A stretch of DNA of 64,000 bases from positions 310,001 through 374,000 of the forward strand of contig NZ_BBWQ01000001.1 in NCBI RefSeq assembly GCF_001463885.1, written 5' to 3'. This DNA is from Aureimonas altamirensis. GTDB taxonomy: Bacteria; Pseudomonadota; Alphaproteobacteria; Rhizobiales; Rhizobiaceae. A program made the position numbers and the translations under genes. The notes below the pieces were generated by a model. The model was not told the origin of the DNA. It did not search any database and saw only the letters and a program-made list of their open reading frames with translations. Below, in pieces: positions 1 to 64,000 of this stretch (position 1 is its first letter; each line of letters opens with the position of its first letter).

Positions 1-467
1 CCCAGGAAGCGGCCAAGGCCGAGGCGCGTGGCCACGATATGCTTGAGGGTTCCGATGCGTCCGGCCTTGACCTGGCGGACCAGCTCCTCGAAGACGGGGT
101 GGAAGCGCAGGACGTGACCGACCATCAACACCCGTCCGCGGTCCCTGGCCAAAGCGACGCTGGCTTGCGCATCGGCAGGCGCCAGCGCGATCGGCTTTTC
201 GATCAGCACGTCCTTGCCGGCCGCCAGGATTTTCTGACCGATCTCCGCGTGAAGGCGCGGTGGCAGGGCCAGGACAACGGCCTGGATGTCGTGCCGCTGC
301 AGAATATCGTCCAAAGGCAGGGCAGGGATGCCGTGTTCGGCCGAGAGGGCAGCCGCACGGTCGGGGTCGTTGTCGCTGATGGCGGCAAGAGCGCCTATGC
401 CGGCCAGTGTCCGCACATGGTTGCGGCCCCATTGGCCGCAGCCGACCACCGCTGCCTTCACAGTCAT
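1..467 (-). CDS. Gfo/Idh/MocA family oxidoreductase (partial, C-terminus off window)
   Basis: Reading leftward from the ATG at 467, about 155 residues run open to the window edge. The N-terminus has a Rossmann dinucleotide motif (VVGCGQWGRNH, residues 7-17) and, near residue 95, the family's EKP motif (DVLIEKPIA), whose lysine binds substrate and cofactor. Such enzymes oxidise or reduce sugars, inositols or sugar nucleotides with NAD(P). The AAAGGA seven bases upstream supports the start. The C-terminal substrate domain lies outside the window, so the substrate cannot be named. The similarity is to the WlbA/UDP-sugar 3-dehydrogenase branch, but only loosely. Confidence 0.85.
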   Translation of the reverse strand, partial: MTVKAAVVGCGQWGRNHVRTLAGIGALAAISDNDPDRAAALSAEHGIPALPLDDILQRHDIQAVVLALPPRLHAEIGQKILAAGKDVLIEKPIALAPADAQASVALARDRGRVLMVGHVLRFHPVFEELVRQVKAGRIGTLKHIVATRLGLGRFL

Positions 468-674
468 GTCGCATCCTTTGCCGGTTCGCTAAAAAGGGGA
501 GGTAACGCCGCTGCGCCGCGGGCGCAAGCCGGCAACGTCGATCCCCTCAAGCCGAAGGGCTGCCATCACCTTTTGCTCTAGATGAATCTTGTGTGACGGC
601 ACTGGTATTTGGCTGTGTTTGTGCCATCCTGTCGCTATGGGCCGGTGGCCCTCGCAGACGGCATGGAGGCGACG

Positions 675-893
675 ATGAGCGGCAAGGCATTCGAAAATGG
701 CAAGAAGGATCATGGGCGCGGGTTGCCGCGCACGGCATGCGCCTACAAGCCGGGCACGCCCGAATTCGCCGCGTGGAATGAGGGCTGGGGCGAGGCGATG
801 AGCGTTGCTGCCTACGTCTCCGCGCCGGCGGTCGGTGGGTCGCACAAGAAGCAGGAGCCGGAACCCGCAGCGCGGCTACTGGGCATCCTGTAG
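675..893 (+). CDS. RMF/CrpP-like small protein
   Basis: A 72-residue protein. Residues 22-38 (CAYKPGTPEFAAWNEGW) follow the pattern cysteine, x, tyrosine, short spacer, tryptophan, GW that is typical of the ribosome modulation factor/CrpP fold. RMF proteins dimerise ribosomes in stationary phase. Alphaproteobacterial homologues are mostly unstudied, so the role is an inference. The start at 675 was chosen because GGAGG lies five bases upstream; in-frame ATGs at 609 and 663 lack this. A GC-rich hairpin with a short T run follows the stop, so it is probably transcribed alone. Confidence 0.65.
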   Translation: MSGKAFENGKKDHGRGLPRTACAYKPGTPEFAAWNEGWGEAMSVAAYVSAPAVGGSHKKQEPEPAARLLGIL

Positions 894-919
894 CGTCATC
901 CGGATCAGACCGCATTTTC

Positions 920-941
920 AAGGGGCCGTAAGGCCCCTTTT
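920..941 (+). terminator. Rho-independent terminator after the RMF-like gene
   Basis: Perfect 8-bp stem AAGGGGCC/GGCCCCTT with a GTAA loop, followed by TTTCC. It lies 27 bases past the stop codon of the small gene at 675-893. Confidence 0.75.
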
Positions 942-1025
942 CCGTTTCGGTGCCCGCTGGAGCGCGGAACCGCCAGGCGTATTGCCCGTTGGTGGCTCGA
1001 AAGCCTGAAACAGGAGAATACCGAA

Positions 1026-1385
1026 ATGAAATTGCGTACGCTTGGTCTCGCCACGACGCTCGCCGCCTTCACGTTTGGCGCGAGTGCGCAGGCGCAGGTG
1101 GTCAGGATCATCGAGCTCGACGACAACGTCGTCGTGCCGGCGTTCAACATCACTGTGGGCGAACTGGAAAAGCAGGCGCTGACCGACGCCGCCGGCAACC
1201 GGATCGGCGATATCGAGGAGGTCATCGGGACCGCCGAAGCCGGCCCGACGGCGCTGGTCATCGACCTGGAGAACTCCGACCTGGACGTGATCGTACCGCT
1301 GGAGCGCTTCCAGAACACGAACGGCGTTCTGACGGTGAACATGACGCCTGAGGAACTTGCCGCACTGCCGGCTTATGACGATTGA
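1026..1385 (+). CDS. Secreted PRC-barrel-like protein
   Basis: A 119-residue protein with a Sec signal peptide (KLRTLGLATTLAAFTFG, cleavage after SAQA near residue 23). The stretch DAAGNRIGDIEEVIG around residues 53-67 matches the start of PRC-barrel domains, small beta barrels common in rhizobial periplasmic proteins. GGAGAATACCGAA places a ribosome site just before the ATG. It is probably periplasmic. No partner gene is obvious, and the porin downstream is convergent. Confidence 0.7.
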   Translation: MKLRTLGLATTLAAFTFGASAQAQVVRIIELDDNVVVPAFNITVGELEKQALTDAAGNRIGDIEEVIGTAEAGPTALVIDLENSDLDVIVPLERFQNTNGVLTVNMTPEELAALPAYDD

Positions 1386-1420
1386 CCGACAGGCGGGCGA
1401 GTCCGTCTGGTGACTGTGTC

Positions 1421-1450
1421 AAGGAGGGCTGCCGAAAGGCAGCCCTCCTT
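1421..1450. terminator. Shared terminator between convergent genes
   Basis: Perfect 13-bp stem AAGGAGGGCTGCC/GGCAGCCCTCCTT with a GAAA loop. It lies 35 bases after the PRC-barrel-like gene and 7 bases after the stop of the convergent porin, so it can end transcription from both sides. Confidence 0.85.
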
Positions 1451-1457
1451 ATGCGTT

Positions 1458-2675
1458 TTAGAAGTTACGCTGGAACCGCAGGAAACCGGAGGTCTGGTCG
1501 CTGGAGGCAACCCCGCCGAAGTCGATGTTCTGGTACTTCACCTCGGCCAGGACGTTCATGTTCTTGGTCAGGTCGTAGCCGATATCGCCGACGACTGCCC
1601 AGTACTCGGCGGACGACGAGGTGAAGCCCGTCGGCGAGGTGGTGTCGACGAAGATGTAGTCGAAGGTCTCGCCGTACCGGCCGGAAACGCCTGCCGTCAG
1701 CTTGTTGAACTTCTGCGAGTAACCGGCGCCGACCGACCACTCCAGAACCAGCGGGAACGAGCCGGGCGTCGGATTCTCGAGCGTCGGGTTGCTCGGGATC
1801 AGTCCGCCGGCCGTCGAGAAGCCACTGATGATGGCGTAGCTCGTCGGGTCCGATGCCCAGTGGCCGTCGACCTTGAGAACCGAAGACTCCGTCAGGACAT
1901 CCTTGAGGGTCAGGCCGGCCTTCAGTGCGAAGGCGTCGTTGCTGCCGTCGACGTCACGCGTCGGGATGAGCGGGAAGAACGACGTCAGGCGGCCGAGGTC
2001 TTCACGGTTGAAGGTTTCGTCATAGACGGCCGACAGGAATACGCCGCCCCATCCATCCGTGTAGGTGAGCTTGCCATGGACGTCGGGCGCGATGTCGCCG
2101 GTGCCGTCATCTTCAAGGCCGAGCGTGGCCGCGAAGTTGCCCGTGGTGAAGGTGTAGGACACCTGATTGGTGTTGAAGTCGCCGACCGGAAGGTCGTCGT
2201 CGGTCGGCAGGCCATCTTCGATGCCCGCAACGTCGGAAGACCACAGCGTGTCACGATAGCCGGCGAGGAAACCGCCGAGCTGCAGGAAGCCGCGGATCAT
2301 CGCGAACTCGTCCTCGACCGACGCGCCATTGTTCTGCGCCTGGATGCGGAAATAGGCGCGCAGCGTGCCGAGATCCGTCTCTTCACGAACGTCAAGATTG
2401 ATACGGGCGCGGACGGCCGACAGGGCCTGGTAGTCGTCACCCTCAGAATTCGTGACCGGGCTGCCGGCGACGTTATACTGGAAACGAAGATAACCGCTGG
2501 TCTTCAGGCAGGTCTCGGTGCCCGGAATATAGTAGAAGCCCGTGCCGTACACGTCGCAGACGCGCACATATTCCACGGGCTCGGGCTCGACGACCACGAT
2601 CGCATCGGCCGCACGGGCACCGGATACTGCGACGAGAGCCGCAGCGGAGCCAAGAAGAAGGCCCTTGATATTCAT
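1458..2675 (-). CDS. Outer-membrane porin, Porin_2 (RopA/Omp2b) family
   Basis: A 405-residue general-diffusion porin of the outer membrane. The signal peptide is MNIKGLLLGSAAALVAVSG ending at ARA-AD. The mature start carries the family hallmark, a cysteine pair bracketing the GTGFYYIPGTETC segment, followed by SGYLRFQ. The C-terminus ends in RFQRNF, the aromatic last strand recognised by the assembly machinery. An in-frame extension to 2768 exists, but GGAG nine bases ahead of the ATG at 2675, plus the signal peptide, decide this start. Porin_2 proteins are characteristic of Hyphomicrobiales. The upstream region 2676-2879 holds repeats listed separately. Confidence 0.95.
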   Translation of the reverse strand: MNIKGLLLGSAAALVAVSGARAADAIVVVEPEPVEYVRVCDVYGTGFYYIPGTETCLKTSGYLRFQYNVAGSPVTNSEGDDYQALSAVRARINLDVREETDLGTLRAYFRIQAQNNGASVEDEFAMIRGFLQLGGFLAGYRDTLWSSDVAGIEDGLPTDDDLPVGDFNTNQVSYTFTTGNFAATLGLEDDGTGDIAPDVHGKLTYTDGWGGVFLSAVYDETFNREDLGRLTSFFPLIPTRDVDGSNDAFALKAGLTLKDVLTESSVLKVDGHWASDPTSYAIISGFSTAGGLIPSNPTLENPTPGSFPLVLEWSVGAGYSQKFNKLTAGVSGRYGETFDYIFVDTTSPTGFTSSSAEYWAVVGDIGYDLTKNMNVLAEVKYQNIDFGGVASSDQTSGFLRFQRNF

Positions 2676-2762
2676 TGAGGAACTCCAGCACGTTGTTTGT
2701 AAGGACGCCTTATCTTCCGATTCGGCGCTCGAAAACCTTGGGTTCTTGTTTTTGGCTTTCGC

Positions 2763-2784
2763 AACCAACGGTTAGATATTGGTT
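2763..2784. repeat. Inverted repeat upstream of the porin
   Basis: AACCAA and TTGGTT separated by ten bases, about 90 bases upstream of the porin start. It could be a regulator site in the porin promoter; no regulator can be named. Confidence 0.35.
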
Positions 2785-2824
2785 CGTCACAAGCAAGCTG
2801 GAACTCGCCCTCTGCAGGCCATGT

Positions 2825-2844
2825 ATGTATCAGAATGTATCAGA
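2825..2844. promoter_or_regulatory. Tandem 10-bp direct repeat upstream of the porin
   Basis: Two perfect, directly adjacent copies of ATGTATCAGA, about 150-170 bases upstream of the porin ATG and just past the stop of the EamA gene. OmpR-family response regulators typically bind tandem 10-bp half-sites, and porin genes are their classic targets, so this is a candidate site. The regulator is an inference. Confidence 0.4.
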
Positions 2845-2879
2845 CGTGGTAATTTTGCAACGAATGTTGCGTAGCGGTG

Positions 2880-3827
2880 TCACCTGCGGCGCGTGGCGGA
2901 GTACTCGGCAAAGCCGATGCCCGTGATGATGAACAGGGCCGCAACGAGCTGATACGGCGCCATACGTTCGCCCAGGATGGCAACGGACATGAGGGCGCCG
3001 AAAACGGGGACGAGGTTGATGAACAGGCTTGCCCTGTTGGCGCCGACGGCCTCCACGCCGCTGACGTAGAAAAGCTGTGCCAGGATCGAGGGAAAGATCG
3101 TCGTATAGGCGACGATCATCCATCCGGACGTATCCAGCAGCGCCACTTCGGAGACAAGGCGGCCGAAGCCGCCGCCGAACAGAAGCTGCAGGATCAGGGA
3201 CGAGATTGCGGCAAACAGGCTGGTGAGCAGAAGGAAGCTCTGCCATCCGATGCGCGGCCGATAGCGCAGGCACAGCGAATGCGCGGCATAGCACAGGCAC
3301 CCCAGCACCATCATGACGTCGCCTATGTTGAGGTGAAGCTGAAGTAGGCGCTGCGGGGCGCCGCCGGAGGCGACATGCAGGACGCCGTAGATCGCCAGAG
3401 CGACGCCCATGAGATGAAGGGCGGAGCTGCCGATGCGGAAAAGCGAGAAGCTGCCGATCATCACGAAGACTGGGATGACCGCCTGGATCATCGCGACGTT
3501 GATACCGGACGTATACAGCGTGGCGCTGTACAATAGCGCGTTGAAGCTGGTGAACCCGATAATGCCATAGAAGGCAAGCCAGCCGATGCCGGCGCGAATG
3601 TGCGGCCAGTCCCGGCGCAGGCCGGGCAGCGCGAAGGGCAGGATGGCCAGCGCCGCGAAGGCCCATCGCAGGGAGGATAGCGATAGCGGCCCCAGCGCGC
3701 CGGCCGCAAGCTTGCCGGCGATGACGTTGCCGCCCCAGAAGCAGGCGGCCAGCGTCAGGAGGATAAGCGGCACGATTTCGGGGCGCCGCCGTACGGCACG
3801 CGAACGCGCGACATTGTCTTTTGACAT
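2880..3827 (-). CDS. EamA/DMT-family transporter
   Basis: A 315-residue inner-membrane protein with about ten hydrophobic helices arranged as two EamA repeats (roughly residues 15-155 and 165-305). The first helix carries LAACFWGGNVIAGKLA, typical of the drug/metabolite transporter superfamily. Substrates of this family are usually metabolites or amino acids exported with proton exchange; none can be assigned here. GGGAGGTATGGA directly precedes the ATG. It is divergent from the Nramp-related gene, with 66 bases between the starts. Confidence 0.9.
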   Translation of the reverse strand: MSKDNVARSRAVRRRPEIVPLILLTLAACFWGGNVIAGKLAAGALGPLSLSSLRWAFAALAILPFALPGLRRDWPHIRAGIGWLAFYGIIGFTSFNALLYSATLYTSGINVAMIQAVIPVFVMIGSFSLFRIGSSALHLMGVALAIYGVLHVASGGAPQRLLQLHLNIGDVMMVLGCLCYAAHSLCLRYRPRIGWQSFLLLTSLFAAISSLILQLLFGGGFGRLVSEVALLDTSGWMIVAYTTIFPSILAQLFYVSGVEAVGANRASLFINLVPVFGALMSVAILGERMAPYQLVAALFIITGIGFAEYSATRRR

Positions 3828-3893
3828 TCCATACCTCCCGCGCCGCTCTAGGTTGGGGTCACCAACTTGTCAAACCGGAGTGAGCGAGAACTG

Positions 3894-5177
3894 ATGTCGG
3901 ATAGCAGAGCCGTGGTCGACGAGACCGGATTTCCCGATGCCGGCGACCCGCCCCGGCGCGGGCGCTGGAAACTGATCGGCCCGGGCATCGTGGCGGCCGC
4001 CACTGGCGTGGGCGCCGGCGACCTGGTCGCCACGCTCATTGCCGGGTCGCGTTTCGGATATGCGTTGATGTGGGCGGCCGTCGTGGGCTGCATCGTCAAG
4101 ATCGCCCTCGCCGAGGGGTCGGCCCGCTACCATCTGGCGACCGGGTCCACCATCCTCGACGGGTGGCGGTCTCTCGGGCGATGGACGAGCTGGTATTTCG
4201 GCATCTACATCATGATCTGGGGCTTCGTTTACGGCGCGACGGCCATGAGCGCGAGCGCGCTTCCGCTGGCTGCCCTGTTTCCGTTTCTGCCGCTGTGGGC
4301 GTGGGCGATGATCACCGGCATCTCCTGCGCGATCTTCGTGGCGCTCAACCGCTACGAAGTCTTCGAAAACATCATGAAGGTCTTTATCGGCGTGATGTTC
4401 GTAATCGTGGTCGGCATCGCGATCCTGGTGGCGCCAAATGTCGGCGAAGCCTTCATGGGGCTGATCCCCAGCGTGCCGCAGGGCTCGGCCATCTATACGC
4501 TGGGCCTGATCGGCGGCGTCGGCGGAACGATCACCATGGCGTCCTACGGATATTGGGTGAACGCCAAGGGTTGGCGTTCGCCGAAATGGATGGGCGTCAT
4601 GCGATTGGACAACCGTGTCGCCTACGGCGTCACCGGCCTGTTCGTGATCGCCATGCTGATCATCGGTGCGGAACTTCTGTACACGGCGCAGATCACGCTT
4701 TCATCGGGAGACCGCGGGTTGCTGGATCTCGACGCGGTGCTGGAAGAGCGCTTCGGCGGTTTCGTGTCGAAGCTCTTCCTGGTCGGCTTCTTCGCCACGG
4801 CCATCTCCTCCGTTCTTGGGGTGTGGCAGGGCGTGTCGTTGCTGTTCGCCGATTTCTGGCGCAACCTGCGTGGCGGCTCCGGTGCACGCAGCGACCTGCA
4901 GACCAGCCCGGCTTTCCGCTTCTACCTGTTCTGGCTGACGATCCCCCCGATGGTGCTGCTGGCCTTCGGACGGCCGTTCCTGCTGGTCATCATCTATGGT
5001 GCGCTCGGCGCGTTCTTCATGCCGTTCCTTGCGCTGACGCTCATCGTGCTTCTGAACTCCAGCCGCGTGCCGGCCGAATGGCGCAGCGGGTGGGTATCGA
5101 ACGGCCTGCTCGGCCTTTCCGCAGCGCTCTTCATCGTGCTCTGCCTGAATGAGATCTGGCAGCTCGTGGCGGGCTGA
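3894..5177 (+). CDS. Nramp-superfamily transporter lacking the metal-site motifs
   Basis: A 427-residue protein with about 11 membrane helices and Nramp (LeuT-fold) similarity. It begins after a short soluble tail with GPGIVAAATGVGAGDL. In genuine Mn/Fe transporters the first helix carries DPGN and the sixth carries MPH. Here the equivalents are GAGD and TMASYGYW, so the aspartate, asparagine and methionine metal ligands are not in their usual places. The substrate may therefore not be Mn(II). An upstream TTG at 3867 is also in frame; the ATG at 3894 was preferred because GGAG precedes it, although at 13 bases. A paralogue lies at 39.7 kb. Confidence 0.85.
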   Translation: MSDSRAVVDETGFPDAGDPPRRGRWKLIGPGIVAAATGVGAGDLVATLIAGSRFGYALMWAAVVGCIVKIALAEGSARYHLATGSTILDGWRSLGRWTSWYFGIYIMIWGFVYGATAMSASALPLAALFPFLPLWAWAMITGISCAIFVALNRYEVFENIMKVFIGVMFVIVVGIAILVAPNVGEAFMGLIPSVPQGSAIYTLGLIGGVGGTITMASYGYWVNAKGWRSPKWMGVMRLDNRVAYGVTGLFVIAMLIIGAELLYTAQITLSSGDRGLLDLDAVLEERFGGFVSKLFLVGFFATAISSVLGVWQGVSLLFADFWRNLRGGSGARSDLQTSPAFRFYLFWLTIPPMVLLAFGRPFLLVIIYGALGAFFMPFLALTLIVLLNSSRVPAEWRSGWVSNGLLGLSAALFIVLCLNEIWQLVAG

Positions 5178-5187
5178 AGCTCCGTTG

Positions 5188-6210
5188 TCAGGCCGCGGCC
5201 TCGGCCGCGGTCTGGCGTCTTGCGGCAAGCCGCGCCGCCAGACGCAGGGCGGCTTCCATCGCGCCCGCATCGGCAATGCCCCTGCCGATAATATCGAAGG
5301 CCGTGCCATGGGCCGGCGTGGTAAAGACCGTGGCAAGCCCGGCAGTCACCGTGACGCCCTGGTTGAAGCCCTTCAGCTTCGTCGCGATCTGTCCCTGGTC
5401 GTGATACATCGCGAGAACGCCATCATAAGCACCGCCAAATGCCTTGAGATAGACCGTGTCGGCGGGGAAGGGGCCTTCGCAGGCATAGCCTTCCGCGGCC
5501 ATGGCCGCGACGGCAGGCGCGATCGTGTCTATCTCCTCGCTGCCGAACAGCCCGTTTTCTCCGGCATGCGGATTGAGGGCCGCAACGGCAAGGCGCGGTT
5601 GCTCGATGCCGGCACGCCGCATCGTATCCACCGCCAGGCGGATGGCATTGCGGATGGATGACGCGTCGATCTGGTCGAGGGCCTGTCGCAGGGAAACATG
5701 CGAGGTCACGCGCGACATCCACCACTGGCCAAGAACATTCATCTCGCTGAAATAGCCTCGATGGCCCAGAAGGTGTGCGAACATCTTGTGCTCGTCCGGA
5801 AAGCGCCATCCGCCATCGAACAAGGCGCGCTTGTTCAGCGGGGCGAAGCTTACCGCATCGACCGAACCGGCAATGGCAAGGTCGATCGCGGCCTTCAACG
5901 TATCGCCGGTCACCCTGCCGGAGCCGGCATCGGCGATCCCGACGGGAAAGTGCGACGGATCGGTGTTCTTAAGATCGATCATCGGGATGGCCTCGCCGCT
6001 CCAGTCTGCTTGCGAAGGGTCGAGGCATGGCCGCATCTCGAACGGCTTTCCGGCCCGGCGTTGGCCTTCCTCGAAAACCCTGGCATCCCCGATCAGCAGC
6101 AGGCGGGCGTCATCGGCAACCCTGCGCTCTGCGACGATTGTCGCGACCAGCTCCGGTCCGATCCCGGTGCAGTCGCCGGCCGTAAGCGCGATGATCGGTC
6201 TGTGCGGCAT
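5188..6210 (-). CDS. PdxA2-like D-threonate/D-erythronate-4-phosphate dehydrogenase
   Basis: A 340-residue member of the PdxA family, NAD-dependent dehydrogenases that oxidise and decarboxylate 4-phospho-hydroxy acids. Motifs include ALTAGDCTGIGPEL at the N-terminus and the metal-binding histidines in FPDEHKMFAHLLG, NPHAGENGLFG and AMYHDQGQIATK. True PdxA serves vitamin B6 synthesis. Here the catabolic setting and GntR-type operator suggest the PdxA2 branch acting on tetronate phosphates. The usual DUF1537 kinase partner is not in the window. GGGAGGGAACC precedes the ATG at 6210. The last codons form a perfect CCGCGGCC/GGCCGCGG hairpin that may also end transcription. Confidence 0.8.
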   Translation of the reverse strand: MPHRPIIALTAGDCTGIGPELVATIVAERRVADDARLLLIGDARVFEEGQRRAGKPFEMRPCLDPSQADWSGEAIPMIDLKNTDPSHFPVGIADAGSGRVTGDTLKAAIDLAIAGSVDAVSFAPLNKRALFDGGWRFPDEHKMFAHLLGHRGYFSEMNVLGQWWMSRVTSHVSLRQALDQIDASSIRNAIRLAVDTMRRAGIEQPRLAVAALNPHAGENGLFGSEEIDTIAPAVAAMAAEGYACEGPFPADTVYLKAFGGAYDGVLAMYHDQGQIATKLKGFNQGVTVTAGLATVFTTPAHGTAFDIIGRGIADAGAMEAALRLAARLAARRQTAAEAAA

Positions 6211-6237
6211 GGTTCCCTCCCACAACTGTCTATTATC

Positions 6238-6251
6238 AACTGTTGACAATT
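6238..6251. promoter_or_regulatory. GntR-type operator (site 1)
   Basis: AACTGTTGACAATT, an imperfect palindrome of the form AAyTGTnnACArwt. It lies 27 bases ahead of the pdxA2-like start and 49 bases ahead of the divergent dehalogenase-like gene, so it could control both. A further half-site, AACTGTC, lies at 6224-6230. The same motif occurs at three other promoters in this block. Confidence 0.65.
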
Positions 6252-6300
6252 TTGCGAGGCAAAGCAAGATGCCCGTCGCGACAAACCGGGAGGAACGGGA

Positions 6301-7224
6301 ATGTCTCGACCAGCGGAATCAGCCATCCATCCGGCCAGCAGCCTTTTGCCAGGCTTCGACCATAAGGGGCTGCGCACGGCGGGAGCCGACATCAACTACG
6401 CTGTCGGCGGAAGCGGGCCCCCGCTGCTCTTGCTGCATGGCAATCCGCTGACGCATGTGAGCTGGCACAAGGTGGCGCCGTCGCTGGCCGAACGGTTCAC
6501 CGTCGTCATCCCGGATCTGCGCGGATACGGGGACAGCTCCAAACCCGATGGAGGCGAAGACCATTCCGCCTACAGTTTCCGGGCCATGGCGCAGGACAAT
6601 ATCGAGCTGATGCGTAGTCTCGGCTTCGATCGCTTCCAGCTGGCCGGCCATGACCGTGGCGCCCGCGTGGCGTTTCGGATGGCGCTCGACGCGCCCCAGG
6701 CGGTCAGCCGGTTGGCCGCGCTGGACATCGTTCCGACCTATGAGCTCTTGTCCAATGTGACGCTGGGATGGGGTCTGGAAAGCTATCACTGGTTCTTCAT
6801 GGCCCAGAAAGCGCCATTTCCGGAGCGGCTCATCGGAGCAGACCTCGAATATTACATCGACTACAAGCTCAACAAGAAGGGTGTGGGTCTCTCGATCTTC
6901 GATCCCCGCGCCTTCGCGGAATACAAGCGATGCACGACGCATGAGCAGATCCATGCCGTCTGCGAGGACTACCGCGCGACGGTGACGGTCGATCACCAAA
7001 TGGATGCGGCGGACAGGGCCGCCGGCCGCAGGATCGAATGCCCCGTGCTGGTGCTCTGGGGCAGCAACAGCCATGTCGGTCGGCATCTGAAGCCGATGGA
7101 AAGCTGGAGCCGCTGGGCGGACGATCTGCGCGGCCATGCCATAGAGACGGGTCATTACCCGGCCGAGCAAAGGCCTGATCTCGTGCTTGCCGCTTTCGAA
7201 AACTTCTTCGATCCGGCGGGCTGA
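6301..7224 (+). CDS. Alpha/beta hydrolase of the haloacetate (fluoroacetate) dehalogenase type
   Basis: A 307-residue alpha/beta hydrolase. Seen: oxyanion-hole HGNP (46-49); nucleophile motif GHDRGAR giving Asp118 with Arg119 and Arg122; Asp142 in LDIVPTY; His163-Trp164 in YHWFFMAQ; Tyr224 in CEDYRA; base His285 in TGHYPAEQRPD. In fluoroacetate dehalogenases the equivalent arginines bind the carboxylate and the His/Trp/Tyr set binds the halide, so all of those positions are present. Epoxide hydrolases lack the DRGAR arrangement. Known enzymes convert haloacetates to glycolate. The AGGAACGGGA before the ATG supports the start. It is co-transcribed with the rhodanese gene and likely controlled by the GntR site at 6238. 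Confidence 0.8.
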   Translation: MSRPAESAIHPASSLLPGFDHKGLRTAGADINYAVGGSGPPLLLLHGNPLTHVSWHKVAPSLAERFTVVIPDLRGYGDSSKPDGGEDHSAYSFRAMAQDNIELMRSLGFDRFQLAGHDRGARVAFRMALDAPQAVSRLAALDIVPTYELLSNVTLGWGLESYHWFFMAQKAPFPERLIGADLEYYIDYKLNKKGVGLSIFDPRAFAEYKRCTTHEQIHAVCEDYRATVTVDHQMDAADRAAGRRIECPVLVLWGSNSHVGRHLKPMESWSRWADDLRGHAIETGHYPAEQRPDLVLAAFENFFDPAG

Positions 7225-7227
7225 AGG

Positions 7228-8451
7228 ATGGCCGGAGCGATCTCAGCGCGCGAGGCCAGGCACCGCGTGCACGGCGCGGGTGAAATCGCCTTTCTGGATA
7301 TTCGCGATGCCGGGCCATATGTCGCCGGACATCCTTTGCTGGCGGTTCCCTGTCCTGTCGGCCGGTTCGATGCGGACCTGCACTGGCTGGTCCCACGCCG
7401 CAGTTGCCCCGTCCTGCTCGTCGATGGCGGCGACGGTACGGCGGCAGGGGCTGCCGACCGGATGTCGGCATTCGGATATGGCGACGTATGTTGGATCGAG
7501 GGCGGCGTACAAGGGTGGGCCGATGCCGGCTATACGCTCTACGAAGGCGTCAACGTGCCCAGCAAGACGCTGGGTGAACTTCTGGACGTCGAATGGCGGG
7601 TGCCCCGCATAAAGGCGGATGCACTCGCGGACTGGCAATCGGAAGCCAGGGCGTTTCATCTGTTCGACGGTCGGCCGGTCGAAGAGTTCAGCCGGACGAC
7701 GATACCGGGCGCACGGAACGCTCCGAATGGCGAGCTGGTCCACCGCGCAATGGAGTATTTTTCAGACGAGGCGCCGGTGGTCATCTGCTGCGCCGGGCGA
7801 ACCCGCAGCATCATCGGCGCCGCCAGCGTGGCGCTGGCCGGGTTCAGGCAGCCGGTCTACGCCCTGGAAAATGGTACGAGAGGCTGGCTTCTTTCGGGCC
7901 GCCACCTGATGCGCGACGCCGGCGCGCAAGCGCTTCCGCTTCTCGGTGCGCAAGCCTTGCAGGCAAGCCGCGCCAGGGCGCGGGACCTGATCCGTCAAAG
8001 CGGCCTGTCCTGCATAGAGGCCGGCAATGTTGCGGCAATGCAGGCGGAGCCCGGCCGGACGACCTTTCTGATCGATGTCCGCTCGCATGAGGAGTTCGCG
8101 GCCGGCAGTCTTGCCGGCGCGGTCCATGCGCCCTTTGTCCAACTGGTGCAGGCAAGCGACCGGTTTGTCGGCGTCCGCCGGGCCCGGCTTGTGCTGGTGG
8201 ACGATACGGGCCTGCGCGCCGCGTTGGCAGCCGTGTTTCTGCAGGCAATGAATTTCGAGGTGCATTTGCTGATCGGGGCAGAGATGTCGGCCGTGCCGAC
8301 GTGGCCGAACGGTCGTACCGTTCCGCCGCCGCCTCCGCAGGATGACAGCCCGGATGCCGCACGGCGATATCTGGAATGGGAAACGGGGCTGGTCGGCAGG
8401 CTGGACGCCGAGGAAAGGGCCGAGTTCCGCATCGGCCCATCCCCGTTCTGA
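7228..8451 (+). CDS. Protein with three rhodanese-like domains, one catalytic
   Basis: A 407-residue cytoplasmic protein starting three bases after the hydrolase. It reads as three rhodanese modules: residues 1-105, about 115-235 and about 250-375. Only the middle module has the active-site loop (CAGRTRS, Cys188); the first and third have VDGGDGT and VDDTGLR in the equivalent place and are probably structural or ligand-binding. Rhodaneses transfer sulfane sulfur or bind anions. The tight pairing with a dehalogenase-like hydrolase suggests a joint role, for example handling of a sulfur or thiol intermediate, but this is not shown by the sequence. Confidence 0.75.
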   Translation: MAGAISAREARHRVHGAGEIAFLDIRDAGPYVAGHPLLAVPCPVGRFDADLHWLVPRRSCPVLLVDGGDGTAAGAADRMSAFGYGDVCWIEGGVQGWADAGYTLYEGVNVPSKTLGELLDVEWRVPRIKADALADWQSEARAFHLFDGRPVEEFSRTTIPGARNAPNGELVHRAMEYFSDEAPVVICCAGRTRSIIGAASVALAGFRQPVYALENGTRGWLLSGRHLMRDAGAQALPLLGAQALQASRARARDLIRQSGLSCIEAGNVAAMQAEPGRTTFLIDVRSHEEFAAGSLAGAVHAPFVQLVQASDRFVGVRRARLVLVDDTGLRAALAAVFLQAMNFEVHLLIGAEMSAVPTWPNGRTVPPPPPQDDSPDAARRYLEWETGLVGRLDAEERAEFRIGPSPF

Positions 8452-8454
8452 CAA

Positions 8455-9546
8455 TCAGGCGGCTGCCGCTCCGGCTTCTGTCCCGATTGCCCTGACGATG
8501 CCTTCCAGCATGTCCTGCGTTCCGCCGGTGCCGTTGATGTCGCGCGTGCGCGTGGCCGTGTCGGACAGCGCGACCGCGATTGCCGATTGCAGCAGGCGCG
8601 CGGCCTCCACGGCCTCGCCGATGCCGCGATCGCGCCCCAGCCATTCCACCATCATCCGGGCGGATTCGATCATGGCGAACGGGTTGGCGATGCCCTTGCC
8701 GGCAATGTCCGGGGCCGAGCCATGGGTTGCCTGCGCCATGGCGATGGCGCCTTCTCCGATGCACAGGCCCGGCGCCATCCCGAGGCCGCCGACCAGCCCC
8801 GCCGCCTCGTCGGTCAGTATGTCGCCGAACATGTTGGTGGTGACGATGGTATCGAAGCTTTGCGGATCGCGGATGAGCCGGAGCGCCATCGTGTCCACGA
8901 TCACCTCGTCCATCCGCACATCCGGAAACTCGGCGGCGACGCGGTGGCACTCTTCCACGAACATGCCGCAGCCCAGCTTGAAGACGGTATTCTTGTGAAC
9001 GACCGTCAGATGCTTGCGGCGCTGCCGCGCGATCTCGAAGGCGGCTCTTGCGACGCGTGACGAGCCCTGGCGCGTTATGACGCGAACGGAGATGGTGGTG
9101 TCTTCCGTGGGGCGGAACTCGCCGGAACCCGCAACCACGTTGCGGTCCGGCTGGAAGCCTTCGTTGTTTTCGCGCACGATCACCAGGTCGATATCGTCGC
9201 GCAGCGCGCCGAGGCCGGGAAAGGCCCGCGTCGGCCGGACATTGGCAAACAGGTTGAAATGCTTGCGCATGATCGGATGCGGATTGATGGCGCCGTCGAC
9301 CTTCGGGTAGGCCTGATGCCCGATGGGCCCGAGGATGAACCCGTCCAGTTTGGCAAGTTCCTCCAGCGTATCGCGCGGCAGCGTGGTGCCGAGCGTATCC
9401 AGCGCGCGCCGGCCAATCGGAAACGGGCGCCAATCGATCGCAAGCCCGCTGGCGCGCGCGGCGGCTTTCACCGCAGCCACCGCGGCCGGCACGATCTCAT
9501 GGCCGATGTCGTCGCCTTCGAGGATGCCGATCTTCAAGTGCGTCAT
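8455..9546 (-). CDS. Isocitrate/isopropylmalate dehydrogenase family protein
   Basis: A 363-residue beta-decarboxylating dehydrogenase that oxidises a (hydroxy)malate-type acid with NAD(P). Motifs: GILEGDDIGHEIV at the N-terminus, FANVRPTRAFPG and VIVRENNEGFQ (substrate-binding arginines and glutamate), the lysine segment VVHKNTVFKLG, the metal aspartates in MFGDILTDEAAG, and the NAD-site THGSAPDIAGKGIANP. It is more distant from true LeuB and from the TtuC-like paralogue at 19 kb. It is third in an operon behind two MmgE/PrpD genes; GAGGAGGC precedes the ATG. The natural substrate is not evident. Confidence 0.88.
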   Translation of the reverse strand: MTHLKIGILEGDDIGHEIVPAAVAAVKAAARASGLAIDWRPFPIGRRALDTLGTTLPRDTLEELAKLDGFILGPIGHQAYPKVDGAINPHPIMRKHFNLFANVRPTRAFPGLGALRDDIDLVIVRENNEGFQPDRNVVAGSGEFRPTEDTTISVRVITRQGSSRVARAAFEIARQRRKHLTVVHKNTVFKLGCGMFVEECHRVAAEFPDVRMDEVIVDTMALRLIRDPQSFDTIVTTNMFGDILTDEAAGLVGGLGMAPGLCIGEGAIAMAQATHGSAPDIAGKGIANPFAMIESARMMVEWLGRDRGIGEAVEAARLLQSAIAVALSDTATRTRDINGTGGTQDMLEGIVRAIGTEAGAAAA

Positions 9547-9558
9547 GGGACTGCCTCC

Positions 9559-10902
9559 TCAGTGTGCGCTATCGTGCGCGATCGACGCTGCATCCGCGCT
9601 CGAGCCGATCTGCCAGGCCGTTTGCAGCAACCGCTCGGCCTTGTCTTCGCCGACCACCAGGGCGGCCTGTTTGCGGAATTTCCCGGAGATCGCCTCATCC
9701 GACAAAGGCCGCTCGATGCTGCCGATGGCGTGGGGCACGTCCAGCTCTATGGTGCGGCCGTCGGCAAGGGCGATGCGGATGAAAACCGCATCCTCCGGCA
9801 TCGCAGGATCGGCGACCGCCTCCACCTTGTCGCGCAGGGCGATGACTTTCGGGTCTGCCACGATGGCGTCGGTAAAGGCGGTCGGAGATCCGTCGCCGTG
9901 CAGCAGCGCTACCGCCGCCGCGTGATAGACGCTGAACTTGCCTTCCAGCCCGGTGCGCGGTGTCTTTTTGCCGGTCAGCTCCAGCACGAGCGGATGGGTG
10001 CGCAGATGAACCGAGGCGATGTCGCCGCCGTCCTGCGGCAGCCGCTCGCGCAGTTGCTGGCAGCCGTCGATCGTCGGATGGATGACGATGCCGCAGGCAA
10101 ACGGCTTGTACGAGTTCAACGCGGCTTCCCAGCGCTGGCCGAGGCCGCCGAGGATTTCGTCGTAATCCTGCTTGGTTGACAGGACATTGGCAAAGCCGCG
10201 TGGCGCCTCGATGCCGCGCTCTGAGGAATCGAAGTCGGCTTCTGCCAGAAAGGCCGCCATCGCGCCGTTCTGTGCCGCGCGCCCCGGATGGAAGCTCTTG
10301 GTCATCGTGCCGAACATTTCGCGCAGGCCGGATGCCTGTGTTGCGGCCAGGCTCAACGCCCATGTCATCTGCTGCTCCGACAGGCCAAGGAGCCGGCCCG
10401 TCGCCGCCGCGGCGCCGAAGACGCCGGCCGTGCCGGTGATATGCCAGCCCCTGTCGTAATGATCGGGGTAGACGCTGTTGCCGATACGGCATTCCACCTC
10501 GATGCCGGCGATCAACGCGGTAAGGAAGTCTTTCCCGCTGACGGCGCGCCCTTCCGAGACCGCAAGGATAGCCGAGGCGACCGGGCCGGCCGGATGGATG
10601 ATCGTCTTCAGATGCGTGTCGTCATAGTCCAGCACATGCGAGGAAATGCCGTTGACGAGCGCCGCATGGAGGGCGTCCAGCCGGTCGCCGCGCCCGATGA
10701 CCTGGGCGCTTGCCTTGCCGGAGAACGGCCTGACGGCCGCAAGCGCCCTGTCGACCGTTTCATGCGAAGCGCCCCCGAGCGCACAGCCGAACCAGTTCAC
10801 GAATGTCCGCACGCCTTCCTGGCGTACCGTATCTGGAATGGCATCGGCATCGAGCCCGACGATCCAGCGCGCGAGCTGGCGGGTTACGTCTGTCTGTTCC
10901 AT
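9559..10902 (-). CDS. MmgE/PrpD family protein (copy 1)
   Basis: A 447-residue member of the family that includes 2-methylcitrate dehydratase PrpD and cis-aconitate decarboxylase (IRG1/CadA). Residues matching the decarboxylase active site can be seen: the DDTH segment followed by IHPAG, RGWHITGTAG, the lysine in TMTKSFHPG and the histidine in VIHPTIDG. These enzymes eliminate water or CO2 from tricarboxylic acids or their analogues. The reaction here is unknown. It lies 12 bases upstream of the dehydrogenase at 8455-9546 and 64 bases downstream of the second MmgE/PrpD gene. Confidence 0.88.
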   Translation of the reverse strand: MEQTDVTRQLARWIVGLDADAIPDTVRQEGVRTFVNWFGCALGGASHETVDRALAAVRPFSGKASAQVIGRGDRLDALHAALVNGISSHVLDYDDTHLKTIIHPAGPVASAILAVSEGRAVSGKDFLTALIAGIEVECRIGNSVYPDHYDRGWHITGTAGVFGAAAATGRLLGLSEQQMTWALSLAATQASGLREMFGTMTKSFHPGRAAQNGAMAAFLAEADFDSSERGIEAPRGFANVLSTKQDYDEILGGLGQRWEAALNSYKPFACGIVIHPTIDGCQQLRERLPQDGGDIASVHLRTHPLVLELTGKKTPRTGLEGKFSVYHAAAVALLHGDGSPTAFTDAIVADPKVIALRDKVEAVADPAMPEDAVFIRIALADGRTIELDVPHAIGSIERPLSDEAISGKFRKQAALVVGEDKAERLLQTAWQIGSSADAASIAHDSAH

Positions 10903-10966
10903 GATGTTTCCGAGGTTTTCGACGCGGCGGGAGGGGCGCGTTCGATGACGCGCCCCATGCGGCGGA

Positions 10967-12379
10967 TCAGACCGTTATCAGCAGCCTGGTGATGGGATCG
11001 ACGCTCGGCAGCGTCTCCAGAACGCGGACGAGCTCGACGATCTCGTCGGCCTTCTGCCGGCTCATTCCGGCAAACTCCGCATTTTCGCGGAACTTGTCCG
11101 CAACCTCGTCGTAGCTCATCGGAAATGCCGGCGAGCCCTTGCCGAAATCCGCCCTGCCGGAGATGCGTCGGCCATCCTTCAGGTCGATGTCGATGATGGT
11201 CGTCATGAGATGGTAGCCGGCGGCCTCCGCCTCGTCGTCGATCACGAAATCGACCTTCTCGATCATCGCCTTGACGTCATCGCGGGCGACGACCTCGTCG
11301 GTGAATTCGGCAAGGCCGGCGCGCCCTTCCAGAAGCAGGATCGCCATGCAGAATTCCATCGAGAACTTCGCCTGAAGCTCATCGGTGGGCCGATGGTGGA
11401 TCAGTGCGTTCGGCATGTTGGAATTGGTGCCGACACGGACATGCACCACATCTTCGGCGCGGATGCCGTTTTCCCGGATGAGGCGCAGCATCTCCGTCAT
11501 GCCGGGATGGGTGAGCGACCCGGATGGATGCGGCTTGATGGATACGCCCGGGTTCACGAAGGTCCAGGGCTTTCCGAGGCGCCCCTCGATGGCCGCCGGG
11601 TCGTAGCCACCCCCGGCCGCCGAGAAGAAGCCGCGCGGCGCTTCCAGGATCTTCGATGTCGCCGTCCATCCATAGGCGGCGAACTGCGCCGCCGCGACGC
11701 CGCTTTCCGAGGCCTTGCCCGCATGGAAGGGCTTGGTCATCGTACCGAAATTCTCGCGCAGGCCCGCCGACTGGCTGCCCGCGATGGATAGGGCGCGCTG
11801 CGTCGTCTCCACGTCGAACCCCGATAGCCGCGATGCCGCCGCTGCCGCCGCGAACGTGCCGCAGGTGGCCGTGGCATGGAATCCTGTCTGGTAATGGCGC
11901 GGGTTGATCGCCTCGGCGATCTTGCATTCCACCTCGACGCCCAGATGGTAGGCCAGCATGAAGTCCGCGCCGGATGCGCCCGTCACTTCGGCCATTGCCA
12001 GCGCTGCCGGAAGCGCTGGTGCCGTGGGGTGGGTCAACAGGCCGTAGACCCGGTCCTTGGCGACGGCAAGCTGGGTATCGTCATAGTCGTCCGCATGGAT
12101 GCCGACGCCGTTGGCGAAAGCGGCAAAGCGGGGCGCCACCTTGCGTCCGCCACCGATGACCGTTGCCTTCCCGTCGCCGAGCGAAAGATCGTCCAGATGT
12201 TGGCGGACGAGGGCGCCGGAGCGCGCCACAGAGCCGGAAAGCGCCAGGCCGAAACCGTCCAGAATGGATTTCTTGCCGACGGCGACCAGCTCCTCCGAAA
12301 GGGTCGAGCCTTCGGTACGGACGACGAATTCCGCGACCTCTGCGGTCAGGCCGGTCTTAACGGGGGCCATCTGATTCAT
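10967..12379 (-). CDS. MmgE/PrpD family protein (copy 2)
   Basis: A 470-residue MmgE/PrpD protein, first gene of the operon that continues with copy 1 and the dehydrogenase. It has DDYDDTQ, LLTHPTAPA, GFHATATCGTF, TMTKPFHAGKA and SIKPHPSGSLTH, so the catalytic histidines and lysine are kept although DDTH has become DDTQ. AGGGAG five bases before the ATG at 12379 decides the start over an in-frame ATG at 12412. The GntR-type operator 49 bases upstream probably controls the unit. Confidence 0.88.
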   Translation of the reverse strand: MNQMAPVKTGLTAEVAEFVVRTEGSTLSEELVAVGKKSILDGFGLALSGSVARSGALVRQHLDDLSLGDGKATVIGGGRKVAPRFAAFANGVGIHADDYDDTQLAVAKDRVYGLLTHPTAPALPAALAMAEVTGASGADFMLAYHLGVEVECKIAEAINPRHYQTGFHATATCGTFAAAAAASRLSGFDVETTQRALSIAGSQSAGLRENFGTMTKPFHAGKASESGVAAAQFAAYGWTATSKILEAPRGFFSAAGGGYDPAAIEGRLGKPWTFVNPGVSIKPHPSGSLTHPGMTEMLRLIRENGIRAEDVVHVRVGTNSNMPNALIHHRPTDELQAKFSMEFCMAILLLEGRAGLAEFTDEVVARDDVKAMIEKVDFVIDDEAEAAGYHLMTTIIDIDLKDGRRISGRADFGKGSPAFPMSYDEVADKFRENAEFAGMSRQKADEIVELVRVLETLPSVDPITRLLITV

Positions 12380-12428
12380 GTTCACTCCCTCATGTTTGTC
12401 TTTGATCGACATTCTTATGAAAACTGTA

Positions 12429-12442
12429 AATTGTCAACAAAC
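12429..12442. promoter_or_regulatory. GntR-type operator (site 2)
   Basis: AATTGTCAACAAAC, a match to AAyTGTnnACArwt with two weak end bases, 49 bases ahead of the MmgE/PrpD copy 2 start and just downstream of the gntR gene at 12482-13168. A second partial half, AACTGT, lies at 12422-12427. Confidence 0.6.
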
Positions 12443-12481
12443 GACGATAAGGTTTGGGCCGATGGGGCGCCGCGCTGTTGC

Positions 12482-13168
12482 CTAGCGCGGTTTCTTGGCC
12501 TGCCGCGTGCGGGTTATGCCGTTCATGATGTGGCCTCGGGCGGCGGTCAGCGCGCGTGCCGGATCGCGGGCGGCGAGGGCGTCCACGATGGCCTTGTGCT
12601 CTTCGTTCGAGACCTGAAGCACATCGGTGCTGGACAGAGCGCGATAACGCTGGATGTGCAATTCCCGGACGAAGCTCTGGTAGATGAGGGCGAGCCGCTT
12701 GTTGCCGCCCAGTTCGGTGATGCGGCGGTGGAATTCCAGGTTGATCGGGTAATAGATGTGCACGTCGTTGAGGGATGCGACCTCGTCCATACGGTCGGTC
12801 AGCGCCCGCAACGATGCGACCTCGTCGTCGGTGATGCGTTCGGCCGCCATCATGGCCAGGCAGCCGAACACGCTGGCGCGTGCCTCGGACAGATCCTGCG
12901 CCTCGTCATTGGTGAGAGCCCGGATGAAGAAACCCCGATTGGGGATGATCTCGATCAGGCCCATGGCCGCGAGCGCGCTGCATGCCTCGCGGATGGGGCC
13001 CCGGCTGACGCCGAGGCGTTGCGAGAGGCCGTTTTCGTTGACGCGCTCGTTGGGCTTCAGCTCTCCATCGATGATCATCCGCTCGATCTCCGCCTGCACG
13101 ACATTCGCAAGGGAGCGCGTGCGCAGGAAATCGATGGCGGAAAGATTGGTATCGGTGAGCTTGGACAT
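12482..13168 (-). CDS. GntR-family regulator, FCD (FadR) subfamily
   Basis: A 228-residue transcription regulator. The winged helix-turn-helix spans about residues 15-85 with LSQRLGVSRGPIREACSAL as recognition region. The C-terminal all-helical FCD domain (about 95-215) has the metal-binding pattern of an early aspartate/glutamate pair and histidines (LEFHRRI, NEEHKAI, RGHIMNG). FCD regulators sense carboxylic acids and usually repress nearby catabolic genes. Its position between two units carrying the shared palindrome makes it a good candidate for their regulator. A hairpin at 13198-13225 separates it from the ABC operon, and a CTGACTgAGTCAG repeat at 13230-13242 lies in its promoter region. 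Confidence 0.92.
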   Translation of the reverse strand: MSKLTDTNLSAIDFLRTRSLANVVQAEIERMIIDGELKPNERVNENGLSQRLGVSRGPIREACSALAAMGLIEIIPNRGFFIRALTNDEAQDLSEARASVFGCLAMMAAERITDDEVASLRALTDRMDEVASLNDVHIYYPINLEFHRRITELGGNKRLALIYQSFVRELHIQRYRALSSTDVLQVSNEEHKAIVDALAARDPARALTAARGHIMNGITRTRQAKKPR

Positions 13169-13197
13169 CAGGAGACCATATACGGTTGCGGGTCGAT

Positions 13198-13225
13198 GGA
13201 GCGGCGTCCGGTTGGACGCCGCTCC
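13198..13225 (-). terminator. Hairpin at the end of the ABC operon
   Basis: Perfect 12-bp stem GGAGCGGCGTCC/GGACGCCGCTCC with a GGTT loop, between the permease stop and the gntR start. No T run follows on the minus strand, so termination may be partial. Confidence 0.6.
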
Positions 13226-13277
13226 CTGCCTGACTGAGTCAGTCTTGGCAATACTAGTGCATGTTGCGCCGGCTGCG

Positions 13278-15002
13278 TCAGCCCCGCGCGTTCATCTGGC
13301 TGCCACCCAGCACCGGAACCTTGTTCGCCACGTATACCACGCTGAACGAGGCGACCAGCAGGATGATGCCGAGGACGCAGATTGCGCCCAGATCGCCGCT
13401 TTCGTTGAGATCGTAGATGATGACCGAGACGAGCTTGGTGTTGGCCGTCGTCAGCAGGATCGTTGCCGACAGCTCGCGGATCGTGCCGACGAACACGAAG
13501 CACCATGCCGCGACGACGCTGGTGCGCAGCAGCGGGGCGGTTATGTCCCAGAGGGTCTTCAGCCGCGATGCCCCCATGATCCGCCCTGCTTCCTCCAGCT
13601 CGGGATGGACGCCGGCAAATGCCGACGACATCTGCTGATAGCCGGCTGGAAGCTCGATCGTGATGAAGGCGATGAGCAGGATCCAGAGCGTTCCGTAAAG
13701 CTGGAACGTCGGGTTGGCGTAGGACAGAAACAGGCCGACGCCCAGGACGATGCCGGGAATGGCGATCGGGGCCGTCGCGAGGACGCCAAGATACTGGGCC
13801 CCCGGCATGGAGCGCCGCGATACGAGGTAGGAAACCAGCAGCGCGATGCCGGTGACGATCGTTGCCGTGACGACCCCCAGGAAGAACGTATTGCGCAGCG
13901 CCAACTGCGTCGCCGAAAATTCGAACAGCACGAAGTTCCAGTGCCGCAGCGTCAGGTTTTCCAAAGTCAGGGAATCGCCGACGGTATTGGTGAAGGCCGT
14001 CTTCACGATTGCCGCATAGGGCAGGAAGATGGTCAGCGACAGGACCGAGAGCGCGAAGGTGACGGCGAGCCACTTCCACTTTCCGAGCTTGGTTATGCGC
14101 GGCGTGCCGCTTTTGCCGCCAAGAACCGTATAACCCCGCCGCCCCAGGATGGAGCGCTGCGCCCGCAGCAGCATGACGGTGATGATGAGCAGCGGGATGG
14201 CGGCCGCCGCTGCCAGACCCGGCTTGGGCGGAAACTGGAACAGGCTCCAGATCTTGGTCGTGATGACGTGGAAGCCGGCAGGGAGCGCGATGATGGCGGG
14301 CGAACCGAACATGGTGAGCGCCTGCAGAATGGCGATCAGAGTGCCGGCAAGCATGGCGGGCAGCACCATCGGTATGGTGACCTTGCGCAGCGTGGTCATG
14401 GCGCGGCCGCCCAGGATCGACGAGGCGTCCTCCAGGTCGGACGGAACCTTGTCGAGTGCGTTCGACACCAGCGTGAAGACATAAGGGAAGGTGAAGCACG
14501 CGATGGCGAAGACGAGCCCGGTGAAGGTGTAGATGTTCACCAGATGTGCCGAACGGTCGAGGCCGAACAGGTTGCGATAGGCGACGTTGACAAGGCCCGA
14601 ATTGGGCGCGGCGATGATTTCGTAGGCCACCGCGCCCAGGAAGGGCGGCGTCACGAAGGATGCCGTCACCAGAATGCGGATCAGCCGTCGCCCGGGAAGG
14701 TCCGTCCGCGCCACCAGCCAGGCCATGGGCGTTGCCACGACGCAGCAGGTGACGCCGACGGCGAGGGACATGCCCAGTGCCAGGCCGTAGGCCTTTGTCA
14801 GCGTTGGGTCGGTTATCAGCGCGGCGAAATTGGAGAAGGTGAAGCCGCCGCCCCTGTCGGAGCGGAAGCTATAGAAGAGAAGCCAGAACAGCGGCAGCAG
14901 GACGAGCACGCTGAGAAGCCCGGCCAGCAGCCCGAAGACGGGCCAGGAAAGGTCGACGCGCTTGCGCCGACCCTGCATTTCCTGCGCGATCACGGCGGTC
15001 AT
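13278..15002 (-). CDS. ABC transporter permease, fused double-domain (iron(III)/AEP type)
   Basis: A 574-residue inner-membrane permease with about 12 helices in two halves. Each half has an EAA loop that docks to the ATPase (EDASSILGGRAMTTLRKV near residue 210 and EEAGRIMGASRLKTLWDI near residue 480). The fused layout is that of FbpB, ThiP and 2-aminoethylphosphonate permeases. It lies ten bases after the binding-protein gene, in an operon of ATPase, binding protein and permease. GAGGGCAC lies before the start. Substrate is discussed under the binding protein. Confidence 0.9.
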   Translation of the reverse strand: MTAVIAQEMQGRRKRVDLSWPVFGLLAGLLSVLVLLPLFWLLFYSFRSDRGGGFTFSNFAALITDPTLTKAYGLALGMSLAVGVTCCVVATPMAWLVARTDLPGRRLIRILVTASFVTPPFLGAVAYEIIAAPNSGLVNVAYRNLFGLDRSAHLVNIYTFTGLVFAIACFTFPYVFTLVSNALDKVPSDLEDASSILGGRAMTTLRKVTIPMVLPAMLAGTLIAILQALTMFGSPAIIALPAGFHVITTKIWSLFQFPPKPGLAAAAAIPLLIITVMLLRAQRSILGRRGYTVLGGKSGTPRITKLGKWKWLAVTFALSVLSLTIFLPYAAIVKTAFTNTVGDSLTLENLTLRHWNFVLFEFSATQLALRNTFFLGVVTATIVTGIALLVSYLVSRRSMPGAQYLGVLATAPIAIPGIVLGVGLFLSYANPTFQLYGTLWILLIAFITIELPAGYQQMSSAFAGVHPELEEAGRIMGASRLKTLWDITAPLLRTSVVAAWCFVFVGTIRELSATILLTTANTKLVSVIIYDLNESGDLGAICVLGIILLVASFSVVYVANKVPVLGGSQMNARG

Positions 15003-15012
15003 CGATGTGCCC

Positions 15013-16056
15013 TCACGTGCCGAAATATTGTTCGTAATTGGACTTGATCGTATCGATCTGCTCTTCGAGCTTCAGCGGATCGATCTGCAGCACCTTGATG
15101 TCGGAAAGGGGCGTCCTGCTTTCCTTTTCGACGACCTCCGGATGGAAGGAACGCAGGCCACCGGAATCGCTGTTCAACTGCTGGGCCTCCTTGGAAAACA
15201 GGAAGGCATAGAACAGCTTGGCAGCGTCCGCGTTGGGCGCGTTCTTCAACACGGCCGCATTGCCGACAGCAAGCGGGGTGCCTTCTTCGGGATAGACGAT
15301 CTCGATCGGCACGCCCTCGTCCTTCAGGCGGAAGATATTGTACTCGTTGCCGTCGATTTCGATGGATCGCTCGCCCTGGGCCAGCTTCTTGGGTGGCTCG
15401 GTCGAGGACTGCACCTGCATGACGTTCTGCGAACCGAGCTTCTCGAAGAACTCCCAGCCAAGCAGCTCGCTGAGCGCGAAGGTTGCCGTCATCACCGTGC
15501 CGGAATAGCCGGGATGGGCCTTGACCATCTTGCCATTGTATTTCGGATCGAGAAGGTCGGTCCATGTCTTCGGCGCGTCGGCGGCATCCACGAGATCGGA
15601 GCGATAGGCAAGCACCGAAAGATGGGCGCGGTAGGCCGCGAAGTTGCCGTCCGGGTCTTTTTCCGCTTCGGGCCACAGGTCCGCCACGACCTTGGGCACC
15701 ATCGGCTCGAGCCACCCTTCGCGCTTGAAATACTCGAAATGGACCGAGTCCGATGTTTCGATCACGTCGGCATTGTAGATGCCGCTCATATATTCCTGCC
15801 CGATCCGCTGGAAGACGCGCTCGGAACCCGCGCGCTCCACCTGGACCTGGATTTCCGGATAGGACTTGCGGAATAGCTGGGCAAGCTGCTCGGCTACCGC
15901 GACGTCCGTCGCCGTATAGAAGACGACCTTGCCCTCGGCCTTGGCCGCTTCGACCAGCTCGGGTGTTATCTCATAGGGCTCCGGCGCCTGTGCCAGCGCG
16001 GATGCGCTGCCCATGGCGAAGGCCATCAGAGTGGCGGACAGATGCTTCAACCACAT
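15013..16056 (-). CDS. ABC transporter periplasmic binding protein (iron/AEP-type family)
   Basis: A 347-residue binding protein with a Sec signal peptide (LSATLMAFAMGSASALAQA) followed by the FbpA-like start EGKVVFYTATDVAVAEQL. Iron-binding members carry paired tyrosines near the C-terminus; the equivalent area here reads SDSGGLRSFHPEV, so ferric iron is unlikely. The catabolic neighbours and the GntR-type operator upstream of the operon point to an organic anion. GGAGGAAAGACAAA precedes the ATG at 16056; longer in-frame starts were rejected. Confidence 0.85.
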   Translation of the reverse strand: MWLKHLSATLMAFAMGSASALAQAPEPYEITPELVEAAKAEGKVVFYTATDVAVAEQLAQLFRKSYPEIQVQVERAGSERVFQRIGQEYMSGIYNADVIETSDSVHFEYFKREGWLEPMVPKVVADLWPEAEKDPDGNFAAYRAHLSVLAYRSDLVDAADAPKTWTDLLDPKYNGKMVKAHPGYSGTVMTATFALSELLGWEFFEKLGSQNVMQVQSSTEPPKKLAQGERSIEIDGNEYNIFRLKDEGVPIEIVYPEEGTPLAVGNAAVLKNAPNADAAKLFYAFLFSKEAQQLNSDSGGLRSFHPEVVEKESRTPLSDIKVLQIDPLKLEEQIDTIKSNYEQYFGT

Positions 16057-16085
16057 TTTGTCTTTCCTCCCTTTTTTTTGTGTTT

Positions 16086-17171
16086 TCAGCGCGCCAGCGC
16101 GCGGCAATGCTGCGGCGGAAACTCCAGCCAGACCTCCTGGCCGACCGGTATCTCCACATCCACGGGCGCGACGGCGCGGATCGTTTCCTGGTTGGGCAGC
16201 GACACCAGATAGTCCCGGTGCGAGCCCAGATAGATCTGTCGTTTCACGATGCCGTTGGCGGTATTGGTTTGCGCATCCGTCGGCTTGCGCGGCGACAGGT
16301 TGATGTTGTGGTGGCGGATGGAAACCGCGGTCTTGCCGCTGGCCGCCCGCTCGCCGCTGCCGCAACGCAAGACGATGCCGGTTTCTCCGATCACGCTGTC
16401 GCCCGGGCCGCGGTCGCCCCGAAGAATGTTCGTGCCACCGATGAAGTTGGCGACGAATTCGGTTTCCGGTCGCTCGTAGATATCCTCCGGCGTGCCGGCC
16501 TGCTCGATGCGGCCATCGTTCATGACGACGATCATGTCGGCCGTCGTCATGGCTTCGGCCTGGTCATGCGTGACGTAGACGGTGGTGTAGCGGAATTCGT
16601 CATGCAGGCGGCGGATCTCGAAGCGCATCTCTTCGCGCAGATTGGCGTCCAGATTGGACAGCGGCTCATCGAGAAGCAGGATCTGCGGCTTGATCACCAG
16701 CGCGCGCGCCAGCGACACGCGCTGCTGCTGTCCGCCGGACAGCTCGCCCGGATATCGCTCGGCCAGCGGCGTCAGCTTGGTCGCATCCAGGATTTCGCGG
16801 ACGCGGGCCTTCACCTCGTCGCCCTTCATCTTGCGCAGCTTCAGGCCGTAGGCGACGTTGTTGAAGACCGTCATATGAGGCCAGAGCGCGTAGCTCTGGA
16901 AGATCATCGACATATTCCGGTCTTCCGGCGCAACCGTGGCCGTGCCCGAAGATATGGCGCGTCCGCCCACCCGTATTTCGCCGCCCGACGCCGGAACGAA
17001 GCCAGCGATCAACCGCAGCGTCGTCGTCTTGCCGCAGCCGGATGGGCCCAGAAGGCACACCAGCTTGCCGCGCTCGACGGCCAGGTCGATGCCGCGCACC
17101 GCCTGGAAGTCCCCATAGTTCTTGATAAGCCTGTCAAGTTCGAGGAATGCCAATTTCCTGCCTCCCGTCAT
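16086..17171 (-). CDS. ABC transporter ATP-binding protein
   Basis: A 361-residue ATPase, first gene of the importer operon. Walker A GPSGCGKTT (residues 43-51), Q-loop in MIFQSYALWPHM, signature LSGGQQQR, Walker B ILLLDEPLS and the switch histidine in YVTHDQAEAM are all present. The C-terminal third is a TOBE-like domain of the PotA/FbpC group. A GntR-type operator lies 52 bases upstream of the start. Confidence 0.92.
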   Translation of the reverse strand: MTGGRKLAFLELDRLIKNYGDFQAVRGIDLAVERGKLVCLLGPSGCGKTTTLRLIAGFVPASGGEIRVGGRAISSGTATVAPEDRNMSMIFQSYALWPHMTVFNNVAYGLKLRKMKGDEVKARVREILDATKLTPLAERYPGELSGGQQQRVSLARALVIKPQILLLDEPLSNLDANLREEMRFEIRRLHDEFRYTTVYVTHDQAEAMTTADMIVVMNDGRIEQAGTPEDIYERPETEFVANFIGGTNILRGDRGPGDSVIGETGIVLRCGSGERAASGKTAVSIRHHNINLSPRKPTDAQTNTANGIVKRQIYLGSHRDYLVSLPNQETIRAVAPVDVEIPVGQEVWLEFPPQHCRALAR

Positions 17172-17223
17172 GCGATCGCTTCTTCCCGCGTTGCATGACT
17201 GGGACGTTAGGACTCGTACTGAA

Positions 17224-17237
17224 AACTGTCAACAGAT
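17224..17237. promoter_or_regulatory. GntR-type operator (site 3)
   Basis: AACTGTCAACAGAT, matching AAyTGTnnACArwt, in the gap between the SDR stop and the ABC ATPase start. It probably controls the ABC importer operon. Confidence 0.65.
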
Positions 17238-17282
17238 TACTATTTTCAGTCTGTGGTGCGGTGCAACCTCGGTTGCAGGATG

Positions 17283-18023
17283 TCAGGGCATCAGCGCGCC
17301 GCCATTGACGTGCAGCGTCTGGCCGGTGATGAATCGGGCATCCGGGCCGGCCAGCATATGCACGGCCGCAGCCACTTCCTGCGCGGTTCCAAGCCGCTGC
17401 AACGGGTTGCGCCTTTCGGCGTGGTGCGCCGGTTCCGGCCCCTGGCGCTGGGTATGGATCATGCCGGGCGATACGCAATTGACGGTAATCCCGTCGCTGC
17501 CGACCTCGTGGGCAAGCGCCTTGACGAGGCCGGATACGCCCGCCTTGGCCGCCACGACGTGGGGGCGGCCCTTTGCGCCGCTTTGGCCCGTCATGCCGCC
17601 GATGGCGATGAAGGAGGGCTGGGTGCCGCGCCGCAGATGCGGAAGCGCCGCCTGGGCCAACAGGAACACGCTGTCCAGCGCAAGGGCCATGACGCGACGC
17701 CAGTCTTCGAAGCTCAGCGTCTCGAAGGTCGCTTCGGGCCTGATCGCCGCATTGGCGACGACGACATCGAGGCGGTGGGTAAGATGGACCGTCTGCTGCA
17801 CCAGCCTGGCAGGGGTTTCAGGGTCCGCAAGGTCGCCGATGGCGACGGCCGCCTTTCCGCCCGCCTGCTCGACAAGATCGGCCGTTTCCTTCGCCGCTGC
17901 TTCGTCCTGCCCGGCATGAACGAGCACGAACGCCCCCTCGCGTGCAAAGGCAAGCGCAATTTCCCGCCCGATATTGCGGGACGCGCCCGTTACCAGAACG
18001 GACCGCTGTATTGTATCAGACAT
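17283..18023 (-). CDS. SDR-family protein lacking the usual catalytic Ser and Tyr
   Basis: A 246-residue short-chain dehydrogenase/reductase. The cofactor motif VTGASRNIGREIA (11-23), the NAA motif (91-93) and the lysine of YxxxK (Lys160) are present. The catalytic serine position is Gly143 (FIAIGGMTG) and the tyrosine position four before the lysine is Val156, with His155 next to it. Either histidine substitutes for tyrosine or the protein is not a normal oxidoreductase. GGGAG lies before the ATG, and the GntR-type operator lies 42 bases upstream. It may be co-regulated with the importer and dehydratase genes. Confidence 0.85.
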   Translation of the reverse strand: MSDTIQRSVLVTGASRNIGREIALAFAREGAFVLVHAGQDEAAAKETADLVEQAGGKAAVAIGDLADPETPARLVQQTVHLTHRLDVVVANAAIRPEATFETLSFEDWRRVMALALDSVFLLAQAALPHLRRGTQPSFIAIGGMTGQSGAKGRPHVVAAKAGVSGLVKALAHEVGSDGITVNCVSPGMIHTQRQGPEPAHHAERRNPLQRLGTAQEVAAAVHMLAGPDARFITGQTLHVNGGALMP

Positions 18024-18064
18024 CGTCCAACTCCCAAATTTGCCGATGGCTCACAAGAATTGAT

Positions 18065-18078
18065 AACTGTCGACAATT
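18065..18078. promoter_or_regulatory. GntR-type operator (site 4)
   Basis: AACTGTCGACAATT, the best match to AAyTGTnnACArTT in the window, 42 bases upstream of the SDR start and ten bases past the stop of the gntR gene at 18088-18825. Confidence 0.7.
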
Positions 18079-18087
18079 CAAGAGGCC

Positions 18088-18825
18088 CTACAGGCGTGAC
18101 AGGCCGAGTTTGCGCACCAGCGGCAGGATCGCCGCGCAGGCAGAGCGCCGATGCCCCGCTGCTGCCTCCCGCGCGGCAGCGGTATCGCCGGCGCGCAAGG
18201 CTTCGACGATCGTCCGGTGCTGTCCGGCGGAGTCGACCGGCAAGGGGCGCAGCTTCAGCGTGAACATGCGCGCGCGATGCAGCTGATCTTCGATGGTGCC
18301 GGCCATTCTTTGCAGCCGCGCATTGCCACAGGCAGCAACAAGCGTTTCGTGAAACTTTTCGTCGGCCGCTGCCCATTCTGCGAGATCGTTGTCCTGCAAC
18401 GCCGTTTCCATCGCATCCGTCAGCGCCGCCAGCGCGTCGGCCGTTGCGCCCCGCGACCCTGCCGGCTGCCCGGCCAGACGCTCGGCCGCCGCTCCTTCCA
18501 GCGCCACCACGATCTCGTAGGCATCGGCCAGTTCGGCGGGCGACAGGCCACAGATCAGGATACCGCGCTTGGGCTGTATCCGCACGAGACCTTCTTCCTG
18601 AAGGCGCGCCATTGCCTGATGAACCGGGGTCCGGCTCATGCCGAGTTGCCTGGCTATCTCCACTTCGCCGGCATGATACCCCGGCTCGAAACGGTTGGAC
18701 CGGATCGCCTCCTTGATCGCCGCATAGGCCGCATCCGCAAGGCCGGCTTCCGGCGTGCCCTGCTGCGAAGGCCCCAGGCGGGGCGAGAGCAGCGACGCAG
18801 GACTTGGCTGGGAAGGGCGGGGCAT
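18088..18825 (-). CDS. GntR-family regulator, FCD subfamily (second)
   Basis: A 245-residue regulator. After an unusually long proline/serine-rich N-terminal tail (about 28 residues), a winged helix-turn-helix follows with IARQLGMSRTPVHQAMARL, then an FCD ligand domain with DEKFHETLV, GQHRTIVEAL and AAGHRRSA as likely metal-binding elements. It is divergent from the tartrate/malate-dehydrogenase-like gene at 19 kb, with a perfect palindrome between them. It may control that gene, the shared AAyTGTnnACArwt regulon, or both. Confidence 0.9.
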   Translation of the reverse strand: MPRPSQPSPASLLSPRLGPSQQGTPEAGLADAAYAAIKEAIRSNRFEPGYHAGEVEIARQLGMSRTPVHQAMARLQEEGLVRIQPKRGILICGLSPAELADAYEIVVALEGAAAERLAGQPAGSRGATADALAALTDAMETALQDNDLAEWAAADEKFHETLVAACGNARLQRMAGTIEDQLHRARMFTLKLRPLPVDSAGQHRTIVEALRAGDTAAAREAAAGHRRSACAAILPLVRKLGLSRL

Positions 18826-18935
18826 TGTGTTCCACTAATTATGCGGCGCCATGGCGCTGCGGATCCGCAGCCAAGATCAAAGCCGATCGATACCGGATTG
18901 ACAACGCCGCACCATCCATCACACCATAAATTCAA

Positions 18936-18949
18936 ACTTGCATGCAAGT
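18936..18949. promoter_or_regulatory. Perfect 14-bp palindrome between gntR and the TtuC-like gene
   Basis: ACTTGCATGCAAGT, a perfect palindrome lying 110 bases upstream of the gntR start and 52 bases upstream of the divergent dehydrogenase start. Its position and symmetry fit a GntR-family dimer site. Its core differs from the AAyTGTnnACArwt motif of the neighbouring promoters. Confidence 0.6.
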
Positions 18950-19001
18950 ATGAATGGCACAGGCTCGATAGCGAGTTTACGCGGGTGAGGGGACGACTCA
19001 G

Positions 19002-20075
19002 TTGAACACGTACAAGATCGCAGCGATCCCGGCGGATGGGATCGGCCCGGAAGTCATCGCGGCCGGGTTGCAGGCGCTGGAATCCCTGGAGCGGCGCGAG
19101 GGCACATTCAGGCTCGACGTCACGCAGTTCGATTGGGGTTCGGCCTATTACAAGGCCAATGGCCGCATGATGCCGGATGAAGGCATCGAAACCTTGAAGG
19201 CCTATGATGCGATCTTCTTCGGCGCCGTCGGTGCGCCGGACGTGCCGGACCACATCACCCTGTGGGGCCTGCGACTGCCGATCTGCCAGGGCTTCGACCA
19301 ATACGCCAATGTGCGGCCGACGCGGATCCTGCCCGGCATCGTCTCTCCGCTGGCTGGCGTCGGCCCCGGCGACCTGGACTGGGTGATCGTGCGTGAAAAT
19401 TCCGAGGGCGAGTATTCCGGACATGGCGGGCGTGCCCACAAGGGCCTTCCGGAAGAGGTGGGAACCGAGGTCGCCATCTTCACCCGGGTCGGGGTGACAC
19501 GCATCATGCGGTACGCGTTCCGTCTGGCCCAGTCGCGGCCGCGCAAGTTTCTGACGGTCGTCACCAAATCCAACGCACAGCGCCACGGCATGGTGATGTG
19601 GGACGAGATCGCCGCGGAAGTGGCGAGCGAATTTCCCGACGTGACATGGGACAAGATGCTGGTGGATGCGATGACGGTGCGCATGACGCTGAACCCGCGC
19701 AGCCTGGATACGATCGTTGCCACCAACCTGCATGCCGACATCCTGTCCGACCTTGCCGGCGCGCTGGCCGGCAGCCTTGGCGTTGCACCGACCGCCAACA
19801 TCGATCCGGAACGGCGCTATCCCTCGATGTTCGAGCCGATCCACGGTTCGGCATTCGATATCACCGGCAAGGGCATCGCCAACCCGGTCGCGACATTCTG
19901 GACGGCGGCGCAGATGCTGGAGCATCTTGGCGAAGGCCGGGCCGCGATCCGCCTGATGCAGGCCGTGGAGACGGTGACGGGCGACGGGGTGATGACCCCG
20001 GATATCGGCGGCAGCGCCACCACACAGGAGGTGACGGACGCGGTCTGCGAAGCGATCCGCGCCTCCAACATCTGA
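19002..20075 (+). CDS. Tartrate/D-malate dehydrogenase-like protein (TtuC/DmlA type)
   Basis: A 357-residue beta-decarboxylating dehydrogenase. The segment VPDHITLWGLRLPICQGFDQ followed by YANVRPTRILPG is typical of tartrate dehydrogenase/decarboxylase and D-malate dehydrogenase rather than LeuB. Other family motifs are VIVRENSEGEYSG, TKSNAQRHGM, NLHADILSDLAG and IHGSAFDITGKG. Likely products are pyruvate or hydroxypyruvate-type compounds with CO2 and NADH. The start is TTG at 19002, supported by GAGGGGAC eight bases upstream. It is divergent from the gntR at 18088. Confidence 0.88.
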   Translation: MNTYKIAAIPADGIGPEVIAAGLQALESLERREGTFRLDVTQFDWGSAYYKANGRMMPDEGIETLKAYDAIFFGAVGAPDVPDHITLWGLRLPICQGFDQYANVRPTRILPGIVSPLAGVGPGDLDWVIVRENSEGEYSGHGGRAHKGLPEEVGTEVAIFTRVGVTRIMRYAFRLAQSRPRKFLTVVTKSNAQRHGMVMWDEIAAEVASEFPDVTWDKMLVDAMTVRMTLNPRSLDTIVATNLHADILSDLAGALAGSLGVAPTANIDPERRYPSMFEPIHGSAFDITGKGIANPVATFWTAAQMLEHLGEGRAAIRLMQAVETVTGDGVMTPDIGGSATTQEVTDAVCEAIRASNI

Positions 20076-20210
20076 GGCCGGAGCGCGAGCGCCGGGCAAG
20101 AAGGCCCGTTTCATAGCGGAAAGTTATATGGCGGCGCGCAATTGTCTATTCGTGCCGCCCTTCGCCCTTTGATACCACTCGCCCCAGCGAACAAGCCTGG
20201 GGGAGACGGC

Positions 20211-21374
20211 ATGAAAACGGTGGGAAGCGAGCAGTTTACGGAAATCCGCGAAGCCGTGCGTGCCCTGTGCGCCGATTTTCCGGCGGAGTACCACCGCAGG
20301 ATCGACGAGGAGCGCGGCTATCCCGAAGCCTTCGTCGATGCGCTGACCAAGGCCGGCTGGATGGCGGCGCTGATCCCCGAAGAGTATGGCGGCTCCGGCC
20401 TCGGCCTGACGGAAGCCTCCGTCATCATGGAAGAGATCAACCGCGCGGGCGGCAATTCCGGCGCGTGCCATGGCCAGATGTACAACATGAATACGCTGGT
20501 ACGGCACGGCTCGGAGGAGCAGAAGCAAAAGTACCTGCCGCGCATCGCCGCCGGCGAACTGCGCCTCCAGTCCATGGGCGTGACGGAGCCGACCACCGGC
20601 ACCGACACGACGAAGATCAAGACGACGGCCGTCCGCAAGGGCGACCGCTACGTCATCAATGGCCAGAAAGTCTGGATCTCGCGCATCCAGCATTCCGACC
20701 TGATGATCCTTCTGGCGCGCACGACGCCGCTCGATCAGGTCAGGAAGAAGTCCGAAGGCATGTCGATCTTCATCGTCGACCTGAAGGACGCCATCGGCAA
20801 CGGCATGAGCGTCCAGCCGATCCTGAACATGGTGAACCACGAGACGAACGAGCTGTTCTTCGACAATCTGGAAATCCCGGCGGAGAACCTGATCGGAGAG
20901 GAGGGGCAGGGTTTCAAATATATCCTCACCGGCCTCAACGCCGAGCGTGCGCTGATCGCGGCCGAGTGCATCGGCGACGGCTACTGGTTCATCGATAAGG
21001 TGACGGCCTACACGAAGGAGCGGGTCGTTTTCGGCCGGCCGATCGGGCAGAACCAGGGCGTGCAATTTCCCATCGCCGAAAGCTTCATCGAGGTCGAGGC
21101 CGCCAACCTGATGCGCTTCGAGGCCTGCCGCCTCTATGACGAGAACCGTCCATGCGGCACCGAGGCCAACATGGCCAAGTATCTGGCGGCCAAGGCATCG
21201 TGGGAGGCCGCCAACGCCTGTCTGCAGTTCCATGGCGGCTTCGGTTTCGCAGCCGAATACGACATCGAGCGCAAGTTCCGCGAAACGCGGCTCTATCAGG
21301 TCGCCCCCATCTCGACCAACCTGATCCTCTCTTATGTGGCGGAGCACGTCCTGGGCCTGCCGAGGTCGTTCTGA
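20211..21374 (+). CDS. Acyl-CoA dehydrogenase
   Basis: A 387-residue flavoenzyme that introduces a double bond into an acyl-CoA. Motifs: VTEPTTGTDTTKIKTTA-type FAD loop, GFKYILTGLNAERALIAAE and the C-terminal FHGGFGFAAEYDIERKFR. The usual catalytic glutamate of the YEGT motif is absent (RLYQVAPIS), while glutamate is present in NAER, the position used as base by long-chain and isovaleryl enzymes. GGGGGAGACGGC before 20211 decides the start over an in-frame ATG at 20142. It overlaps the lyase gene by ATGA, so the two are translated together. Confidence 0.9.
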   Translation: MKTVGSEQFTEIREAVRALCADFPAEYHRRIDEERGYPEAFVDALTKAGWMAALIPEEYGGSGLGLTEASVIMEEINRAGGNSGACHGQMYNMNTLVRHGSEEQKQKYLPRIAAGELRLQSMGVTEPTTGTDTTKIKTTAVRKGDRYVINGQKVWISRIQHSDLMILLARTTPLDQVRKKSEGMSIFIVDLKDAIGNGMSVQPILNMVNHETNELFFDNLEIPAENLIGEEGQGFKYILTGLNAERALIAAECIGDGYWFIDKVTAYTKERVVFGRPIGQNQGVQFPIAESFIEVEAANLMRFEACRLYDENRPCGTEANMAKYLAAKASWEAANACLQFHGGFGFAAEYDIERKFRETRLYQVAPISTNLILSYVAEHVLGLPRSF

Positions 21375-22162
21375 TGGCGCGCCTGCAGCTTGCCACGCCG
21401 CTTTTCGTGCCGGGAAATCGCCCGGAGCGGTTCGGGAAGGCCGCTGCTTCCGGCGCCGACGCGATCATCATCGACCTCGAGGATGCCGTCGCCGCCGACG
21501 ACAAGGATGCCGCCCGTGCCGCGCTGCGCACCGGCTTCGGTAGCGTACCCATCATCGTGCGGGTGAACGCGCCCGGCACGCAATGGCATGACGCCGATAT
21601 GGCGGCGATCGCCGGGCTGGATATCGCGGCCGTGATGGTGCCGAAGGCCGAGATGGGGGCCGGGTTTGCCGCGACGCCGGGCGGCAAGCCGGTGATAGCG
21701 CTGGTGGAAACCGCGCGCGGGCTGGCCGACGCCCGGGCCCTGGCCGCCATGGACGGTGTCGCCCTTCTGGCGTTCGGCTCCATCGATTTTTGCGCCGATC
21801 TCGGCTGCGCCCACACGCGTGCGGCACTGTCGGCTGCGCGATGCGAAATCGTGCTGGCCTCGCGCCTGGCCGGCATCGGCGCGCCCCTCGACGGGGTGAC
21901 GACCGCAATCGACGATGCGGCGGCCATCGAAAGCGATGCCCGCCATGCGCGCGAACTGGGATTTGGTGGCAAGCTGCTGATCCACCCGCGGCAGGTGGCC
22001 CCCGCCCTTGCCGGCCTGATGCCGGATGCGGCCGAGATCGAATGGGCCCGCCGCGTCGTTGCTGCCGCCGACGGCGCGTCCCGTGTCGATGGAGCCATGG
22101 TGGATGCACCGGTGCGCCTGCGCGCCGAGGCGATCCTCAGCCGCGCGGGGCAGTCGGCGTAG
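21374..22162 (+). CDS. HpcH/HpaI aldolase / CitE-like CoA-ester lyase
   Basis: A 262-residue TIM-barrel lyase. It starts with LFVPGNRPERFGKAAASGAD and IIIDLEDAV, the CitE signature, and has the magnesium ligands in ALVETARGL and GSIDFCADLG. The family splits malyl-, citramalyl- or related CoA thioesters into an acyl-CoA and a 2-oxo acid. It overlaps the acyl-CoA dehydrogenase stop and probably acts in the same pathway. Its end overlaps the convergent MFS gene by 26 bases. Confidence 0.87.
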   Translation: MARLQLATPLFVPGNRPERFGKAAASGADAIIIDLEDAVAADDKDAARAALRTGFGSVPIIVRVNAPGTQWHDADMAAIAGLDIAAVMVPKAEMGAGFAATPGGKPVIALVETARGLADARALAAMDGVALLAFGSIDFCADLGCAHTRAALSAARCEIVLASRLAGIGAPLDGVTTAIDDAAAIESDARHARELGFGGKLLIHPRQVAPALAGLMPDAAEIEWARRVVAAADGASRVDGAMVDAPVRLRAEAILSRAGQSA

Positions 22163-23387
22163 CGACCGAGAGGGCAAGCCCCGTAAGGGCCAGCGCGCCT
22201 GTCAGGCCGACGACGGCGGGCCAACCGCCGGCCTGCCAGAACCAGCCGCCGAGCCAGCCCATGAGGCTGGCGCCGAGATAGTAGAACAGCAGATAGAGCG
22301 AAGCCGCATGGCCCCGGTTATGCCCGGCCAGCGGCCCCACGCTGCTGCTCGTGACCGAGTGGTTGATGAAGAAGCCGACCGTCACCAGCACGATGCCGAG
22401 AATGATGACGGGCAGAGCGGGCGACAGCGTCAGCCCCACCCCTGCCAGCATGATGGCGAAGCCGGCCATCAGCATCGTGCGACGGCCGAAGCGGCCTACC
22501 AGCCGGCCTGCCGCGGTCGAGGACACGCAGCCGATGGCAAAGGCCAGGAAGATGAAACTGATCTGCGTCTGGTCAAAGCCGAACGGCGCGCCGGCCAGCC
22601 GGAATGTCGCATAGTTGAACAGCGTGACGAACACGCCTGTCAGGATCGCGCCGGTGGCGTAGGGCCGCCACAGTCTGCGATTGCGCAGGTGGCCGCGCCA
22701 GGCCCGAAGGTGGAATTGCAAGGACAGGCCGGGCTGCGCCACGAAGTTTTGGGAACGCGGCAACAGCACCAGGAAACCGATGGCCGAGAGAATGCACAGG
22801 ATGCCGAGCGTCGCCAGCGCCACGCGCCACGACGCGATTTCCGTCATCAGCCCCATGCCGACGCGGCCGATCATCGCGCCGAAGGCGGTGCCTGCGACGT
22901 AAAGGCCCATGGTCCGCCCCAGATGGGCCGGGTGGATCTCTTCCGCCAGCCAGGCCATGGCGACTGCCGGCACGCCGCCCAGCACGATCCCCTCCAGTGC
23001 CCGTGCCGCCAGAAATCCGTTCCAGCCGGGGGCAAAGGCCGCAACGAGATTGAGCGCAGCGGCAAGCAGCATGGACGCGAACATCAATTCGCGCCGCCCG
23101 ACGGCCTGCGACAGGGCGCCCGCGACCATGATCGAAAAGGCGAGCAGCCCGGTGGTCAGCGACAGGGCAAGCGAGCTGCGGGCTGCTCCGATACCGAAAT
23201 CCTCGGCGAAGGAGGGCAGCAGCGGCTGGACGCAATAGATCAGCGAAAAGCTTGCAAACCCGGCAAGAAAAAGAGCCGTTCCGGCGCGGCGATGCTCGAC
23301 CGTGCCGGGCTTTATCCAGCCTTCACCCGGTTGGCCCTGGGGCGCCGCGTGCACGGGAATGACGGAAGATGCGGTGATCTGTGACAT
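22137..23387 (-). CDS. MFS transporter
   Basis: A 416-residue inner-membrane carrier with about 12 helices and the loop motif GRRELMFASM between helices 2 and 3. It resembles the YnfM/arabinose-efflux-type group, usually exporters of small molecules. It is divergent from a LysR gene whose product probably regulates it. Substrate unknown. Confidence 0.87.
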   Translation of the reverse strand: MSQITASSVIPVHAAPQGQPGEGWIKPGTVEHRRAGTALFLAGFASFSLIYCVQPLLPSFAEDFGIGAARSSLALSLTTGLLAFSIMVAGALSQAVGRRELMFASMLLAAALNLVAAFAPGWNGFLAARALEGIVLGGVPAVAMAWLAEEIHPAHLGRTMGLYVAGTAFGAMIGRVGMGLMTEIASWRVALATLGILCILSAIGFLVLLPRSQNFVAQPGLSLQFHLRAWRGHLRNRRLWRPYATGAILTGVFVTLFNYATFRLAGAPFGFDQTQISFIFLAFAIGCVSSTAAGRLVGRFGRRTMLMAGFAIMLAGVGLTLSPALPVIILGIVLVTVGFFINHSVTSSSVGPLAGHNRGHAASLYLLFYYLGASLMGWLGGWFWQAGGWPAVVGLTGALALTGLALSVATPTAPRG

Positions 23388-23444
23388 TAAAAACCTCTGT
23401 CACCGCTATATCCCGTCGCTTGCCATGCCGCTAATATATGACAT

Positions 23445-23462
23445 CGTATTCTGCGATATACG
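23445..23462. promoter_or_regulatory. Candidate LysR binding site
   Basis: CGTAT and ATACG form an inverted repeat with an 8-base spacer in the AT-rich gap between the divergent MFS and LysR genes, ending 12 bases ahead of the LysR start. LysR proteins bind interrupted dyads in such gaps; the match is by position and symmetry only. Confidence 0.4.
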
Positions 23463-23473
23463 GAATATATTGC

Positions 23474-24352
23474 ATGGAACTGCGCCACATCCGCTATTTC
23501 CTGGCGGTGGCCCGGGAAGGCAACTTCACCCGCGCTGCCGAACGGCTCGGCATCGGGCAGCCGCCGCTGAGCATGCAGATCAAGGATCTGGAGCGGGAAG
23601 TGGGAGCCGCCCTGTTCTATCGCCGTCCGCACGGAGCCGAACTGACGGAGGCGGGGCAGGCATTTCTGGCTGGCGTGGGCGGCATGCCAGCCAGGGCCGA
23701 CGAGGCGGCGGACGCCGCCCGCAGGGCCGCGCGCGGGGAAGGCGGAAGGCTTGCCATCGGCATGACCTCTACTGCGGCCCTCAACCCGATCGTGCCCGAC
23801 GGCATCCGGCGTTTCGGCCAGCTCTACCCGGATGTCGCATTGCGGATCGAAGAGGCAAACTCGCTGGAACTCGTCCGCCATATCGACGAAGGGCAATTGG
23901 ATATCGCACTGGTGCGGCCGGCCGGACTGGACCGTCCATCGCTGACCCTTCGCACCGTGATCGACGAGCGGCTTATGGCCGCGCTGCCGGAAGGGCACGA
24001 ATTGGCGTCACACAGTACGCTGAGGCTGATCGACTTGCGGAACGATCCACTGATCCTGACCCCGCGCGAGGTTGGGCGCGGTCTGCGGGACGTGACTTTG
24101 GATCTGTGCCGCGAGGCCGGCTTCGAGCCGCGCATCGGACGTGAAGCGCCGCATATCGCCTCCATCCTGTCGCTCGTTTCCGCGGCGCTGGGCGTAACCC
24201 TTATGCCGGCGTCGATGAGCTGCATACGCCTGGCCGGCGTGGTCTACAGGCCGCTGGCCGATGCCCATGCCGGGATACCGCTGGCGGTGGCCTATGCCGC
24301 CCAGCGCACACCACCGACCGCCCTGAACTTCTGGAAGCTCCTGCGTCGGTAG
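23474..24352 (+). CDS. LysR-family regulator (divergent from MFS gene)
   Basis: A 292-residue regulator starting MELRHIRYFLAVAREGNFTR, with the helix-turn-helix AAERLGIGQPPLSMQIKDLE and a periplasmic-binding-like effector domain from about residue 90. No clear ribosome site precedes the ATG; an in-frame upstream start at 23438 would add 12 residues unlike the family. It is convergent with the next LysR gene, 12 bases apart. Confidence 0.9.
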   Translation: MELRHIRYFLAVAREGNFTRAAERLGIGQPPLSMQIKDLEREVGAALFYRRPHGAELTEAGQAFLAGVGGMPARADEAADAARRAARGEGGRLAIGMTSTAALNPIVPDGIRRFGQLYPDVALRIEEANSLELVRHIDEGQLDIALVRPAGLDRPSLTLRTVIDERLMAALPEGHELASHSTLRLIDLRNDPLILTPREVGRGLRDVTLDLCREAGFEPRIGREAPHIASILSLVSAALGVTLMPASMSCIRLAGVVYRPLADAHAGIPLAVAYAAQRTPPTALNFWKLLRR

Positions 24353-24364
24353 TGACGGCCGGGG

Positions 24365-25306
24365 TCAGCCGTCGATCAGGCGGGCGCGCCAATGGCCCGA
24401 TGCCACGAGTTGCGCAAGGGTTTCCCGGCAGAGGGCCTCGATTGCGGTGGCCGCTTTGGCGGTCGGCCGGTCGAAGGGCTGCACCAGATGCACGTTGCGC
24501 GACAAGGCCGGCTGGCCGGCCTGCCACGACAGAAAGCGTCCGGCCTCGACCTCCCGGGCAATGGCGTTGAAGGGCAGGATGGAATATCCCACCCGTTGTG
24601 CCACCAGCTCCTTGATCGCCCCATAGGAGTCGACGTCGATGACGGTGGCGATCTCCAGCCCGGCACGCTCCATTTCCGCATCCACTAGGGTGCGCAGGCC
24701 ATGGCCGATACCCGGCAGGACGAGCGGCATCCGGCAGATTTCATCGAGGGTCGCCGTGCCGCCCTGTGGCGGCGGACAGCCGGGCACGCCTTCCGCCGGG
24801 CCGAACAGACAGAGCTCTTCGGAAAGCAAGGCGACGGAACGCAGGCCATGCCTGTCGACGGGGATATAGAGAAGCCCGAGATCGACGCGCCCCTCGGCCA
24901 GCCACTCCAGCACGAAGCCGCTCATCGCCTCGGCCACCGTGAGGTGTATGCGGGGATAGGCCTGCCTCGTCTTCAGGATCAGCGGCACCGACAAAAGTTC
25001 GCCGATCGTGCCGGGAAGCCCCAGGCGCACTTCGCCGGCCGGTTCGTTGTCGGATTCCGAGACCGCGCGTTTCATGTCTTCGAAATCGGCCACGAGACGC
25101 CTGGCCCGCTCCAGAAGCAGTTCGCCCGCCGCCGTCGGAACCACGCCCTGCGGCGTACGCAGAAGCAGTTCGGTGCCGAGATCGGCCTCCATGTTGCGGA
25201 CATGCAGGGACAGCGCGGGCTGTGCGACGCGCAGCGAAATGGCGGCGCGCGAGAAGGATTTGGCTTCGACGATGCCGATGAAATAACGAAGCTGCCTCAG
25301 ATCCAA
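24365..25306 (-). CDS. LysR-family regulator (divergent from MmgE/PrpD-fumarase unit)
   Basis: A 313-residue regulator beginning MDLRQLRYFIGIVEAKSFSR with helix-turn-helix AAISLRVAQPALSLHVRNME and an effector domain resembling CbbR/Nac-type members. The start is TTG. It is divergent from the MmgE/PrpD and fumarase genes, 185 bases apart, which makes those genes its likely targets. Confidence 0.9.
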   Translation of the reverse strand: MDLRQLRYFIGIVEAKSFSRAAISLRVAQPALSLHVRNMEADLGTELLLRTPQGVVPTAAGELLLERARRLVADFEDMKRAVSESDNEPAGEVRLGLPGTIGELLSVPLILKTRQAYPRIHLTVAEAMSGFVLEWLAEGRVDLGLLYIPVDRHGLRSVALLSEELCLFGPAEGVPGCPPPQGGTATLDEICRMPLVLPGIGHGLRTLVDAEMERAGLEIATVIDVDSYGAIKELVAQRVGYSILPFNAIAREVEAGRFLSWQAGQPALSRNVHLVQPFDRPTAKAATAIEALCRETLAQLVASGHWRARLIDG

Positions 25307-25491
25307 ATCTAACGATCCCGGTTGCGATAGTGCGCGATTGCCTGCTTTCCTATGTCAACCGGACCCGCCAAGTCGAGGGGGCAGCGCGAAACGTGCTGGC
25401 GGCCATCGTGAAGCTGTATTGGAGCGCGTGAGGGGCGGCGGCGATTGTGCCGCGCAAATGGCTTGATGTTTCGCGCATGGGGAGGAACAGC

Positions 25492-26862
25492 ATGCACGAT
25501 CTGACGATGACCTTGGCCCGTTTCGTGGCCGATCTCCGCTTCGATGACCTGCCGCCCGATGTCGTGACGCGCGCCAAGGCGCTGTCGATGGATCTTGCCG
25601 GCTCCATCGTGCGGGCCGGCAGCGAGGCGGAGTCCACACCCGCCATCCTTGCCGCCGTCCGCCGGATGGGGCTGGACGGGGCAGGCACCGCGGGCGTCGT
25701 GGGAACCGGCCGCTTCTACGCGCCGCCCGTGGCGGCCCTGTTGAACGGCGCGCTCGGACACTCGCTCGATTTCGACGACACCCACGCGGACTCCTCGTTG
25801 CATCCGTCCGCCCCCGTCGTGCCGGCGGCGCTGGCAGTGGGCGAGGCGGTCGGCGCCAGCGGGGCGGAAGTGGTGGCCGCCATCATTGCCGGATATGAAG
25901 TCTGCTGCCGGCTTGGCATGGCGCTGGATCCGACCGCGCATTACGCGCGCGGCTTCCACCCGACGGCGACGGCCGGCACCTTCGGGGCAGCGGCGGCCGC
26001 CGCAAAACTGTACGGGCTGGATGCCGAAGGCATCGCCCGGGCGTTCGGCGTCTCGGGCAGCCAGGCGGCCGGCTCGCTGCAGTTCCTTCAGAATGGCGGC
26101 TGGAACAAGAGATGGCAGGTGGGGCAGGCCGCCATGAACGGCGTGATGGCCGGGGCGCTGGCGGCAGACGGCTTCTTTGCGGCGGACGAGCCGATCGAGG
26201 GCCGGCACGGGCTGCTGGTCGGTTATACCGACGGGGCAAGGCCCGAACTGGCCGCCGCCGATCTCGGTGTCGTCTGGGAAACCATGCGCATCGGCGTGAA
26301 GCCCTATCCAAGCTGCCGCTACACCCACGCCGCACTGGACGGGTTGAAGACACTGCGGTCGCAAGCCGGGCTGACGGCGGACAAGGCCGCGCGGGTGACC
26401 ATCGGCCTGCACCGCAACGGCATCGTGTTGACGGGTGCGCCGCTGGACGAAAAACGTCGCCCCGGCTCCGTGGTGGACGGGCAGTTTTCCATGCCCTTCA
26501 CCGCCGCCGTGATGCTGGACCAGGGCTCGTTCGGCTGGGACGACTACAAGCGCCTCAGCGATGCGTCCCTGTGCGCATTGGCGGATCGCGTCGATGTCGT
26601 GCGGGACGAGACGCTGGAAGGGCTGCGGCATCCATTCGGCGCGACGCTGACCGTCAGGATGCAAGGCGGTGAGACGATCGAACGGCGCATCGCCGATCCT
26701 TCGGGCGAGCCGGAAACCTTTCCCGATGCCGCCGCCCTGCGCAGCAAGTTCGACACGCTGGCCATGCCGGTGCTGGGCGAAGCGGGCACGTCCGCCCTTG
26801 CCGAGGCGTTCCTGGATATGGACCGGCGTAACCGGGTGGTCGTTTCCGCCGAGGCCGCATGA
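25492..26862 (+). CDS. MmgE/PrpD family protein (copy 3)
   Basis: A 456-residue MmgE/PrpD protein. It keeps DFDDTHADSSLHPSAP, GFHPTATAGTF and KPYPSCRYTHA. The segment that reads TMTKxFH in copies 1 and 2 is NGGWNKRWQVGQ here: the lysine may be retained but the histidine is lost, so its chemistry may differ. GGGGAGGAACAGC before the ATG fixes the start. It overlaps the fumarase start by four bases (ATGA), implying a linked pathway. Confidence 0.87.
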   Translation: MHDLTMTLARFVADLRFDDLPPDVVTRAKALSMDLAGSIVRAGSEAESTPAILAAVRRMGLDGAGTAGVVGTGRFYAPPVAALLNGALGHSLDFDDTHADSSLHPSAPVVPAALAVGEAVGASGAEVVAAIIAGYEVCCRLGMALDPTAHYARGFHPTATAGTFGAAAAAAKLYGLDAEGIARAFGVSGSQAAGSLQFLQNGGWNKRWQVGQAAMNGVMAGALAADGFFAADEPIEGRHGLLVGYTDGARPELAAADLGVVWETMRIGVKPYPSCRYTHAALDGLKTLRSQAGLTADKAARVTIGLHRNGIVLTGAPLDEKRRPGSVVDGQFSMPFTAAVMLDQGSFGWDDYKRLSDASLCALADRVDVVRDETLEGLRHPFGATLTVRMQGGETIERRIADPSGEPETFPDAAALRSKFDTLAMPVLGEAGTSALAEAFLDMDRRNRVVVSAEAA

Positions 26863-28388
26863 CAGGGAGTATCATCCGGCGCGACGATCTGGTGACATCC
26901 ATCGCCGATGCGCTGCAATATATCGCCGTCTATCATCCACCGGACTTTCTGGCGCATCTGGCACGTGCGCTGAAGCTGGAGCAGAGCCCGGCCGCGCGGG
27001 ATGCCATCAAGCAGATCCTGGTGAATTCGCGCATGGCAGCCATCGGGCGTCGGCCGATCTGCCAGGACACCGGCACGGTCAACGTGTTCCTGAAGGTCGG
27101 CATGCAGGCGCGGTTCGATTTCGACGAGCCCATCGCCGAGGTCGTCAACGAGGCCGTCGCCATCGCCTACACCGATGCAGGCAACCCGCTGCGTGCCTCC
27201 ATCGTGGCCGATCCGCTGTTCGACAGGCGCAATACGCGCACCAACGCGCCGGCCGTCACCCATGTCGAACTGGTGGCCGGAAGCGGCCTCGACGTGCACG
27301 TGGCCGCCAAGGGCGGCGGCTCTGAAAACAAGGCAAGCTTTGCCGCGCTCAACCCCGGCGACGACGTGGCGGACTGGGTGGTGCGGACAGTGGAGAGGCT
27401 GGGCGCGGGCTGGTGCCCGCCGGGCATTCTCGGCATCGGTGTCGGCGGCACGGCCGAGAAGGCCATGCTGCTTGCCAAGGAGTCGCTGTTGCAGCCGATC
27501 GACATGACGGACTTGCTGGCAAGAGGGCCACGAACCGCGCAGGAGGAGATGCGCGTGGACCTGTACCGGCGCGTCAACGCGCTCGGCATCGGCGCGCAGG
27601 GATTGGGCGGCCTGACGACCGTTCTGGACGTGAAGATCGCGACCTATCCCGTGCATGCCGCCTCCATGCCGGTGGCGCTGATACCGCAATGCGTGGCCGA
27701 CAGGCATATCGGCTTCCGGCTTGACGGAGGCGGGCCGGCCGGCTTTGTGGCGCCGCGTACCGAAGACTGGCCGCAAGTGGCTCTGGATGCCGGCGCAGAT
27801 GCGATCAAAGTCGATCTCGATCGCCTCGCCCCGGCCGAGGTGGCGGGCTGGCGCGCCGGCGAGACGCTTCTTCTGTCCGGCCGGTTGCTGACGGGCCGCG
27901 ATGCGGCGCACAAGCGTCTGGCAGCCATGCTGGAGCGGGGCGAGGACCTGCCCGTCGATCTGAAAGGCCGCGCGATCTATTATGTCGGGCCGGTCGACGC
28001 CGTCGCCGGCGAAGCGGTGGGCCCTGCCGGGCCGACCACCTCCACGCGGATGGACCCTTACACGGACATTCTCCTGGAGCGCACCGGCCTTCTGGTGATG
28101 ATCGGCAAGGCGGAGCGCGGCGACGAGACCGTCGCCAGCATCGGACGGCACGGCGCCGCCTATTTGATCGCGGTGGGTGGAGCGGCCTATCTGGTGTCCA
28201 AGGCGGTCCGGTCTGCCAAGGTGATTGCCTTCGACGACCTCGGAATGGAGGCCATCCACGAATTCGTGGTGGAGGATATGCCGGTAACGGTTGCCGTCGA
28301 TGCGCAAGGGCAGTCGATCCACAAGAGCGGGCCCATGCGATGGCGCGCCCCGCCGGTAACCTATCACGGGACGCAAATCCCCGGTTGA
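26859..28388 (+). CDS. Class I (iron-sulfur) fumarate hydratase family protein
   Basis: A 509-residue oxygen-sensitive hydratase with the alpha and beta parts in one chain. Candidate [4Fe-4S] ligands are Cys68 (PICQDTG), Cys186 (GWCPPGILGIGVGG) and Cys278 (PQCVADRH). The C-terminal beta part has GPTTSTRMDPYT and KAERGDETVASIGRHG. Class I enzymes interconvert fumarate and malate, and several also hydrate mesaconate to (S)-citramalate. Coupling to an MmgE/PrpD gene, with CitE-like and CoA-transferase genes nearby, makes a mesaconase role plausible. Confidence 0.9.
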   Translation: MTGSIIRRDDLVTSIADALQYIAVYHPPDFLAHLARALKLEQSPAARDAIKQILVNSRMAAIGRRPICQDTGTVNVFLKVGMQARFDFDEPIAEVVNEAVAIAYTDAGNPLRASIVADPLFDRRNTRTNAPAVTHVELVAGSGLDVHVAAKGGGSENKASFAALNPGDDVADWVVRTVERLGAGWCPPGILGIGVGGTAEKAMLLAKESLLQPIDMTDLLARGPRTAQEEMRVDLYRRVNALGIGAQGLGGLTTVLDVKIATYPVHAASMPVALIPQCVADRHIGFRLDGGGPAGFVAPRTEDWPQVALDAGADAIKVDLDRLAPAEVAGWRAGETLLLSGRLLTGRDAAHKRLAAMLERGEDLPVDLKGRAIYYVGPVDAVAGEAVGPAGPTTSTRMDPYTDILLERTGLLVMIGKAERGDETVASIGRHGAAYLIAVGGAAYLVSKAVRSAKVIAFDDLGMEAIHEFVVEDMPVTVAVDAQGQSIHKSGPMRWRAPPVTYHGTQIPG

Positions 28389-28493
28389 CCGCAGCGCGGC
28401 CAGGCTTGCCCGCACGATGCCGGACAGGACACCGGCAGCTACCTTTCCCGTCATCTTCAGGTATACGGCTGTTTCGGAACGACGGGGAGCGGA

Positions 28494-29096
28494 ATGACGG
28501 CGTATCTGAATGGGCTGCTGATGGGGCTCAGCCTGATCGTGGCGATCGGCGCGCAAAATGCGTTCGTGCTGCGCCAGGGCCTGCGCAACGAGCATGTGCT
28601 GGCGGTTGCGCTGACATGCGCCCTGTCCGATGCCGCCTTGATCTGGCTGGGCGTCCTTGCCTTTGCGCGCGTAGCGGAGCTGATGCCCGCCCTGGAGCCG
28701 GCGATGCGCTATGCCGGAGCTGCCTTTCTGATCTGGTACGGTTGCCGCAGCATGCTTTCGGCCTTCCGCTCCAACGAGGCGCTGGTGGTCACGGCGGCGG
28801 CTGCGACGCCGCTTTGGCCCGTGCTGGCAACGTGCCTCGCGCTGACCTTCGCCAATCCGCACGTCTATCTGGATACGGTCGTGCTGCTCGGCTCGCTCTC
28901 GACGGGTTTTCCCGGCCAGGAGGCGATCTTTGCGATGGGGGCAACGACCGCGTCTTTCCTGTTCTTCTTCTCGCTCGGGTTCGGCGCGCGCTTTCTGCGA
29001 CCTGTCTTTGCCAACCCGGCCGCATGGCGCATTCTGGAAGGTGCGATTGCCCTTGTCATGTGGGCCATCGCCATCAATCTCCTGCGCGGCCTGTAG
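28494..29096 (+). CDS. LysE/ArgO-family amino-acid exporter
   Basis: A 200-residue inner-membrane protein with about six helices and the family signature IGAQNAFVLRQGLRNEH near residues 18-34. ArgO/LysE proteins export basic amino acids. GGGGAGCGGA lies ahead of the ATG. It is separated from the fumarase by 105 bases and ends at a strong bidirectional terminator. Confidence 0.9.
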   Translation: MTAYLNGLLMGLSLIVAIGAQNAFVLRQGLRNEHVLAVALTCALSDAALIWLGVLAFARVAELMPALEPAMRYAGAAFLIWYGCRSMLSAFRSNEALVVTAAAATPLWPVLATCLALTFANPHVYLDTVVLLGSLSTGFPGQEAIFAMGATTASFLFFFSLGFGARFLRPVFANPAAWRILEGAIALVMWAIAINLLRGL

Positions 29097-29115
29097 GCCA
29101 CGCCGTCTTCAGGGC

Positions 29116-29149
29116 GGTGCGGGGCGCCTGTCCGAAGGCGCCCCGCACC
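29116..29149. terminator. Bidirectional terminator between exporter and TctC-like gene
   Basis: Perfect 13-bp stem GGTGCGGGGCGCC/GGCGCCCCGCACC with an 8-base loop, between two convergent stop codons. Confidence 0.8.
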
Positions 29150-29153
29150 AGGT

Positions 29154-30131
29154 TCAATTGGCGTATTCGCCGGCTTCCTCGATAAGCGGACGCCAGAACT
29201 CGATCTGTTCCTTGTAATGCTTCTCCAGCGACTCCGGCGTCGCGTCTTCCTGCGGCACCGGCTCGGTGCCGAGTTCGGCGAAGCGGCGGATCACCGTCTC
29301 GTTCTGCAGAGCCTTCTGAAGCGAGCCCGTCAGGCGCTCCTTTACCGGCTCGGGCGTGCCGGCCGGAACATACATTCCGTGCCAGACGCCGATCTCGAAA
29401 CCATCGAGGCCCTGCTCCAGCGCGGTCGGCACGTCGGGCAGGACGGCGATCCGCTCCGTTGTCGCGGTGGCGTATGCCTTCACCGCCTTGGACTGGACAG
29501 GGTTGGTGGCGCCGGTGGTCTGGTCGCAGAGAAGGTCCACCTGGCCGCCCATCGTATCCGTCATCGCAGGGCCGGTTCCGGGGTAGGGGACCGTCGTCAA
29601 CTGCACGCCGACGGCCTGCATGAACAGCATGCCGCACAGATGCGAAACGGCACCGGGTCCGGCATTGGCCAGGAGCGTCTCTTCCGGCTTCTCGCGGATC
29701 ATCTCCAGAAGCTGCTTGAAGTCTTCGGCCGGGTAGTCGGGCCGCGAGACGAGCAACATCGGCACGGTGGTGACCTGTCCGACATAGTCGAAGGCGGTCA
29801 GCGGATCGTAGGGCAGGTTGCGATACAGGGTCGCGCTGGTGGCGATGCCCATGTGGTGCAGAAGAACGGTATGGCCGTCGGGCGTCGACTGCGCGAGGCG
29901 GCCGGATGCCAGCGTGCCCCCTGCGCCGGTGACGTTTTCGACGAGAACCTGTTGTCCGAGATCCTCGCTCATCACCTGGGCGAGAAGGCGGGCGATGACG
30001 TCCGTCGGCCCACCTGCCGAGAAGGGGATCATCAGCGTCACGGGCTGGGTGGGGTAATTCTGTGCCTTGGCAGCGCCGACGGCGGACAGCGAAACGGCAG
30101 CGGCAAGCGCGGCGAACAACAGCGTCTTCAA
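29154..30131 (-). CDS. TctC/Bug-family tricarboxylate-type binding protein (orphan)
   Basis: A 325-residue periplasmic binding protein with a signal peptide (AALAAAVSLSAVGAAKAQ) and Bug-family motifs PTQPVTLMIPFSAGGPTDV, VENVTGAGGT and LANAGPGAVSHL. These proteins bind tri- or dicarboxylates for a TctA/TctB transporter or act as sensors. No TctA or TctB gene is in the window, so it stands alone. The start is TTG with GGAGGAGAC four bases before it. It is divergent from the CoA-transferase unit. Confidence 0.87.
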   Translation of the reverse strand: MKTLLFAALAAAVSLSAVGAAKAQNYPTQPVTLMIPFSAGGPTDVIARLLAQVMSEDLGQQVLVENVTGAGGTLASGRLAQSTPDGHTVLLHHMGIATSATLYRNLPYDPLTAFDYVGQVTTVPMLLVSRPDYPAEDFKQLLEMIREKPEETLLANAGPGAVSHLCGMLFMQAVGVQLTTVPYPGTGPAMTDTMGGQVDLLCDQTTGATNPVQSKAVKAYATATTERIAVLPDVPTALEQGLDGFEIGVWHGMYVPAGTPEPVKERLTGSLQKALQNETVIRRFAELGTEPVPQEDATPESLEKHYKEQIEFWRPLIEEAGEYAN

Positions 30132-30300
30132 AGGGTCTCCTCCCTGTTGATGCGGGCCGGCCGACCGTTCTTGCGACGGTTTCTGGCTGGCGCAATGGAC
30201 ATGGCTCGCCCCGAGGCGGGGCAGACGTCAGCCTGAAACTGTTCCAGATTTGGCAGCGCAGGCAAAGACAGCTTCGGTCTGGCGGGCATAACGGCTGGTT

Positions 30301-30335
30301 CTGGCGTCTCCATAGAAGTTCGCTATGGGCGCCAG
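30301..30335. repeat. Imperfect inverted repeat upstream of the CoA-transferase
   Basis: CTGGCG...CATAG and CTATG...CGCCAG pair around a central AAGTTCG, in the 288-base gap between the TctC-like and CaiB/BaiF starts. It may be an operator or an RNA hairpin. Nothing else is recognisable in that gap. Confidence 0.35.
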
Positions 30336-30419
30336 CCCAAAAGCATCTTTGCGGCGGTGCGGGCGTACTGGAACAATGCCCGCAGGATTTTACTGCATGT
30401 CCCGGAGGAGACGTCCCGC

Positions 30420-31550
30420 ATGAAGAGTGCCTTGCCACTGGAGGGTCTTTTGGTCGTGGCGGTGGAGCAGGCCGTAGCCGCCCCCTTCTGCACCGCCCGG
30501 CTGGCCGATGCCGGTGCGCGCGTCGTCAAGGTGGAGCGGCCGAGCGGCGACTTCGCCCGTGGCTATGACGACGTCGCGAAGGGACAGAGCAGCTATTTCG
30601 TCTGGTTGAACCGGGGCAAGGAATCGCTGGCGCTGGATCTGACGAAGCCGGACGATTTGTCCGTCCTGCGCGACCTTGCATCGCGCGCCGATGTGCTGGT
30701 GCAGAATCTGAAACCCGGTTCGCTGGAGCGGTTGGGTCTGGGGGCGGACGCCCTGCGCGCCGCCAATCCGCGCCTGATCAACTGCACGATCAGCGGCTAC
30801 GGGGCCAGCGGCCCGCTGGCGGATCGCAAGGCCTACGACCTGTTGATCCAGGCCGAATCCGGCTTGTCCTCCATTACCGGCGGGCCGGCGGAGCCGGCGC
30901 GCGTCGGCATATCCCTTGTCGATATCGCCACCGGCGCCACGGCCCATGCCGCCGTCCTGGAAGCGTTGATCGCGCGTGGCATCAGCGGCAAGGGCTGCGA
31001 TATCCATGTGTCGATGTTCGACGTGATGGCCGACTGGCTGGCCGTGCCGCTGCTGCAGGAGGAGGGCGGGCAAAGCCCCCGCCGCATTGGCCTCGCCCAT
31101 CCGTCCATTGCGCCTTACGGCATCTTCACCGCCGGCGACGGAACCGTGTTCCTGATCTCGATCCAGAGCGAACGCGAATGGGTCAAGTTCTGCGATGTCT
31201 TCCTGGGACAGCCCGATCTGCCGAAGGATGCGCGCTTTGCGTCCAACGTCGCGCGCGTGCGCCATCGGGCAGAAACAGATGCACTCGTATCGGCCGCGTT
31301 CGCCACGATGGGAGAGGCCGCAGCCACCGACGCCCTGACGCGGGCGGAAGTTGCCTTCGCCTCCGTCAACGACATGGCGGCATTGTCGAAGCACCCGCAT
31401 CTGCGCCGCATCGTGGTGGAAACGCCGAATGGGTCTGTTTCCTTGCCGGCTCCGGCGGCCGTCGTGGCCGGGCAGGAGCGTATCTATGGCCGGGTGCCGG
31501 CCATCGGCGAGCATTCCGACCTTCACCCGGCGCATGAGGCAGCCGAATGA
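30420..31550 (+). CDS. CaiB/BaiF (class III) CoA-transferase
   Basis: A 376-residue CoA-transferase that moves CoA between organic acids. Seen: LEGLLVVAVEQAVAAPFCTARLADAGARVVKVERP at the N-terminus (in parts), SGYGASGPLADRKAYD, and GISLVDIATG containing the likely catalytic aspartate. GGAGGAGACGTCCCGC precedes the ATG at 30420; a longer in-frame start at 30357 lacks a ribosome site. It overlaps the MaoC-type hydratase by four bases, the pairing known from mesaconate, itaconate and related acid activation. Confidence 0.9.
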   Translation: MKSALPLEGLLVVAVEQAVAAPFCTARLADAGARVVKVERPSGDFARGYDDVAKGQSSYFVWLNRGKESLALDLTKPDDLSVLRDLASRADVLVQNLKPGSLERLGLGADALRAANPRLINCTISGYGASGPLADRKAYDLLIQAESGLSSITGGPAEPARVGISLVDIATGATAHAAVLEALIARGISGKGCDIHVSMFDVMADWLAVPLLQEEGGQSPRRIGLAHPSIAPYGIFTAGDGTVFLISIQSEREWVKFCDVFLGQPDLPKDARFASNVARVRHRAETDALVSAAFATMGEAAATDALTRAEVAFASVNDMAALSKHPHLRRIVVETPNGSVSLPAPAAVVAGQERIYGRVPAIGEHSDLHPAHEAAE

Positions 31551-32404
31551 GCGGCGTGCCCGAAACCGTCGATATCGACCATCTGCGCCAGTGGATCGGC
31601 CGGCAGGACATTGCTTCGGAACTGCTGTCGCCGGAGCTGGTGAAGCGCTTTCGCACCACGCTGGAACTGCCCGGCGCCACGCAGACGGGCGAGCCCGCGC
31701 CCGAACTGATCCATCTGTGCATCGCGCCACCGGCCGTACCGATGAGCGAGCTTGGGCCGGACGGGCACCCGGCGCGCGGCGGTTTCCTGCCGCCGGTGCC
31801 GCTGCCGCGCCGCATGTGGGCCGGTGGCCGGTTCGAGATGCGTGGCGCGCTGACCATCGGCGATGTCGTGACGAGGCGCTCGACGATCGAGGATGTCGTT
31901 CTGAAGGAAGGGCGCACCGGCCGGCTGTGCTTCGTGACGGTACGGCACGAGATTTCCAGCGGCGACGATGTCGCTGTCGTGGAACGCCAGGATATCGTCT
32001 ACCGCGAGGCGGAATCGTCGACCGCGCCAAAGGCGCAACCGCCGGCTGCGCAAGCCGGGGACCATGTCATGGAGGTGGTGCCGACGGCGCCGCTTCTGTT
32101 CCGCTACTCGGCGCTGACCTTCAATGGCCATCGCATCCACTACGACAAGCCATATGCGACCGGGGTGGAGATGTATCCCAGCCTCGTCGTGCACGGGCCG
32201 ATGCAGGCGACGATGCTGTATCATTTCGCGGCAAGACTGCGGGGGCGCGCGCCGGCCACCTTTGCCTTCCGCAGCCTTTCCACCCTGTTCGACGATACGC
32301 GCTTCACCCTCAACGCAACGGAAGAGAACGGCGCGTTCAACCTGTGGACGGCCCGGCCCGGCGGCCCGGTGGCAATGAGCGCGACGGCCTCGTTCGACAG
32401 CTAG
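31547..32404 (+). CDS. MaoC/FAS1-dehydratase-type hydratase (mesaconyl-CoA hydratase-like)
   Basis: A 285-residue double-hotdog protein. The second half carries FRYSALTFNGHRIHYDKPYA, the hydratase-2 style Asp/His region, preceded by an N-terminal MaoC-like hotdog. Proteins of this size and order include mesaconyl-C4-CoA hydratase and HTD2-type dehydratases. Translational coupling to a CaiB/BaiF transferase suggests it hydrates the CoA ester that the transferase makes. The convergent LacI gene overlaps its stop codon by four bases. Confidence 0.82.
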   Translation: MSGVPETVDIDHLRQWIGRQDIASELLSPELVKRFRTTLELPGATQTGEPAPELIHLCIAPPAVPMSELGPDGHPARGGFLPPVPLPRRMWAGGRFEMRGALTIGDVVTRRSTIEDVVLKEGRTGRLCFVTVRHEISSGDDVAVVERQDIVYREAESSTAPKAQPPAAQAGDHVMEVVPTAPLLFRYSALTFNGHRIHYDKPYATGVEMYPSLVVHGPMQATMLYHFAARLRGRAPATFAFRSLSTLFDDTRFTLNATEENGAFNLWTARPGGPVAMSATASFDS

Positions 32405-33444
32405 TCCAGAGCTTCGGCCGTGGACCCGCGTATTGTCAGCGGCACGGGCCAGACCTCCGATGCGACGGGCGCCCCGCCCGATGCGATGCGCTCCAGCGCC
32501 ATCTCGGCGATGCGCGCCCCCGCCGCGCGGATGGACGAGTTGAGCGTCGTCAGTTGCGGCGTCGCCATGGAGGGTGGAAACGCCGCAACCTCGTCGTCAT
32601 GGGCGACGATCGACATGTCCTGCGGGACGCGCAGGCCGCGCTCGGCCAGCGCCTTCATCGCGCCGAGGGCGACAAGGACGGACGAGGCGAGAAGGGCTGT
32701 CGGCGGCTGCGGTTCGTCGAGAATCGACAGTGTCGACTGATAGCCAAGCGTGAAAGTCAGCGGTCCGTAGCGGATGAGGTTCTGGGCCCTGGCGATGCCA
32801 GCTTCGTCGAGGGCTGCGCCAAGGCCCTCGGTGCGGTCCTGCGCATAGGCCTGCCGCGCCTCTCCGTTGACCAGTCCGATGCGGCGGTGGCCAAGCTCGA
32901 TCAGATGCTGCGCGCCCCGCTTGAAACCACCGAAATTGTCTATCGAGAGATAGGGTACGCTCTGCCCGTGCAGCGGCCTGCCATGCGCCACGATGGGAAA
33001 GGCAAGGTCGGCGATGCCGCTGGTGCGGACCTCGTCGAGGATCGGAGAGGTCAGCACCAGGGCATCCACCAGCCCGCTGGTGGCAAGGCGCATGCAGGCA
33101 TCGGCCTCTTCGCCGGCGCGGGTCGGCGTCAGGACGATGTCCAGCCCCTCGCGGGCGGCGGTCTCCGAAACGCCGGTCAGGAAATCCATGACGATCGGTC
33201 GCTCCAGGATGTTGCGCTCTGTCGAGAAGACGAGGCCCAACGCATTCGCGCGTCCCGTGGCCAGCCGCCGGGCCGCGGTGCTGGCCCGATAATTGGCTCG
33301 CTCCGCCGCTTCCAGCACGCGCCGCCGCGTCTTTTCTCCAACCTCGGGATAGCCGTTCAGAGCGCGGCTTACCGTGGTTTGCGACAGTCCGAGAGATGCC
33401 GCAAGTTCCTTCAGGCTCGTGGCCACGGCCCGTCTCCTCCCCAT
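32401..33444 (-). CDS. LacI-family regulator of the thu-type locus
   Basis: A 347-residue repressor. The helix-turn-helix and hinge are LKELAASLGLSQTTVSRALN and RASTAARRLATGRAN, followed by a sugar-binding domain of the periplasmic-binding fold. It is divergent from thuA; two CAAAGCGCTT-type palindromes in the gap are its likely operators. In Sinorhizobium the equivalent is ThuR. Effector sugar not determined. Confidence 0.9.
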   Translation of the reverse strand: MGRRRAVATSLKELAASLGLSQTTVSRALNGYPEVGEKTRRRVLEAAERANYRASTAARRLATGRANALGLVFSTERNILERPIVMDFLTGVSETAAREGLDIVLTPTRAGEEADACMRLATSGLVDALVLTSPILDEVRTSGIADLAFPIVAHGRPLHGQSVPYLSIDNFGGFKRGAQHLIELGHRRIGLVNGEARQAYAQDRTEGLGAALDEAGIARAQNLIRYGPLTFTLGYQSTLSILDEPQPPTALLASSVLVALGAMKALAERGLRVPQDMSIVAHDDEVAAFPPSMATPQLTTLNSSIRAAGARIAEMALERIASGGAPVASEVWPVPLTIRGSTAEALD

Positions 33445-33488
33445 ATCCGATCAGGGCGATCGAATGAAATCCGAGGTTGACACTACAT

Positions 33489-33502
33489 CCAAAGCGCTTC
33501 AA
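33489..33502. promoter_or_regulatory. LacI operator 1
   Basis: CCAAAGCGCTTCAA, with the GCGC centre typical of LacI-family sites. Its centre is 21 bases (two helical turns) from operator 2. Confidence 0.75.
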
Positions 33503-33510
33503 CTTGCAAT

Positions 33511-33522
33511 CAAAGCGCTTTG
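33511..33522. promoter_or_regulatory. LacI operator 2
   Basis: CAAAGCGCTTTG, a perfect 12-bp palindrome, 27 bases upstream of the thuA start. Together with operator 1 it can place two repressor dimers on one face of the helix. Confidence 0.8.
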
Positions 33523-33548
33523 GGAGAGCGCCAAGGGAGATTTCTGGT

Positions 33549-34334
33549 ATGGGCATACGGGCAGTCGTGTGGAACGAATTCGTCCACGAGCAGGAAAACG
33601 AGATCGTCCAGAAGGTCTATCCGGATGGCATCCACCGCACCATCGCCAGGGCTATTTCGGCCGAAGGCGATATCGAGGCGACGACGGCAACCCTGCAGGA
33701 AGCCGAGCATGGCCTGACGCAGGCGCGGCTGGACGAGACGGACGTGCTCCTGTGGTGGGGCCACAAGGCGCATGGGCAGGTGGACGACGCCATCGTCGAC
33801 CGGGTGCAGCAGCGCGTGGCCGAGGGCATGGGCCTGATCGTGCTGCATTCGGGGCATTTCTCCAAGATCTTCAAGCGGCTCATGGGCACGCCCTGCTCGT
33901 TGCGCTGGCGCGAGGCCGGCGAGCGGGAGCGCCTCTGGGTCATCAACCGCAACCACCCCATCGCCAAGGGCATCGATACGGCGATCGAACTGCCGAACTC
34001 GGAAATGTACGGAGAGCCGTTCCTGGTGCCGGAACCGCTCGAGACGGTGTTCATCTCCTGGTTCGAAGGCGGTGAGGTGTTCCGGTCGGGCCTGACCTAC
34101 CAGCGCGGCGCGGGGCGCATCTTCTATTTCGAGCCCGGCCATGAAACCTATCCCATCTATCACGACGCGGCCATCCAGACGGTGCTGCGCAACGCCGTCC
34201 GATGGGCCTACAACCCGGCCGAGCCGTGGCGGGACGTGTCCGAGGCGCCGAACCGGCCCTACGACCAGGCACGTGAAAAGCTGACGCCCAAGGGCGCGTC
34301 GCTGCACAAGAAGGGCGAGGCGGGCTATCGATGA
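33549..34334 (+). CDS. thuA: ThuA-like disaccharide utilisation protein
   Basis: A 261-residue ThuA-family protein with a class I glutamine-amidotransferase-like fold ([15 protein letters not shown] at the start; [37 protein letters not shown]). With ThuB it processes 3-keto-disaccharides made from trehalose, maltitol or sucrose. AGGGAGA nine bases before 33549 decides the start. It overlaps thuB by four bases and is probably repressed by the divergent LacI protein. Confidence 0.88.
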
Positions 34335-35383
34335 AAAAGCGGCTTGCCATATTGGGCACGGGCGCCATCGCGCACCGGCATGCCGAGATTTTCAGCGCGA
34401 TCCCCGGTATCGAGCTGGCGGCCGCCATCGATACCAACCTCGAGCGCGCACGCAGCTTCGCCGAACTGCATGGGATGGGACAGTCCTTCGGTTCGCTTTC
34501 GCATGCGCTGGAAGAGGGCGGTTTCGACGCTGCGGTAAACTCCACTCCGGATGCGGCGCATTATGCGACGACGCTGGAGCTGATCGGCGCAGGCAAGCCG
34601 GTCTTCTGCGAAAAGCCGCTGGCGCTCAACCATGGTGACGCCATGGCGATGACGCAGGCGGCGGAGCGCGCCGGGCTTATCAACATGGTCAACCTGACCT
34701 ACCGCAACGCCCATGCCGTGCAGATGGCGCGGCGCATGGTTGCGGCAGGCGAGATCGGCGATATCCGCCATGTCGAGGCGAGTTACCTGCAGAGCTGGCT
34801 GACGGGCAGCCACTGGGGCGACTGGCGGACGGATGAGCGCTGGCTGTGGCGGCTGTCGTCGGCGCACGGCTCCAAGGGGGTGCTCGGGGATATCGGCATC
34901 CACATCCTGGATTTCGCCACCTTCGGCACCGGCCTGGATGTGGCGGCGCTGCAGGCGCGCATGCGCACCTTCGACAAGGCCGAAGGCGGCGCCATCGGCC
35001 CCTATACGCTGGACGTCAACGACAGCGTGGCGATGACGGTGGAGTTTTCCAACGGCGCGCTGGGCGTGGTGCACATGTCGCGGTTCGCCACGGGCAACCT
35101 CAACGATCTGAGCCTCTCGATCTACGGTACGCGCGGCGCATTGAAGATCTGGGCCAACCAGCACACCTCCACTTTGTCGGCCTGCCTGGGGGCGGATATC
35201 GAGACGGCGACGTGGAAGCCGGTCGATTGTCCGGAAACGCCGCGCAACGAACAGCGGTTCGCCCTGGCGCTGATGTCGGGCGAAAACGGCGAACCCGCAT
35301 TTCGCCGCGCCGCCGAGGTGCAGCGGTTGCTGGACCTGGCCTTCGTCTCGGACGCGGAAGGAAGGATGCTGAAAGCCGCCTGA
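34331..35383 (+). CDS. thuB: ThuB-like Gfo/Idh/MocA dehydrogenase
   Basis: A 350-residue NAD(P)-dependent oxidoreductase. Rossmann motif [15 protein letters not shown] (residues 6-20), EKP motif in [11 protein letters not shown], and the substrate region [15 protein letters not shown]. Its partner ThuA overlaps at the start (ATGA). By analogy with rhizobial thuAB it acts in oxidation of disaccharides at carbon 3. Confidence 0.87.
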
Positions 35384-35445
35384 GGAGGGCGCACCAACCA
35401 TGCCCGCCGGGAGAGCGGGTTTCGATCACGGGAGGAACCATCGAA

Positions 35446-36708
35446 ATGCAGCTTCGCAAAGCACTCGCCGCGCTGGCGGCCACGGCCGCCCTGTCGGTAC
35501 ACCCCGCCCTGGCAGCCGATCTGTCCATCGTGCTCGGCTCTGTCGGCAAGGACGTGCAGGAGATGCGCGCCGCGCTCGACGCCTTCGAGAAGGAAAGCGG
35601 CCACCGGGTCCGCATCGTCGAGATGCCGGCCTCCACCACCGACCAGTTCGGCCAGTATCGCCTTTGGCTTGCGGCCGGAAATGCCGATGTGGACGTGTAC
35701 CGGACCGACGTGATCTGGGCGCCGCAGCTAGCCGACAATTTCGTCGACCTGTCCGAGGCGATGGCCGACCGCGTCGGCGAACATTTCCCGGCCGTGATCG
35801 ACGCCCAGACCGTGGGCGGCAAGCTTGTCGCCATGCCGCTCTATACCGACGCGCCGGCGCTGTATTACCGCAAGGATCTGCTCGAGAAATACGGCAAACA
35901 GCCGCCCAAGACCTGGGCCGAGCTGGAGGAGATCGCCACCGAGATCGTGACGGCCGAGCGGGAGGCCGGCAATGGCGGCCTGAACGGGTTCGTCTTCCAG
36001 GGCTCCGCCTATGAGGGCCTGACCTGCAATGCGCTGGAATGGATCGCCAGCTCGGGCGGCGGCACCATCGTGGACGAAGCGGGCGAGATCACCATCGACA
36101 ATCCGCAGGCCGCCGCCGCCATCGACCGCGCGGCAGGCTGGATCAACAAGATCGCACCGGGCGGCGTCCTTGGCTACATGGAGGAAGAGGCGCGGGGTGT
36201 CTGGCAGACGGGCAATGCCGTCTTCATGCGCAACTGGCCCTACGCCTACGCCCTGTCGCGCGGCGACGACAGCGCCGTAAAGGACAAGTTCGACGTGGTG
36301 CAACTGCCGATGGGAGAGGGCGGGCAGCCGGCCGGCTGCCTCGGCGGATGGAATGTCGCCGTCTCCAAGCATTCGCCGAACCAGGAGGCCGCCATCGAGA
36401 TGGTCCGCTTCCTGACATCCGCCGAATGGCAGAAGACCCGCGCCATCAACCAGTCGCGCATGCCGACCATTCCCAGCGTCTACGACGACCCGGAAGTGGC
36501 CGAGGCCCAGCCCATCGTCGCCAACTGGAAGCCGGTCATCGAAACGGCCACGGCGCGCCCGTCGGCGGCCACCAAGGGCAAGTACAACGAAATGTCCAAG
36601 GAGTTCTGGACAGCCGTTCACCAGACCCTGTCGGGACGCGGCGACGCGGCCTCCAACCTCGACCGCCTGGACAAGGCGCTGCGCCGGCTCAAGCGCGCCG
36701 AGTGGTAA
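35446..36708 (+). CDS. thuE: Sugar ABC transporter binding protein (ThuE-like)
   Basis: A 420-residue periplasmic sugar-binding protein with a signal peptide (LAALAATAALSVHPALAA) and the ThuE-like segment PASTTDQFGQYRLWLAAG followed by DVYRTDVIWAPQLADNF. Family 1 binding proteins of this type take trehalose, maltose or sucrose. GGGAGGAACC lies before the ATG; a long in-frame upstream extension overlapping thuB was rejected. Confidence 0.88.
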   Translation: MQLRKALAALAATAALSVHPALAADLSIVLGSVGKDVQEMRAALDAFEKESGHRVRIVEMPASTTDQFGQYRLWLAAGNADVDVYRTDVIWAPQLADNFVDLSEAMADRVGEHFPAVIDAQTVGGKLVAMPLYTDAPALYYRKDLLEKYGKQPPKTWAELEEIATEIVTAEREAGNGGLNGFVFQGSAYEGLTCNALEWIASSGGGTIVDEAGEITIDNPQAAAAIDRAAGWINKIAPGGVLGYMEEEARGVWQTGNAVFMRNWPYAYALSRGDDSAVKDKFDVVQLPMGEGGQPAGCLGGWNVAVSKHSPNQEAAIEMVRFLTSAEWQKTRAINQSRMPTIPSVYDDPEVAEAQPIVANWKPVIETATARPSAATKGKYNEMSKEFWTAVHQTLSGRGDAASNLDRLDKALRRLKRAEW

Positions 36709-36745
36709 GCGCCGCGACGCGGCATGACCGGGGAGGAGGTTTCAG

Positions 36746-37705
36746 ATGGTGACTGCCGAGGCTAGAACCGGAAAAGGCGGCAACCGGATGGCGCGCAGCC
36801 GCCGCCGCGCGGCATGGCTGTTCCTGGCGCCGATGCTGCTGGTGCTTGCGTTGGTGGCGGCATGGCCGCTGGCACAGACGATCCGCTTTTCGCTGACCGA
36901 TGCCAGCCTGTCATCGCTGGGAACGGCGGAGTTCGTCGGCTTTCGAAACTATCTGGAATATGTCGACTACGGCGATGGGGAGGGCGAATGGTTCGGCCTT
37001 CTCCTCGACGACGAGTGGTGGCGTGCCGTACGCAACACGCTGTGGTTTACGGCCATCTCGGTTTCCATCGAAACCGTGCTCGGCACCATCTTCGCCCTGG
37101 TGCTGAACGCCAGCTTCCCCGGACGCGGCATCGTGCGCGCCGCGGTTCTGATCCCCTGGGCAATCCCCACCATCGTCTCGGCCAAGCTGTGGGCCTGGAT
37201 GATGAACGACCAGTTCGGCATCCTCAACGACATGCTGATGACCGTCGGCCTGATCTCCTCCCCGGTGGCGTGGACCGCCTCGCCCGACACGGCGCTGTGG
37301 GCCGTCATCATCGTCGACGTCTGGAAGACGACTCCCTTCATGGCGCTGCTGATCCTGGCCGGGCTGCAGATGGTGCCGGGCGACGTCTACGAGGCCGCCA
37401 AAATCGACGGCGTCAGCCCGGTGAAGGTGTTCTTCAAGGTGACGCTGCCGTTGATCCGCCCGGCCATCCTGGTGGCGGTCATCTTCCGTGCGCTCGACGC
37501 GCTGCGCGTCTTCGACCTGATCTACGTGCTTACGCCCAACAATGCGGAGACGAAGACGATGAGTGTCTTCGCGCAGGAAAACCTCTTCCAGTTCGACAAT
37601 TTCGCCTACGGATCGGCAGCCTCGACGCTGCTGTTCCTGGTCATCGCACTCAGCACGATCGCCTATATCCGCATGGCGCGGCTGAACCTGTCGGGAGATC
37701 GCTGA
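36746..37705 (+). CDS. thuF: Sugar ABC transporter permease (ThuF-like)
   Basis: A 319-residue MalF-type inner-membrane permease with about six to seven helices and the EAA loop YEAAKIDGVSPVKVFFKVTL. GGGGAGGAGGTTTCAG lies before the ATG. Its stop overlaps the next permease start by one base. Confidence 0.9.
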   Translation: MVTAEARTGKGGNRMARSRRRAAWLFLAPMLLVLALVAAWPLAQTIRFSLTDASLSSLGTAEFVGFRNYLEYVDYGDGEGEWFGLLLDDEWWRAVRNTLWFTAISVSIETVLGTIFALVLNASFPGRGIVRAAVLIPWAIPTIVSAKLWAWMMNDQFGILNDMLMTVGLISSPVAWTASPDTALWAVIIVDVWKTTPFMALLILAGLQMVPGDVYEAAKIDGVSPVKVFFKVTLPLIRPAILVAVIFRALDALRVFDLIYVLTPNNAETKTMSVFAQENLFQFDNFAYGSAASTLLFLVIALSTIAYIRMARLNLSGDR

Positions 37706-38532
37706 TGGCTGCCTTTGCCCGGACGGCGGGCTTCTACGCGCTCGTCCTCTTCATCGTCGTGTTTTCGGTGTTCCCGTTCTATTACGCCATCGTCACCAGC
37801 TTCAAATCCGGCACCGACCTGTTCCGGGTGGATTACTTTCCGCGAAGCTTCTCGCTGGCCAATTACGAGGGCGTCTTCAACAACGGCGTCTTCCTGCAGA
37901 ACGTGCTGAATTCGGTGATCGTCGCCACCGCCGTCGTCATCATCTCTCTTTTCCTGGCCGTCACCGCCGCCTATGCGCTGTCGCGCATCCGCTTCAAGGG
38001 GCGGGGGCTTCTGCTGCTCACCATCCTGGCCGTATCGATGTTCCCGCAGATCGCCGTGCTGGCCGGCCTGTTCCAGATGGTTCGGTGGATGGGCATCTAC
38101 AACAGCCTGTTCTCGCTGATCTTCGCCTACATGATCTTCACACTGCCCTTCACCGTCTGGGTGCTCACCACCTTCATGCGGGACCTGCCGGAGGAGATCG
38201 AGGAGGCGGCCATCGTGGACGGCGCCGGGCCATTCACCATCGTCACGCGGGTGTTTCTGCCGCTGATGTGGCCGGCGCTGGTGACGACGGGCCTTTTGGC
38301 CTTCATCGCGGCATGGAACGAGTTCCTGTTCGCGCTGACCTTCGTGGCCAGCAACGAAACGCGCACCGTGCCGGTGGCGATCGCCCTTCTGTCCGGCGCA
38401 TCCGAGCAGGAAATACCCTGGGGCACCATCATGGCGGCGTCGGTCGTCGTGACGCTGCCGCTGATCGTTCTCGTCCTCATCTTCCAGCGCAAGATCATCG
38501 CCGGGCTGACCGCCGGCGGCGTCAAGGGCTGA
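37705..38532 (+). CDS. thuG: Sugar ABC transporter permease (ThuG-like)
   Basis: A 275-residue MalG-type permease with six helices and the EAA loop EEAAIVDGAGPFTIVTRVFL. The start codon shares a base with the thuF stop; long in-frame upstream reading inside thuF is a shadow. Confidence 0.9.
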   Translation: MAAFARTAGFYALVLFIVVFSVFPFYYAIVTSFKSGTDLFRVDYFPRSFSLANYEGVFNNGVFLQNVLNSVIVATAVVIISLFLAVTAAYALSRIRFKGRGLLLLTILAVSMFPQIAVLAGLFQMVRWMGIYNSLFSLIFAYMIFTLPFTVWVLTTFMRDLPEEIEEAAIVDGAGPFTIVTRVFLPLMWPALVTTGLLAFIAAWNEFLFALTFVASNETRTVPVAIALLSGASEQEIPWGTIMAASVVVTLPLIVLVLIFQRKIIAGLTAGGVKG

Positions 38533-38551
38533 TTATCCGGAGTTTTAAGTC

Positions 38552-39580
<1,029 letters not shown>

Positions 39581-39686
39581 CCGGTCATGTTAAAAAGTGA
39601 TTGTCACAAACTTGCGGGGTAGCGACGGTCGGATAGTCTGCATGGCCAATAAATAGAAAAACAATGCAGATATCGGGAGGAAAGAC

Positions 39687-41099
39687 ATGAGCTCCACCGT
39701 CGTGGACTTGCCGGCTGGCGTCGACAAGGACGATCCCTATCGCCTGACGCCGGATGCCATCATGGAGCCGCCGGTCGGTTGGCGCCACAGCCTCAAGCAT
39801 CTTGGCCCGGGCCTGATCCTGTCGGCCTCGATCGTCGGCTCCGGCGAGTTGATCGCCACGACGACGCTGGGTGCGCAAGCCGGTTTCGCGCTGCTCTGGC
39901 TGGTGATCGCATCGACCTTCGTGAAGGTGGCCGTACAGGTGGAACTTGCGCGGTGGACCATATCCACAGGGCAGCCGGCGCTGACCGGCTACAACAAGGT
40001 TCCACCGCAGATCGGCGGCATCGGCTGGATCAACATCCTGTGGGCCGTCATGGCCCTGTCGAAAGTCCTGCAGGTCGGCGGTGTTCTCGGCGGCACCGCG
40101 GTCGCCTTCTCCATCCTGATGCCGCTGGGTGGCGATCCGCTGGGCGCGACATCGCTGACCATCTGGACGGTCATCATCGCGGTGGCGTCCATATTCCTGC
40201 TGTACTCGAACAACTACAGCCTTATCGAGCGCGGTGCGATCCTGCTGGTGGGTTCGTTCTCGCTGGTCACCATAGCCATAGCCCTGGGCCTGCCCTTCAC
40301 GCCCTTCGCCTACGGCATGGACGATCTTCTTACGGGCCTTGCCTTCACCATTCCGGCGGGTGCCATCGGGGCGGCCATCGCCATGTTCGGCATCACCGGC
40401 GTCGGCGCCGACGAACTGACGTTCTATACCTACTGGTGCGTGGAAAAGGGCTATGCCCGGCATGTCGGGCCGAATGACGGCTCGGAGGCCTGGAAGCGGC
40501 GGGCTCGCGGCTGGATCGCCGTGATGTACAAGGACGCGTTCCTTTCCTGGTGCATCTATACGTTCGGCACGCTGGCCTTCTACCTGATGGGCGCGGCGGT
40601 ACTGGAGCCTCAGGGCCTCGTGCCGCGCGGCAACGACATGATCACCACCGTCTCCCGCATGTATACCGATACGCTGGGCGAGTGGGCAGGCATCCTGTTC
40701 CTGGTCGGCGCCATCGCGGTGCTGGGTTCTACGCTGTGGGCGGCCATTCCGAGCTGGGCGCGCATGTATGTGAACCTGCTGGCGGTGGCCGGCGTGCTGG
40801 ATTGGCACCATACCGCCGACAGGATGCGCTGGATCCGCATATTCACCGTGGCCCTGCCCATCGTCTGGGGCTCCGCCTACCTGTTCGTGCAATCGCCCGT
40901 CCTGATGATCCAGATCGGCGGCGTGACGACCGGTATCTTCCTTCTCGCCGCCGTGGTTGCCGTCTGGTATCTGCGAAAGCACGAGACCGATCCGGCAATC
41001 CGGGGCAGCAACCTGTTCAATGTGGTGCTGGCGGTCTCGTCGGTCGCCATCGTGCTCCTCGGCATTTACACGGGCCTCAGCGTGCTGGGCCTCGCCTAG
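39687..41099 (+). CDS. Nramp-superfamily transporter lacking the metal-site motifs (paralogue 2)
   Basis: A 470-residue protein with about 11 helices. Helix 1 reads GPGLILSASIVGSGELIATT, without DPGN; helix 6 reads FGITGVGADELTFYTYW, without MPH. An acidic residue lies in both helices (SGE, ADE), a pattern shared in part with the first paralogue at 3.9 kb (AGD in helix 1). GGGAGGAAAGAC lies before the ATG. It follows the sugar importer by 106 bases but has its own ribosome site, and may be a separate unit. Substrate unknown; Mn(II) is unlikely on motif grounds. Confidence 0.85.
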   Translation: MSSTVVDLPAGVDKDDPYRLTPDAIMEPPVGWRHSLKHLGPGLILSASIVGSGELIATTTLGAQAGFALLWLVIASTFVKVAVQVELARWTISTGQPALTGYNKVPPQIGGIGWINILWAVMALSKVLQVGGVLGGTAVAFSILMPLGGDPLGATSLTIWTVIIAVASIFLLYSNNYSLIERGAILLVGSFSLVTIAIALGLPFTPFAYGMDDLLTGLAFTIPAGAIGAAIAMFGITGVGADELTFYTYWCVEKGYARHVGPNDGSEAWKRRARGWIAVMYKDAFLSWCIYTFGTLAFYLMGAAVLEPQGLVPRGNDMITTVSRMYTDTLGEWAGILFLVGAIAVLGSTLWAAIPSWARMYVNLLAVAGVLDWHHTADRMRWIRIFTVALPIVWGSAYLFVQSPVLMIQIGGVTTGIFLLAAVVAVWYLRKHETDPAIRGSNLFNVVLAVSSVAIVLLGIYTGLSVLGLA

Positions 41100-41101
41100 C
41101 C

Positions 41102-41692
41102 TCAAGGCCCGTTGACGAGCGCCAGGATGAGGCGATGGACATTGCCGCCATCGCTCATTTCCACCTGGTCGAAGGCCCGGCTGCGGGCGCGCTGCTCCTG
41201 CGACAGCGCGCCGAGCTTTTCGGTGAGAACCTCGCGGATGCGCTTGCAGGACGGGTCGTTCGGCACGGTGAGGCCGACGGAGACCGCCTCGATCCGGCGC
41301 ACCATGTCGACGATATGCTCGCCATGGACACGCTCATGCGCGCGCATGCCGTCGATGAAACGCTGCCAGCTTGCGGCGACATCGGCAGGCAGGCGCTGCG
41401 AGGGCTTGGGCAGGCGATAGGTGATGATCAGCCTTGGCCGGGCCGACTGGAGCACGCAGCCCCCGGCGCTCGGGCGATAATCCCGCTGCCAGGTCAGCTT
41501 GAACGTGGTGACCGCGATGGCGCGCGATGCGCCGGCAGATGGGCCGCGCTCGCCGATGGAGTCGTAAAGCTCAATGCCCGTGCGGCCGGTGACGGCATAG
41601 GGCTCTTCCACCTCCTGCGCCGTCCAGGCGGCGGCAGGCGAATGGGCGAAGAACAGTGTGGCCAGCAGGGCGGCAAGAGCTGTGATGCGCAT
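41102..41692 (-). CDS. Secreted DUF922 putative zinc protease
   Basis: A 196-residue exported protein (signal peptide ending HSPAAAW). It matches the DUF922 family and contains HERVHGEH at residues 119-126, an HExxH zinc-protease motif with a further histidine. Family members are predicted, uncharacterised metallopeptidases of the periplasm. It is convergent with the Nramp-related gene, two bases apart. Confidence 0.8.
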   Translation of the reverse strand: MRITALAALLATLFFAHSPAAAWTAQEVEEPYAVTGRTGIELYDSIGERGPSAGASRAIAVTTFKLTWQRDYRPSAGGCVLQSARPRLIITYRLPKPSQRLPADVAASWQRFIDGMRAHERVHGEHIVDMVRRIEAVSVGLTVPNDPSCKRIREVLTEKLGALSQEQRARSRAFDQVEMSDGGNVHRLILALVNGP

Positions 41693-41914
41693 GATGCTGC
41701 ATAGGCCAGCTTCGGCGGCTTGCCAATCGCGGCTGTGCGAACTTCCGGCGACGTCGGCATGGTGCAGGGGGCTGTGGAACGCCTCCCACGACCCTGGACG
41801 AAAATTCCATCAGTCTACTTGAAAGATAGATTATTATGCCTGTGACGCATCCGCCGTCCGGCTAAGCTCGCCCCCGAAGGCCAGAATGGGCCGAACGGGA
41901 CAGACGAGGCGGGC

Positions 41915-42916
41915 ATGACGATCCATTGGAGCATCAAAGGGCTTCTGGCTTTGGGCATGACGGTCGCGGCAGCGGCGTCATGGGCAAGCGAGCCGCTGGG
42001 CGGCGAGGTGCCGGCAGGAACGACTTTGACGGTCGCGGACCAGAACGAGGTTTTGCGCACGCTGATGGAGGCGTCGGGCGAGGCCGACAAGCTGGGCTCC
42101 GAGGTCACCTACGCCAATTTCCTGGGCGGGCCGGCCATACTGGAGGCGTTCCGCGCCGGTGCGCTGGACCTGGCGGTCGTCGGCAATACGCCGCCCATCC
42201 AGGCGCATGCATCTGGCCTCGTGCTGCCGATCGTGGGCGCCGTCACCACCACCGAAGTCGATTATCATCTGGCCGTCAGGCCGGGATTGCAGATCGACAG
42301 GCTGGAGGATCTGAAAGGCAAGAAGCTCAGCTATGCCGAAGGGACGGGGCGCCAGCCCTTCATCCTGAATGCGTTGAAGGTGGCGGGGCTGACACCGGAG
42401 GACGTGCAATTCGTCGGCCTGAAGGCTGCCGACATGCCGGATGCCGTGCGTGCGGGCCAGGTGGACGTGGCGGTGCTGAACGAGCCGCATTACTCTCGCT
42501 ACATCAAGACCTTTCCGGGGGCCAGCGCATTGCCCGAGGCCGAGCATGACCGGCTTCCGCGCACGCTCTCCTATCTCTACGCAAGTCCCGAAGCCCTGGC
42601 CGATCCGGGCAAGACGGCAGCCATCGCGCAGTTCGTGCGGGGATGGATCGACGCCAACCGATGGCGCTCCGAGCATACGCAGGAATGGGCCGATACCTAC
42701 TATATCGGGTTGCAGCGCCTGCCGCCGGAAGAGGGCCTTGCCGCCGCGCAAGCCGAAGGCGAGCCGTCCTTTCCAACCCTGAGCGAGCTGGTGGAAACCC
42801 AGCAGGGCCTGATCGACGTCATCCATGCCGCCGGTGGACTGCCGCGCCATCTCGATGCCTCGGAAGAGTTCGATTTTCGGTTCGATGCGGTGATTGCGGC
42901 CGCAACCGACCGATGA
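41915..42916 (+). CDS. SsuA/NitT-type ABC binding protein
   Basis: A 333-residue periplasmic binding protein (signal peptide ending SWASE) of the sulfonate/nitrate/taurine group. Motifs: TYANFLGGPAILEAFRAGALD, DLAVVGNTPPIQA and DLKGKKLSYAEGTGRQ. It heads a four-gene importer-monooxygenase operon with overlapping starts. Typical ligands are alkane sulfonates or similar small organic sulfur compounds. Confidence 0.87.
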   Translation: MTIHWSIKGLLALGMTVAAAASWASEPLGGEVPAGTTLTVADQNEVLRTLMEASGEADKLGSEVTYANFLGGPAILEAFRAGALDLAVVGNTPPIQAHASGLVLPIVGAVTTTEVDYHLAVRPGLQIDRLEDLKGKKLSYAEGTGRQPFILNALKVAGLTPEDVQFVGLKAADMPDAVRAGQVDVAVLNEPHYSRYIKTFPGASALPEAEHDRLPRTLSYLYASPEALADPGKTAAIAQFVRGWIDANRWRSEHTQEWADTYYIGLQRLPPEEGLAAAQAEGEPSFPTLSELVETQQGLIDVIHAAGGLPRHLDASEEFDFRFDAVIAAATDR

Positions 42917-43779
42917 GCCTGATCGACATCGTCACCGGGCCGGTCGGCGCAGTGCGCGCCGCCCGCGAGGCATCCCGGCCGGCATCCGCGGCACGGCGGC
43001 CGCCCGTACGCCTGACACCGGAAAAGCTGGGCCCCGTGGGCCGTCTGGCCGGCCCTGCCGTCGTCTTGCTGGCGTGGGAACTGTCGTCGCAGGCCGGCCT
43101 GCTGCCCGAGCGTATGCTGGCGGCGCCTTCGACGGCGCTGGCGACCGGCTGGACCATGATCGTCGACGGCACGTTGTGGCCCCACCTCGCAGCATCGGCC
43201 ATGCGGGCCTATTCCGGCCTTTTGATCGGCGTCGTGCTTGGCCTCGTGATGGCGCTGGCCGCGGGCCTGACGCGCGCGGGCGAGGCGTCCATCGACGCGC
43301 TCGTGCAGGTCAAGCGTGCGGTGCCGACGCTGGCGTTGATACCGCTGGCCATCCTGTGGCTCGGCATCGGCGAGACGATGAAGGTCTTCCTGATCGTGAC
43401 CAGCGTCATGGTGCCGGTCTACATCAATACCCATGCCGCGTTGCGCGGCATCGACATCGGACATGTGGAGCTGGCGCGGACGGTGGGCCTTGGCCGTGCC
43501 GAATTTATCCGGCGCGTCGCGCTGCCGGGCGCCCTGCCCGGCTTCTTCACCGGGCTTCGGCTGGCCACCACCATGTGCTGGACGTCGCTCGTGGTTCTGG
43601 AGCTCATCAACACCAATAACGGCATCGGCTATCTGATGAGCCGCGCCCGCGACTGGGGGCAAACCGACATCATCGTCGTCGGGCTCTTCATCTACGCGTT
43701 CCTTGGCCTTGCGTCGGATGCCCTCGTCCGATGGTGGGAAGGCCGGGCCCTGTCCTATCGAAAGGCGATCGGATCATGA
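42913..43779 (+). CDS. SsuC-type ABC permease
   Basis: A 288-residue inner-membrane permease with about six helices and the conserved segment ELARTVGLGRAEFIRRVALP (EAA loop). The start overlaps the binding-protein stop (ATGA), and the in-frame extension upstream is a shadow. It has an unusually long, arginine-rich N-terminal tail before the first helix. Confidence 0.88.
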   Translation: MSLIDIVTGPVGAVRAAREASRPASAARRPPVRLTPEKLGPVGRLAGPAVVLLAWELSSQAGLLPERMLAAPSTALATGWTMIVDGTLWPHLAASAMRAYSGLLIGVVLGLVMALAAGLTRAGEASIDALVQVKRAVPTLALIPLAILWLGIGETMKVFLIVTSVMVPVYINTHAALRGIDIGHVELARTVGLGRAEFIRRVALPGALPGFFTGLRLATTMCWTSLVVLELINTNNGIGYLMSRARDWGQTDIIVVGLFIYAFLGLASDALVRWWEGRALSYRKAIGS

Positions 43780-44513
43780 GCGGCGCAGTGAATCACGGGG
43801 CGGCGACGGCCGCAGTGCGGCTGCGCGGCCTGTCGCGCGGGTTCGGCGACAAGCCGGTTCTGCGGGGAATTACGCTGGATGTCGCCGAAGGCGAGTTCGT
43901 CGCCCTCATCGGTCGGTCGGGCTCGGGCAAGAGCACGCTTCTGCGGGCGCTGGCCGGCCTGGACGACGATGCCGAGCGCGAGGGTTTCATGGCCGTGCCG
44001 GAACGGGCGTCGGTCCTGTTCCAGGATTCGCGGCTGCTGCCGTGGGAACGCGTCCTCGACAATGTCACGATCGGGTTCCATGCCGCCGATGCCGCGGCCA
44101 GCGGACTGGCGATGCTGAGGCGCGTCGGCCTTGGCGACAAGGGTGGCGCATGGCCCGCGACATTGTCCGGCGGCGAGAAGCAGCGTGTGGCGCTGGCACG
44201 CTCGCTGGTGCGCAGGCCGCAGCTACTGCTGGCGGACGAACCCTTCGGGGCGCTGGACGCGCTGACGCGGGTCAAGATGCACGGGCTCCTGTTCGAGCTC
44301 GTTGCGCAGGAGCAGCCCACCGTCATCCTCGTTACCCACGACGTGGACGAAGCCCTTCTTCTGGCCGACCGTGTGCTGGTGATGGACGAGGGGCGGATTG
44401 CCCTCGACAGGGCGGTGGGCCTTCCACATCCGCGCCGCGCCTCGCATGCAGGCTTCGAGACTTTGAGAAGCGAGCTTCTGGCCGCGCTGGGCGTTGAAGT
44501 CGCCGCAGCCTGA
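43776..44513 (+). CDS. SsuB-type ABC ATP-binding protein
   Basis: A 245-residue ATPase with Walker A GRSGSGKST, signature LSGGEKQR, Walker B LLLADEPFGALD and the switch VTHDVDEALLLADR. The start overlaps the permease stop. With its two neighbours it forms a complete SsuABC-type importer. Confidence 0.9.
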   Translation: MSGAVNHGAATAAVRLRGLSRGFGDKPVLRGITLDVAEGEFVALIGRSGSGKSTLLRALAGLDDDAEREGFMAVPERASVLFQDSRLLPWERVLDNVTIGFHAADAAASGLAMLRRVGLGDKGGAWPATLSGGEKQRVALARSLVRRPQLLLADEPFGALDALTRVKMHGLLFELVAQEQPTVILVTHDVDEALLLADRVLVMDEGRIALDRAVGLPHPRRASHAGFETLRSELLAALGVEVAAA

Positions 44514-44537
44514 CAAACGAAACCGATGGAGGCCGCC

Positions 44538-45887
44538 ATGAGCCGCGAACTGCACCTGAACCTGTTCGTCCACACGAGAGGGCATCACGAAAGCGCCTGG
44601 CGCCACCCCGATGCCTCGCCGCTGGCGTTGACCGACTTCAACTATTACCGCCGCCTTGCCGACCTTGCGGAGGGGGCCGCCTTCGATGCCGTCTTTCTGG
44701 CCGACGTTCTGGCGCTCGGCCAGCGCCATGGACATTCGGCGCAGGGCGGCCTGGAGCCGCTGACGCTTCTGGGGGCGCTGTCCTCGGTCACAAGCCGCAT
44801 CGGGCTGATCGCCACCGCATCGACGACCTATACGGAACCCTACAACCTTGCCCGGCAGTTCGCGTCGCTGGATCATCTATCGAACGGGCGCGTCGGCTGG
44901 AACATCGTGACAAGCTGGGCGCCGGCGGCTGCCGCCAATTTCGGCCATGTCGGCCAGGTGGGGCATGGCGAGCGCTACGAGCGCGCCGAGGATTTCCTGC
45001 AGGCCGTGACGGCCCTGTGGGATAGCTGGGACGACGACGCGGTGCTGGACGACCGTGCAGGCGGCGTCTACTTCGACCCGGCCAAGATTCGCCCGATCCA
45101 TCATGACGGCCCGTGGAGCAAGGTGGAAGGCCCGCTCAACATTCCGCGCGGGCCGCAGGGACGGCCCGTCTACGTGCAGGCCGGCTCGTCCGAGCCGGGG
45201 CGCCGCTTCGGCGCGACATGGGCGGAAGCGATCTTTACGGCCCACAGCGGCAAGGGTTCGGCGAAAGAGTTCTACAGCGCCATCAAGCAGCAGGCGCAGG
45301 CGTTGGGCCGCAGGCCCGATCATGTCGTGATCCTGCCCGGCATCAGCGCCACCATCGGATCGACCGAGGCGGAGGCGCATCGGGTGGAGGCGGAACTGGC
45401 AGAGCTGAACCGACCGGAAACCGGCCTGCAGCATCTGTCCAACCGGTTCGGTGGCCATGATTTTACAGCGTTGCCGCTGGACAGGCCGCTTGCCGCGGGA
45501 GACTTTCCGGACCCCACCAAGGTCGAGGCTTCGCTGAGCCGGGCCCAGGGGATCGCACGTCTTGCCCTGGACGAAGGCTTGACCCTGCGGCAGCTTCTGA
45601 CACGGCTGGCGGGCGCACGCGGGCACTTTGCAACGGTCGGAACGCCGGAGCAGATCGCCGACACCATCGATGACTGGTTCCAGTCCGGGGCCGCCGACGG
45701 CTTCAACGTGATGCCGCCGATCCTGCCGGCGCAGTTCGAGCTGTTTACCGAGGAAGTCGTGCCGCTTCTGCGCAGGCGTGGCCTGTTCCGGAGTGAGTAT
45801 CGCGGCGAGACCCTGCGCCAGCATCTTGGCCTGCCACGGCCCGAGGCCGGTTCGCCGGCAGCCGACAGGGCACGGCGCAGCGCATGA
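44538..45887 (+). CDS. NtaA/SnaA/DszA-family FMN-dependent monooxygenase
   Basis: A 449-residue bacterial-luciferase-fold enzyme of the two-component group that oxidises sulfur or nitrogen compounds using FMNH2 and O2. Motifs: HTRGHHESAWRHP near the start, TTYTEPYNLARQFASLDHLS and GRVGWNIVTSW in the middle. GGAGG in front of 44538 selects this ATG over one at 44526. It is the last gene of the Ssu-type operon, so it probably attacks the compound that the importer brings in. No flavin reductase of a known family is adjacent. Confidence 0.9.
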   Translation: MSRELHLNLFVHTRGHHESAWRHPDASPLALTDFNYYRRLADLAEGAAFDAVFLADVLALGQRHGHSAQGGLEPLTLLGALSSVTSRIGLIATASTTYTEPYNLARQFASLDHLSNGRVGWNIVTSWAPAAAANFGHVGQVGHGERYERAEDFLQAVTALWDSWDDDAVLDDRAGGVYFDPAKIRPIHHDGPWSKVEGPLNIPRGPQGRPVYVQAGSSEPGRRFGATWAEAIFTAHSGKGSAKEFYSAIKQQAQALGRRPDHVVILPGISATIGSTEAEAHRVEAELAELNRPETGLQHLSNRFGGHDFTALPLDRPLAAGDFPDPTKVEASLSRAQGIARLALDEGLTLRQLLTRLAGARGHFATVGTPEQIADTIDDWFQSGAADGFNVMPPILPAQFELFTEEVVPLLRRRGLFRSEYRGETLRQHLGLPRPEAGSPAADRARRSA

Positions 45888-46000
45888 CGGGCCCGGAAAG
45901 CAAGATCGTTCTCAATCCAGTAAAATAATGGATAATCGATCCCTATCCATGCCTGCAGCGAGCATCTACCATCAACCGGTCGACCAACGAAGGGCAGTTT

Positions 46001-46159
46001 ATGCACGATCGTTCGCAACGTCAGTCAACAGCCGGCGCCACGGCCGCGTCCGCGGTAGCGGCCATCCTGTCCGTGGGGCTGGTCGCGGCATGCATCTTCG
46101 GCATTGGCCCGTTCGGCGGGCATGCGACGGCGGAACGCGTTGCCGTCTACGCGCCCTGA
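46001..46159 (+). CDS. Small membrane peptide of unknown function
   Basis: A 52-residue reading frame with a single hydrophobic helix (ASAVAAILSVGLVAACIFGIG, shortened here to 20: ASAVAAILSVGLVAACIFGI) and a basic N-terminus. AAGGG lies upstream, and the next gene starts 25 bases later, so both may share a transcript. No family recognised; it could be an inner-membrane or cleaved lipoprotein-like peptide. Coding status is uncertain. Confidence 0.5.
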   Translation: MHDRSQRQSTAGATAASAVAAILSVGLVAACIFGIGPFGGHATAERVAVYAP

Positions 46160-46184
46160 CGACGCGGCGGTCGGGGCAAAGGCC

Positions 46185-47528
46185 ATGAAAACCGACCGCA
46201 TCCTCATTGTCGGCGGGGGCGCGAGTGGCGTCATCCTGGCAGCGCATCTTCTCAAGTGCGGTCCCGATACGCTCAACGTGGCGCTTGTCGAAAGACGGCC
46301 CAGCTTCGGCGCCGGCATCGCCTATTCCACCGACGAGCCCGACCATCTCCTGAACACCCGTGCCAGCGGCATGAGCGCCTACCCGGACGATGCCGACCAT
46401 TTCTGGCGCTGGCTGACTTCGGGCGACCGCGCCGAAGGCATCGACTGCAGCGATCCGTTCTGCTTCGTCCCGCGCCGCCTTTACCGCGCCTATCTCGAAG
46501 ATATTCTCGGTGCGGCCGAAGGCCGGCTGCAGTTGATCGAGGGCGAATGTACCGCCCTTACCGAACTGCGCGGCGGCGTGGCCGTGGCCCTGAAGGACGG
46601 GCGCACCGAACTTGCCGACCGCGTCGTGCTGGCAACCGGCCATGCCGAGCCAAGGCCGGAGCCCGGCTCGGGAGTTGTCGGGCCATGGCTGGCGCTGTCC
46701 GAACTCGGACTTGCCGAGGATGACGACGTCGCCATCATCGGTACAGGCCTCTCCATGGTCGACAATGTCGCGCAACTGCGTCGCAGCGGCCATCGCGGCC
46801 GTATCACCGCTGTTTCCCGGCGCGGCCTGCTGCCGCATGTGCATACAAGGCATGCCACGCCGTTTCTGCTGGATGCCGCAGACATCCCCTTCGGTACCAG
46901 CCCCACCTACCTGCTGCGCTGGCTGCGGCAGGCGGCCGAATGGCATGCGGGGCGCGGCGGCGACTGGCGCGATCTGATCGACGCGGTGCGCCCGCATACC
47001 CAGGCCCTTTGGCAATCGATGAGCCTGGAAGCGCGGGCGCGCTTCCTGCGTCACGCCCGAACCTTCTGGGAGGTGCACCGCCATCGCATGGCGCCGCAGG
47101 CGGCAAAGGCATTGCAGCAAGCCATGGATGACGGGCAGTTGAGCATCGTCGCCGGGCGGGTCGTCGATTGGCAGACCGAGGCGGGACGAACCCGGCTGAC
47201 GGTGCGCCGGCGCGGCGGCGAAGAGATGGCCATCGATGTGCGGCGCGTGATCGACTGTACCGGCATCCTGCGGAACCCCATGTCGGGCGGCAACACACTG
47301 GCTGCCGAACTCGTCAGGACGGGGCTGGCCCGCGTGGACCCCCTGCGTATCGGCATCGAGACCGACAGGACCGGGGCGGTCCTCGACGCGGAGGGCCGCG
47401 CATCGAGCCGCCTGTTCGGCGTCGGGCCGGTGACGCGGGCCTTGTTCTGGGAAGTCACCGCCATACCCGACATCAGGGTTCAGTGCGCCGCGCTTGCGGC
47501 CAGGCTGACCGAGCGGCAAACGCGGTGA
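46185..47528 (+). CDS. FAD/NAD(P)-binding protein
   Basis: A 447-residue flavoprotein-like enzyme with the FAD motif ILIVGGGASGVILAAHLL (residues 5-22), a second nucleotide motif VAIIGTGLSMVDNVAQL near 185 and RVIDCTGILRNP near the C-terminus. It matches the FAD-NAD(P)-binding family (YdhS-like), whose reactions are largely unknown. Its place next to an FMNH2-dependent monooxygenase raises the possibility of an electron-supply role. GGGGCAAAGG lies before the ATG at 46185. Confidence 0.85.
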   Translation: MKTDRILIVGGGASGVILAAHLLKCGPDTLNVALVERRPSFGAGIAYSTDEPDHLLNTRASGMSAYPDDADHFWRWLTSGDRAEGIDCSDPFCFVPRRLYRAYLEDILGAAEGRLQLIEGECTALTELRGGVAVALKDGRTELADRVVLATGHAEPRPEPGSGVVGPWLALSELGLAEDDDVAIIGTGLSMVDNVAQLRRSGHRGRITAVSRRGLLPHVHTRHATPFLLDAADIPFGTSPTYLLRWLRQAAEWHAGRGGDWRDLIDAVRPHTQALWQSMSLEARARFLRHARTFWEVHRHRMAPQAAKALQQAMDDGQLSIVAGRVVDWQTEAGRTRLTVRRRGGEEMAIDVRRVIDCTGILRNPMSGGNTLAAELVRTGLARVDPLRIGIETDRTGAVLDAEGRASSRLFGVGPVTRALFWEVTAIPDIRVQCAALAARLTERQTR

Positions 47529-47623
47529 CCATGCACCAACTTTGATATGCCTTGCATCGCCTACCTGCGCGGTGTGTAAACCTCTGGTGGATCATGATGG
47601 GATTCGCGAGGGGGCAGGGCACG

Positions 47624-48394
47624 ATGTTCGATCCGGCGATGTTCAGCCTTGTCGGCCGGCGCGCGGTGGTGACGGGTGGCGGGCGAGGGCTCGGCCGCGC
47701 CGTCGCACAGGCGCTCGGCCGGATGGGAGCCGAAGTCTGCCTGGCCGGCCGGGACCAGGCCGTGCTCGACGAGGCGGTCGCCGCCCTTCTAAAGGCCGGA
47801 GTGTCGGCACGCGCCCTTGTGATGGACGTTCGCGACACGGCCGGCGCACCAACCGCATTGGCGGCGCTTAACGCCGAATGGCCAGTCGATATCCTGGTCA
47901 ACAATGCCGGCATCGAAAATGTGCGCCCCTCGCTCGATGTCGACGCCGCCTTGTGGGACAGCATCCTGGATACCAACCTGAAGGGCAGCTTCTTCTGCGC
48001 GCAGGCGGTAGCGCGCTGCATGTCGGCGCGCGGCGTCGGCGGCGCGATCGTCAATCTCTGCTCTCTTACCTCCTTTGTCGGCGTACCGACGGCGGTTGCC
48101 TACGGCAGTTCCAAAGCCGGCCTGCTGGGAATGACGCGTGCCCTGGCTGCCGAATGGGCGCCCCTCGGCATCCGCGTCAACGCGATCGCGCCCGGCTATT
48201 TCCGCACCGACATGACAGAGGTGTTCTATGGCGACGAGGCCTGGGCAAAGCGCATGCTGGACCGCGTCCCGCAAGGTCGTTTCGGCCGTCTGGAAGATGT
48301 CGGTGGCGCCGTGGCCTTCCTATGCAGCAATGCCGCCGCCTACGTCACGGGCCAGTGCATCGCCATCGACGGAGGCTACCTGGCCTCCATCTGA
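47624..48394 (+). CDS. SDR-family oxidoreductase (complete catalytic set)
   Basis: A 256-residue dehydrogenase/reductase with cofactor motif VTGGGRGLGRAVAQ, NNAG, catalytic serine in LCSLTS, and YGSSK. Substrates are probably alcohols or sugar alcohols. GAGGGGGC lies ahead of the ATG at 47624, preferred over upstream in-frame ATGs. It precedes the Pot-type importer and the HisD homologue on the same strand and likely belongs to their pathway. Confidence 0.87.
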   Translation: MFDPAMFSLVGRRAVVTGGGRGLGRAVAQALGRMGAEVCLAGRDQAVLDEAVAALLKAGVSARALVMDVRDTAGAPTALAALNAEWPVDILVNNAGIENVRPSLDVDAALWDSILDTNLKGSFFCAQAVARCMSARGVGGAIVNLCSLTSFVGVPTAVAYGSSKAGLLGMTRALAAEWAPLGIRVNAIAPGYFRTDMTEVFYGDEAWAKRMLDRVPQGRFGRLEDVGGAVAFLCSNAAAYVTGQCIAIDGGYLASI

Positions 48395-48515
48395 TATGCA
48401 TACTTTTTCGGCAGCAACTATTTCTGCCTAATTTCTGGATTGACCGCCCCGCGGTCATTTGTATAGACATATCCGAGGTAGCTTTGTCCCTCGGTGCAGG
48501 AAACGGGAGACGTCC

Positions 48516-49652
48516 ATGCCGTCGGCACCCAACAGGCAAGATGCCCGGCACCCCGGTGCGCAAGCCGCAGTATCCGTGCGCGGCGTCAGCATGGTGTATG
48601 ACGGCGTCCACGCCGTACGGGACGCCGGCTTCGATCTTGCGGACGGCCGGTTCCTGACTATCCTTGGCCCATCCGGATCCGGCAAGACGACGTTGCTGCG
48701 CATGATCGCAGGTTTCCAGCGGCCGACCACGGGTGAGATCTACATCAACGGCGCGCCCGTCAGCGCCGTGCCGCCGCATCGCCGCTCCATCGGCATGGTC
48801 TTCCAGAAGCTGGCGCTTTTTCCCCATATGACGGCGGCCGACAACGTTGCCTTTCCGCTGAAGATGCGCCGCTTCGATGCGCGGACGATACCGGACCGCG
48901 TCCGACGTTATCTCGATCTTGTGCAACTCGGTCCCTATGCCGACCGCCGCATCCACCAGCTTTCGGGCGGCCAGCAGCAGCGTGTCGCCATTGCCCGGGC
49001 GCTGGTGTTCGAGCCCGATCTCCTGCTTCTGGACGAGCCGCTGGCGGCCCTGGACCGGAAGCTGCGCGAAGAGATGCAGCTCGAATTCCGGCGCATCCAG
49101 AAAGAGCTGGGGGTAACGACGATCAACGTGACCCACGACCAGCGCGAAGCGCTGGTGGTATCGGACGAGATCATCGTGATGGACAAGGGGACCATCCAGC
49201 AGAATGCGGCGCCGGTCGACACCTACCGCAAGCCGGCCAACGCCTTCGTCGCCGGGTTCATCGGCGTAACCAATTTCATGTCCGGGCCCGTGGCGACGGT
49301 CGAGGGCAGCGACATCTTCTTTTCCGTCGGCGGGCTGCCGCTTTCGGGGCGATGGGCCGGGCAAGGCAGCGCGCCGCGGCCAGGCGACACGGTCACCGGC
49401 GCTCTGCGTGCCGAGCAGATCCGCATCGGCGCGCATCTGGATGCGCTGCCCGACTGTCACAACCGCTGGTCGGGCACCGTCATGGACGTGATCTTCGAGG
49501 GGGAGCGGATCGTCTACGAAGTCGCAGCGGGCGAGGGCGGCCCGGTCTTGCGGGTCTTCGACCATGACCCTGCGACGCACCGCCAATTCGCGCCCGGGGA
49601 CCCCATAGCAGTCGGGTGGAATGCGCCCGACCTGCTGATCTTCACCCACTGA
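48516..49652 (+). CDS. Pot-type ABC transporter ATP-binding protein
   Basis: A 378-residue ATPase with Walker A GPSGSGKTT, Q-loop VFQKLALFPHM, signature LSGGQQQR, Walker B LLLLDEPLA and switch NVTHDQREAL, then a TOBE domain. GGGAGACGTCC lies before the ATG. It is the first gene of an importer with binding protein and two permeases. Confidence 0.9.
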   Translation: MPSAPNRQDARHPGAQAAVSVRGVSMVYDGVHAVRDAGFDLADGRFLTILGPSGSGKTTLLRMIAGFQRPTTGEIYINGAPVSAVPPHRRSIGMVFQKLALFPHMTAADNVAFPLKMRRFDARTIPDRVRRYLDLVQLGPYADRRIHQLSGGQQQRVAIARALVFEPDLLLLDEPLAALDRKLREEMQLEFRRIQKELGVTTINVTHDQREALVVSDEIIVMDKGTIQQNAAPVDTYRKPANAFVAGFIGVTNFMSGPVATVEGSDIFFSVGGLPLSGRWAGQGSAPRPGDTVTGALRAEQIRIGAHLDALPDCHNRWSGTVMDVIFEGERIVYEVAAGEGGPVLRVFDHDPATHRQFAPGDPIAVGWNAPDLLIFTH

Positions 49653-49685
49653 TGTAAACCTGCCGACCAGATGGAGACTTCGAGA

Positions 49686-50798
49686 ATGGCTCATAAGACG
49701 ATTTCCCCCCTTGCGATGTCGCGGCGTCGCTTTCTGGCCGGAACGGCGGCGGTTGGCGGCCTTGCGGCCATCGGCGCGCCCATTGCCGCGTTTGCGCAGG
49801 CGGAGCCCGAGAAGCCAAGCGAGATCATCGTGCGGGCCTGGGGCGGCTCCTGGGTGGCGAGCCTGGATGAAGGCGTGTCCAAGCCCTTCACGCAGATGAC
49901 CGGCATTGCCGTGCGCCATGACCTGACGGAGGACAACGAGATCCAGCCGAAGGTCTGGGCGGCGGTGGCGCAGGGCCGGGTGCCGCCGATCCACGTCAAC
50001 TGGGACACCACGACCAACGCCACCAAGTCGGCGCTGCGGGGCGTGACCGAAGATCTGTCCGACCTGCCCAACCTTGCCGAGACGACCGAACTGGCCAAGC
50101 CGGTGGGCCTCGAAGGCGTGCCCATCGTCAACACCTACGGATATGTCTACGTGCTGGCCTATCGCCCGGAAGCTTTCCCGGACGGGCCGCCGACCTCGCT
50201 TCAGGTGTTGCTGGAGCCGCGCTTCAAGGGCCGCATCGCCCTTTACAACGACGGTATCGGCTTCCACTTCCCGGCGCAGGTGGCGGGCGGCGGCAAGCTG
50301 GAGGACATCCCCGACAACATGGACGCCGCCTGGGCCTTCATCACCAAGGTCAAGGACCAGCAACCGCTGTTGGGCGAAGACCCGGATTTCACCAACTGGT
50401 TCCAGAACGGCGAGATCGACCTGGCGGTGACGATCTCCACCAACGCCCGCGAAGCCCAGAAGAACGGCATCGATATCGAATGGGTGGTGCCGATGGAGGG
50501 CGCCAAGTTCGAGACGGATGGCCTGTGGATTCCCAAGGGTCTGCCCGAGAACGAACTGTACTGGGCAAAGCAGTATATCAATTTCGCCATTTCCAAGGAT
50601 GCCCAGCAGGTCTGGCTCAACGGCCTCGGCCTGCCCGGTGTCGTGCCCGGCCTGACGCCACCGGAGGGCCTGGCGGGCGATCCGTCCTATCCGACCAAGC
50701 CGGAGGATTTCGAGCATCTGATCCGCATACCGACAGCGGTGCAGGTGGCGCATGAAAGCGACTGGTTCGCCCGGTTCAAGACGATCATGCAGGGCTGA
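49686..50798 (+). CDS. Pot-type ABC binding protein with Tat signal
   Basis: A 370-residue periplasmic binding protein of the spermidine/putrescine group. The N-terminus has a twin-arginine motif (SRRRFLAGTAAVGGLAAIG), so it is exported folded through the Tat path. The mature part begins near AQAEPEKPSEIIVRAWGGSW. The catabolic partners suggest an alcohol or acid rather than a polyamine. Its last codon overlaps the permease start. Confidence 0.87.
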   Translation: MAHKTISPLAMSRRRFLAGTAAVGGLAAIGAPIAAFAQAEPEKPSEIIVRAWGGSWVASLDEGVSKPFTQMTGIAVRHDLTEDNEIQPKVWAAVAQGRVPPIHVNWDTTTNATKSALRGVTEDLSDLPNLAETTELAKPVGLEGVPIVNTYGYVYVLAYRPEAFPDGPPTSLQVLLEPRFKGRIALYNDGIGFHFPAQVAGGGKLEDIPDNMDAAWAFITKVKDQQPLLGEDPDFTNWFQNGEIDLAVTISTNAREAQKNGIDIEWVVPMEGAKFETDGLWIPKGLPENELYWAKQYINFAISKDAQQVWLNGLGLPGVVPGLTPPEGLAGDPSYPTKPEDFEHLIRIPTAVQVAHESDWFARFKTIMQG

Positions 50799-51736
50799 TG
50801 GCCAACGCCGCCTATCCCCTCCGCTGGCGCGTGATGGACGCGCTGGAAGCCACCCTCGCGGCCGTGTGGCCGCGGGGGCTGGACCGTGCCGTGCCGTGGC
50901 TGATGCTGCTGCCGGCGATCCTTCTGGTCATGCTTCTGGCCCTGGGGCTGGTGCAGATCGGCGATGCCAGCCTGCGCGTGCTGGACAGGGCTACGTTTTT
51001 GCCGTCCGAAACTCTGACGGGCGAGAATTATGGCCGCATCTTCACGACCGGACTCTATTGGACGGTGCTGTGGCGCAGCCTGCTGGCGTCGGTCATCGTC
51101 ACGTGCATCTGCCTCGTCTTCGCCTTGCCCTATGCCTACCTGATGGTGCGCACGCCGTCCGCGACCCTGCGGAAGATCTTGCTGATCGCGCTTTTCCTGC
51201 CGTTCTTCATCGGGCAGGTAGTCCGCGCCTATGGCTGGCTCATCATTCTCGGCAACCAGGGCATCGTCAACGAGGTCATGGGGCTGGTGGGCGTGCCGCC
51301 GATGCGGCTGCTTTACAACTATCCGGCCGTCATCTTCGGTCTCGTCCAGTACATGTTGCCCTTCGCGGTGCTGATGCTGTCGCCGGCGCTGACCGCCATC
51401 CCGGAAGAGGTGGAGGCAGCAGCCAGCTCGCTTGGGGCCAACTGGTGGCGCACCCTCGTCCATGTCGTGCTGCCGATGGCACGGCCGGGCCTGATCGGCG
51501 CCGGCCTTGTGGTCATGACGCTGACGCTGACCGATTTCGCCATGCCTGCCATACTGGGCGGAGGTTCGCAGGACTTCATCGCGAATGCCATTTACGACCA
51601 GTTCTTCCGCACCTCCGACCAGGGGATGGGGGCGGCGTTGACGCTTGTCCTGGTCGGGGTCGGCTCGCTGGCGGTGGGGCTTGTCTTCACGTTGTTCGGC
51701 GCAGGCACGCTGGCCATGGGGCGGGAGCGAAAATGA
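50798..51736 (+). CDS. Pot-type ABC permease (PotB-like)
   Basis: A 312-residue inner-membrane permease with about six helices and the EAA loop EVEAAASSLGANWWRTLVHV. It overlaps the binding-protein stop by one base and the next permease by four. Confidence 0.9.
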   Translation: MANAAYPLRWRVMDALEATLAAVWPRGLDRAVPWLMLLPAILLVMLLALGLVQIGDASLRVLDRATFLPSETLTGENYGRIFTTGLYWTVLWRSLLASVIVTCICLVFALPYAYLMVRTPSATLRKILLIALFLPFFIGQVVRAYGWLIILGNQGIVNEVMGLVGVPPMRLLYNYPAVIFGLVQYMLPFAVLMLSPALTAIPEEVEAAASSLGANWWRTLVHVVLPMARPGLIGAGLVVMTLTLTDFAMPAILGGGSQDFIANAIYDQFFRTSDQGMGAALTLVLVGVGSLAVGLVFTLFGAGTLAMGRERK

Positions 51737-52533
51737 CCCAGCCCCTGTCCAAGACCGTCGTCATCTGGACGATGGTGGCGTTTGTGCTTGTCGTACTGTC
51801 CGCGCCGACGATCGTCGTCCTGGGGGCGTCGTTCACCTCGGGCAAGATCGTCGCGTTTCCACCGGATGGGTTTTCGCTGCAGTGGTATCGGCAGATCGCC
51901 GCGGCCAGCGACCTGCGCAACGCCTTCTTCCGATCGCTGAAAGTGGCGGCTGTGTGCACGCTGATCGCGATCCCGGCGGGGACGCTGGCCGGCATTGCCC
52001 TTGCCAAATATGCGATCCGCTTCGAAAAGACGCTTCAGATCTATCTGCTGCTGCCCTTCACCATCCCGCTCATCGGCTCCGGCATCGGGCTAATGCTGCT
52101 GTTCGGGCAATGGGGCATGCTCGGACAGATCTGGCCCATCGGCCTTGCCTGCTGCGTCATCAACCTGCCTTTCATGATATGGGCCGTCACTGCCAGCGCC
52201 TCCGGCCTCGACCCGGACCTGGAGCTGGCGGCGGCCAATTGCGGGGCGCGGCCCCTGGCGGTCTTCTTTCACGTTACGCTTCCGGCGGTGATGCCCGGCG
52301 TCATCAGCGGCGCGCTTCTGATGTTCATTCTCGCGCTCAACGAGTTCCTCGTCAGCCTTTTGTTGACCGACGCGCGAACGGTGACGCTGCCGGTGCAGAT
52401 CTACAATTCCATCCGCTCGATCATCACCCCGGATCTCGCGGCGGTGTCCGTCGTCTTCATCGTTTGCGCCGCGCTGGCGATCGCGCTGCTCGACCGGCTG
52501 GTCGGGCTAGACATCTTTCTGAAGTCCAAGTGA
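51733..52533 (+). CDS. Pot-type ABC permease (PotC-like)
   Basis: A 266-residue permease with six helices and the EAA loop LELAAANCGARPLAVFFHVT. The ATG overlaps the previous stop. The HisD homologue follows 15 bases later. Confidence 0.9.
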   Translation: MTQPLSKTVVIWTMVAFVLVVLSAPTIVVLGASFTSGKIVAFPPDGFSLQWYRQIAAASDLRNAFFRSLKVAAVCTLIAIPAGTLAGIALAKYAIRFEKTLQIYLLLPFTIPLIGSGIGLMLLFGQWGMLGQIWPIGLACCVINLPFMIWAVTASASGLDPDLELAAANCGARPLAVFFHVTLPAVMPGVISGALLMFILALNEFLVSLLLTDARTVTLPVQIYNSIRSIITPDLAAVSVVFIVCAALAIALLDRLVGLDIFLKSK

Positions 52534-52548
52534 CAGGATCTGCCTGCA

Positions 52549-53871
52549 ATGTCCGATGTTTCGTTCCACGACTACGCCGCCCTCCCATCCGACGCCCGCG
52601 CCCGGCTGATGAAGCGCTCCGAGGCCGATCTTTCCGCGATCATCGACAAGGTGCGCCCCATCATCGAGGCGGTGCGCACCGAAGGTGACGGGGCTCTGGT
52701 GCGCTTCGGGCGCGATTTCGACCGTGCCGAGGGGCTGAATGCCGATGGGCTGAAAGTGTCCGAGGCGGAATTCGATGCCGCCTTCGCCGCCGTGGACGCG
52801 GCGGTCGTGGACGCCATCCGCTTCGGCATCGACAATATCCGCAGCTTCCACGAGGAGCAGAAGCCGGAAACCATGTGGATGAAGGAGATCCGGCCGGGTG
52901 CCTTCGCAGGAGACCGGTTCACCCCCATTCGCTCGGTGGCGCTGTATGTGCCGCGTGGCAAGGGATCCTTCCCATCGGTGACGATGATGACGGCGGTGCC
53001 GGCCGTGGTTGCGGGCGTGCCGGACCTTGCCATCGTCACGCCGCCGGCGCCCGACGGCGGCGTCGATGCGGCGACGCTGGTGGCGGCGCGGCTTGCCGGG
53101 GTGGAGACGGTCTACAAGGTGGGTGGTGCGCAGGCGGTGGCGGCCGTCGCCTTCGGGACCGAAACGGTCAAACCCGCCTTGAAGATCGTTGGACCCGGAA
53201 GCCCCTGGGTGGTGGCGGCAAAGCGGCTGCTGGCCGGCACCCTGGATACCGGGCTGCCTGCCGGCCCATCCGAAGCCATCATCTTCGCCGACGACACGGT
53301 GCATGGCGGCCTTGCGGCGCTGGACCTGCTGATCGAGGCGGAGCATGGGCCGGATTCCTCGGCCTATCTCGTCACCCACAGCCGCCGCGTTGCCGATGAA
53401 GCCCTTGCCGCCCTTCCGGACTTGTGGGCGCGGATGAGCGCGCAGCGCGTGGCGTTCTCACGCGCGGTGCTGACGGGCTCGACGGGGGGCATCGTGCTGA
53501 CCGGGTCGGTGGAAGAAAGCTACGACTTCGTCAACGCCTATGCCCCCGAGCATCTGGAGATATTGTCGAAGGAGCCCTACGACCATCTGGGCCGGATCAC
53601 CGAGGCATCGGAGATACTTCTGGGGCAGCATACGCCGTGCAGCATCGCCAATTTCGGCCTTGGGCCGAACGCCGTGCTTCCCACCAGCCGCTGGGCCCGC
53701 ACTTACGGGCCATTGTCGGTCACCGATTTCGTCAAGCGCAGCTCTGTCGGCTACGTGACCGCAGCGGGTTTCCCGCTGCTGGCGCAACACGCGCATACAT
53801 TGGCGCTGTACGAGGGCTTCTCCTCCCATGCGCTGGCCGTCTCGCCGCTTCGCCAGGAGTTCATTCGATAA
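52549..53871 (+). CDS. Histidinol-dehydrogenase homologue, probably not histidine biosynthesis
   Basis: A 440-residue NAD-dependent dehydrogenase of the HisD fold. The catalytic pair of HisD (Glu334-His335 in APEHLE) and VYKVGGAQAVAAVAFG are kept. Zinc-ligand positions differ: the canonical glutamine before AEH is Glu263, and the canonical aspartate is Asn368 (SIANFGLGPNAVLP); His266 and His427 remain. The GPGN motif reads GPGSPW. There are no his genes nearby, and it ends an SDR/importer operon. HisD homologues of this kind include HpsN, which oxidises dihydroxypropanesulfonate; a similar polyol-type substrate is possible. A terminator follows. Confidence 0.85.
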   Translation: MSDVSFHDYAALPSDARARLMKRSEADLSAIIDKVRPIIEAVRTEGDGALVRFGRDFDRAEGLNADGLKVSEAEFDAAFAAVDAAVVDAIRFGIDNIRSFHEEQKPETMWMKEIRPGAFAGDRFTPIRSVALYVPRGKGSFPSVTMMTAVPAVVAGVPDLAIVTPPAPDGGVDAATLVAARLAGVETVYKVGGAQAVAAVAFGTETVKPALKIVGPGSPWVVAAKRLLAGTLDTGLPAGPSEAIIFADDTVHGGLAALDLLIEAEHGPDSSAYLVTHSRRVADEALAALPDLWARMSAQRVAFSRAVLTGSTGGIVLTGSVEESYDFVNAYAPEHLEILSKEPYDHLGRITEASEILLGQHTPCSIANFGLGPNAVLPTSRWARTYGPLSVTDFVKRSSVGYVTAAGFPLLAQHAHTLALYEGFSSHALAVSPLRQEFIR

Positions 53872-53882
53872 AAGAATGCAAT

Positions 53883-53913
53883 AAAGGCCCGTCGCGGCGT
53901 GCGGCGGGCCTTT
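53883..53913. terminator. Terminator after the HisD-homologue operon
   Basis: AAAGGCCCG-t-CGC pairs with GCG-g-CGGGCCTTT around a short loop, 12 bases past the stop codon at 53871 and 19 bases from the stop of the convergent CsbD-like gene. Confidence 0.8.
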
Positions 53914-53931
53914 GCCTTGGCTTTCGATTTA

Positions 53932-54273
53932 TCAGCCGCGATCGCGCATCGTGATGCCGATGGCAAAGCCGATAAGGCCGGCAACCAGCAGCGCCGACAG
54001 GGGACGGTCCTGAACCTGGCGCCGAACGACCTTCTGGCCTTCATGCGCGTAAGCGCCGGCGTTCTCGTAGATGTCCGATGCATAACGCGAGGCTTCGTCG
54101 GCCGCGTCGCGGACGGCGTCGCGGCCCTGTCCGTACAGGTTCTGCGCCTTGCCCTCGGTCTCGCGTACGCGGCCTTCGGCCGACTGGCGGTCCGATCCGA
54201 CTGCATCGCCGAACGCGCCCTGAACCTTGCCGCCGAATTCCTTCGCGGCGCCTTCGAACCGGTTCTTGTCCAT
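53932..54273 (-). CDS. CsbD-like stress protein with C-terminal membrane anchor
   Basis: A 113-residue protein. The first 60 residues are a CsbD-type repeat (KNRFEGAAKEFGGKVQGAFG), and the tail has a glycine-rich helix (LSALLVAGLIGFAIGITM) like DUF883 proteins. Such proteins are general-stress induced and of unknown biochemistry. AGGAGA before the ATG at 54273 selects this start over one at 54306. Confidence 0.8.
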   Translation of the reverse strand: MDKNRFEGAAKEFGGKVQGAFGDAVGSDRQSAEGRVRETEGKAQNLYGQGRDAVRDAADEASRYASDIYENAGAYAHEGQKVVRRQVQDRPLSALLVAGLIGFAIGITMRDRG

Positions 54274-54405
54274 TTTCGGTTTTCTCCTGCCGTAAGCATC
54301 GAACACTTCGATGTGCCCCTATAAGGCCGCAAACGGCATTTGGTTCATTTTGGGAGCGTTCTGGACGTCAACGCGTTTCTGCCTTGTCCAAGGATGGAGA
54401 TAAGA

Positions 54406-54810
54406 ATGCGGATTCCCAAAGACACGATGGTCGCTGTGGTCGACGGAGCGAAGTTGAGCTTGTTTCAGAATACGGGGGACGAGCAGAACCCCAAGCTGAA
54501 GCCGGTGACCATCGGCGACATCGATACCGACAACAAGAGCGGTGGTGTCGGACATGCCAGCAGTTCGGCAAACCCGGATGACAATACGCAGGACGAAGAC
54601 GGCTTCGTGGCCGGGGTGGTTGCCGAGCTGAACAACAGGGCCGTGACAGGCAAGCTGAAGAGCCTTGTCATCATCGCTGCCCCCCGCGCGCTGGGCGAAA
54701 TGCGCAAGCATTATCACGCCAAGCTCAAGGACGCGCTGGTCGGCGAATTGTCCAAGGACCTGACCGGCCAGACGAGCGACGACATACTCAAGGCGATCGA
54801 AGCGGGCTGA
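54406..54810 (+). CDS. Host-attachment family protein
   Basis: A 134-residue protein of the Host_attach family (MRIPKDTMVAVVDGAKLSLF at the start, LVIIAAPRALGEMRKHYH in the second half), related in fold to release-factor-like baeRF domains. First described as needed for Agrobacterium attachment to plant cells, but its reaction is unknown. GGAG seven bases before 54406 decides the start. Confidence 0.85.
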   Translation: MRIPKDTMVAVVDGAKLSLFQNTGDEQNPKLKPVTIGDIDTDNKSGGVGHASSSANPDDNTQDEDGFVAGVVAELNNRAVTGKLKSLVIIAAPRALGEMRKHYHAKLKDALVGELSKDLTGQTSDDILKAIEAG

Positions 54811-55378
54811 GGCCAATTGCCCGCGGCCGGTATGCGGTTTACCAACCGCTACCGGCAGGCGGACACGAAAAAGCCGCTGGGGATCTCACCCAACGGCTCC
54901 GGCGCTCTCTGCAGAGATGTGCAATCTCGATGACTCAACTCGCCAGTACATCCGTGGTCGGACGAAACATCGAAATCAGGAGCGCATCAACCTCTCGGGG
55001 ACGCGCTGCACTGGCTCTATATGGACGTGCCATCCCGATAAGTCAACTGCCGCGCTCAAGAACCGTCAGAAGGGGCGTCGCACCTGCTTCAGCTCGGCGT
55101 GGCTGCCGGCTCCGCCTCGGCTTGACTTCGGTCTGGTGAAAGCCCAGGTCTATGGCATGCCGACCACCGACCGCCACCTTCCGGACTTTTTCAGGGTATG
55201 CCCCATCGCGGGCGTCTGACCCCCGGCCAGGTCGCGTCGCGCCCCGGCCGCGGGGCGTCAATACATCCGGTTATCGCTGATACCGGCTCGTAACAGCGGC
55301 ACGAACAATCCCGAATTTGAATGACAAGCGCCCCGCCGCTCATGCGCGCGCGTATGGCAGAGTTGAAAGGACACCCGG
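54811..55378. other. 568-base gap without a confident gene
   Basis: No convincing coding frame: the open frames at 54917-55219 and 54930-55139 lack ribosome sites and have serine/arginine-rich composition. An imperfect hairpin AGCCG..CGGCT lies at 54872-54898, probably a weak terminator after the host-attachment gene, and a CGCCCC/GGGGCG hairpin lies at 55240-55257. Confidence 0.5.
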
Positions 55379-55807
55379 ATGGCTGAGGCAAAAAAGCAGA
55401 ACCGCAAGCCGGCGATCACCGTGACGCGCACCGACAGCGAGCGGCTGTTGCGGCTGGCCGACTCTTTTGCCGAGCGCAATCCCGCCGTGGCCGAAGAACT
55501 GCTCGCGGAACTGGATCGCGCGAAGGTCGTGGAGGATGGCCGGCTTCCCGCGAAGGTCATTCGCATGGGTTCGTCCCTTCGGTTCACCAGCGACCTGGGC
55601 GAAGACAGGCACGTCACGCTTGTGTTTCCGGGCGAGGCGGACATCGCGGAGGGCAAGATCTCGATCCTGACGCCCATCGGTGTCGCGCTGATCGGCCTAT
55701 CGGCCGGGCAGTCGATCAACTGGACGGCCCGCGACGGGCGCACCCATCGCCTGACGGTGGAGTCTGTCGAGGCGCCCGTATCGGAGCCGGCTTCGTCGGA
55801 AGCCTGA
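55379..55807 (+). CDS. rnk: Rnk-type nucleoside diphosphate kinase regulator (GreA family)
   Basis: A 142-residue protein with the Rnk N-terminus (ITVTRTDSERLLRLADSFAE) and a GreA/GreB C-terminal domain (VTLVFPGEADIAEGKISILT, then PIGVALIGLSAGQSI). Rnk proteins bind RNA polymerase through that domain. A GAAAGGA-type ribosome site precedes the ATG. It is probably a single-gene unit. Confidence 0.88.
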   Translation: MAEAKKQNRKPAITVTRTDSERLLRLADSFAERNPAVAEELLAELDRAKVVEDGRLPAKVIRMGSSLRFTSDLGEDRHVTLVFPGEADIAEGKISILTPIGVALIGLSAGQSINWTARDGRTHRLTVESVEAPVSEPASSEA

Positions 55808-55899
55808 TCCCCGGATTGGGGGAAGGGTGTCGCTACGTATAAGGATATCTTTATATCCTGCTTGACTCTCCCAGTCAGATGCCACAGATTGTCCACGCT

Positions 55900-56085
55900 T
55901 AAGGTTCTCCGGTCGTCGCCTGCGACGCGCCGGAGCTAAGAGGGAAGTCGGTGATCCGCTCCTCGCGGAAATTCCGGCGCTGCCCCCGCAACTGTAAGTG
56001 GTGAGCTTGCGTCCAGCATGTCACTGGGTTCTGCCTGGGAAGACGGACGTAGGCGGTGAGCCACAAGCCAGGAGACCTGCCTTCA
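55900..56085 (+). promoter_or_regulatory. Cobalamin riboswitch ahead of mesX-mesD
   Basis: The leader contains the conserved B12 elements in order: CCGCAACTGTAAGTGG (about 55985-56001), the CACTGG and GGGAAGACG segments (56022-56045) and the B12 box GCCACAAGCCAGGAGACCTG (ending at about 56079). When cobalamin is present it should switch off the downstream genes, so MesX-MesD would serve when B12 is scarce. Confidence 0.93.
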
Positions 56086-56176
56086 GCGAAATAACGTCCA
56101 TGGGCGGGGTGTCCCAGTGTGCCGTAGCGGATGTCGCGTCGTCGCGGCCCATCATGCTATGCGTCTGCTGACCCAT

Positions 56177-56196
56177 GCCCCCAGATCGATCGGGGC
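56177..56196 (+). promoter_or_regulatory. Hairpin at the mesX ribosome site
   Basis: GCCCC and GGGGC pair around CAGATCGATC, five bases before the mesX ATG. The GGGG is the only ribosome-site-like stretch, so the hairpin may hide it and could be part of the riboswitch output. Confidence 0.4.
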
Positions 56197-56201
56197 ACAG
56201 C

Positions 56202-57185
56202 ATGTCTCAGAAATTCGACTTCACCATCCGGAGCGTCCCTTTCGACGAGGATTACGTCCCCGCGGAAAACACGCGCATCACCACCAATTTCGCCAATCTG
56301 GCCAGAGGTGAAAGCCGCCGCGACAATCTGCGCAAAGCCCTGCGGATGATCGACAACCGGTTCAATGCCCTGGCCCAGTGGGACAACCCCACGGGCGATC
56401 GGTACTCGGTCGAACTGGAGATCGTCACCGTCGAGTTGACCCTCGGCAAGCCGGGCGCGGGCGATGCTTTCCCGCTGATCGAGGTGCTTAAGACGACCAT
56501 CGTCGATCGTCATGCCGGCCGGCGCATCGATGGGATCGTGGGCAACAACTTCTCCTCCTATCTGAGGGATTTCGATTTCAGCGTCGTCCTGCCCGAGCAT
56601 AATAACGGCCGGTCGGACTTCAGCATTCCGGCAGATTTCGGCAACCTGCATGGACATCTGTTCACGAGCCTTCTGCGTTCCGAGACGTACCGCGCGCAGT
56701 TCCGCAGGCCGCCGGTCATCTGCATCAGCGCGTCCACCAGCCGAACATACCATCGAACCGACAACCGCCATCCCGTCATGGGGGTCGAGTATCAGCAGGA
56801 TGAAGGCTCGCTGACGGATCTCTACTTCGGCAAGATGGGCATGGAGGTTCGCTACTTCATGCCGGCGGGAAGCGTCGCGCCGCTGGCCTTCTATTTCACC
56901 GGCGATCTGCTGGCCGACTACTCCAATCTGGAGTTGATCGGGACAATCAGCACGATGGAGACATTCCAGCGGATCTACCGGCCCGAAATCTACAACGCCA
57001 ATGCCGCCGCCGGGGCAATCTATCGGCCCAGCCTGAACCACCACGACTATTCCCTGACCCGTATCGTCTACGACCGGGAAGAGCGCAGCCGCCTGGCCCT
57101 GGAGCAGGGCAAATTCATCGAAGACACCCTCATCAAACGGCACCGGACCGCTCTTGAAGCATGGTCCCTCAGCAACGCGGCCTGA
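56202..57185 (+). CDS. mesX: MesX (DUF1852), partner of core methionine synthase
   Basis: A 327-residue DUF1852 protein (TIRSVPFDEDYVPAENTRIT at the start; LRDFDFSVVLPEHNNGRSDF in the middle). In other aerobes it is encoded beside the core methionine synthase MesD and is needed for its function, in an oxygen-dependent methyl transfer whose methyl donor is not settled. A cobalamin riboswitch lies in the leader. The ATG at 56202 gives the family N-terminus; an upstream in-frame start at 56175 is less likely. It shares a base with the mesD start. Confidence 0.9.
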   Translation: MSQKFDFTIRSVPFDEDYVPAENTRITTNFANLARGESRRDNLRKALRMIDNRFNALAQWDNPTGDRYSVELEIVTVELTLGKPGAGDAFPLIEVLKTTIVDRHAGRRIDGIVGNNFSSYLRDFDFSVVLPEHNNGRSDFSIPADFGNLHGHLFTSLLRSETYRAQFRRPPVICISASTSRTYHRTDNRHPVMGVEYQQDEGSLTDLYFGKMGMEVRYFMPAGSVAPLAFYFTGDLLADYSNLELIGTISTMETFQRIYRPEIYNANAAAGAIYRPSLNHHDYSLTRIVYDREERSRLALEQGKFIEDTLIKRHRTALEAWSLSNAA

Positions 57186-58240
57186 TGGCGCGAGATCGAA
57201 AGTCCTTCACTGTGAACAAGCTTCTACCCACATCCACCGCCGGCAGCCTTCCCAAGCCATCCTGGCTCGCACAACCTGAGAAACTCTGGTCGCCCTGGAA
57301 GTTGCAGGATCAGGAACTGGCGGAAGGGAAGCAGGACGCCTTGCGCCTGGCACTGGCGGATCAGCAGCAGGCCGGCATCGACATCGTCAGCGATGGCGAG
57401 CAGACGCGTCAGCACTTCGTTACGACGTTCATAGAGCACCTCGACGGTGTCGACTTCCAGAAGCGCGAGACCGTCAGAATCCGCGACCGGTATGATGCGA
57501 GCGTGCCGACCGTGGTCGATGCCGTATCGCGCCCCAAATCCGTGTTCGTCGAAGACGCCCGGTTTCTCCGCCAACAGACCACACAGCCGATCAAATGGGC
57601 CCTGCCTGGGCCGATGACCATGATCGATACGCTGTATGATGCGCACTACAAGAGCCGCGAAAAGCTGGCCTGGGAGTTTGCGAAGATCCTCAACGATGAG
57701 GCGAGGGAGCTTCAGGCCGCGGGCGTCGATATCATCCAGTTCGACGAGCCTGCATTCAACGTCTTCTTCGACGAGGTCAACGATTGGGGCATTGCGGCTC
57801 TGGAGCGGGCGGCCGAGGGCCTGACCTGCGAGACGGCCGTGCACATCTGCTATGGCTACGGGATCAAGGCCAATACCGATTGGAAGAAGACCTTGGGCTC
57901 CGAGTGGCGGCAATATGAGGAGTCGTTCCCCAAACTGCAGACATCCAGCATCAATCTGATCTCGCTCGAGTGCAACAACTCGCACGTACCGATCGATCTC
58001 ATCGAAATGCTGCGCGGAAAGAAGGTTATGGTGGGCGCCATCGACGTGGCTTCCGAGGTGGTGGAGACGCCGGAGGACGTCGCCGACACCCTTCGCAAGG
58101 CCCTTCAATTCGTCGATGCCGACAAACTCTATCCTTGTACCAATTGCGGCATGGCGCCTCTGCCTCGGCGGACAGCCGCCGGCAAGCTTCGGGCGCTGAG
58201 CGCGGGCGCGGAGATCATCCGGAAGGAACTGTCGGCGTAA
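57185..58240 (+). CDS. mesD: MesD, core methionine synthase lacking the folate domain
   Basis: A 351-residue protein corresponding to the catalytic half of MetE. It makes methionine from homocysteine but lacks the N-terminal folate-binding half (MetE is about 750 residues). Zinc ligands are visible: His220 and Cys222 (AVHICYGYG), Glu262 (ISLECNNSH) and Cys321 (CTNCGMAP). Start begins SDGEQTR-type folds by residue 69. Coupled translation with mesX and a B12 riboswitch match the known MesX/MesD system. Alternative starts are ATG 57161 and GTG 57212. Confidence 0.9.
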   Translation: MARDRKSFTVNKLLPTSTAGSLPKPSWLAQPEKLWSPWKLQDQELAEGKQDALRLALADQQQAGIDIVSDGEQTRQHFVTTFIEHLDGVDFQKRETVRIRDRYDASVPTVVDAVSRPKSVFVEDARFLRQQTTQPIKWALPGPMTMIDTLYDAHYKSREKLAWEFAKILNDEARELQAAGVDIIQFDEPAFNVFFDEVNDWGIAALERAAEGLTCETAVHICYGYGIKANTDWKKTLGSEWRQYEESFPKLQTSSINLISLECNNSHVPIDLIEMLRGKKVMVGAIDVASEVVETPEDVADTLRKALQFVDADKLYPCTNCGMAPLPRRTAAGKLRALSAGAEIIRKELSA

Positions 58241-58528
58241 AATCTTCCGGGCCGTTCACCGGGCCACACGAAAACCTCGGCCGAATTATCGACAGGGCAG
58301 TGGATACAGCCTTGTGAGCGCGTTGACGATCAAGGACCGTGCCCGCGTGAAAGGCTCCCAGCGTCGTGTCGTGGAGGTCGATACCGTCGTTCACCTCCTC
58401 CACGACACCCATGGCCCGGTCATTGCTCATCTCGGTATCGCCGCAGATCAGAGAGACCGCCAGCCCGCCGGGTTGAGCGACACCGGCGCGCCGATTTCGT
58501 GCCGGCGCGAATTTCTCCTGCGCGGCGC

Positions 58529-58777
58529 TTACTGGCCGGCGGCGTAATCGATTCCGGCCTGCGTCTCGGCGATCGCCTGCTCGACGAGTTCTATCGCCCG
58601 CTCACGGTGCCCGCCCTTGTTGGGCTCTGCGGCCCGCAGCGAGTCCAGCGCCGAGCGCAGCTCGGACATTGCGGCATCCATCTCCGGCTGGTTGGCCCAG
58701 GCGGTCGTTGCGATATGGCCAATCGATCCAAGACCCAATCCGAGAACTGCTGCGAGCGTAAGCATACGTATGGACAT
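58529..58777 (-). CDS. Small secreted protein of unknown function
   Basis: An 82-residue protein with a clear signal peptide (MLTLAAVLGLGLGSIGHIA, cleavage near TAWA-NQ), then a helical, alanine/glutamate-rich mature part (MSELRSALDSLRAAEP, IELVEQAIAETQAGID). No family recognised. Probably a small periplasmic helical protein. It is convergent with mesD, leaving a 288-base gap at 58241-58528 in which nothing else is convincing. Confidence 0.65.
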   Translation of the reverse strand: MSIRMLTLAAVLGLGLGSIGHIATTAWANQPEMDAAMSELRSALDSLRAAEPNKGGHRERAIELVEQAIAETQAGIDYAAGQ

Positions 58778-58985
58778 GTTGAAGACCTTCGACGAGTTGC
58801 GACACGCAATACAGGGTTAGATTCACGTCGCCGTCAATCCAGTTGTCGCCGCACTTGGCTTGGTCGGCATCAACCGCCAGTGGTTGGGCGAGGAGCGTCA
58901 GAGCCATCGTATGAGCGGTCGTTGCAAAGTCATGCGGACGGTGCCTTCCGGCTTATGGCAACTCAAGAGAAGCAAGAATAAGAAC

Positions 58986-58998
58986 CATTCTTAGAATG
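58986..58998. promoter_or_regulatory. Irr/ICE-like box 1 upstream of the heme receptor
   Basis: CATTCT-T-AGAATG, a perfect palindrome with the TTCTNAGAA core seen in iron-control elements, 128 bases upstream of the receptor start. Confidence 0.45.
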
Positions 58999-59057
58999 AG
59001 TATTAAGTACATAGTGTTTGAATTGCATCTGCCATTGGATTAATCACTAAATATGCC

Positions 59058-59088
59058 GATTCTTATATTTAGAATCGAAACATTCTAA
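59058..59088. promoter_or_regulatory. Irr/ICE-like boxes 2 and 3
   Basis: Overlapping dyads in an AT-rich stretch: GATTCT/AGAATC (59058-59076) and TTAGAAT/ATTCTAA (59069-59088), plus a lone TTCTAA at 59099-59104. They resemble the TTTAGAA...TTCTAAA iron control element bound by Irr in Hyphomicrobiales and lie 38-68 bases before the receptor ATG, where they could control its promoter. Confidence 0.5.
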
Positions 59089-59125
59089 TCTATTTCCGTT
59101 CTAATCTTGTTAGGCAGATCGAGCC

Positions 59126-61318
59126 ATGTCTTTAAGGCGCTCTTGTCACCATCTCGCGGCGGGCACCGCTCTCATTGTGCTGTTCTCAGGCAGCGCAGGC
59201 GCACAGGAACTGTCCGAGCAGTCCCCCGTGGCCCTGGGCACCGTGATCATCCAGGGCGCGACGGATGCATCGTCTCCCGCCGGCACAGCGACGACAACGA
59301 CGACAACGCGCGCAGAGATTGAGCGCCGCCAGATCGACTCCATCGAAGATCTGGGCCGGCGGCAGGAGGCGGGCGTAACCTTCAATCGCAGCTCCAGAAC
59401 GATCAATATTCGCGGCCTCGAAGGTCCGCGCGTTCTCACGACCATCGACGGAATCCGGGTGCCCTACCTTGCCGACGCGACACGCGGGGCCAGCGGCGGC
59501 GCGGACAGTTTCGACTTCAATGCCTTGTCGGCCGCCGATCTGACGCGTGGAGCCGATCCGATGCTCGGGTCAGGAGCCTTGGGTGGTGTGCTTGCGCTGC
59601 GGACACTGGAGCCCGGCGACCTTCTGGGAGGGCGCCCGGTCGGCGCTTTCATCAAGAGCGGCTACGATTCCGCCGACGAAAGCTGGTTCACCACCGGCGC
59701 GGCGGCGGCCCGCGCCGGGGCAACCTCGGTGTTGCTGCAGGGTGGTTACCGCAAAGGGCATGAAACCGAAACACGCGGCGACAATGATGGCATCGGGACA
59801 ATCCGCACGGAAGCAAACCCCGAAGATTACGATCAGTACAACCTGCTCGGTAAGGTCTATCACGACATCGAAGGCGGCCATCGTATCGGGTTGGTTGGAG
59901 AGTTGTTCAAGCGCTCGGAAGATGTCGACGTCCAGACGCAGAGCGCCAGGGGCAATTTCCGCGCGGGCAGCTATTTCACCGGTGAGGAGGTCAAGCGCGA
60001 GCGCATCGGGCTGACCTATGATTACGAGGCGCCGGAGCGTGGCGCCGGCTTGATCGACGAGGCGTCCGCCCGGCTCTACTGGCAGTCCCTGGAGCGGTTA
60101 TCGACGACCGATGCTTACCGCTTCACCTCGGTGATCGGGCCTTATGGACGCGCCGCCGACATTCAGGAAGAGACGTTCGGCTTCAATGGTCATGCGGCGC
60201 GCGACTGGAACTGGGGCCAGTCGGACAACCGTCTGATCTTCGGCACCGAATTGCGAACGTCGCAGACCACGCAATACTCGGCCGGTTACGACAATTGCGA
60301 TCGGCCGCGCGGCTTCGGCGATATCATGGCCTGCAACTTCCTGCATACCAACCAGGCCGATACGCCAAAGGTGGACGGCAGCTCGGTCGGTTTCTTCGTC
60401 GAGAACGAGGTTGGCTTGTATGATGGCCGGCTCCGCGTGACGCCCGGCCTTCGCTTCGACTGGTATGAGGAAAAGCCGAAGCTGACCCCGGAATATGAAA
60501 GCAACGCGGATTTCGACGGAACCCTGCCGCCGTCCTCTTCGGATTCGGCCTGGTCTCCGAAGGTGCTGGTCGAGTACGATCTTCTGCCGGAGCTGACAGC
60601 CTATGGCCAGTGGACGCAGGGCTTTCGCGCCCCGACGGTTGGCGAGCTGTATTCGCGTTTCGGTGCTCCAGGAACGTATCTGCGCGCAGGAAACCCCTAT
60701 CTCGATCCCGAAACGAGCAACGGCTTCGATATCGGCCTGAAGCTGGAGCGCGAGACCTTCGGCGCGTTCATCAACCTGTTCCATACCGACTATAAGAACT
60801 TCATAGACACGGTCCAACTCGCGCCTCCCGGCGGAGAGTATCCGCTGGGTGGCATTTCCTCCTATTACAACATTCCGGATGCGCGCATTTCAGGTGTGGA
60901 GCTGGGTGGCCATGTCGACTTCGCGGATTATTGGACTGCGCGGGCACACATTGCCTACACCGAGGGACGCAACCGCACCGACGATACGTGGCTGAATTCG
61001 GTTTCCCCGCTGACCGCCATTCTGGGTCTTGCCTATAATCGGGAGCATTGGGGCGCCGAAATCTCGTCCAAGCTTGCATCCCGTCGTGACCGTGTCGACG
61101 GCACCGGGTTTGTGGCGCCGGGCTACGGTATTGCGGATATCACGGCGTGGTACGAGCCTAAGCAACTGCCTGGGCTGAAGGTGGCGGGCGGTGTCTTCAA
61201 TCTGTTCGATAGGGAGTATTACGACGCCGTCAGCGTGCCCTTGGCCCGGACCCAACCGGACGCCTACTATTCGGAGCCGGGGCGCTCGTTCAAGGTGAAC
61301 GTCTCCTACAAGTTCTAG
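59126..61318 (+). CDS. TonB-dependent heme receptor
   Basis: A 730-residue outer-membrane receptor with signal peptide (CHHLAAGTALIVLFSGSAGA), an N-terminal plug (about residues 35-150 with INIRGLEGPRVLTTIDGIRV) and a 22-strand-type barrel ending in SYKF. The extracellular loop has the FRAP box (GFRAPTVGELYSRF) and GNPYLDPETS, equivalent to the NPNL box of heme and hemoglobin receptors. No TonB, ExbBD or heme ABC genes are adjacent. Iron-type boxes lie upstream. BtuB was considered but the boxes favour heme. Confidence 0.88.
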   Translation: MSLRRSCHHLAAGTALIVLFSGSAGAQELSEQSPVALGTVIIQGATDASSPAGTATTTTTTRAEIERRQIDSIEDLGRRQEAGVTFNRSSRTINIRGLEGPRVLTTIDGIRVPYLADATRGASGGADSFDFNALSAADLTRGADPMLGSGALGGVLALRTLEPGDLLGGRPVGAFIKSGYDSADESWFTTGAAAARAGATSVLLQGGYRKGHETETRGDNDGIGTIRTEANPEDYDQYNLLGKVYHDIEGGHRIGLVGELFKRSEDVDVQTQSARGNFRAGSYFTGEEVKRERIGLTYDYEAPERGAGLIDEASARLYWQSLERLSTTDAYRFTSVIGPYGRAADIQEETFGFNGHAARDWNWGQSDNRLIFGTELRTSQTTQYSAGYDNCDRPRGFGDIMACNFLHTNQADTPKVDGSSVGFFVENEVGLYDGRLRVTPGLRFDWYEEKPKLTPEYESNADFDGTLPPSSSDSAWSPKVLVEYDLLPELTAYGQWTQGFRAPTVGELYSRFGAPGTYLRAGNPYLDPETSNGFDIGLKLERETFGAFINLFHTDYKNFIDTVQLAPPGGEYPLGGISSYYNIPDARISGVELGGHVDFADYWTARAHIAYTEGRNRTDDTWLNSVSPLTAILGLAYNREHWGAEISSKLASRRDRVDGTGFVAPGYGIADITAWYEPKQLPGLKVAGGVFNLFDREYYDAVSVPLARTQPDAYYSEPGRSFKVNVSYKF

Positions 61319-61364
61319 GCGGCTCCCGACACAATCCCGCTTCTTCCTCAGACGCTATAACGAA

Positions 61365-61400
61365 AGATCGCATGCAGCCTGTTACGGCGGCATGCGATCT
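61365..61400. repeat. Perfect inverted repeat between convergent genes
   Basis: AGATCGCATGC and GCATGCGATCT with a 14-base loop, between the receptor stop and the convergent flavin/PLP-fold gene. Probably a terminator stem without a T run; a protein site is possible. Confidence 0.5.
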
Positions 61401-61434
61401 CAAATACCGGCGCTGCGTGAAGATCAGTTGCGCC

Positions 61435-61869
61435 TTACACGCTGACTGTTCCTTCGTCCTCGCCGTCCCAATAGCGGATCTTTCGGGCATGCACCTTGAT
61501 CAGGATCATGCCGGGTGTGTCGGTTCCTTCCGGAAACCAGCGGTCCAGCTCTTTGTGATAATGCGCGTCGAAGGCAGCCTTATCCCGTACGAGTTCCGCC
61601 TTACCCTCGGCGGATAGAAACACGCCGGGCGCGCCAAGCAACCGCTTCGCTCCGGCGAATGTCAGGGTGACGTTGTCATCGGCCTCGATCTGCCGGATTT
61701 TGGCCGACTGCTCATAGGCGAAGAACCACGAGTCCCCGTCATATTCGACGTCGCCATTGTTGCTCATCGGCCGGCTTGTGACCGACGATCCTGCCTCTTG
61801 CGTAGCAAGCATGCAGAAATCGATGTCAGCCATTTTTTCTGCGATGTCGCTCAGTGTCCAAGTTGCCAT
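61435..61869 (-). CDS. Pyridoxamine 5'-phosphate oxidase-fold stress protein
   Basis: A 144-residue split-barrel flavin-binding-fold protein (general stress protein 26 type) with DIFCMLATQE-like core (here DIDFCMLATQEAG), SRPMSNNGDVEY and LTFAGAKRLLG. These proteins bind FMN or FAD; the physiological substrate is unknown. GGAGG five bases before 61869 decides the start. Confidence 0.85.
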   Translation of the reverse strand: MATWTLSDIAEKMADIDFCMLATQEAGSSVTSRPMSNNGDVEYDGDSWFFAYEQSAKIRQIEADDNVTLTFAGAKRLLGAPGVFLSAEGKAELVRDKAAFDAHYHKELDRWFPEGTDTPGMILIKVHARKIRYWDGEDEGTVSV

Positions 61870-61960
61870 CGTATCCTCCACTTCGATTGCAGTTCGAACG
61901 TGCAGAATCGGACAGCGTTCCGCATGCCGAGCGCTGATCGGGAGGGGATGGCGCCGTTTG

Positions 61961-62302
61961 TCAGCTCCTGGGTGCTTCCGACCGGGTCAGGGAGCTTTCC
62001 AGGCCAAGGAAGAAGTTGATCAGAAACGCGACAACGAACGACAGCACCTGACTGACAACCAGTACGATTGCCGCCTGACGGAAGTTCATACCGAGGGCGA
62101 TGGCTACGAGCAGCGTGACGACCACCTGGGCTGCACCGATGACGATGATCGATTGCCCCATGAGCTGCAGGCCCAGGCCGACGATCATGGAGGCGGCAAC
62201 GGCGAGCAGTCCGTGCGTGACATTGGCCTTTGCCAGCTTGGCGCCCCACGCGCCACCCGCAAGGGCGACGAGCGCATAGATGATCGTGCCAAGAGAAATC
62301 AT
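61961..62302 (-). CDS. Small multi-pass membrane protein
   Basis: A 113-residue hydrophobic protein with about four helices (for example IIYALVALAGGAWGAKLA and AIVLVVSQVLSFVVAFLI). No family recognised. It could be a small inner-membrane stress or permease-like protein. Confidence 0.7.
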   Translation of the reverse strand: MISLGTIIYALVALAGGAWGAKLAKANVTHGLLAVAASMIVGLGLQLMGQSIIVIGAAQVVVTLLVAIALGMNFRQAAIVLVVSQVLSFVVAFLINFFLGLESSLTRSEAPRS

Positions 62303-62462
62303 GTCGAGCCCTCACCGTGACGCATGGAAACCAAGCAACGGTACGCCGGTACTCTTAACCAACGGTTAGACGCTCACCGTGAGCGGGCTCCTCCAGAGGC
62401 AAATAAACTTGGTGTTCCCGTGGCGGCGATGTAGCTTCGGTCCACTGGATTTGGGGGCCCTC

Positions 62463-62954
62463 ATGATCGCATCCGGCATTCAGCTTCTTCTAGAAAATAT
62501 CCCGCTTGTCATGCTTGTCGCGGCGCTGCTGATCGCCAGCCTGCGATCCACGCCGACACATGCGCCAACGCGGTATCTAGGCTGGTTGCTGCTGCTGTCT
62601 GTCGGCGTCGAGTCGGCATGGGGCGGGGTCTTCCATGTCTTCTTCCCGCACATCGCTTCGGCTCAGATCGGCTGGCAGCCGAGCCCGTTCGAGTTCGAGA
62701 TCGGCATATCCGACATCGCCTTGGGCATAACGGCGATCATTTCGTTCTGGAGATCGCTGTCGTTCAAGAGCGCGGTTGTCGTTATGGCAACGTTGTCTTA
62801 TGCGGGCGTACTCATCGGCCACGTTCAGCAAGCGATGTCCGGCAACTTCTCGCCCGACAATTTCGGCATCCTGCAGATCATCACGCTGCTGCACGTGATC
62901 CTTTTGCCAACGCTTCTGTATCTTGCATGGCGCGATCACGAGCATCGCCTGTAG
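62463..62954 (+). CDS. DUF6790-like integral membrane protein
   Basis: A 163-residue protein with about five helices. Conserved-looking features are SVGVESAWGGVFHVFFP and a charged GWQPSPFEFEIGISDIALG loop, which match the DUF6790 family of unknown function. GGGGG lies before the ATG at 62463; a longer start at 62379 was not preferred. Confidence 0.7.
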   Translation: MIASGIQLLLENIPLVMLVAALLIASLRSTPTHAPTRYLGWLLLLSVGVESAWGGVFHVFFPHIASAQIGWQPSPFEFEIGISDIALGITAIISFWRSLSFKSAVVVMATLSYAGVLIGHVQQAMSGNFSPDNFGILQIITLLHVILLPTLLYLAWRDHEHRL

Positions 62955-63062
62955 CGATCAACCGTGTTTCAAGTCGTGCTTAGGTCTCAAGCTGCTGCGC
63001 GACCCGTGACATAACGGTCTTGGCCTTCCCCTTACGGTTAGTCCAATGGCACGCTCGGACGC

Positions 63063-63353
63063 TTAAGCTGCAACCAGTGGCTCAATGTGCGACACGTCAA
63101 CTTCGTCTCGCGCCTGCGCCAGCGCGTGCGCCCTTTGAAGATTCAGCCAGAACTCCGGCGTATTGCCAAAGAACTTCGATAGCCGGATAGCCGTATCGAC
63201 GCTCAGCGTAGTGTCCCCCTTGACGAGCCTCTCAATGCGCGTCCGCGGCACGTCCAAACGCTTTGCCAAAGCTCCGGCGCTCATTTCCAAAGGCGCAAGG
63301 AAAAGCTCATCCAAAACCTCGCCAGGATGCACAGGGTTCTTCAACATGCTCAT
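63063..63353 (-). CDS. higA: HigA-type antitoxin
   Basis: A 96-residue XRE-type DNA-binding antitoxin (NPVHPGEVLDELFLAP start; helix-turn-helix ALAKRLDVPRTRIERLVKG; NTPEFWLNLQRAHAL). It normally blocks the HigB RNase. The toxin gene upstream on the same strand is truncated, so the antitoxin is now alone. GAGG within the toxin tail serves as ribosome site. Confidence 0.9.
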   Translation of the reverse strand: MSMLKNPVHPGEVLDELFLAPLEMSAGALAKRLDVPRTRIERLVKGDTTLSVDTAIRLSKFFGNTPEFWLNLQRAHALAQARDEVDVSHIEPLVAA

Positions 63354-63362
63354 GATTGCACC

Positions 63363-63476
63363 TCAGTGATAATCGACGATCTCAACGTAGGCTGGACCTT
63401 GATCTGTCCAAACGAAGCAGATGCGCCACTGCTTGTTTATCCGCACCGAATGCTGACCTGCTTGCTCGCGTAAGAC
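63363..63476 (-). pseudogene. higB: Truncated higB toxin (C-terminal fragment)
   Basis: The last 37 codons of a HigB/RelE-fold toxin remain: GQHSVRINKQWRICFVWTDQ then GPAYVEIVDYH and a stop, nine bases before higA. The N-terminal part, about half of a normal 92-residue toxin, is missing; the break coincides with the transposase remnant on the other strand. Confidence 0.8.
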
Positions 63477-63660
63477 ACGCTACAAGATATGGGATCGCTA
63501 CCGGGACAAAGGGCTGGAGGGATTGACGGACCGCTCGCAGGGGCCCTTGGGCTACGCTGATCAACTGCCGCAACAGACTAGCAGCGTCGCGATTGCGATC
63601 ATTGCGATGTATCGGGGAGAAGTGCCGACAGAGCTGATCGACTTCCTCCAGAGGCGCTGA
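63466..63660 (+). pseudogene. IS481-type transposase remnant
   Basis: One open frame reads SRKTRYKIWDRYRDKGLEGL followed by TDRSQGPLGYADQLPQ, the helix-turn-helix start typical of IS481-family transposases. After about 40 codons the match stops and the frame continues into an unrelated tail ending at 63660. No catalytic DDE region or terminal repeats are seen, so this is a fragment. Confidence 0.75.
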
Positions 63661-63897
63661 TCTGCCGACTACTTCTTAGTATACGAAGATTAGAGCCAGT
63701 TTCGTCCCCTTCGCGTTTAACCAAACCATCTTCAGTAAGAGGACAGAGCGAGCGATCAGTAACGTACCTACCATCCGGAATGGGAGACGATCACTTGCGT
63801 AAGCCATCCCAGGTGCCGGATCGCCAATGCTGCCGACAATGTTGTGAGGCAACGCTCAAGCATAACTGAAATTCCACATGTAGGCGCTGATAGCAAG
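63661..63897. other. Non-coding, lower-GC gap
   Basis: No convincing gene, hairpin or repeat in this stretch. Composition is more AT-rich than the rest of the window, consistent with decayed mobile DNA. Confidence 0.5.
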
Positions 63898-64000
63898 CTA
63901 TTCGAACAACGCGTCCAGGTCTGACTGGCTCGCGGTGGCGCCCTTATATTCCGCAGAGCTGTCCGTCAGCACACGCTCAAGGTAGTCGGCCAGAACAATG
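63898..64000 (-). CDS. Partial unknown protein, C-terminus only
   Basis: An open minus-strand frame enters from the right edge and ends at a TAG at 63898-63900. The 33 visible residues (IVLADYLERVLTDSSAEYKG followed by ATASQSDLDALFE) are acidic and helical. The rest lies outside the window. No family can be assigned. Confidence 0.45.
   Translation of the reverse strand, partial: IVLADYLERVLTDSSAEYKGATASQSDLDALFE

Follow-up and report, generated by a model that had tools for sequence, protein, structure and literature searches.

Do four near-identical 14-bp palindromes within a 12-kb block of the Aureimonas altamirensis genome mark the operators of a single regulon, and which of the two FCD-family GntR proteins encoded there would bind them? 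An earlier note on this DNA had proposed that one palindrome ties the surrounding genes into a substrate-induced organic-acid regulon, with both GntR proteins as candidate regulators and a nearby acyl-CoA dehydrogenase as a further member. We followed up this proposal in the window (the whole stretch of DNA analysed, 64,000 nucleotides), in the genome and in related genomes. Reading the lines of evidence jointly, we consider it very likely that the palindrome is the operator of GntR1, which would act as a putative substrate-released repressor of these units.

Probable Operator Sites and Genome-Wide Specificity

A motif scan of the window found exact matches to AAYTGTNNACARWT at 6238, 17224 and 18065 and a match with one mismatch at 12429, and the 14-mer is thus present at all four places where it had been reported. 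Operator 1 (AACTGTTGACAATT, 6238..6251) lies in the divergent intergenic region between pdxA2 and the dehalogenase-like gene, 27 bases from the start codon of the former (6210) and 49 from that of the latter (6301), with additional half-sites towards pdxA2 at distances of 7 and 14 bp. Operator 2 (AATTGTCAACAAAC, 12429..12442), upstream of the predicted prpD2-prpD1-icdh operon, is 49 bases from the prpD2 start (12379) and has a half-site at +7. Operator 3 (AACTGTCAACAGAT, 17224..17237), upstream of the ABC importer genes and gntR1, is 52 bases from the ABC ATPase start (17171) and is accompanied by weak half-sites only, and operator 4 (AACTGTCGACAATT, 18065..18078) is 41 bases from the start of the SDR gene (18023), again with a half-site at +7. 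The measured distances agree with the 27–52 bases given earlier. No strand is assigned to these palindromes, which have the core TTGT-YR-ACAA.

Allowing two mismatches on both strands of the window gave 8 matches versus 6.25 ± 2.99 in shuffled sequences, which alone is not significant, whereas the whole-genome counts were decisive. The exact pattern of the earlier note occurs at three places in the whole genome, all belonging to the four-operator set. The refined pattern AWYTGTYRACARWY, widened so as to fit all four operators, occurs at six places in the 4.19-Mb genome, four of them within the 12-kb block, and its reversed control at none; the motif is thus not equally common at random places, and the two places outside the block correspond by simple arithmetic to an expectation of about 0.006 per 12 kb. 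Among five relatives carrying the same or a related cluster (G079, G037, G042, G188, and G166), 10 of 13 pattern places were in the cluster (reversed control, 0), while G159, in which no GntR1 ortholog was found (best match 41%), had none. One or two pattern places lie outside the cluster in each of G037, G188, G166, and the genome of A. altamirensis itself. A matrix built from the sites of relatives only, in which both palindrome arms are conserved, ranked the four operators at the top of the 64-kb window (20.6–25.7; next-best position, 3.6) and reached a maximum of 17.5 on 30 Markov-simulated windows.

Several other candidates were set aside. Seven of the eight one-mismatch places outside the block fall inside mechanically called ORFs, including C1:374788, 0.8 kb past the window; two or three of these seven lie near the ORF end, possibly not in real coding sequence. 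An intergenic place, C25:43865, is kept as a possible further site; it also fits the refined pattern and is located ~310 bp upstream of an ORF that presumably encodes a ribonuclease D-like protein. Strong sites where a paralogous GntR gene begins, on C10 and in G159 (20.6 and 25.5), were discounted with caution because they apparently lie within the first codons of the gene, as read by eye. The supposed degenerate copy at 20140 scored -15.8 with the matrix, and its word AATTGTC occurs 10 times in the window. In the 30 orthologous loci described below, taken with flanks of as much as 10 kb, the acyl-CoA dehydrogenase downstream of this copy had no match, and we do not retain this gene in the regulon; what stands of the original proposal is a conserved local regulon with an FCD-GntR.

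Conservation Across Related Loci

From 48 loci, we counted the 30 (L060–L089) with a GntR1 ortholog at least 57% identical, representing Phyllobacterium, Rhizobium, Aureimonas, Mesorhizobium, Paracoccus, Achromobacter, and other genera. A gene was counted only if it was at least 40–60% identical, depending on the gene, and if its start lay at least 300 bases from the locus ends. These loci are related to one another and include near-duplicates, and L068, L075, L079, and L082 are, judged by length, the same contigs as G042, G043, G188, and G037, and hence not independent of them. Sites were located upstream of prpD2 in 26 of 26 orthologs, of the ABC importer in 25 of 25, of the dehalogenase-like gene in 24 of 26 (the matrix survey found none in L088 and L089), and of tdh in 16 of 18; these counts are partly circular, since the matrix was derived from those very loci. 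Only 5 of 15 sdr homologs had a site, and pdxA2, often located behind tdh, was directly preceded by one in 6 of 25. Site placement before the same units was kept despite gene rearrangement, and none of 92 sites fell inside identified cluster genes, a result to which the circularity does not extend.

An FCD-GntR was always present alongside the site-bearing cluster. In four loci, gntR1 was not directly preceded by ABC importer genes, and in three of these (L076, L077, and L089, not L078) a site was located before gntR1 itself. The scan of more distant loci covered L090–L097 and L099: L090–L095 (41–43% identical) had no pattern sites, one of the six having a matrix site scoring at least 12 (13.9), and L096, L097, and L099 had no sites. 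Given that the same sites precede the same genes in many relatives, they are almost certainly where the cluster's own regulator docks. Paralogous clusters (G024, G125, G172, G054, G079, and G090) bear such sites too, and paralogous GntRs (~40% identical) of other clusters have very similar sites, so a regulator encoded elsewhere in the genome could cross-bind.

GntR1 as the Likely Regulator

The proposed cognate regulator, GntR1 (12482..13168, minus strand; recognition helix SRGPIREA), has orthologs in the 30 site-bearing loci and is probably encoded within the operon of the ABC importer. It combines an N-terminal GntR winged helix (PF00392, 57.7 bits versus a cut-off of 27) with a C-terminal FCD domain (PF07729, 90.3 bits versus 24.3). 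Residues N143, H147, H191, and H213, which we take to be the FCD metal ligands, are invariant among six aligned orthologs. They align with Asp, His, His, and His of 3fms. The TTGT-N2-ACAA of relatives agrees with the operator rule for FCD regulators (TKGT/ACMA boxes, GT and AC 2–3 nt apart), its outer T being replaced by C in a third of the sites.

That GntR2 (18088..18825, minus strand; recognition helix SRTPVHQA) is the regulator instead, alone or together with GntR1, appears highly unlikely to us. This second FCD-GntR is also encoded within the block, as the earlier note had observed, adjoining operator 4 and directly preceding the SDR unit, but it is only 21–30% identical to the GntR1-type proteins compared and differs in its recognition helix, its gene was seen in one (L085) of the 30 GntR1 loci, and 11 of 11 loci with a GntR2 homolog lacked a site at a matrix score of at least 10, within only ~1.5 kb of flank per locus. 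Its own divergent intergenic region with tdh contains no site either (best matrix score, -13.9). GntR2 is therefore not conserved with the site and probably does not act on these operators.

Half-Sites, Promoter Overlap, and Mode of Regulation

Extra half-sites were found at +7 in 41 of 146 flanks and at +14 in 30 of 146, every other shift occurring in at most 3 of 146. Among FadR-subfamily sites, both the GT-N2-AC spacing and an extra half-site have precedents (PMC4494728), and in the accessible part of that source such sites share with our system an FCD-type GntR, an A/T-rich palindrome with TKGT/ACMA boxes 2 nt apart, and an additional weak half-site close by. The half-sites described here differ in their shifts of +7 and +14 bp; a shift of +14 places the half-site ~16 nt away from the centre, further than the 7–12 nt given in PMC4494728. 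The gene set may also set our cluster apart. That accessible text does not describe a cooperative 7-bp lattice for FCD regulators.

TTGACA is contained in 20 of 21 importer sites and 23 of 25 prpD2 sites, and the repeats could in principle be mere sigma-70 -35 elements of strong promoters. We regard this as extremely unlikely, given that both palindrome arms are conserved, the additional half-sites are phased at 7 or 14 bp, and the refined pattern is almost limited to one cluster genome-wide; moreover, 6 of 8 distinct sites read towards sdr, some of them shared with a divergent prpD2, show TCGACA or TCAACA. At operator 3, TTGACA on the minus strand is followed 17 bp on by TAACGT, and TAnnnT occurs at this distance in 15 of 21 distinct importer sites. 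Given that it is absent at this distance from prpD2 sites (0/25) and sdr sites (0/8), the evidence for a -35 overlap is confined to the importer promoter.

An activating GntR1, for which the palindrome would be the activator site and at the same time provide the -35 hexamer, would be in line with FCD regulators such as CitO, an activator according to the accessible part of the literature, with site centres 33–161 bp upstream of the abc, prpD2, and dehalogenase-like starts across the 30 loci, and with prpD2 promoters that lack a clear -10 at 17 bp. The importer site instead overlies the -35, and a conserved spacer of 17 bp separates this hexamer from TAnnnT; this is a usual position for a repressor, and we judge activation unlikely. 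Under the favoured repression by GntR1, dimers would occupy the palindrome along with adjacent half-sites in 7- or 14-bp phase, covering the -35 hexamer TTGACA of the importer promoter. Without substrate, GntR1 would most likely repress its own gene together with those of the importer, the operon for the MmgE/PrpD proteins and the dehydrogenase, both members of the divergent pdxA2/hydrolase pair, and the SDR gene; the imported carboxylate, or its metal complex, may then bind the FCD domain and free the promoters. Substrate induction of this putative regulon is plausible.

Cluster Enzymes and Candidate Substrates

The genes predicted to be under the operators encode a pdxA2-like dehydrogenase (5188..6210, minus strand; PF04166, under the NCBIfam PdxA cut-offs), an alpha/beta hydrolase of the fluoroacetate dehalogenase/epoxide hydrolase group (6301..7224, plus), a three-rhodanese-domain protein (7228..8451, plus), an isocitrate/isopropylmalate dehydrogenase-family protein (icdh, 8455..9546, minus; PF00180), and the MmgE/PrpD proteins PrpD1 (9559..10902, minus) and PrpD2 (10967..12379, minus; nearest solved relative, IDS-epimerase), both with PF03972 and PF19305. 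A fused-type ABC permease (13278..15002), a substrate-binding protein (15013..16056), an ATPase (16086..17171), and the SDR oxidoreductase (17283..18023) follow, all on the minus strand. The product of tdh (19002–20075), which is not under an operator in the window, scores as a tartrate dehydrogenase (TIGR02089, 581.8 bits versus 470.4). PrpD1 and PrpD2 share only 34% identity; together with PrpD3, they have both MmgE/PrpD domains, N- and C-terminal, and retain the six catalytic residues of IDS-epimerase, one of the relatives compared along with methylsuccinate isomerase and cis-aconitate decarboxylase, as given in the accessible part of PMC12290011. The hydrolase matches the fluoroacetate dehalogenase 3r3u over nearly its full length and keeps the DRxxR, YHW, and GH motifs, although a short tryptophan-holding stretch of 3r3u has no counterpart in the alignment, making it a candidate dehalogenase-like enzyme.

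The best NCBIfam scores of GntR1 and the ABC proteins were to the phosphonate-associated GntR TIGR03338 and PhnSTUV2-type importers, but all fell under the curated cut-offs (GntR1, 194.3 versus 271.5 bits; ABC proteins, 360 versus 457.7, 178 versus 593, and 94 versus 393), including those for 2-aminoethylphosphonate import, and the annotated window genes included no recognised C-P bond-cleaving family. A phosphonate substrate is thus not supported. Trans-aconitate, itaconate, iminodisuccinate, and fluoroacetate were also weighed and found no support, and the units behind the operators showed no recognisable CoA-transferase of the itaconate/methylsuccinate type. The enzyme families fit the label of organic acid, and the cluster probably serves the uptake and degradation of a carboxylic acid, for which we infer a substituted C4 1,4-dicarboxylate. 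A bolder extension, in which GntR1 would bind cooperatively on a strict 7-bp half-site lattice (+7/+14) and an undescribed, Rhizobiales-spread pathway would use the dehalogenase-like hydrolase to open a halogenated or epoxidised 1,4-dicarboxylate, followed by steps of the PrpD and tartrate-dehydrogenase types, seems rather doubtful to us. A literature search returned no paper on the cluster or its operator among the matches listed.

Local control of this kind would be solid but ordinary; FadR-subfamily regulons are already known. About a dozen vaguely annotated genes, including two MmgE/PrpD proteins, isocitrate- and tartrate-type dehydrogenases, a PdxA-like protein, a dehalogenase-like hydrolase, and a triple rhodanese, can be grouped into one conserved, probably co-regulated pathway with a likely regulator named, so that its substrate becomes searchable.

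Palindromic sites in the window and genome

All four palindromic 14-mers reported in an earlier note were found where claimed, at 6238 (ahead of the pdxA2/dehalogenase-like unit), 12429 (the MmgE/PrpD gene prpD2), 17224 (the ABC importer) and 18065 (the SDR oxidoreductase gene sdr), with the described spacing of 27–52 bases to the start codons. Matches with up to two mismatches were unremarkable within the window (8 vs. 6.25 expected). When the genome was scanned, as the note had proposed, its exact pattern had no more than three occurrences across 4,187,548 bases, every one within the block, and AWYTGTYRACARWY, the same pattern widened until all four window sites fitted, occurred at six places, four of them within the block (reversed control, zero). 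A position matrix built from 41 distinct 16-mers of relatives, with the window left out of training, scored the four sites at 25.7, 23.4, 21.9 and 20.6; the fifth-best window position reached 3.6, and the maximum in 30 Markov-simulated windows was 17.5. A supposed degenerate copy at 20140 scored −15.8 and was rejected. Another contig of this genome carried an exact refined-pattern site (place C25:43865; locus L011, 1501–1514), intergenic and ∼310 bp before an ORF resembling ribonuclease D.

Conservation across relatives

A search of 199 family genomes gave six nearly full-length matches (74–100% identity) to GntR1, the FCD-GntR protein encoded at 12482–13168 (minus strand); one match is the protein of the window itself. 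The cluster was present in the other five (G042, G166, G043, G188 and G037), with the same units preceded by sites, the G043 cluster being cut by a contig end. Scanning genome contigs with an alignment of GntR1 orthologs yielded 48 loci, 30 of them orthologs sharing 57% identity or more, found in Phyllobacterium, Rhizobium, Mesorhizobium, Aureimonas, Aurantimonas, Mangrovicella, Pseudaminobacter, Shinella, Falsochrobactrum, Paracoccus, Microvirga, Devosia (MAG), another Rhizobiaceae MAG and Achromobacter. Across these 30 loci, the pattern with at most one mismatch gave 80 sites; no cluster gene contained one, and 79 lay no more than 350 bp ahead of such a gene. Matrix scores of at least 12 gave 92 sites in 579,547 bp, and the identified genes (335,308 bp, 20-base margin) contained none of them. 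The proposed palindrome-linked local regulon was supported. Matrix sites preceded prpD2 in 26/26 cases and the ABC ATPase gene in 25/25; they also preceded the dehalogenase-like gene (24/26), the tartrate dehydrogenase gene tdh (16/18) and sdr (5/15), and lay directly before pdxA2 in 6/25. Gene order varied between loci (prpD2 is divergent from sdr in L084, L086 and L087, for example), and sites travelled with their units. The suggested scan of related genomes agreed: G079, G037, G042, G188 and G166, five relatives carrying this cluster or one akin to it, had 13 refined-pattern places genome-wide, 10 of them in the cluster (reversed control, zero), and G159, with a best GntR1 match of 41% and no ortholog found, had no such place genome-wide.

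Two Achromobacter genomes (L081 and L083) also have a large part of the cluster, namely the importer, gntR1, prpD2, the dehalogenase-like gene and pdxA2. Given their 72–75% identical GntR1 and sites of the same kind, this suggests horizontal transfer of the cluster along with its operators.

Assignment of the regulator

Both FCD-GntR genes had been put forward as candidates, and GntR1 is the favoured one. GntR2 (18088–18825, minus strand) shared 21–30% identity with the compared GntR1-type proteins, and its recognition helix reads SRTPVHQA where that of GntR1 reads SRGPIREA. Its homologs (E up to 1e-25) occurred in 34 of the 199 family genomes, this one included; 12 loci were fetched, and in the 11 other than the window's own, the palindrome was absent at matrix scores of at least 10 (∼1.5 kb flank each). 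The gntR2–tdh intergenic region likewise had no palindrome (best score −13.9), and GntR2 is probably not the operator's regulator. Since GntR2 is divergent in sequence and these regions have no site, the putative operator is likely that of GntR1, which was present in all 30 loci by construction.

Usually, gntR1 comes after the permease gene in the same orientation, with a site ahead of the importer, so GntR1 would control its own expression. Four loci lack ABC importer genes immediately ahead of gntR1; in three of them (L076, L077 and L089; not L078), a site preceded gntR1 itself. The motif appears to be a property of a clade of regulators, because GntR1-type paralogs of ∼40% identity in other clusters (L053–L058) have very similar sites. 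In this genome and in G159, a strong palindrome also appears to fall among the opening codons of a paralogous GntR gene (L052, 15186; L059, 9374), which may be chance in the coding sequence or an autoregulatory site inside the gene.

The gntR2 and tdh genes (18088–20075) are divergent, tdh (19002–20075) being a tartrate dehydrogenase gene by curated cut-off; in L085 they adjoin each other beside the importer. GntR2 may serve tdh through a different operator.

GntR1 residues N143, H147, H191 and H213 were invariant across six orthologs and align with Asp/His/His/His of 3fms, which we take to be the FCD metal site. They would suit a metal-bound carboxylate effector.

Site anatomy

The TTGT-YR-ACAA core is of the GT-N2-AC type, which PMC4494728 lists for some regulators of the FadR subfamily. 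Among 146 flanks of 73 distinct flanked sites, an extra TTGACAAT-like half-site (6/8 or better) occurred at a 7-bp shift in 41 and at a 14-bp shift in 30, and in 0–3 at each of the remaining 25 shifts tested. Of the window's sites, 6238, 12429 and 18065 had half-sites at +7, 6238 also at +14, and 17224 had weak matches only (5/8). The +14 box is farther out than the weak boxes reported 7–12 nt from the centre in that paper. At importer promoters, TTGACA was found in 20/21 distinct sites, with TAnnnT 17 bp beyond it in 15/21 and 16 bp beyond in four more; a −10 of this kind was absent at prpD2 sites (0/25) and sdr sites (0/8). At the importer promoter, such a position is compatible with repression; at the other units the regulator may repress or activate.

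Probable pathway and significance

Alignments with residues matched by manual counting indicated that the two MmgE/PrpD proteins of the regulon, prpD1 and prpD2, as well as prpD3, share with IDS-epimerase all six catalytic residues named in PMC12290011 (H85, D88, H99, H150, K198 and K266). The dehalogenase-like hydrolase is fluoroacetate-dehalogenase-like, with DRxxR and YHW motifs, and the regulon also holds an isocitrate/isopropylmalate-type dehydrogenase, a PdxA-like protein, a triple rhodanese protein and an SDR. From the PrpD residues and these enzyme families, the simplest inference is that the regulon's products would import and break down a substituted succinate-like acid. The triple rhodanese protein (7228–8451) also occurred in clusters of several relatives. 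In relatives, sites preceded tripartite tricarboxylate transporter genes too: tctC has one immediately ahead of it in G037 and G079, and in G042 and G188 one separates sdr from a paralogous gntR–tctC unit. AbrB-type membrane proteins were located between PrpD genes in G188 and G172. At 25447–28388, the third MmgE/PrpD gene, prpD3, had no palindrome ahead of it; a class I fumarase-type gene comes next, and two LysR genes adjoin. This is perhaps a separate dicarboxylate unit.

Judged from sequence, the regulon marked by the palindromes is real and well conserved; it occupies a single locus, most likely belongs to a GntR of the FadR subfamily and is of a type already well known. New here are the naming of its likely regulator, the case against GntR2 and against a fifth site, the phasing of half-sites at 7/14 bp, and the reach of the regulon across relatives.
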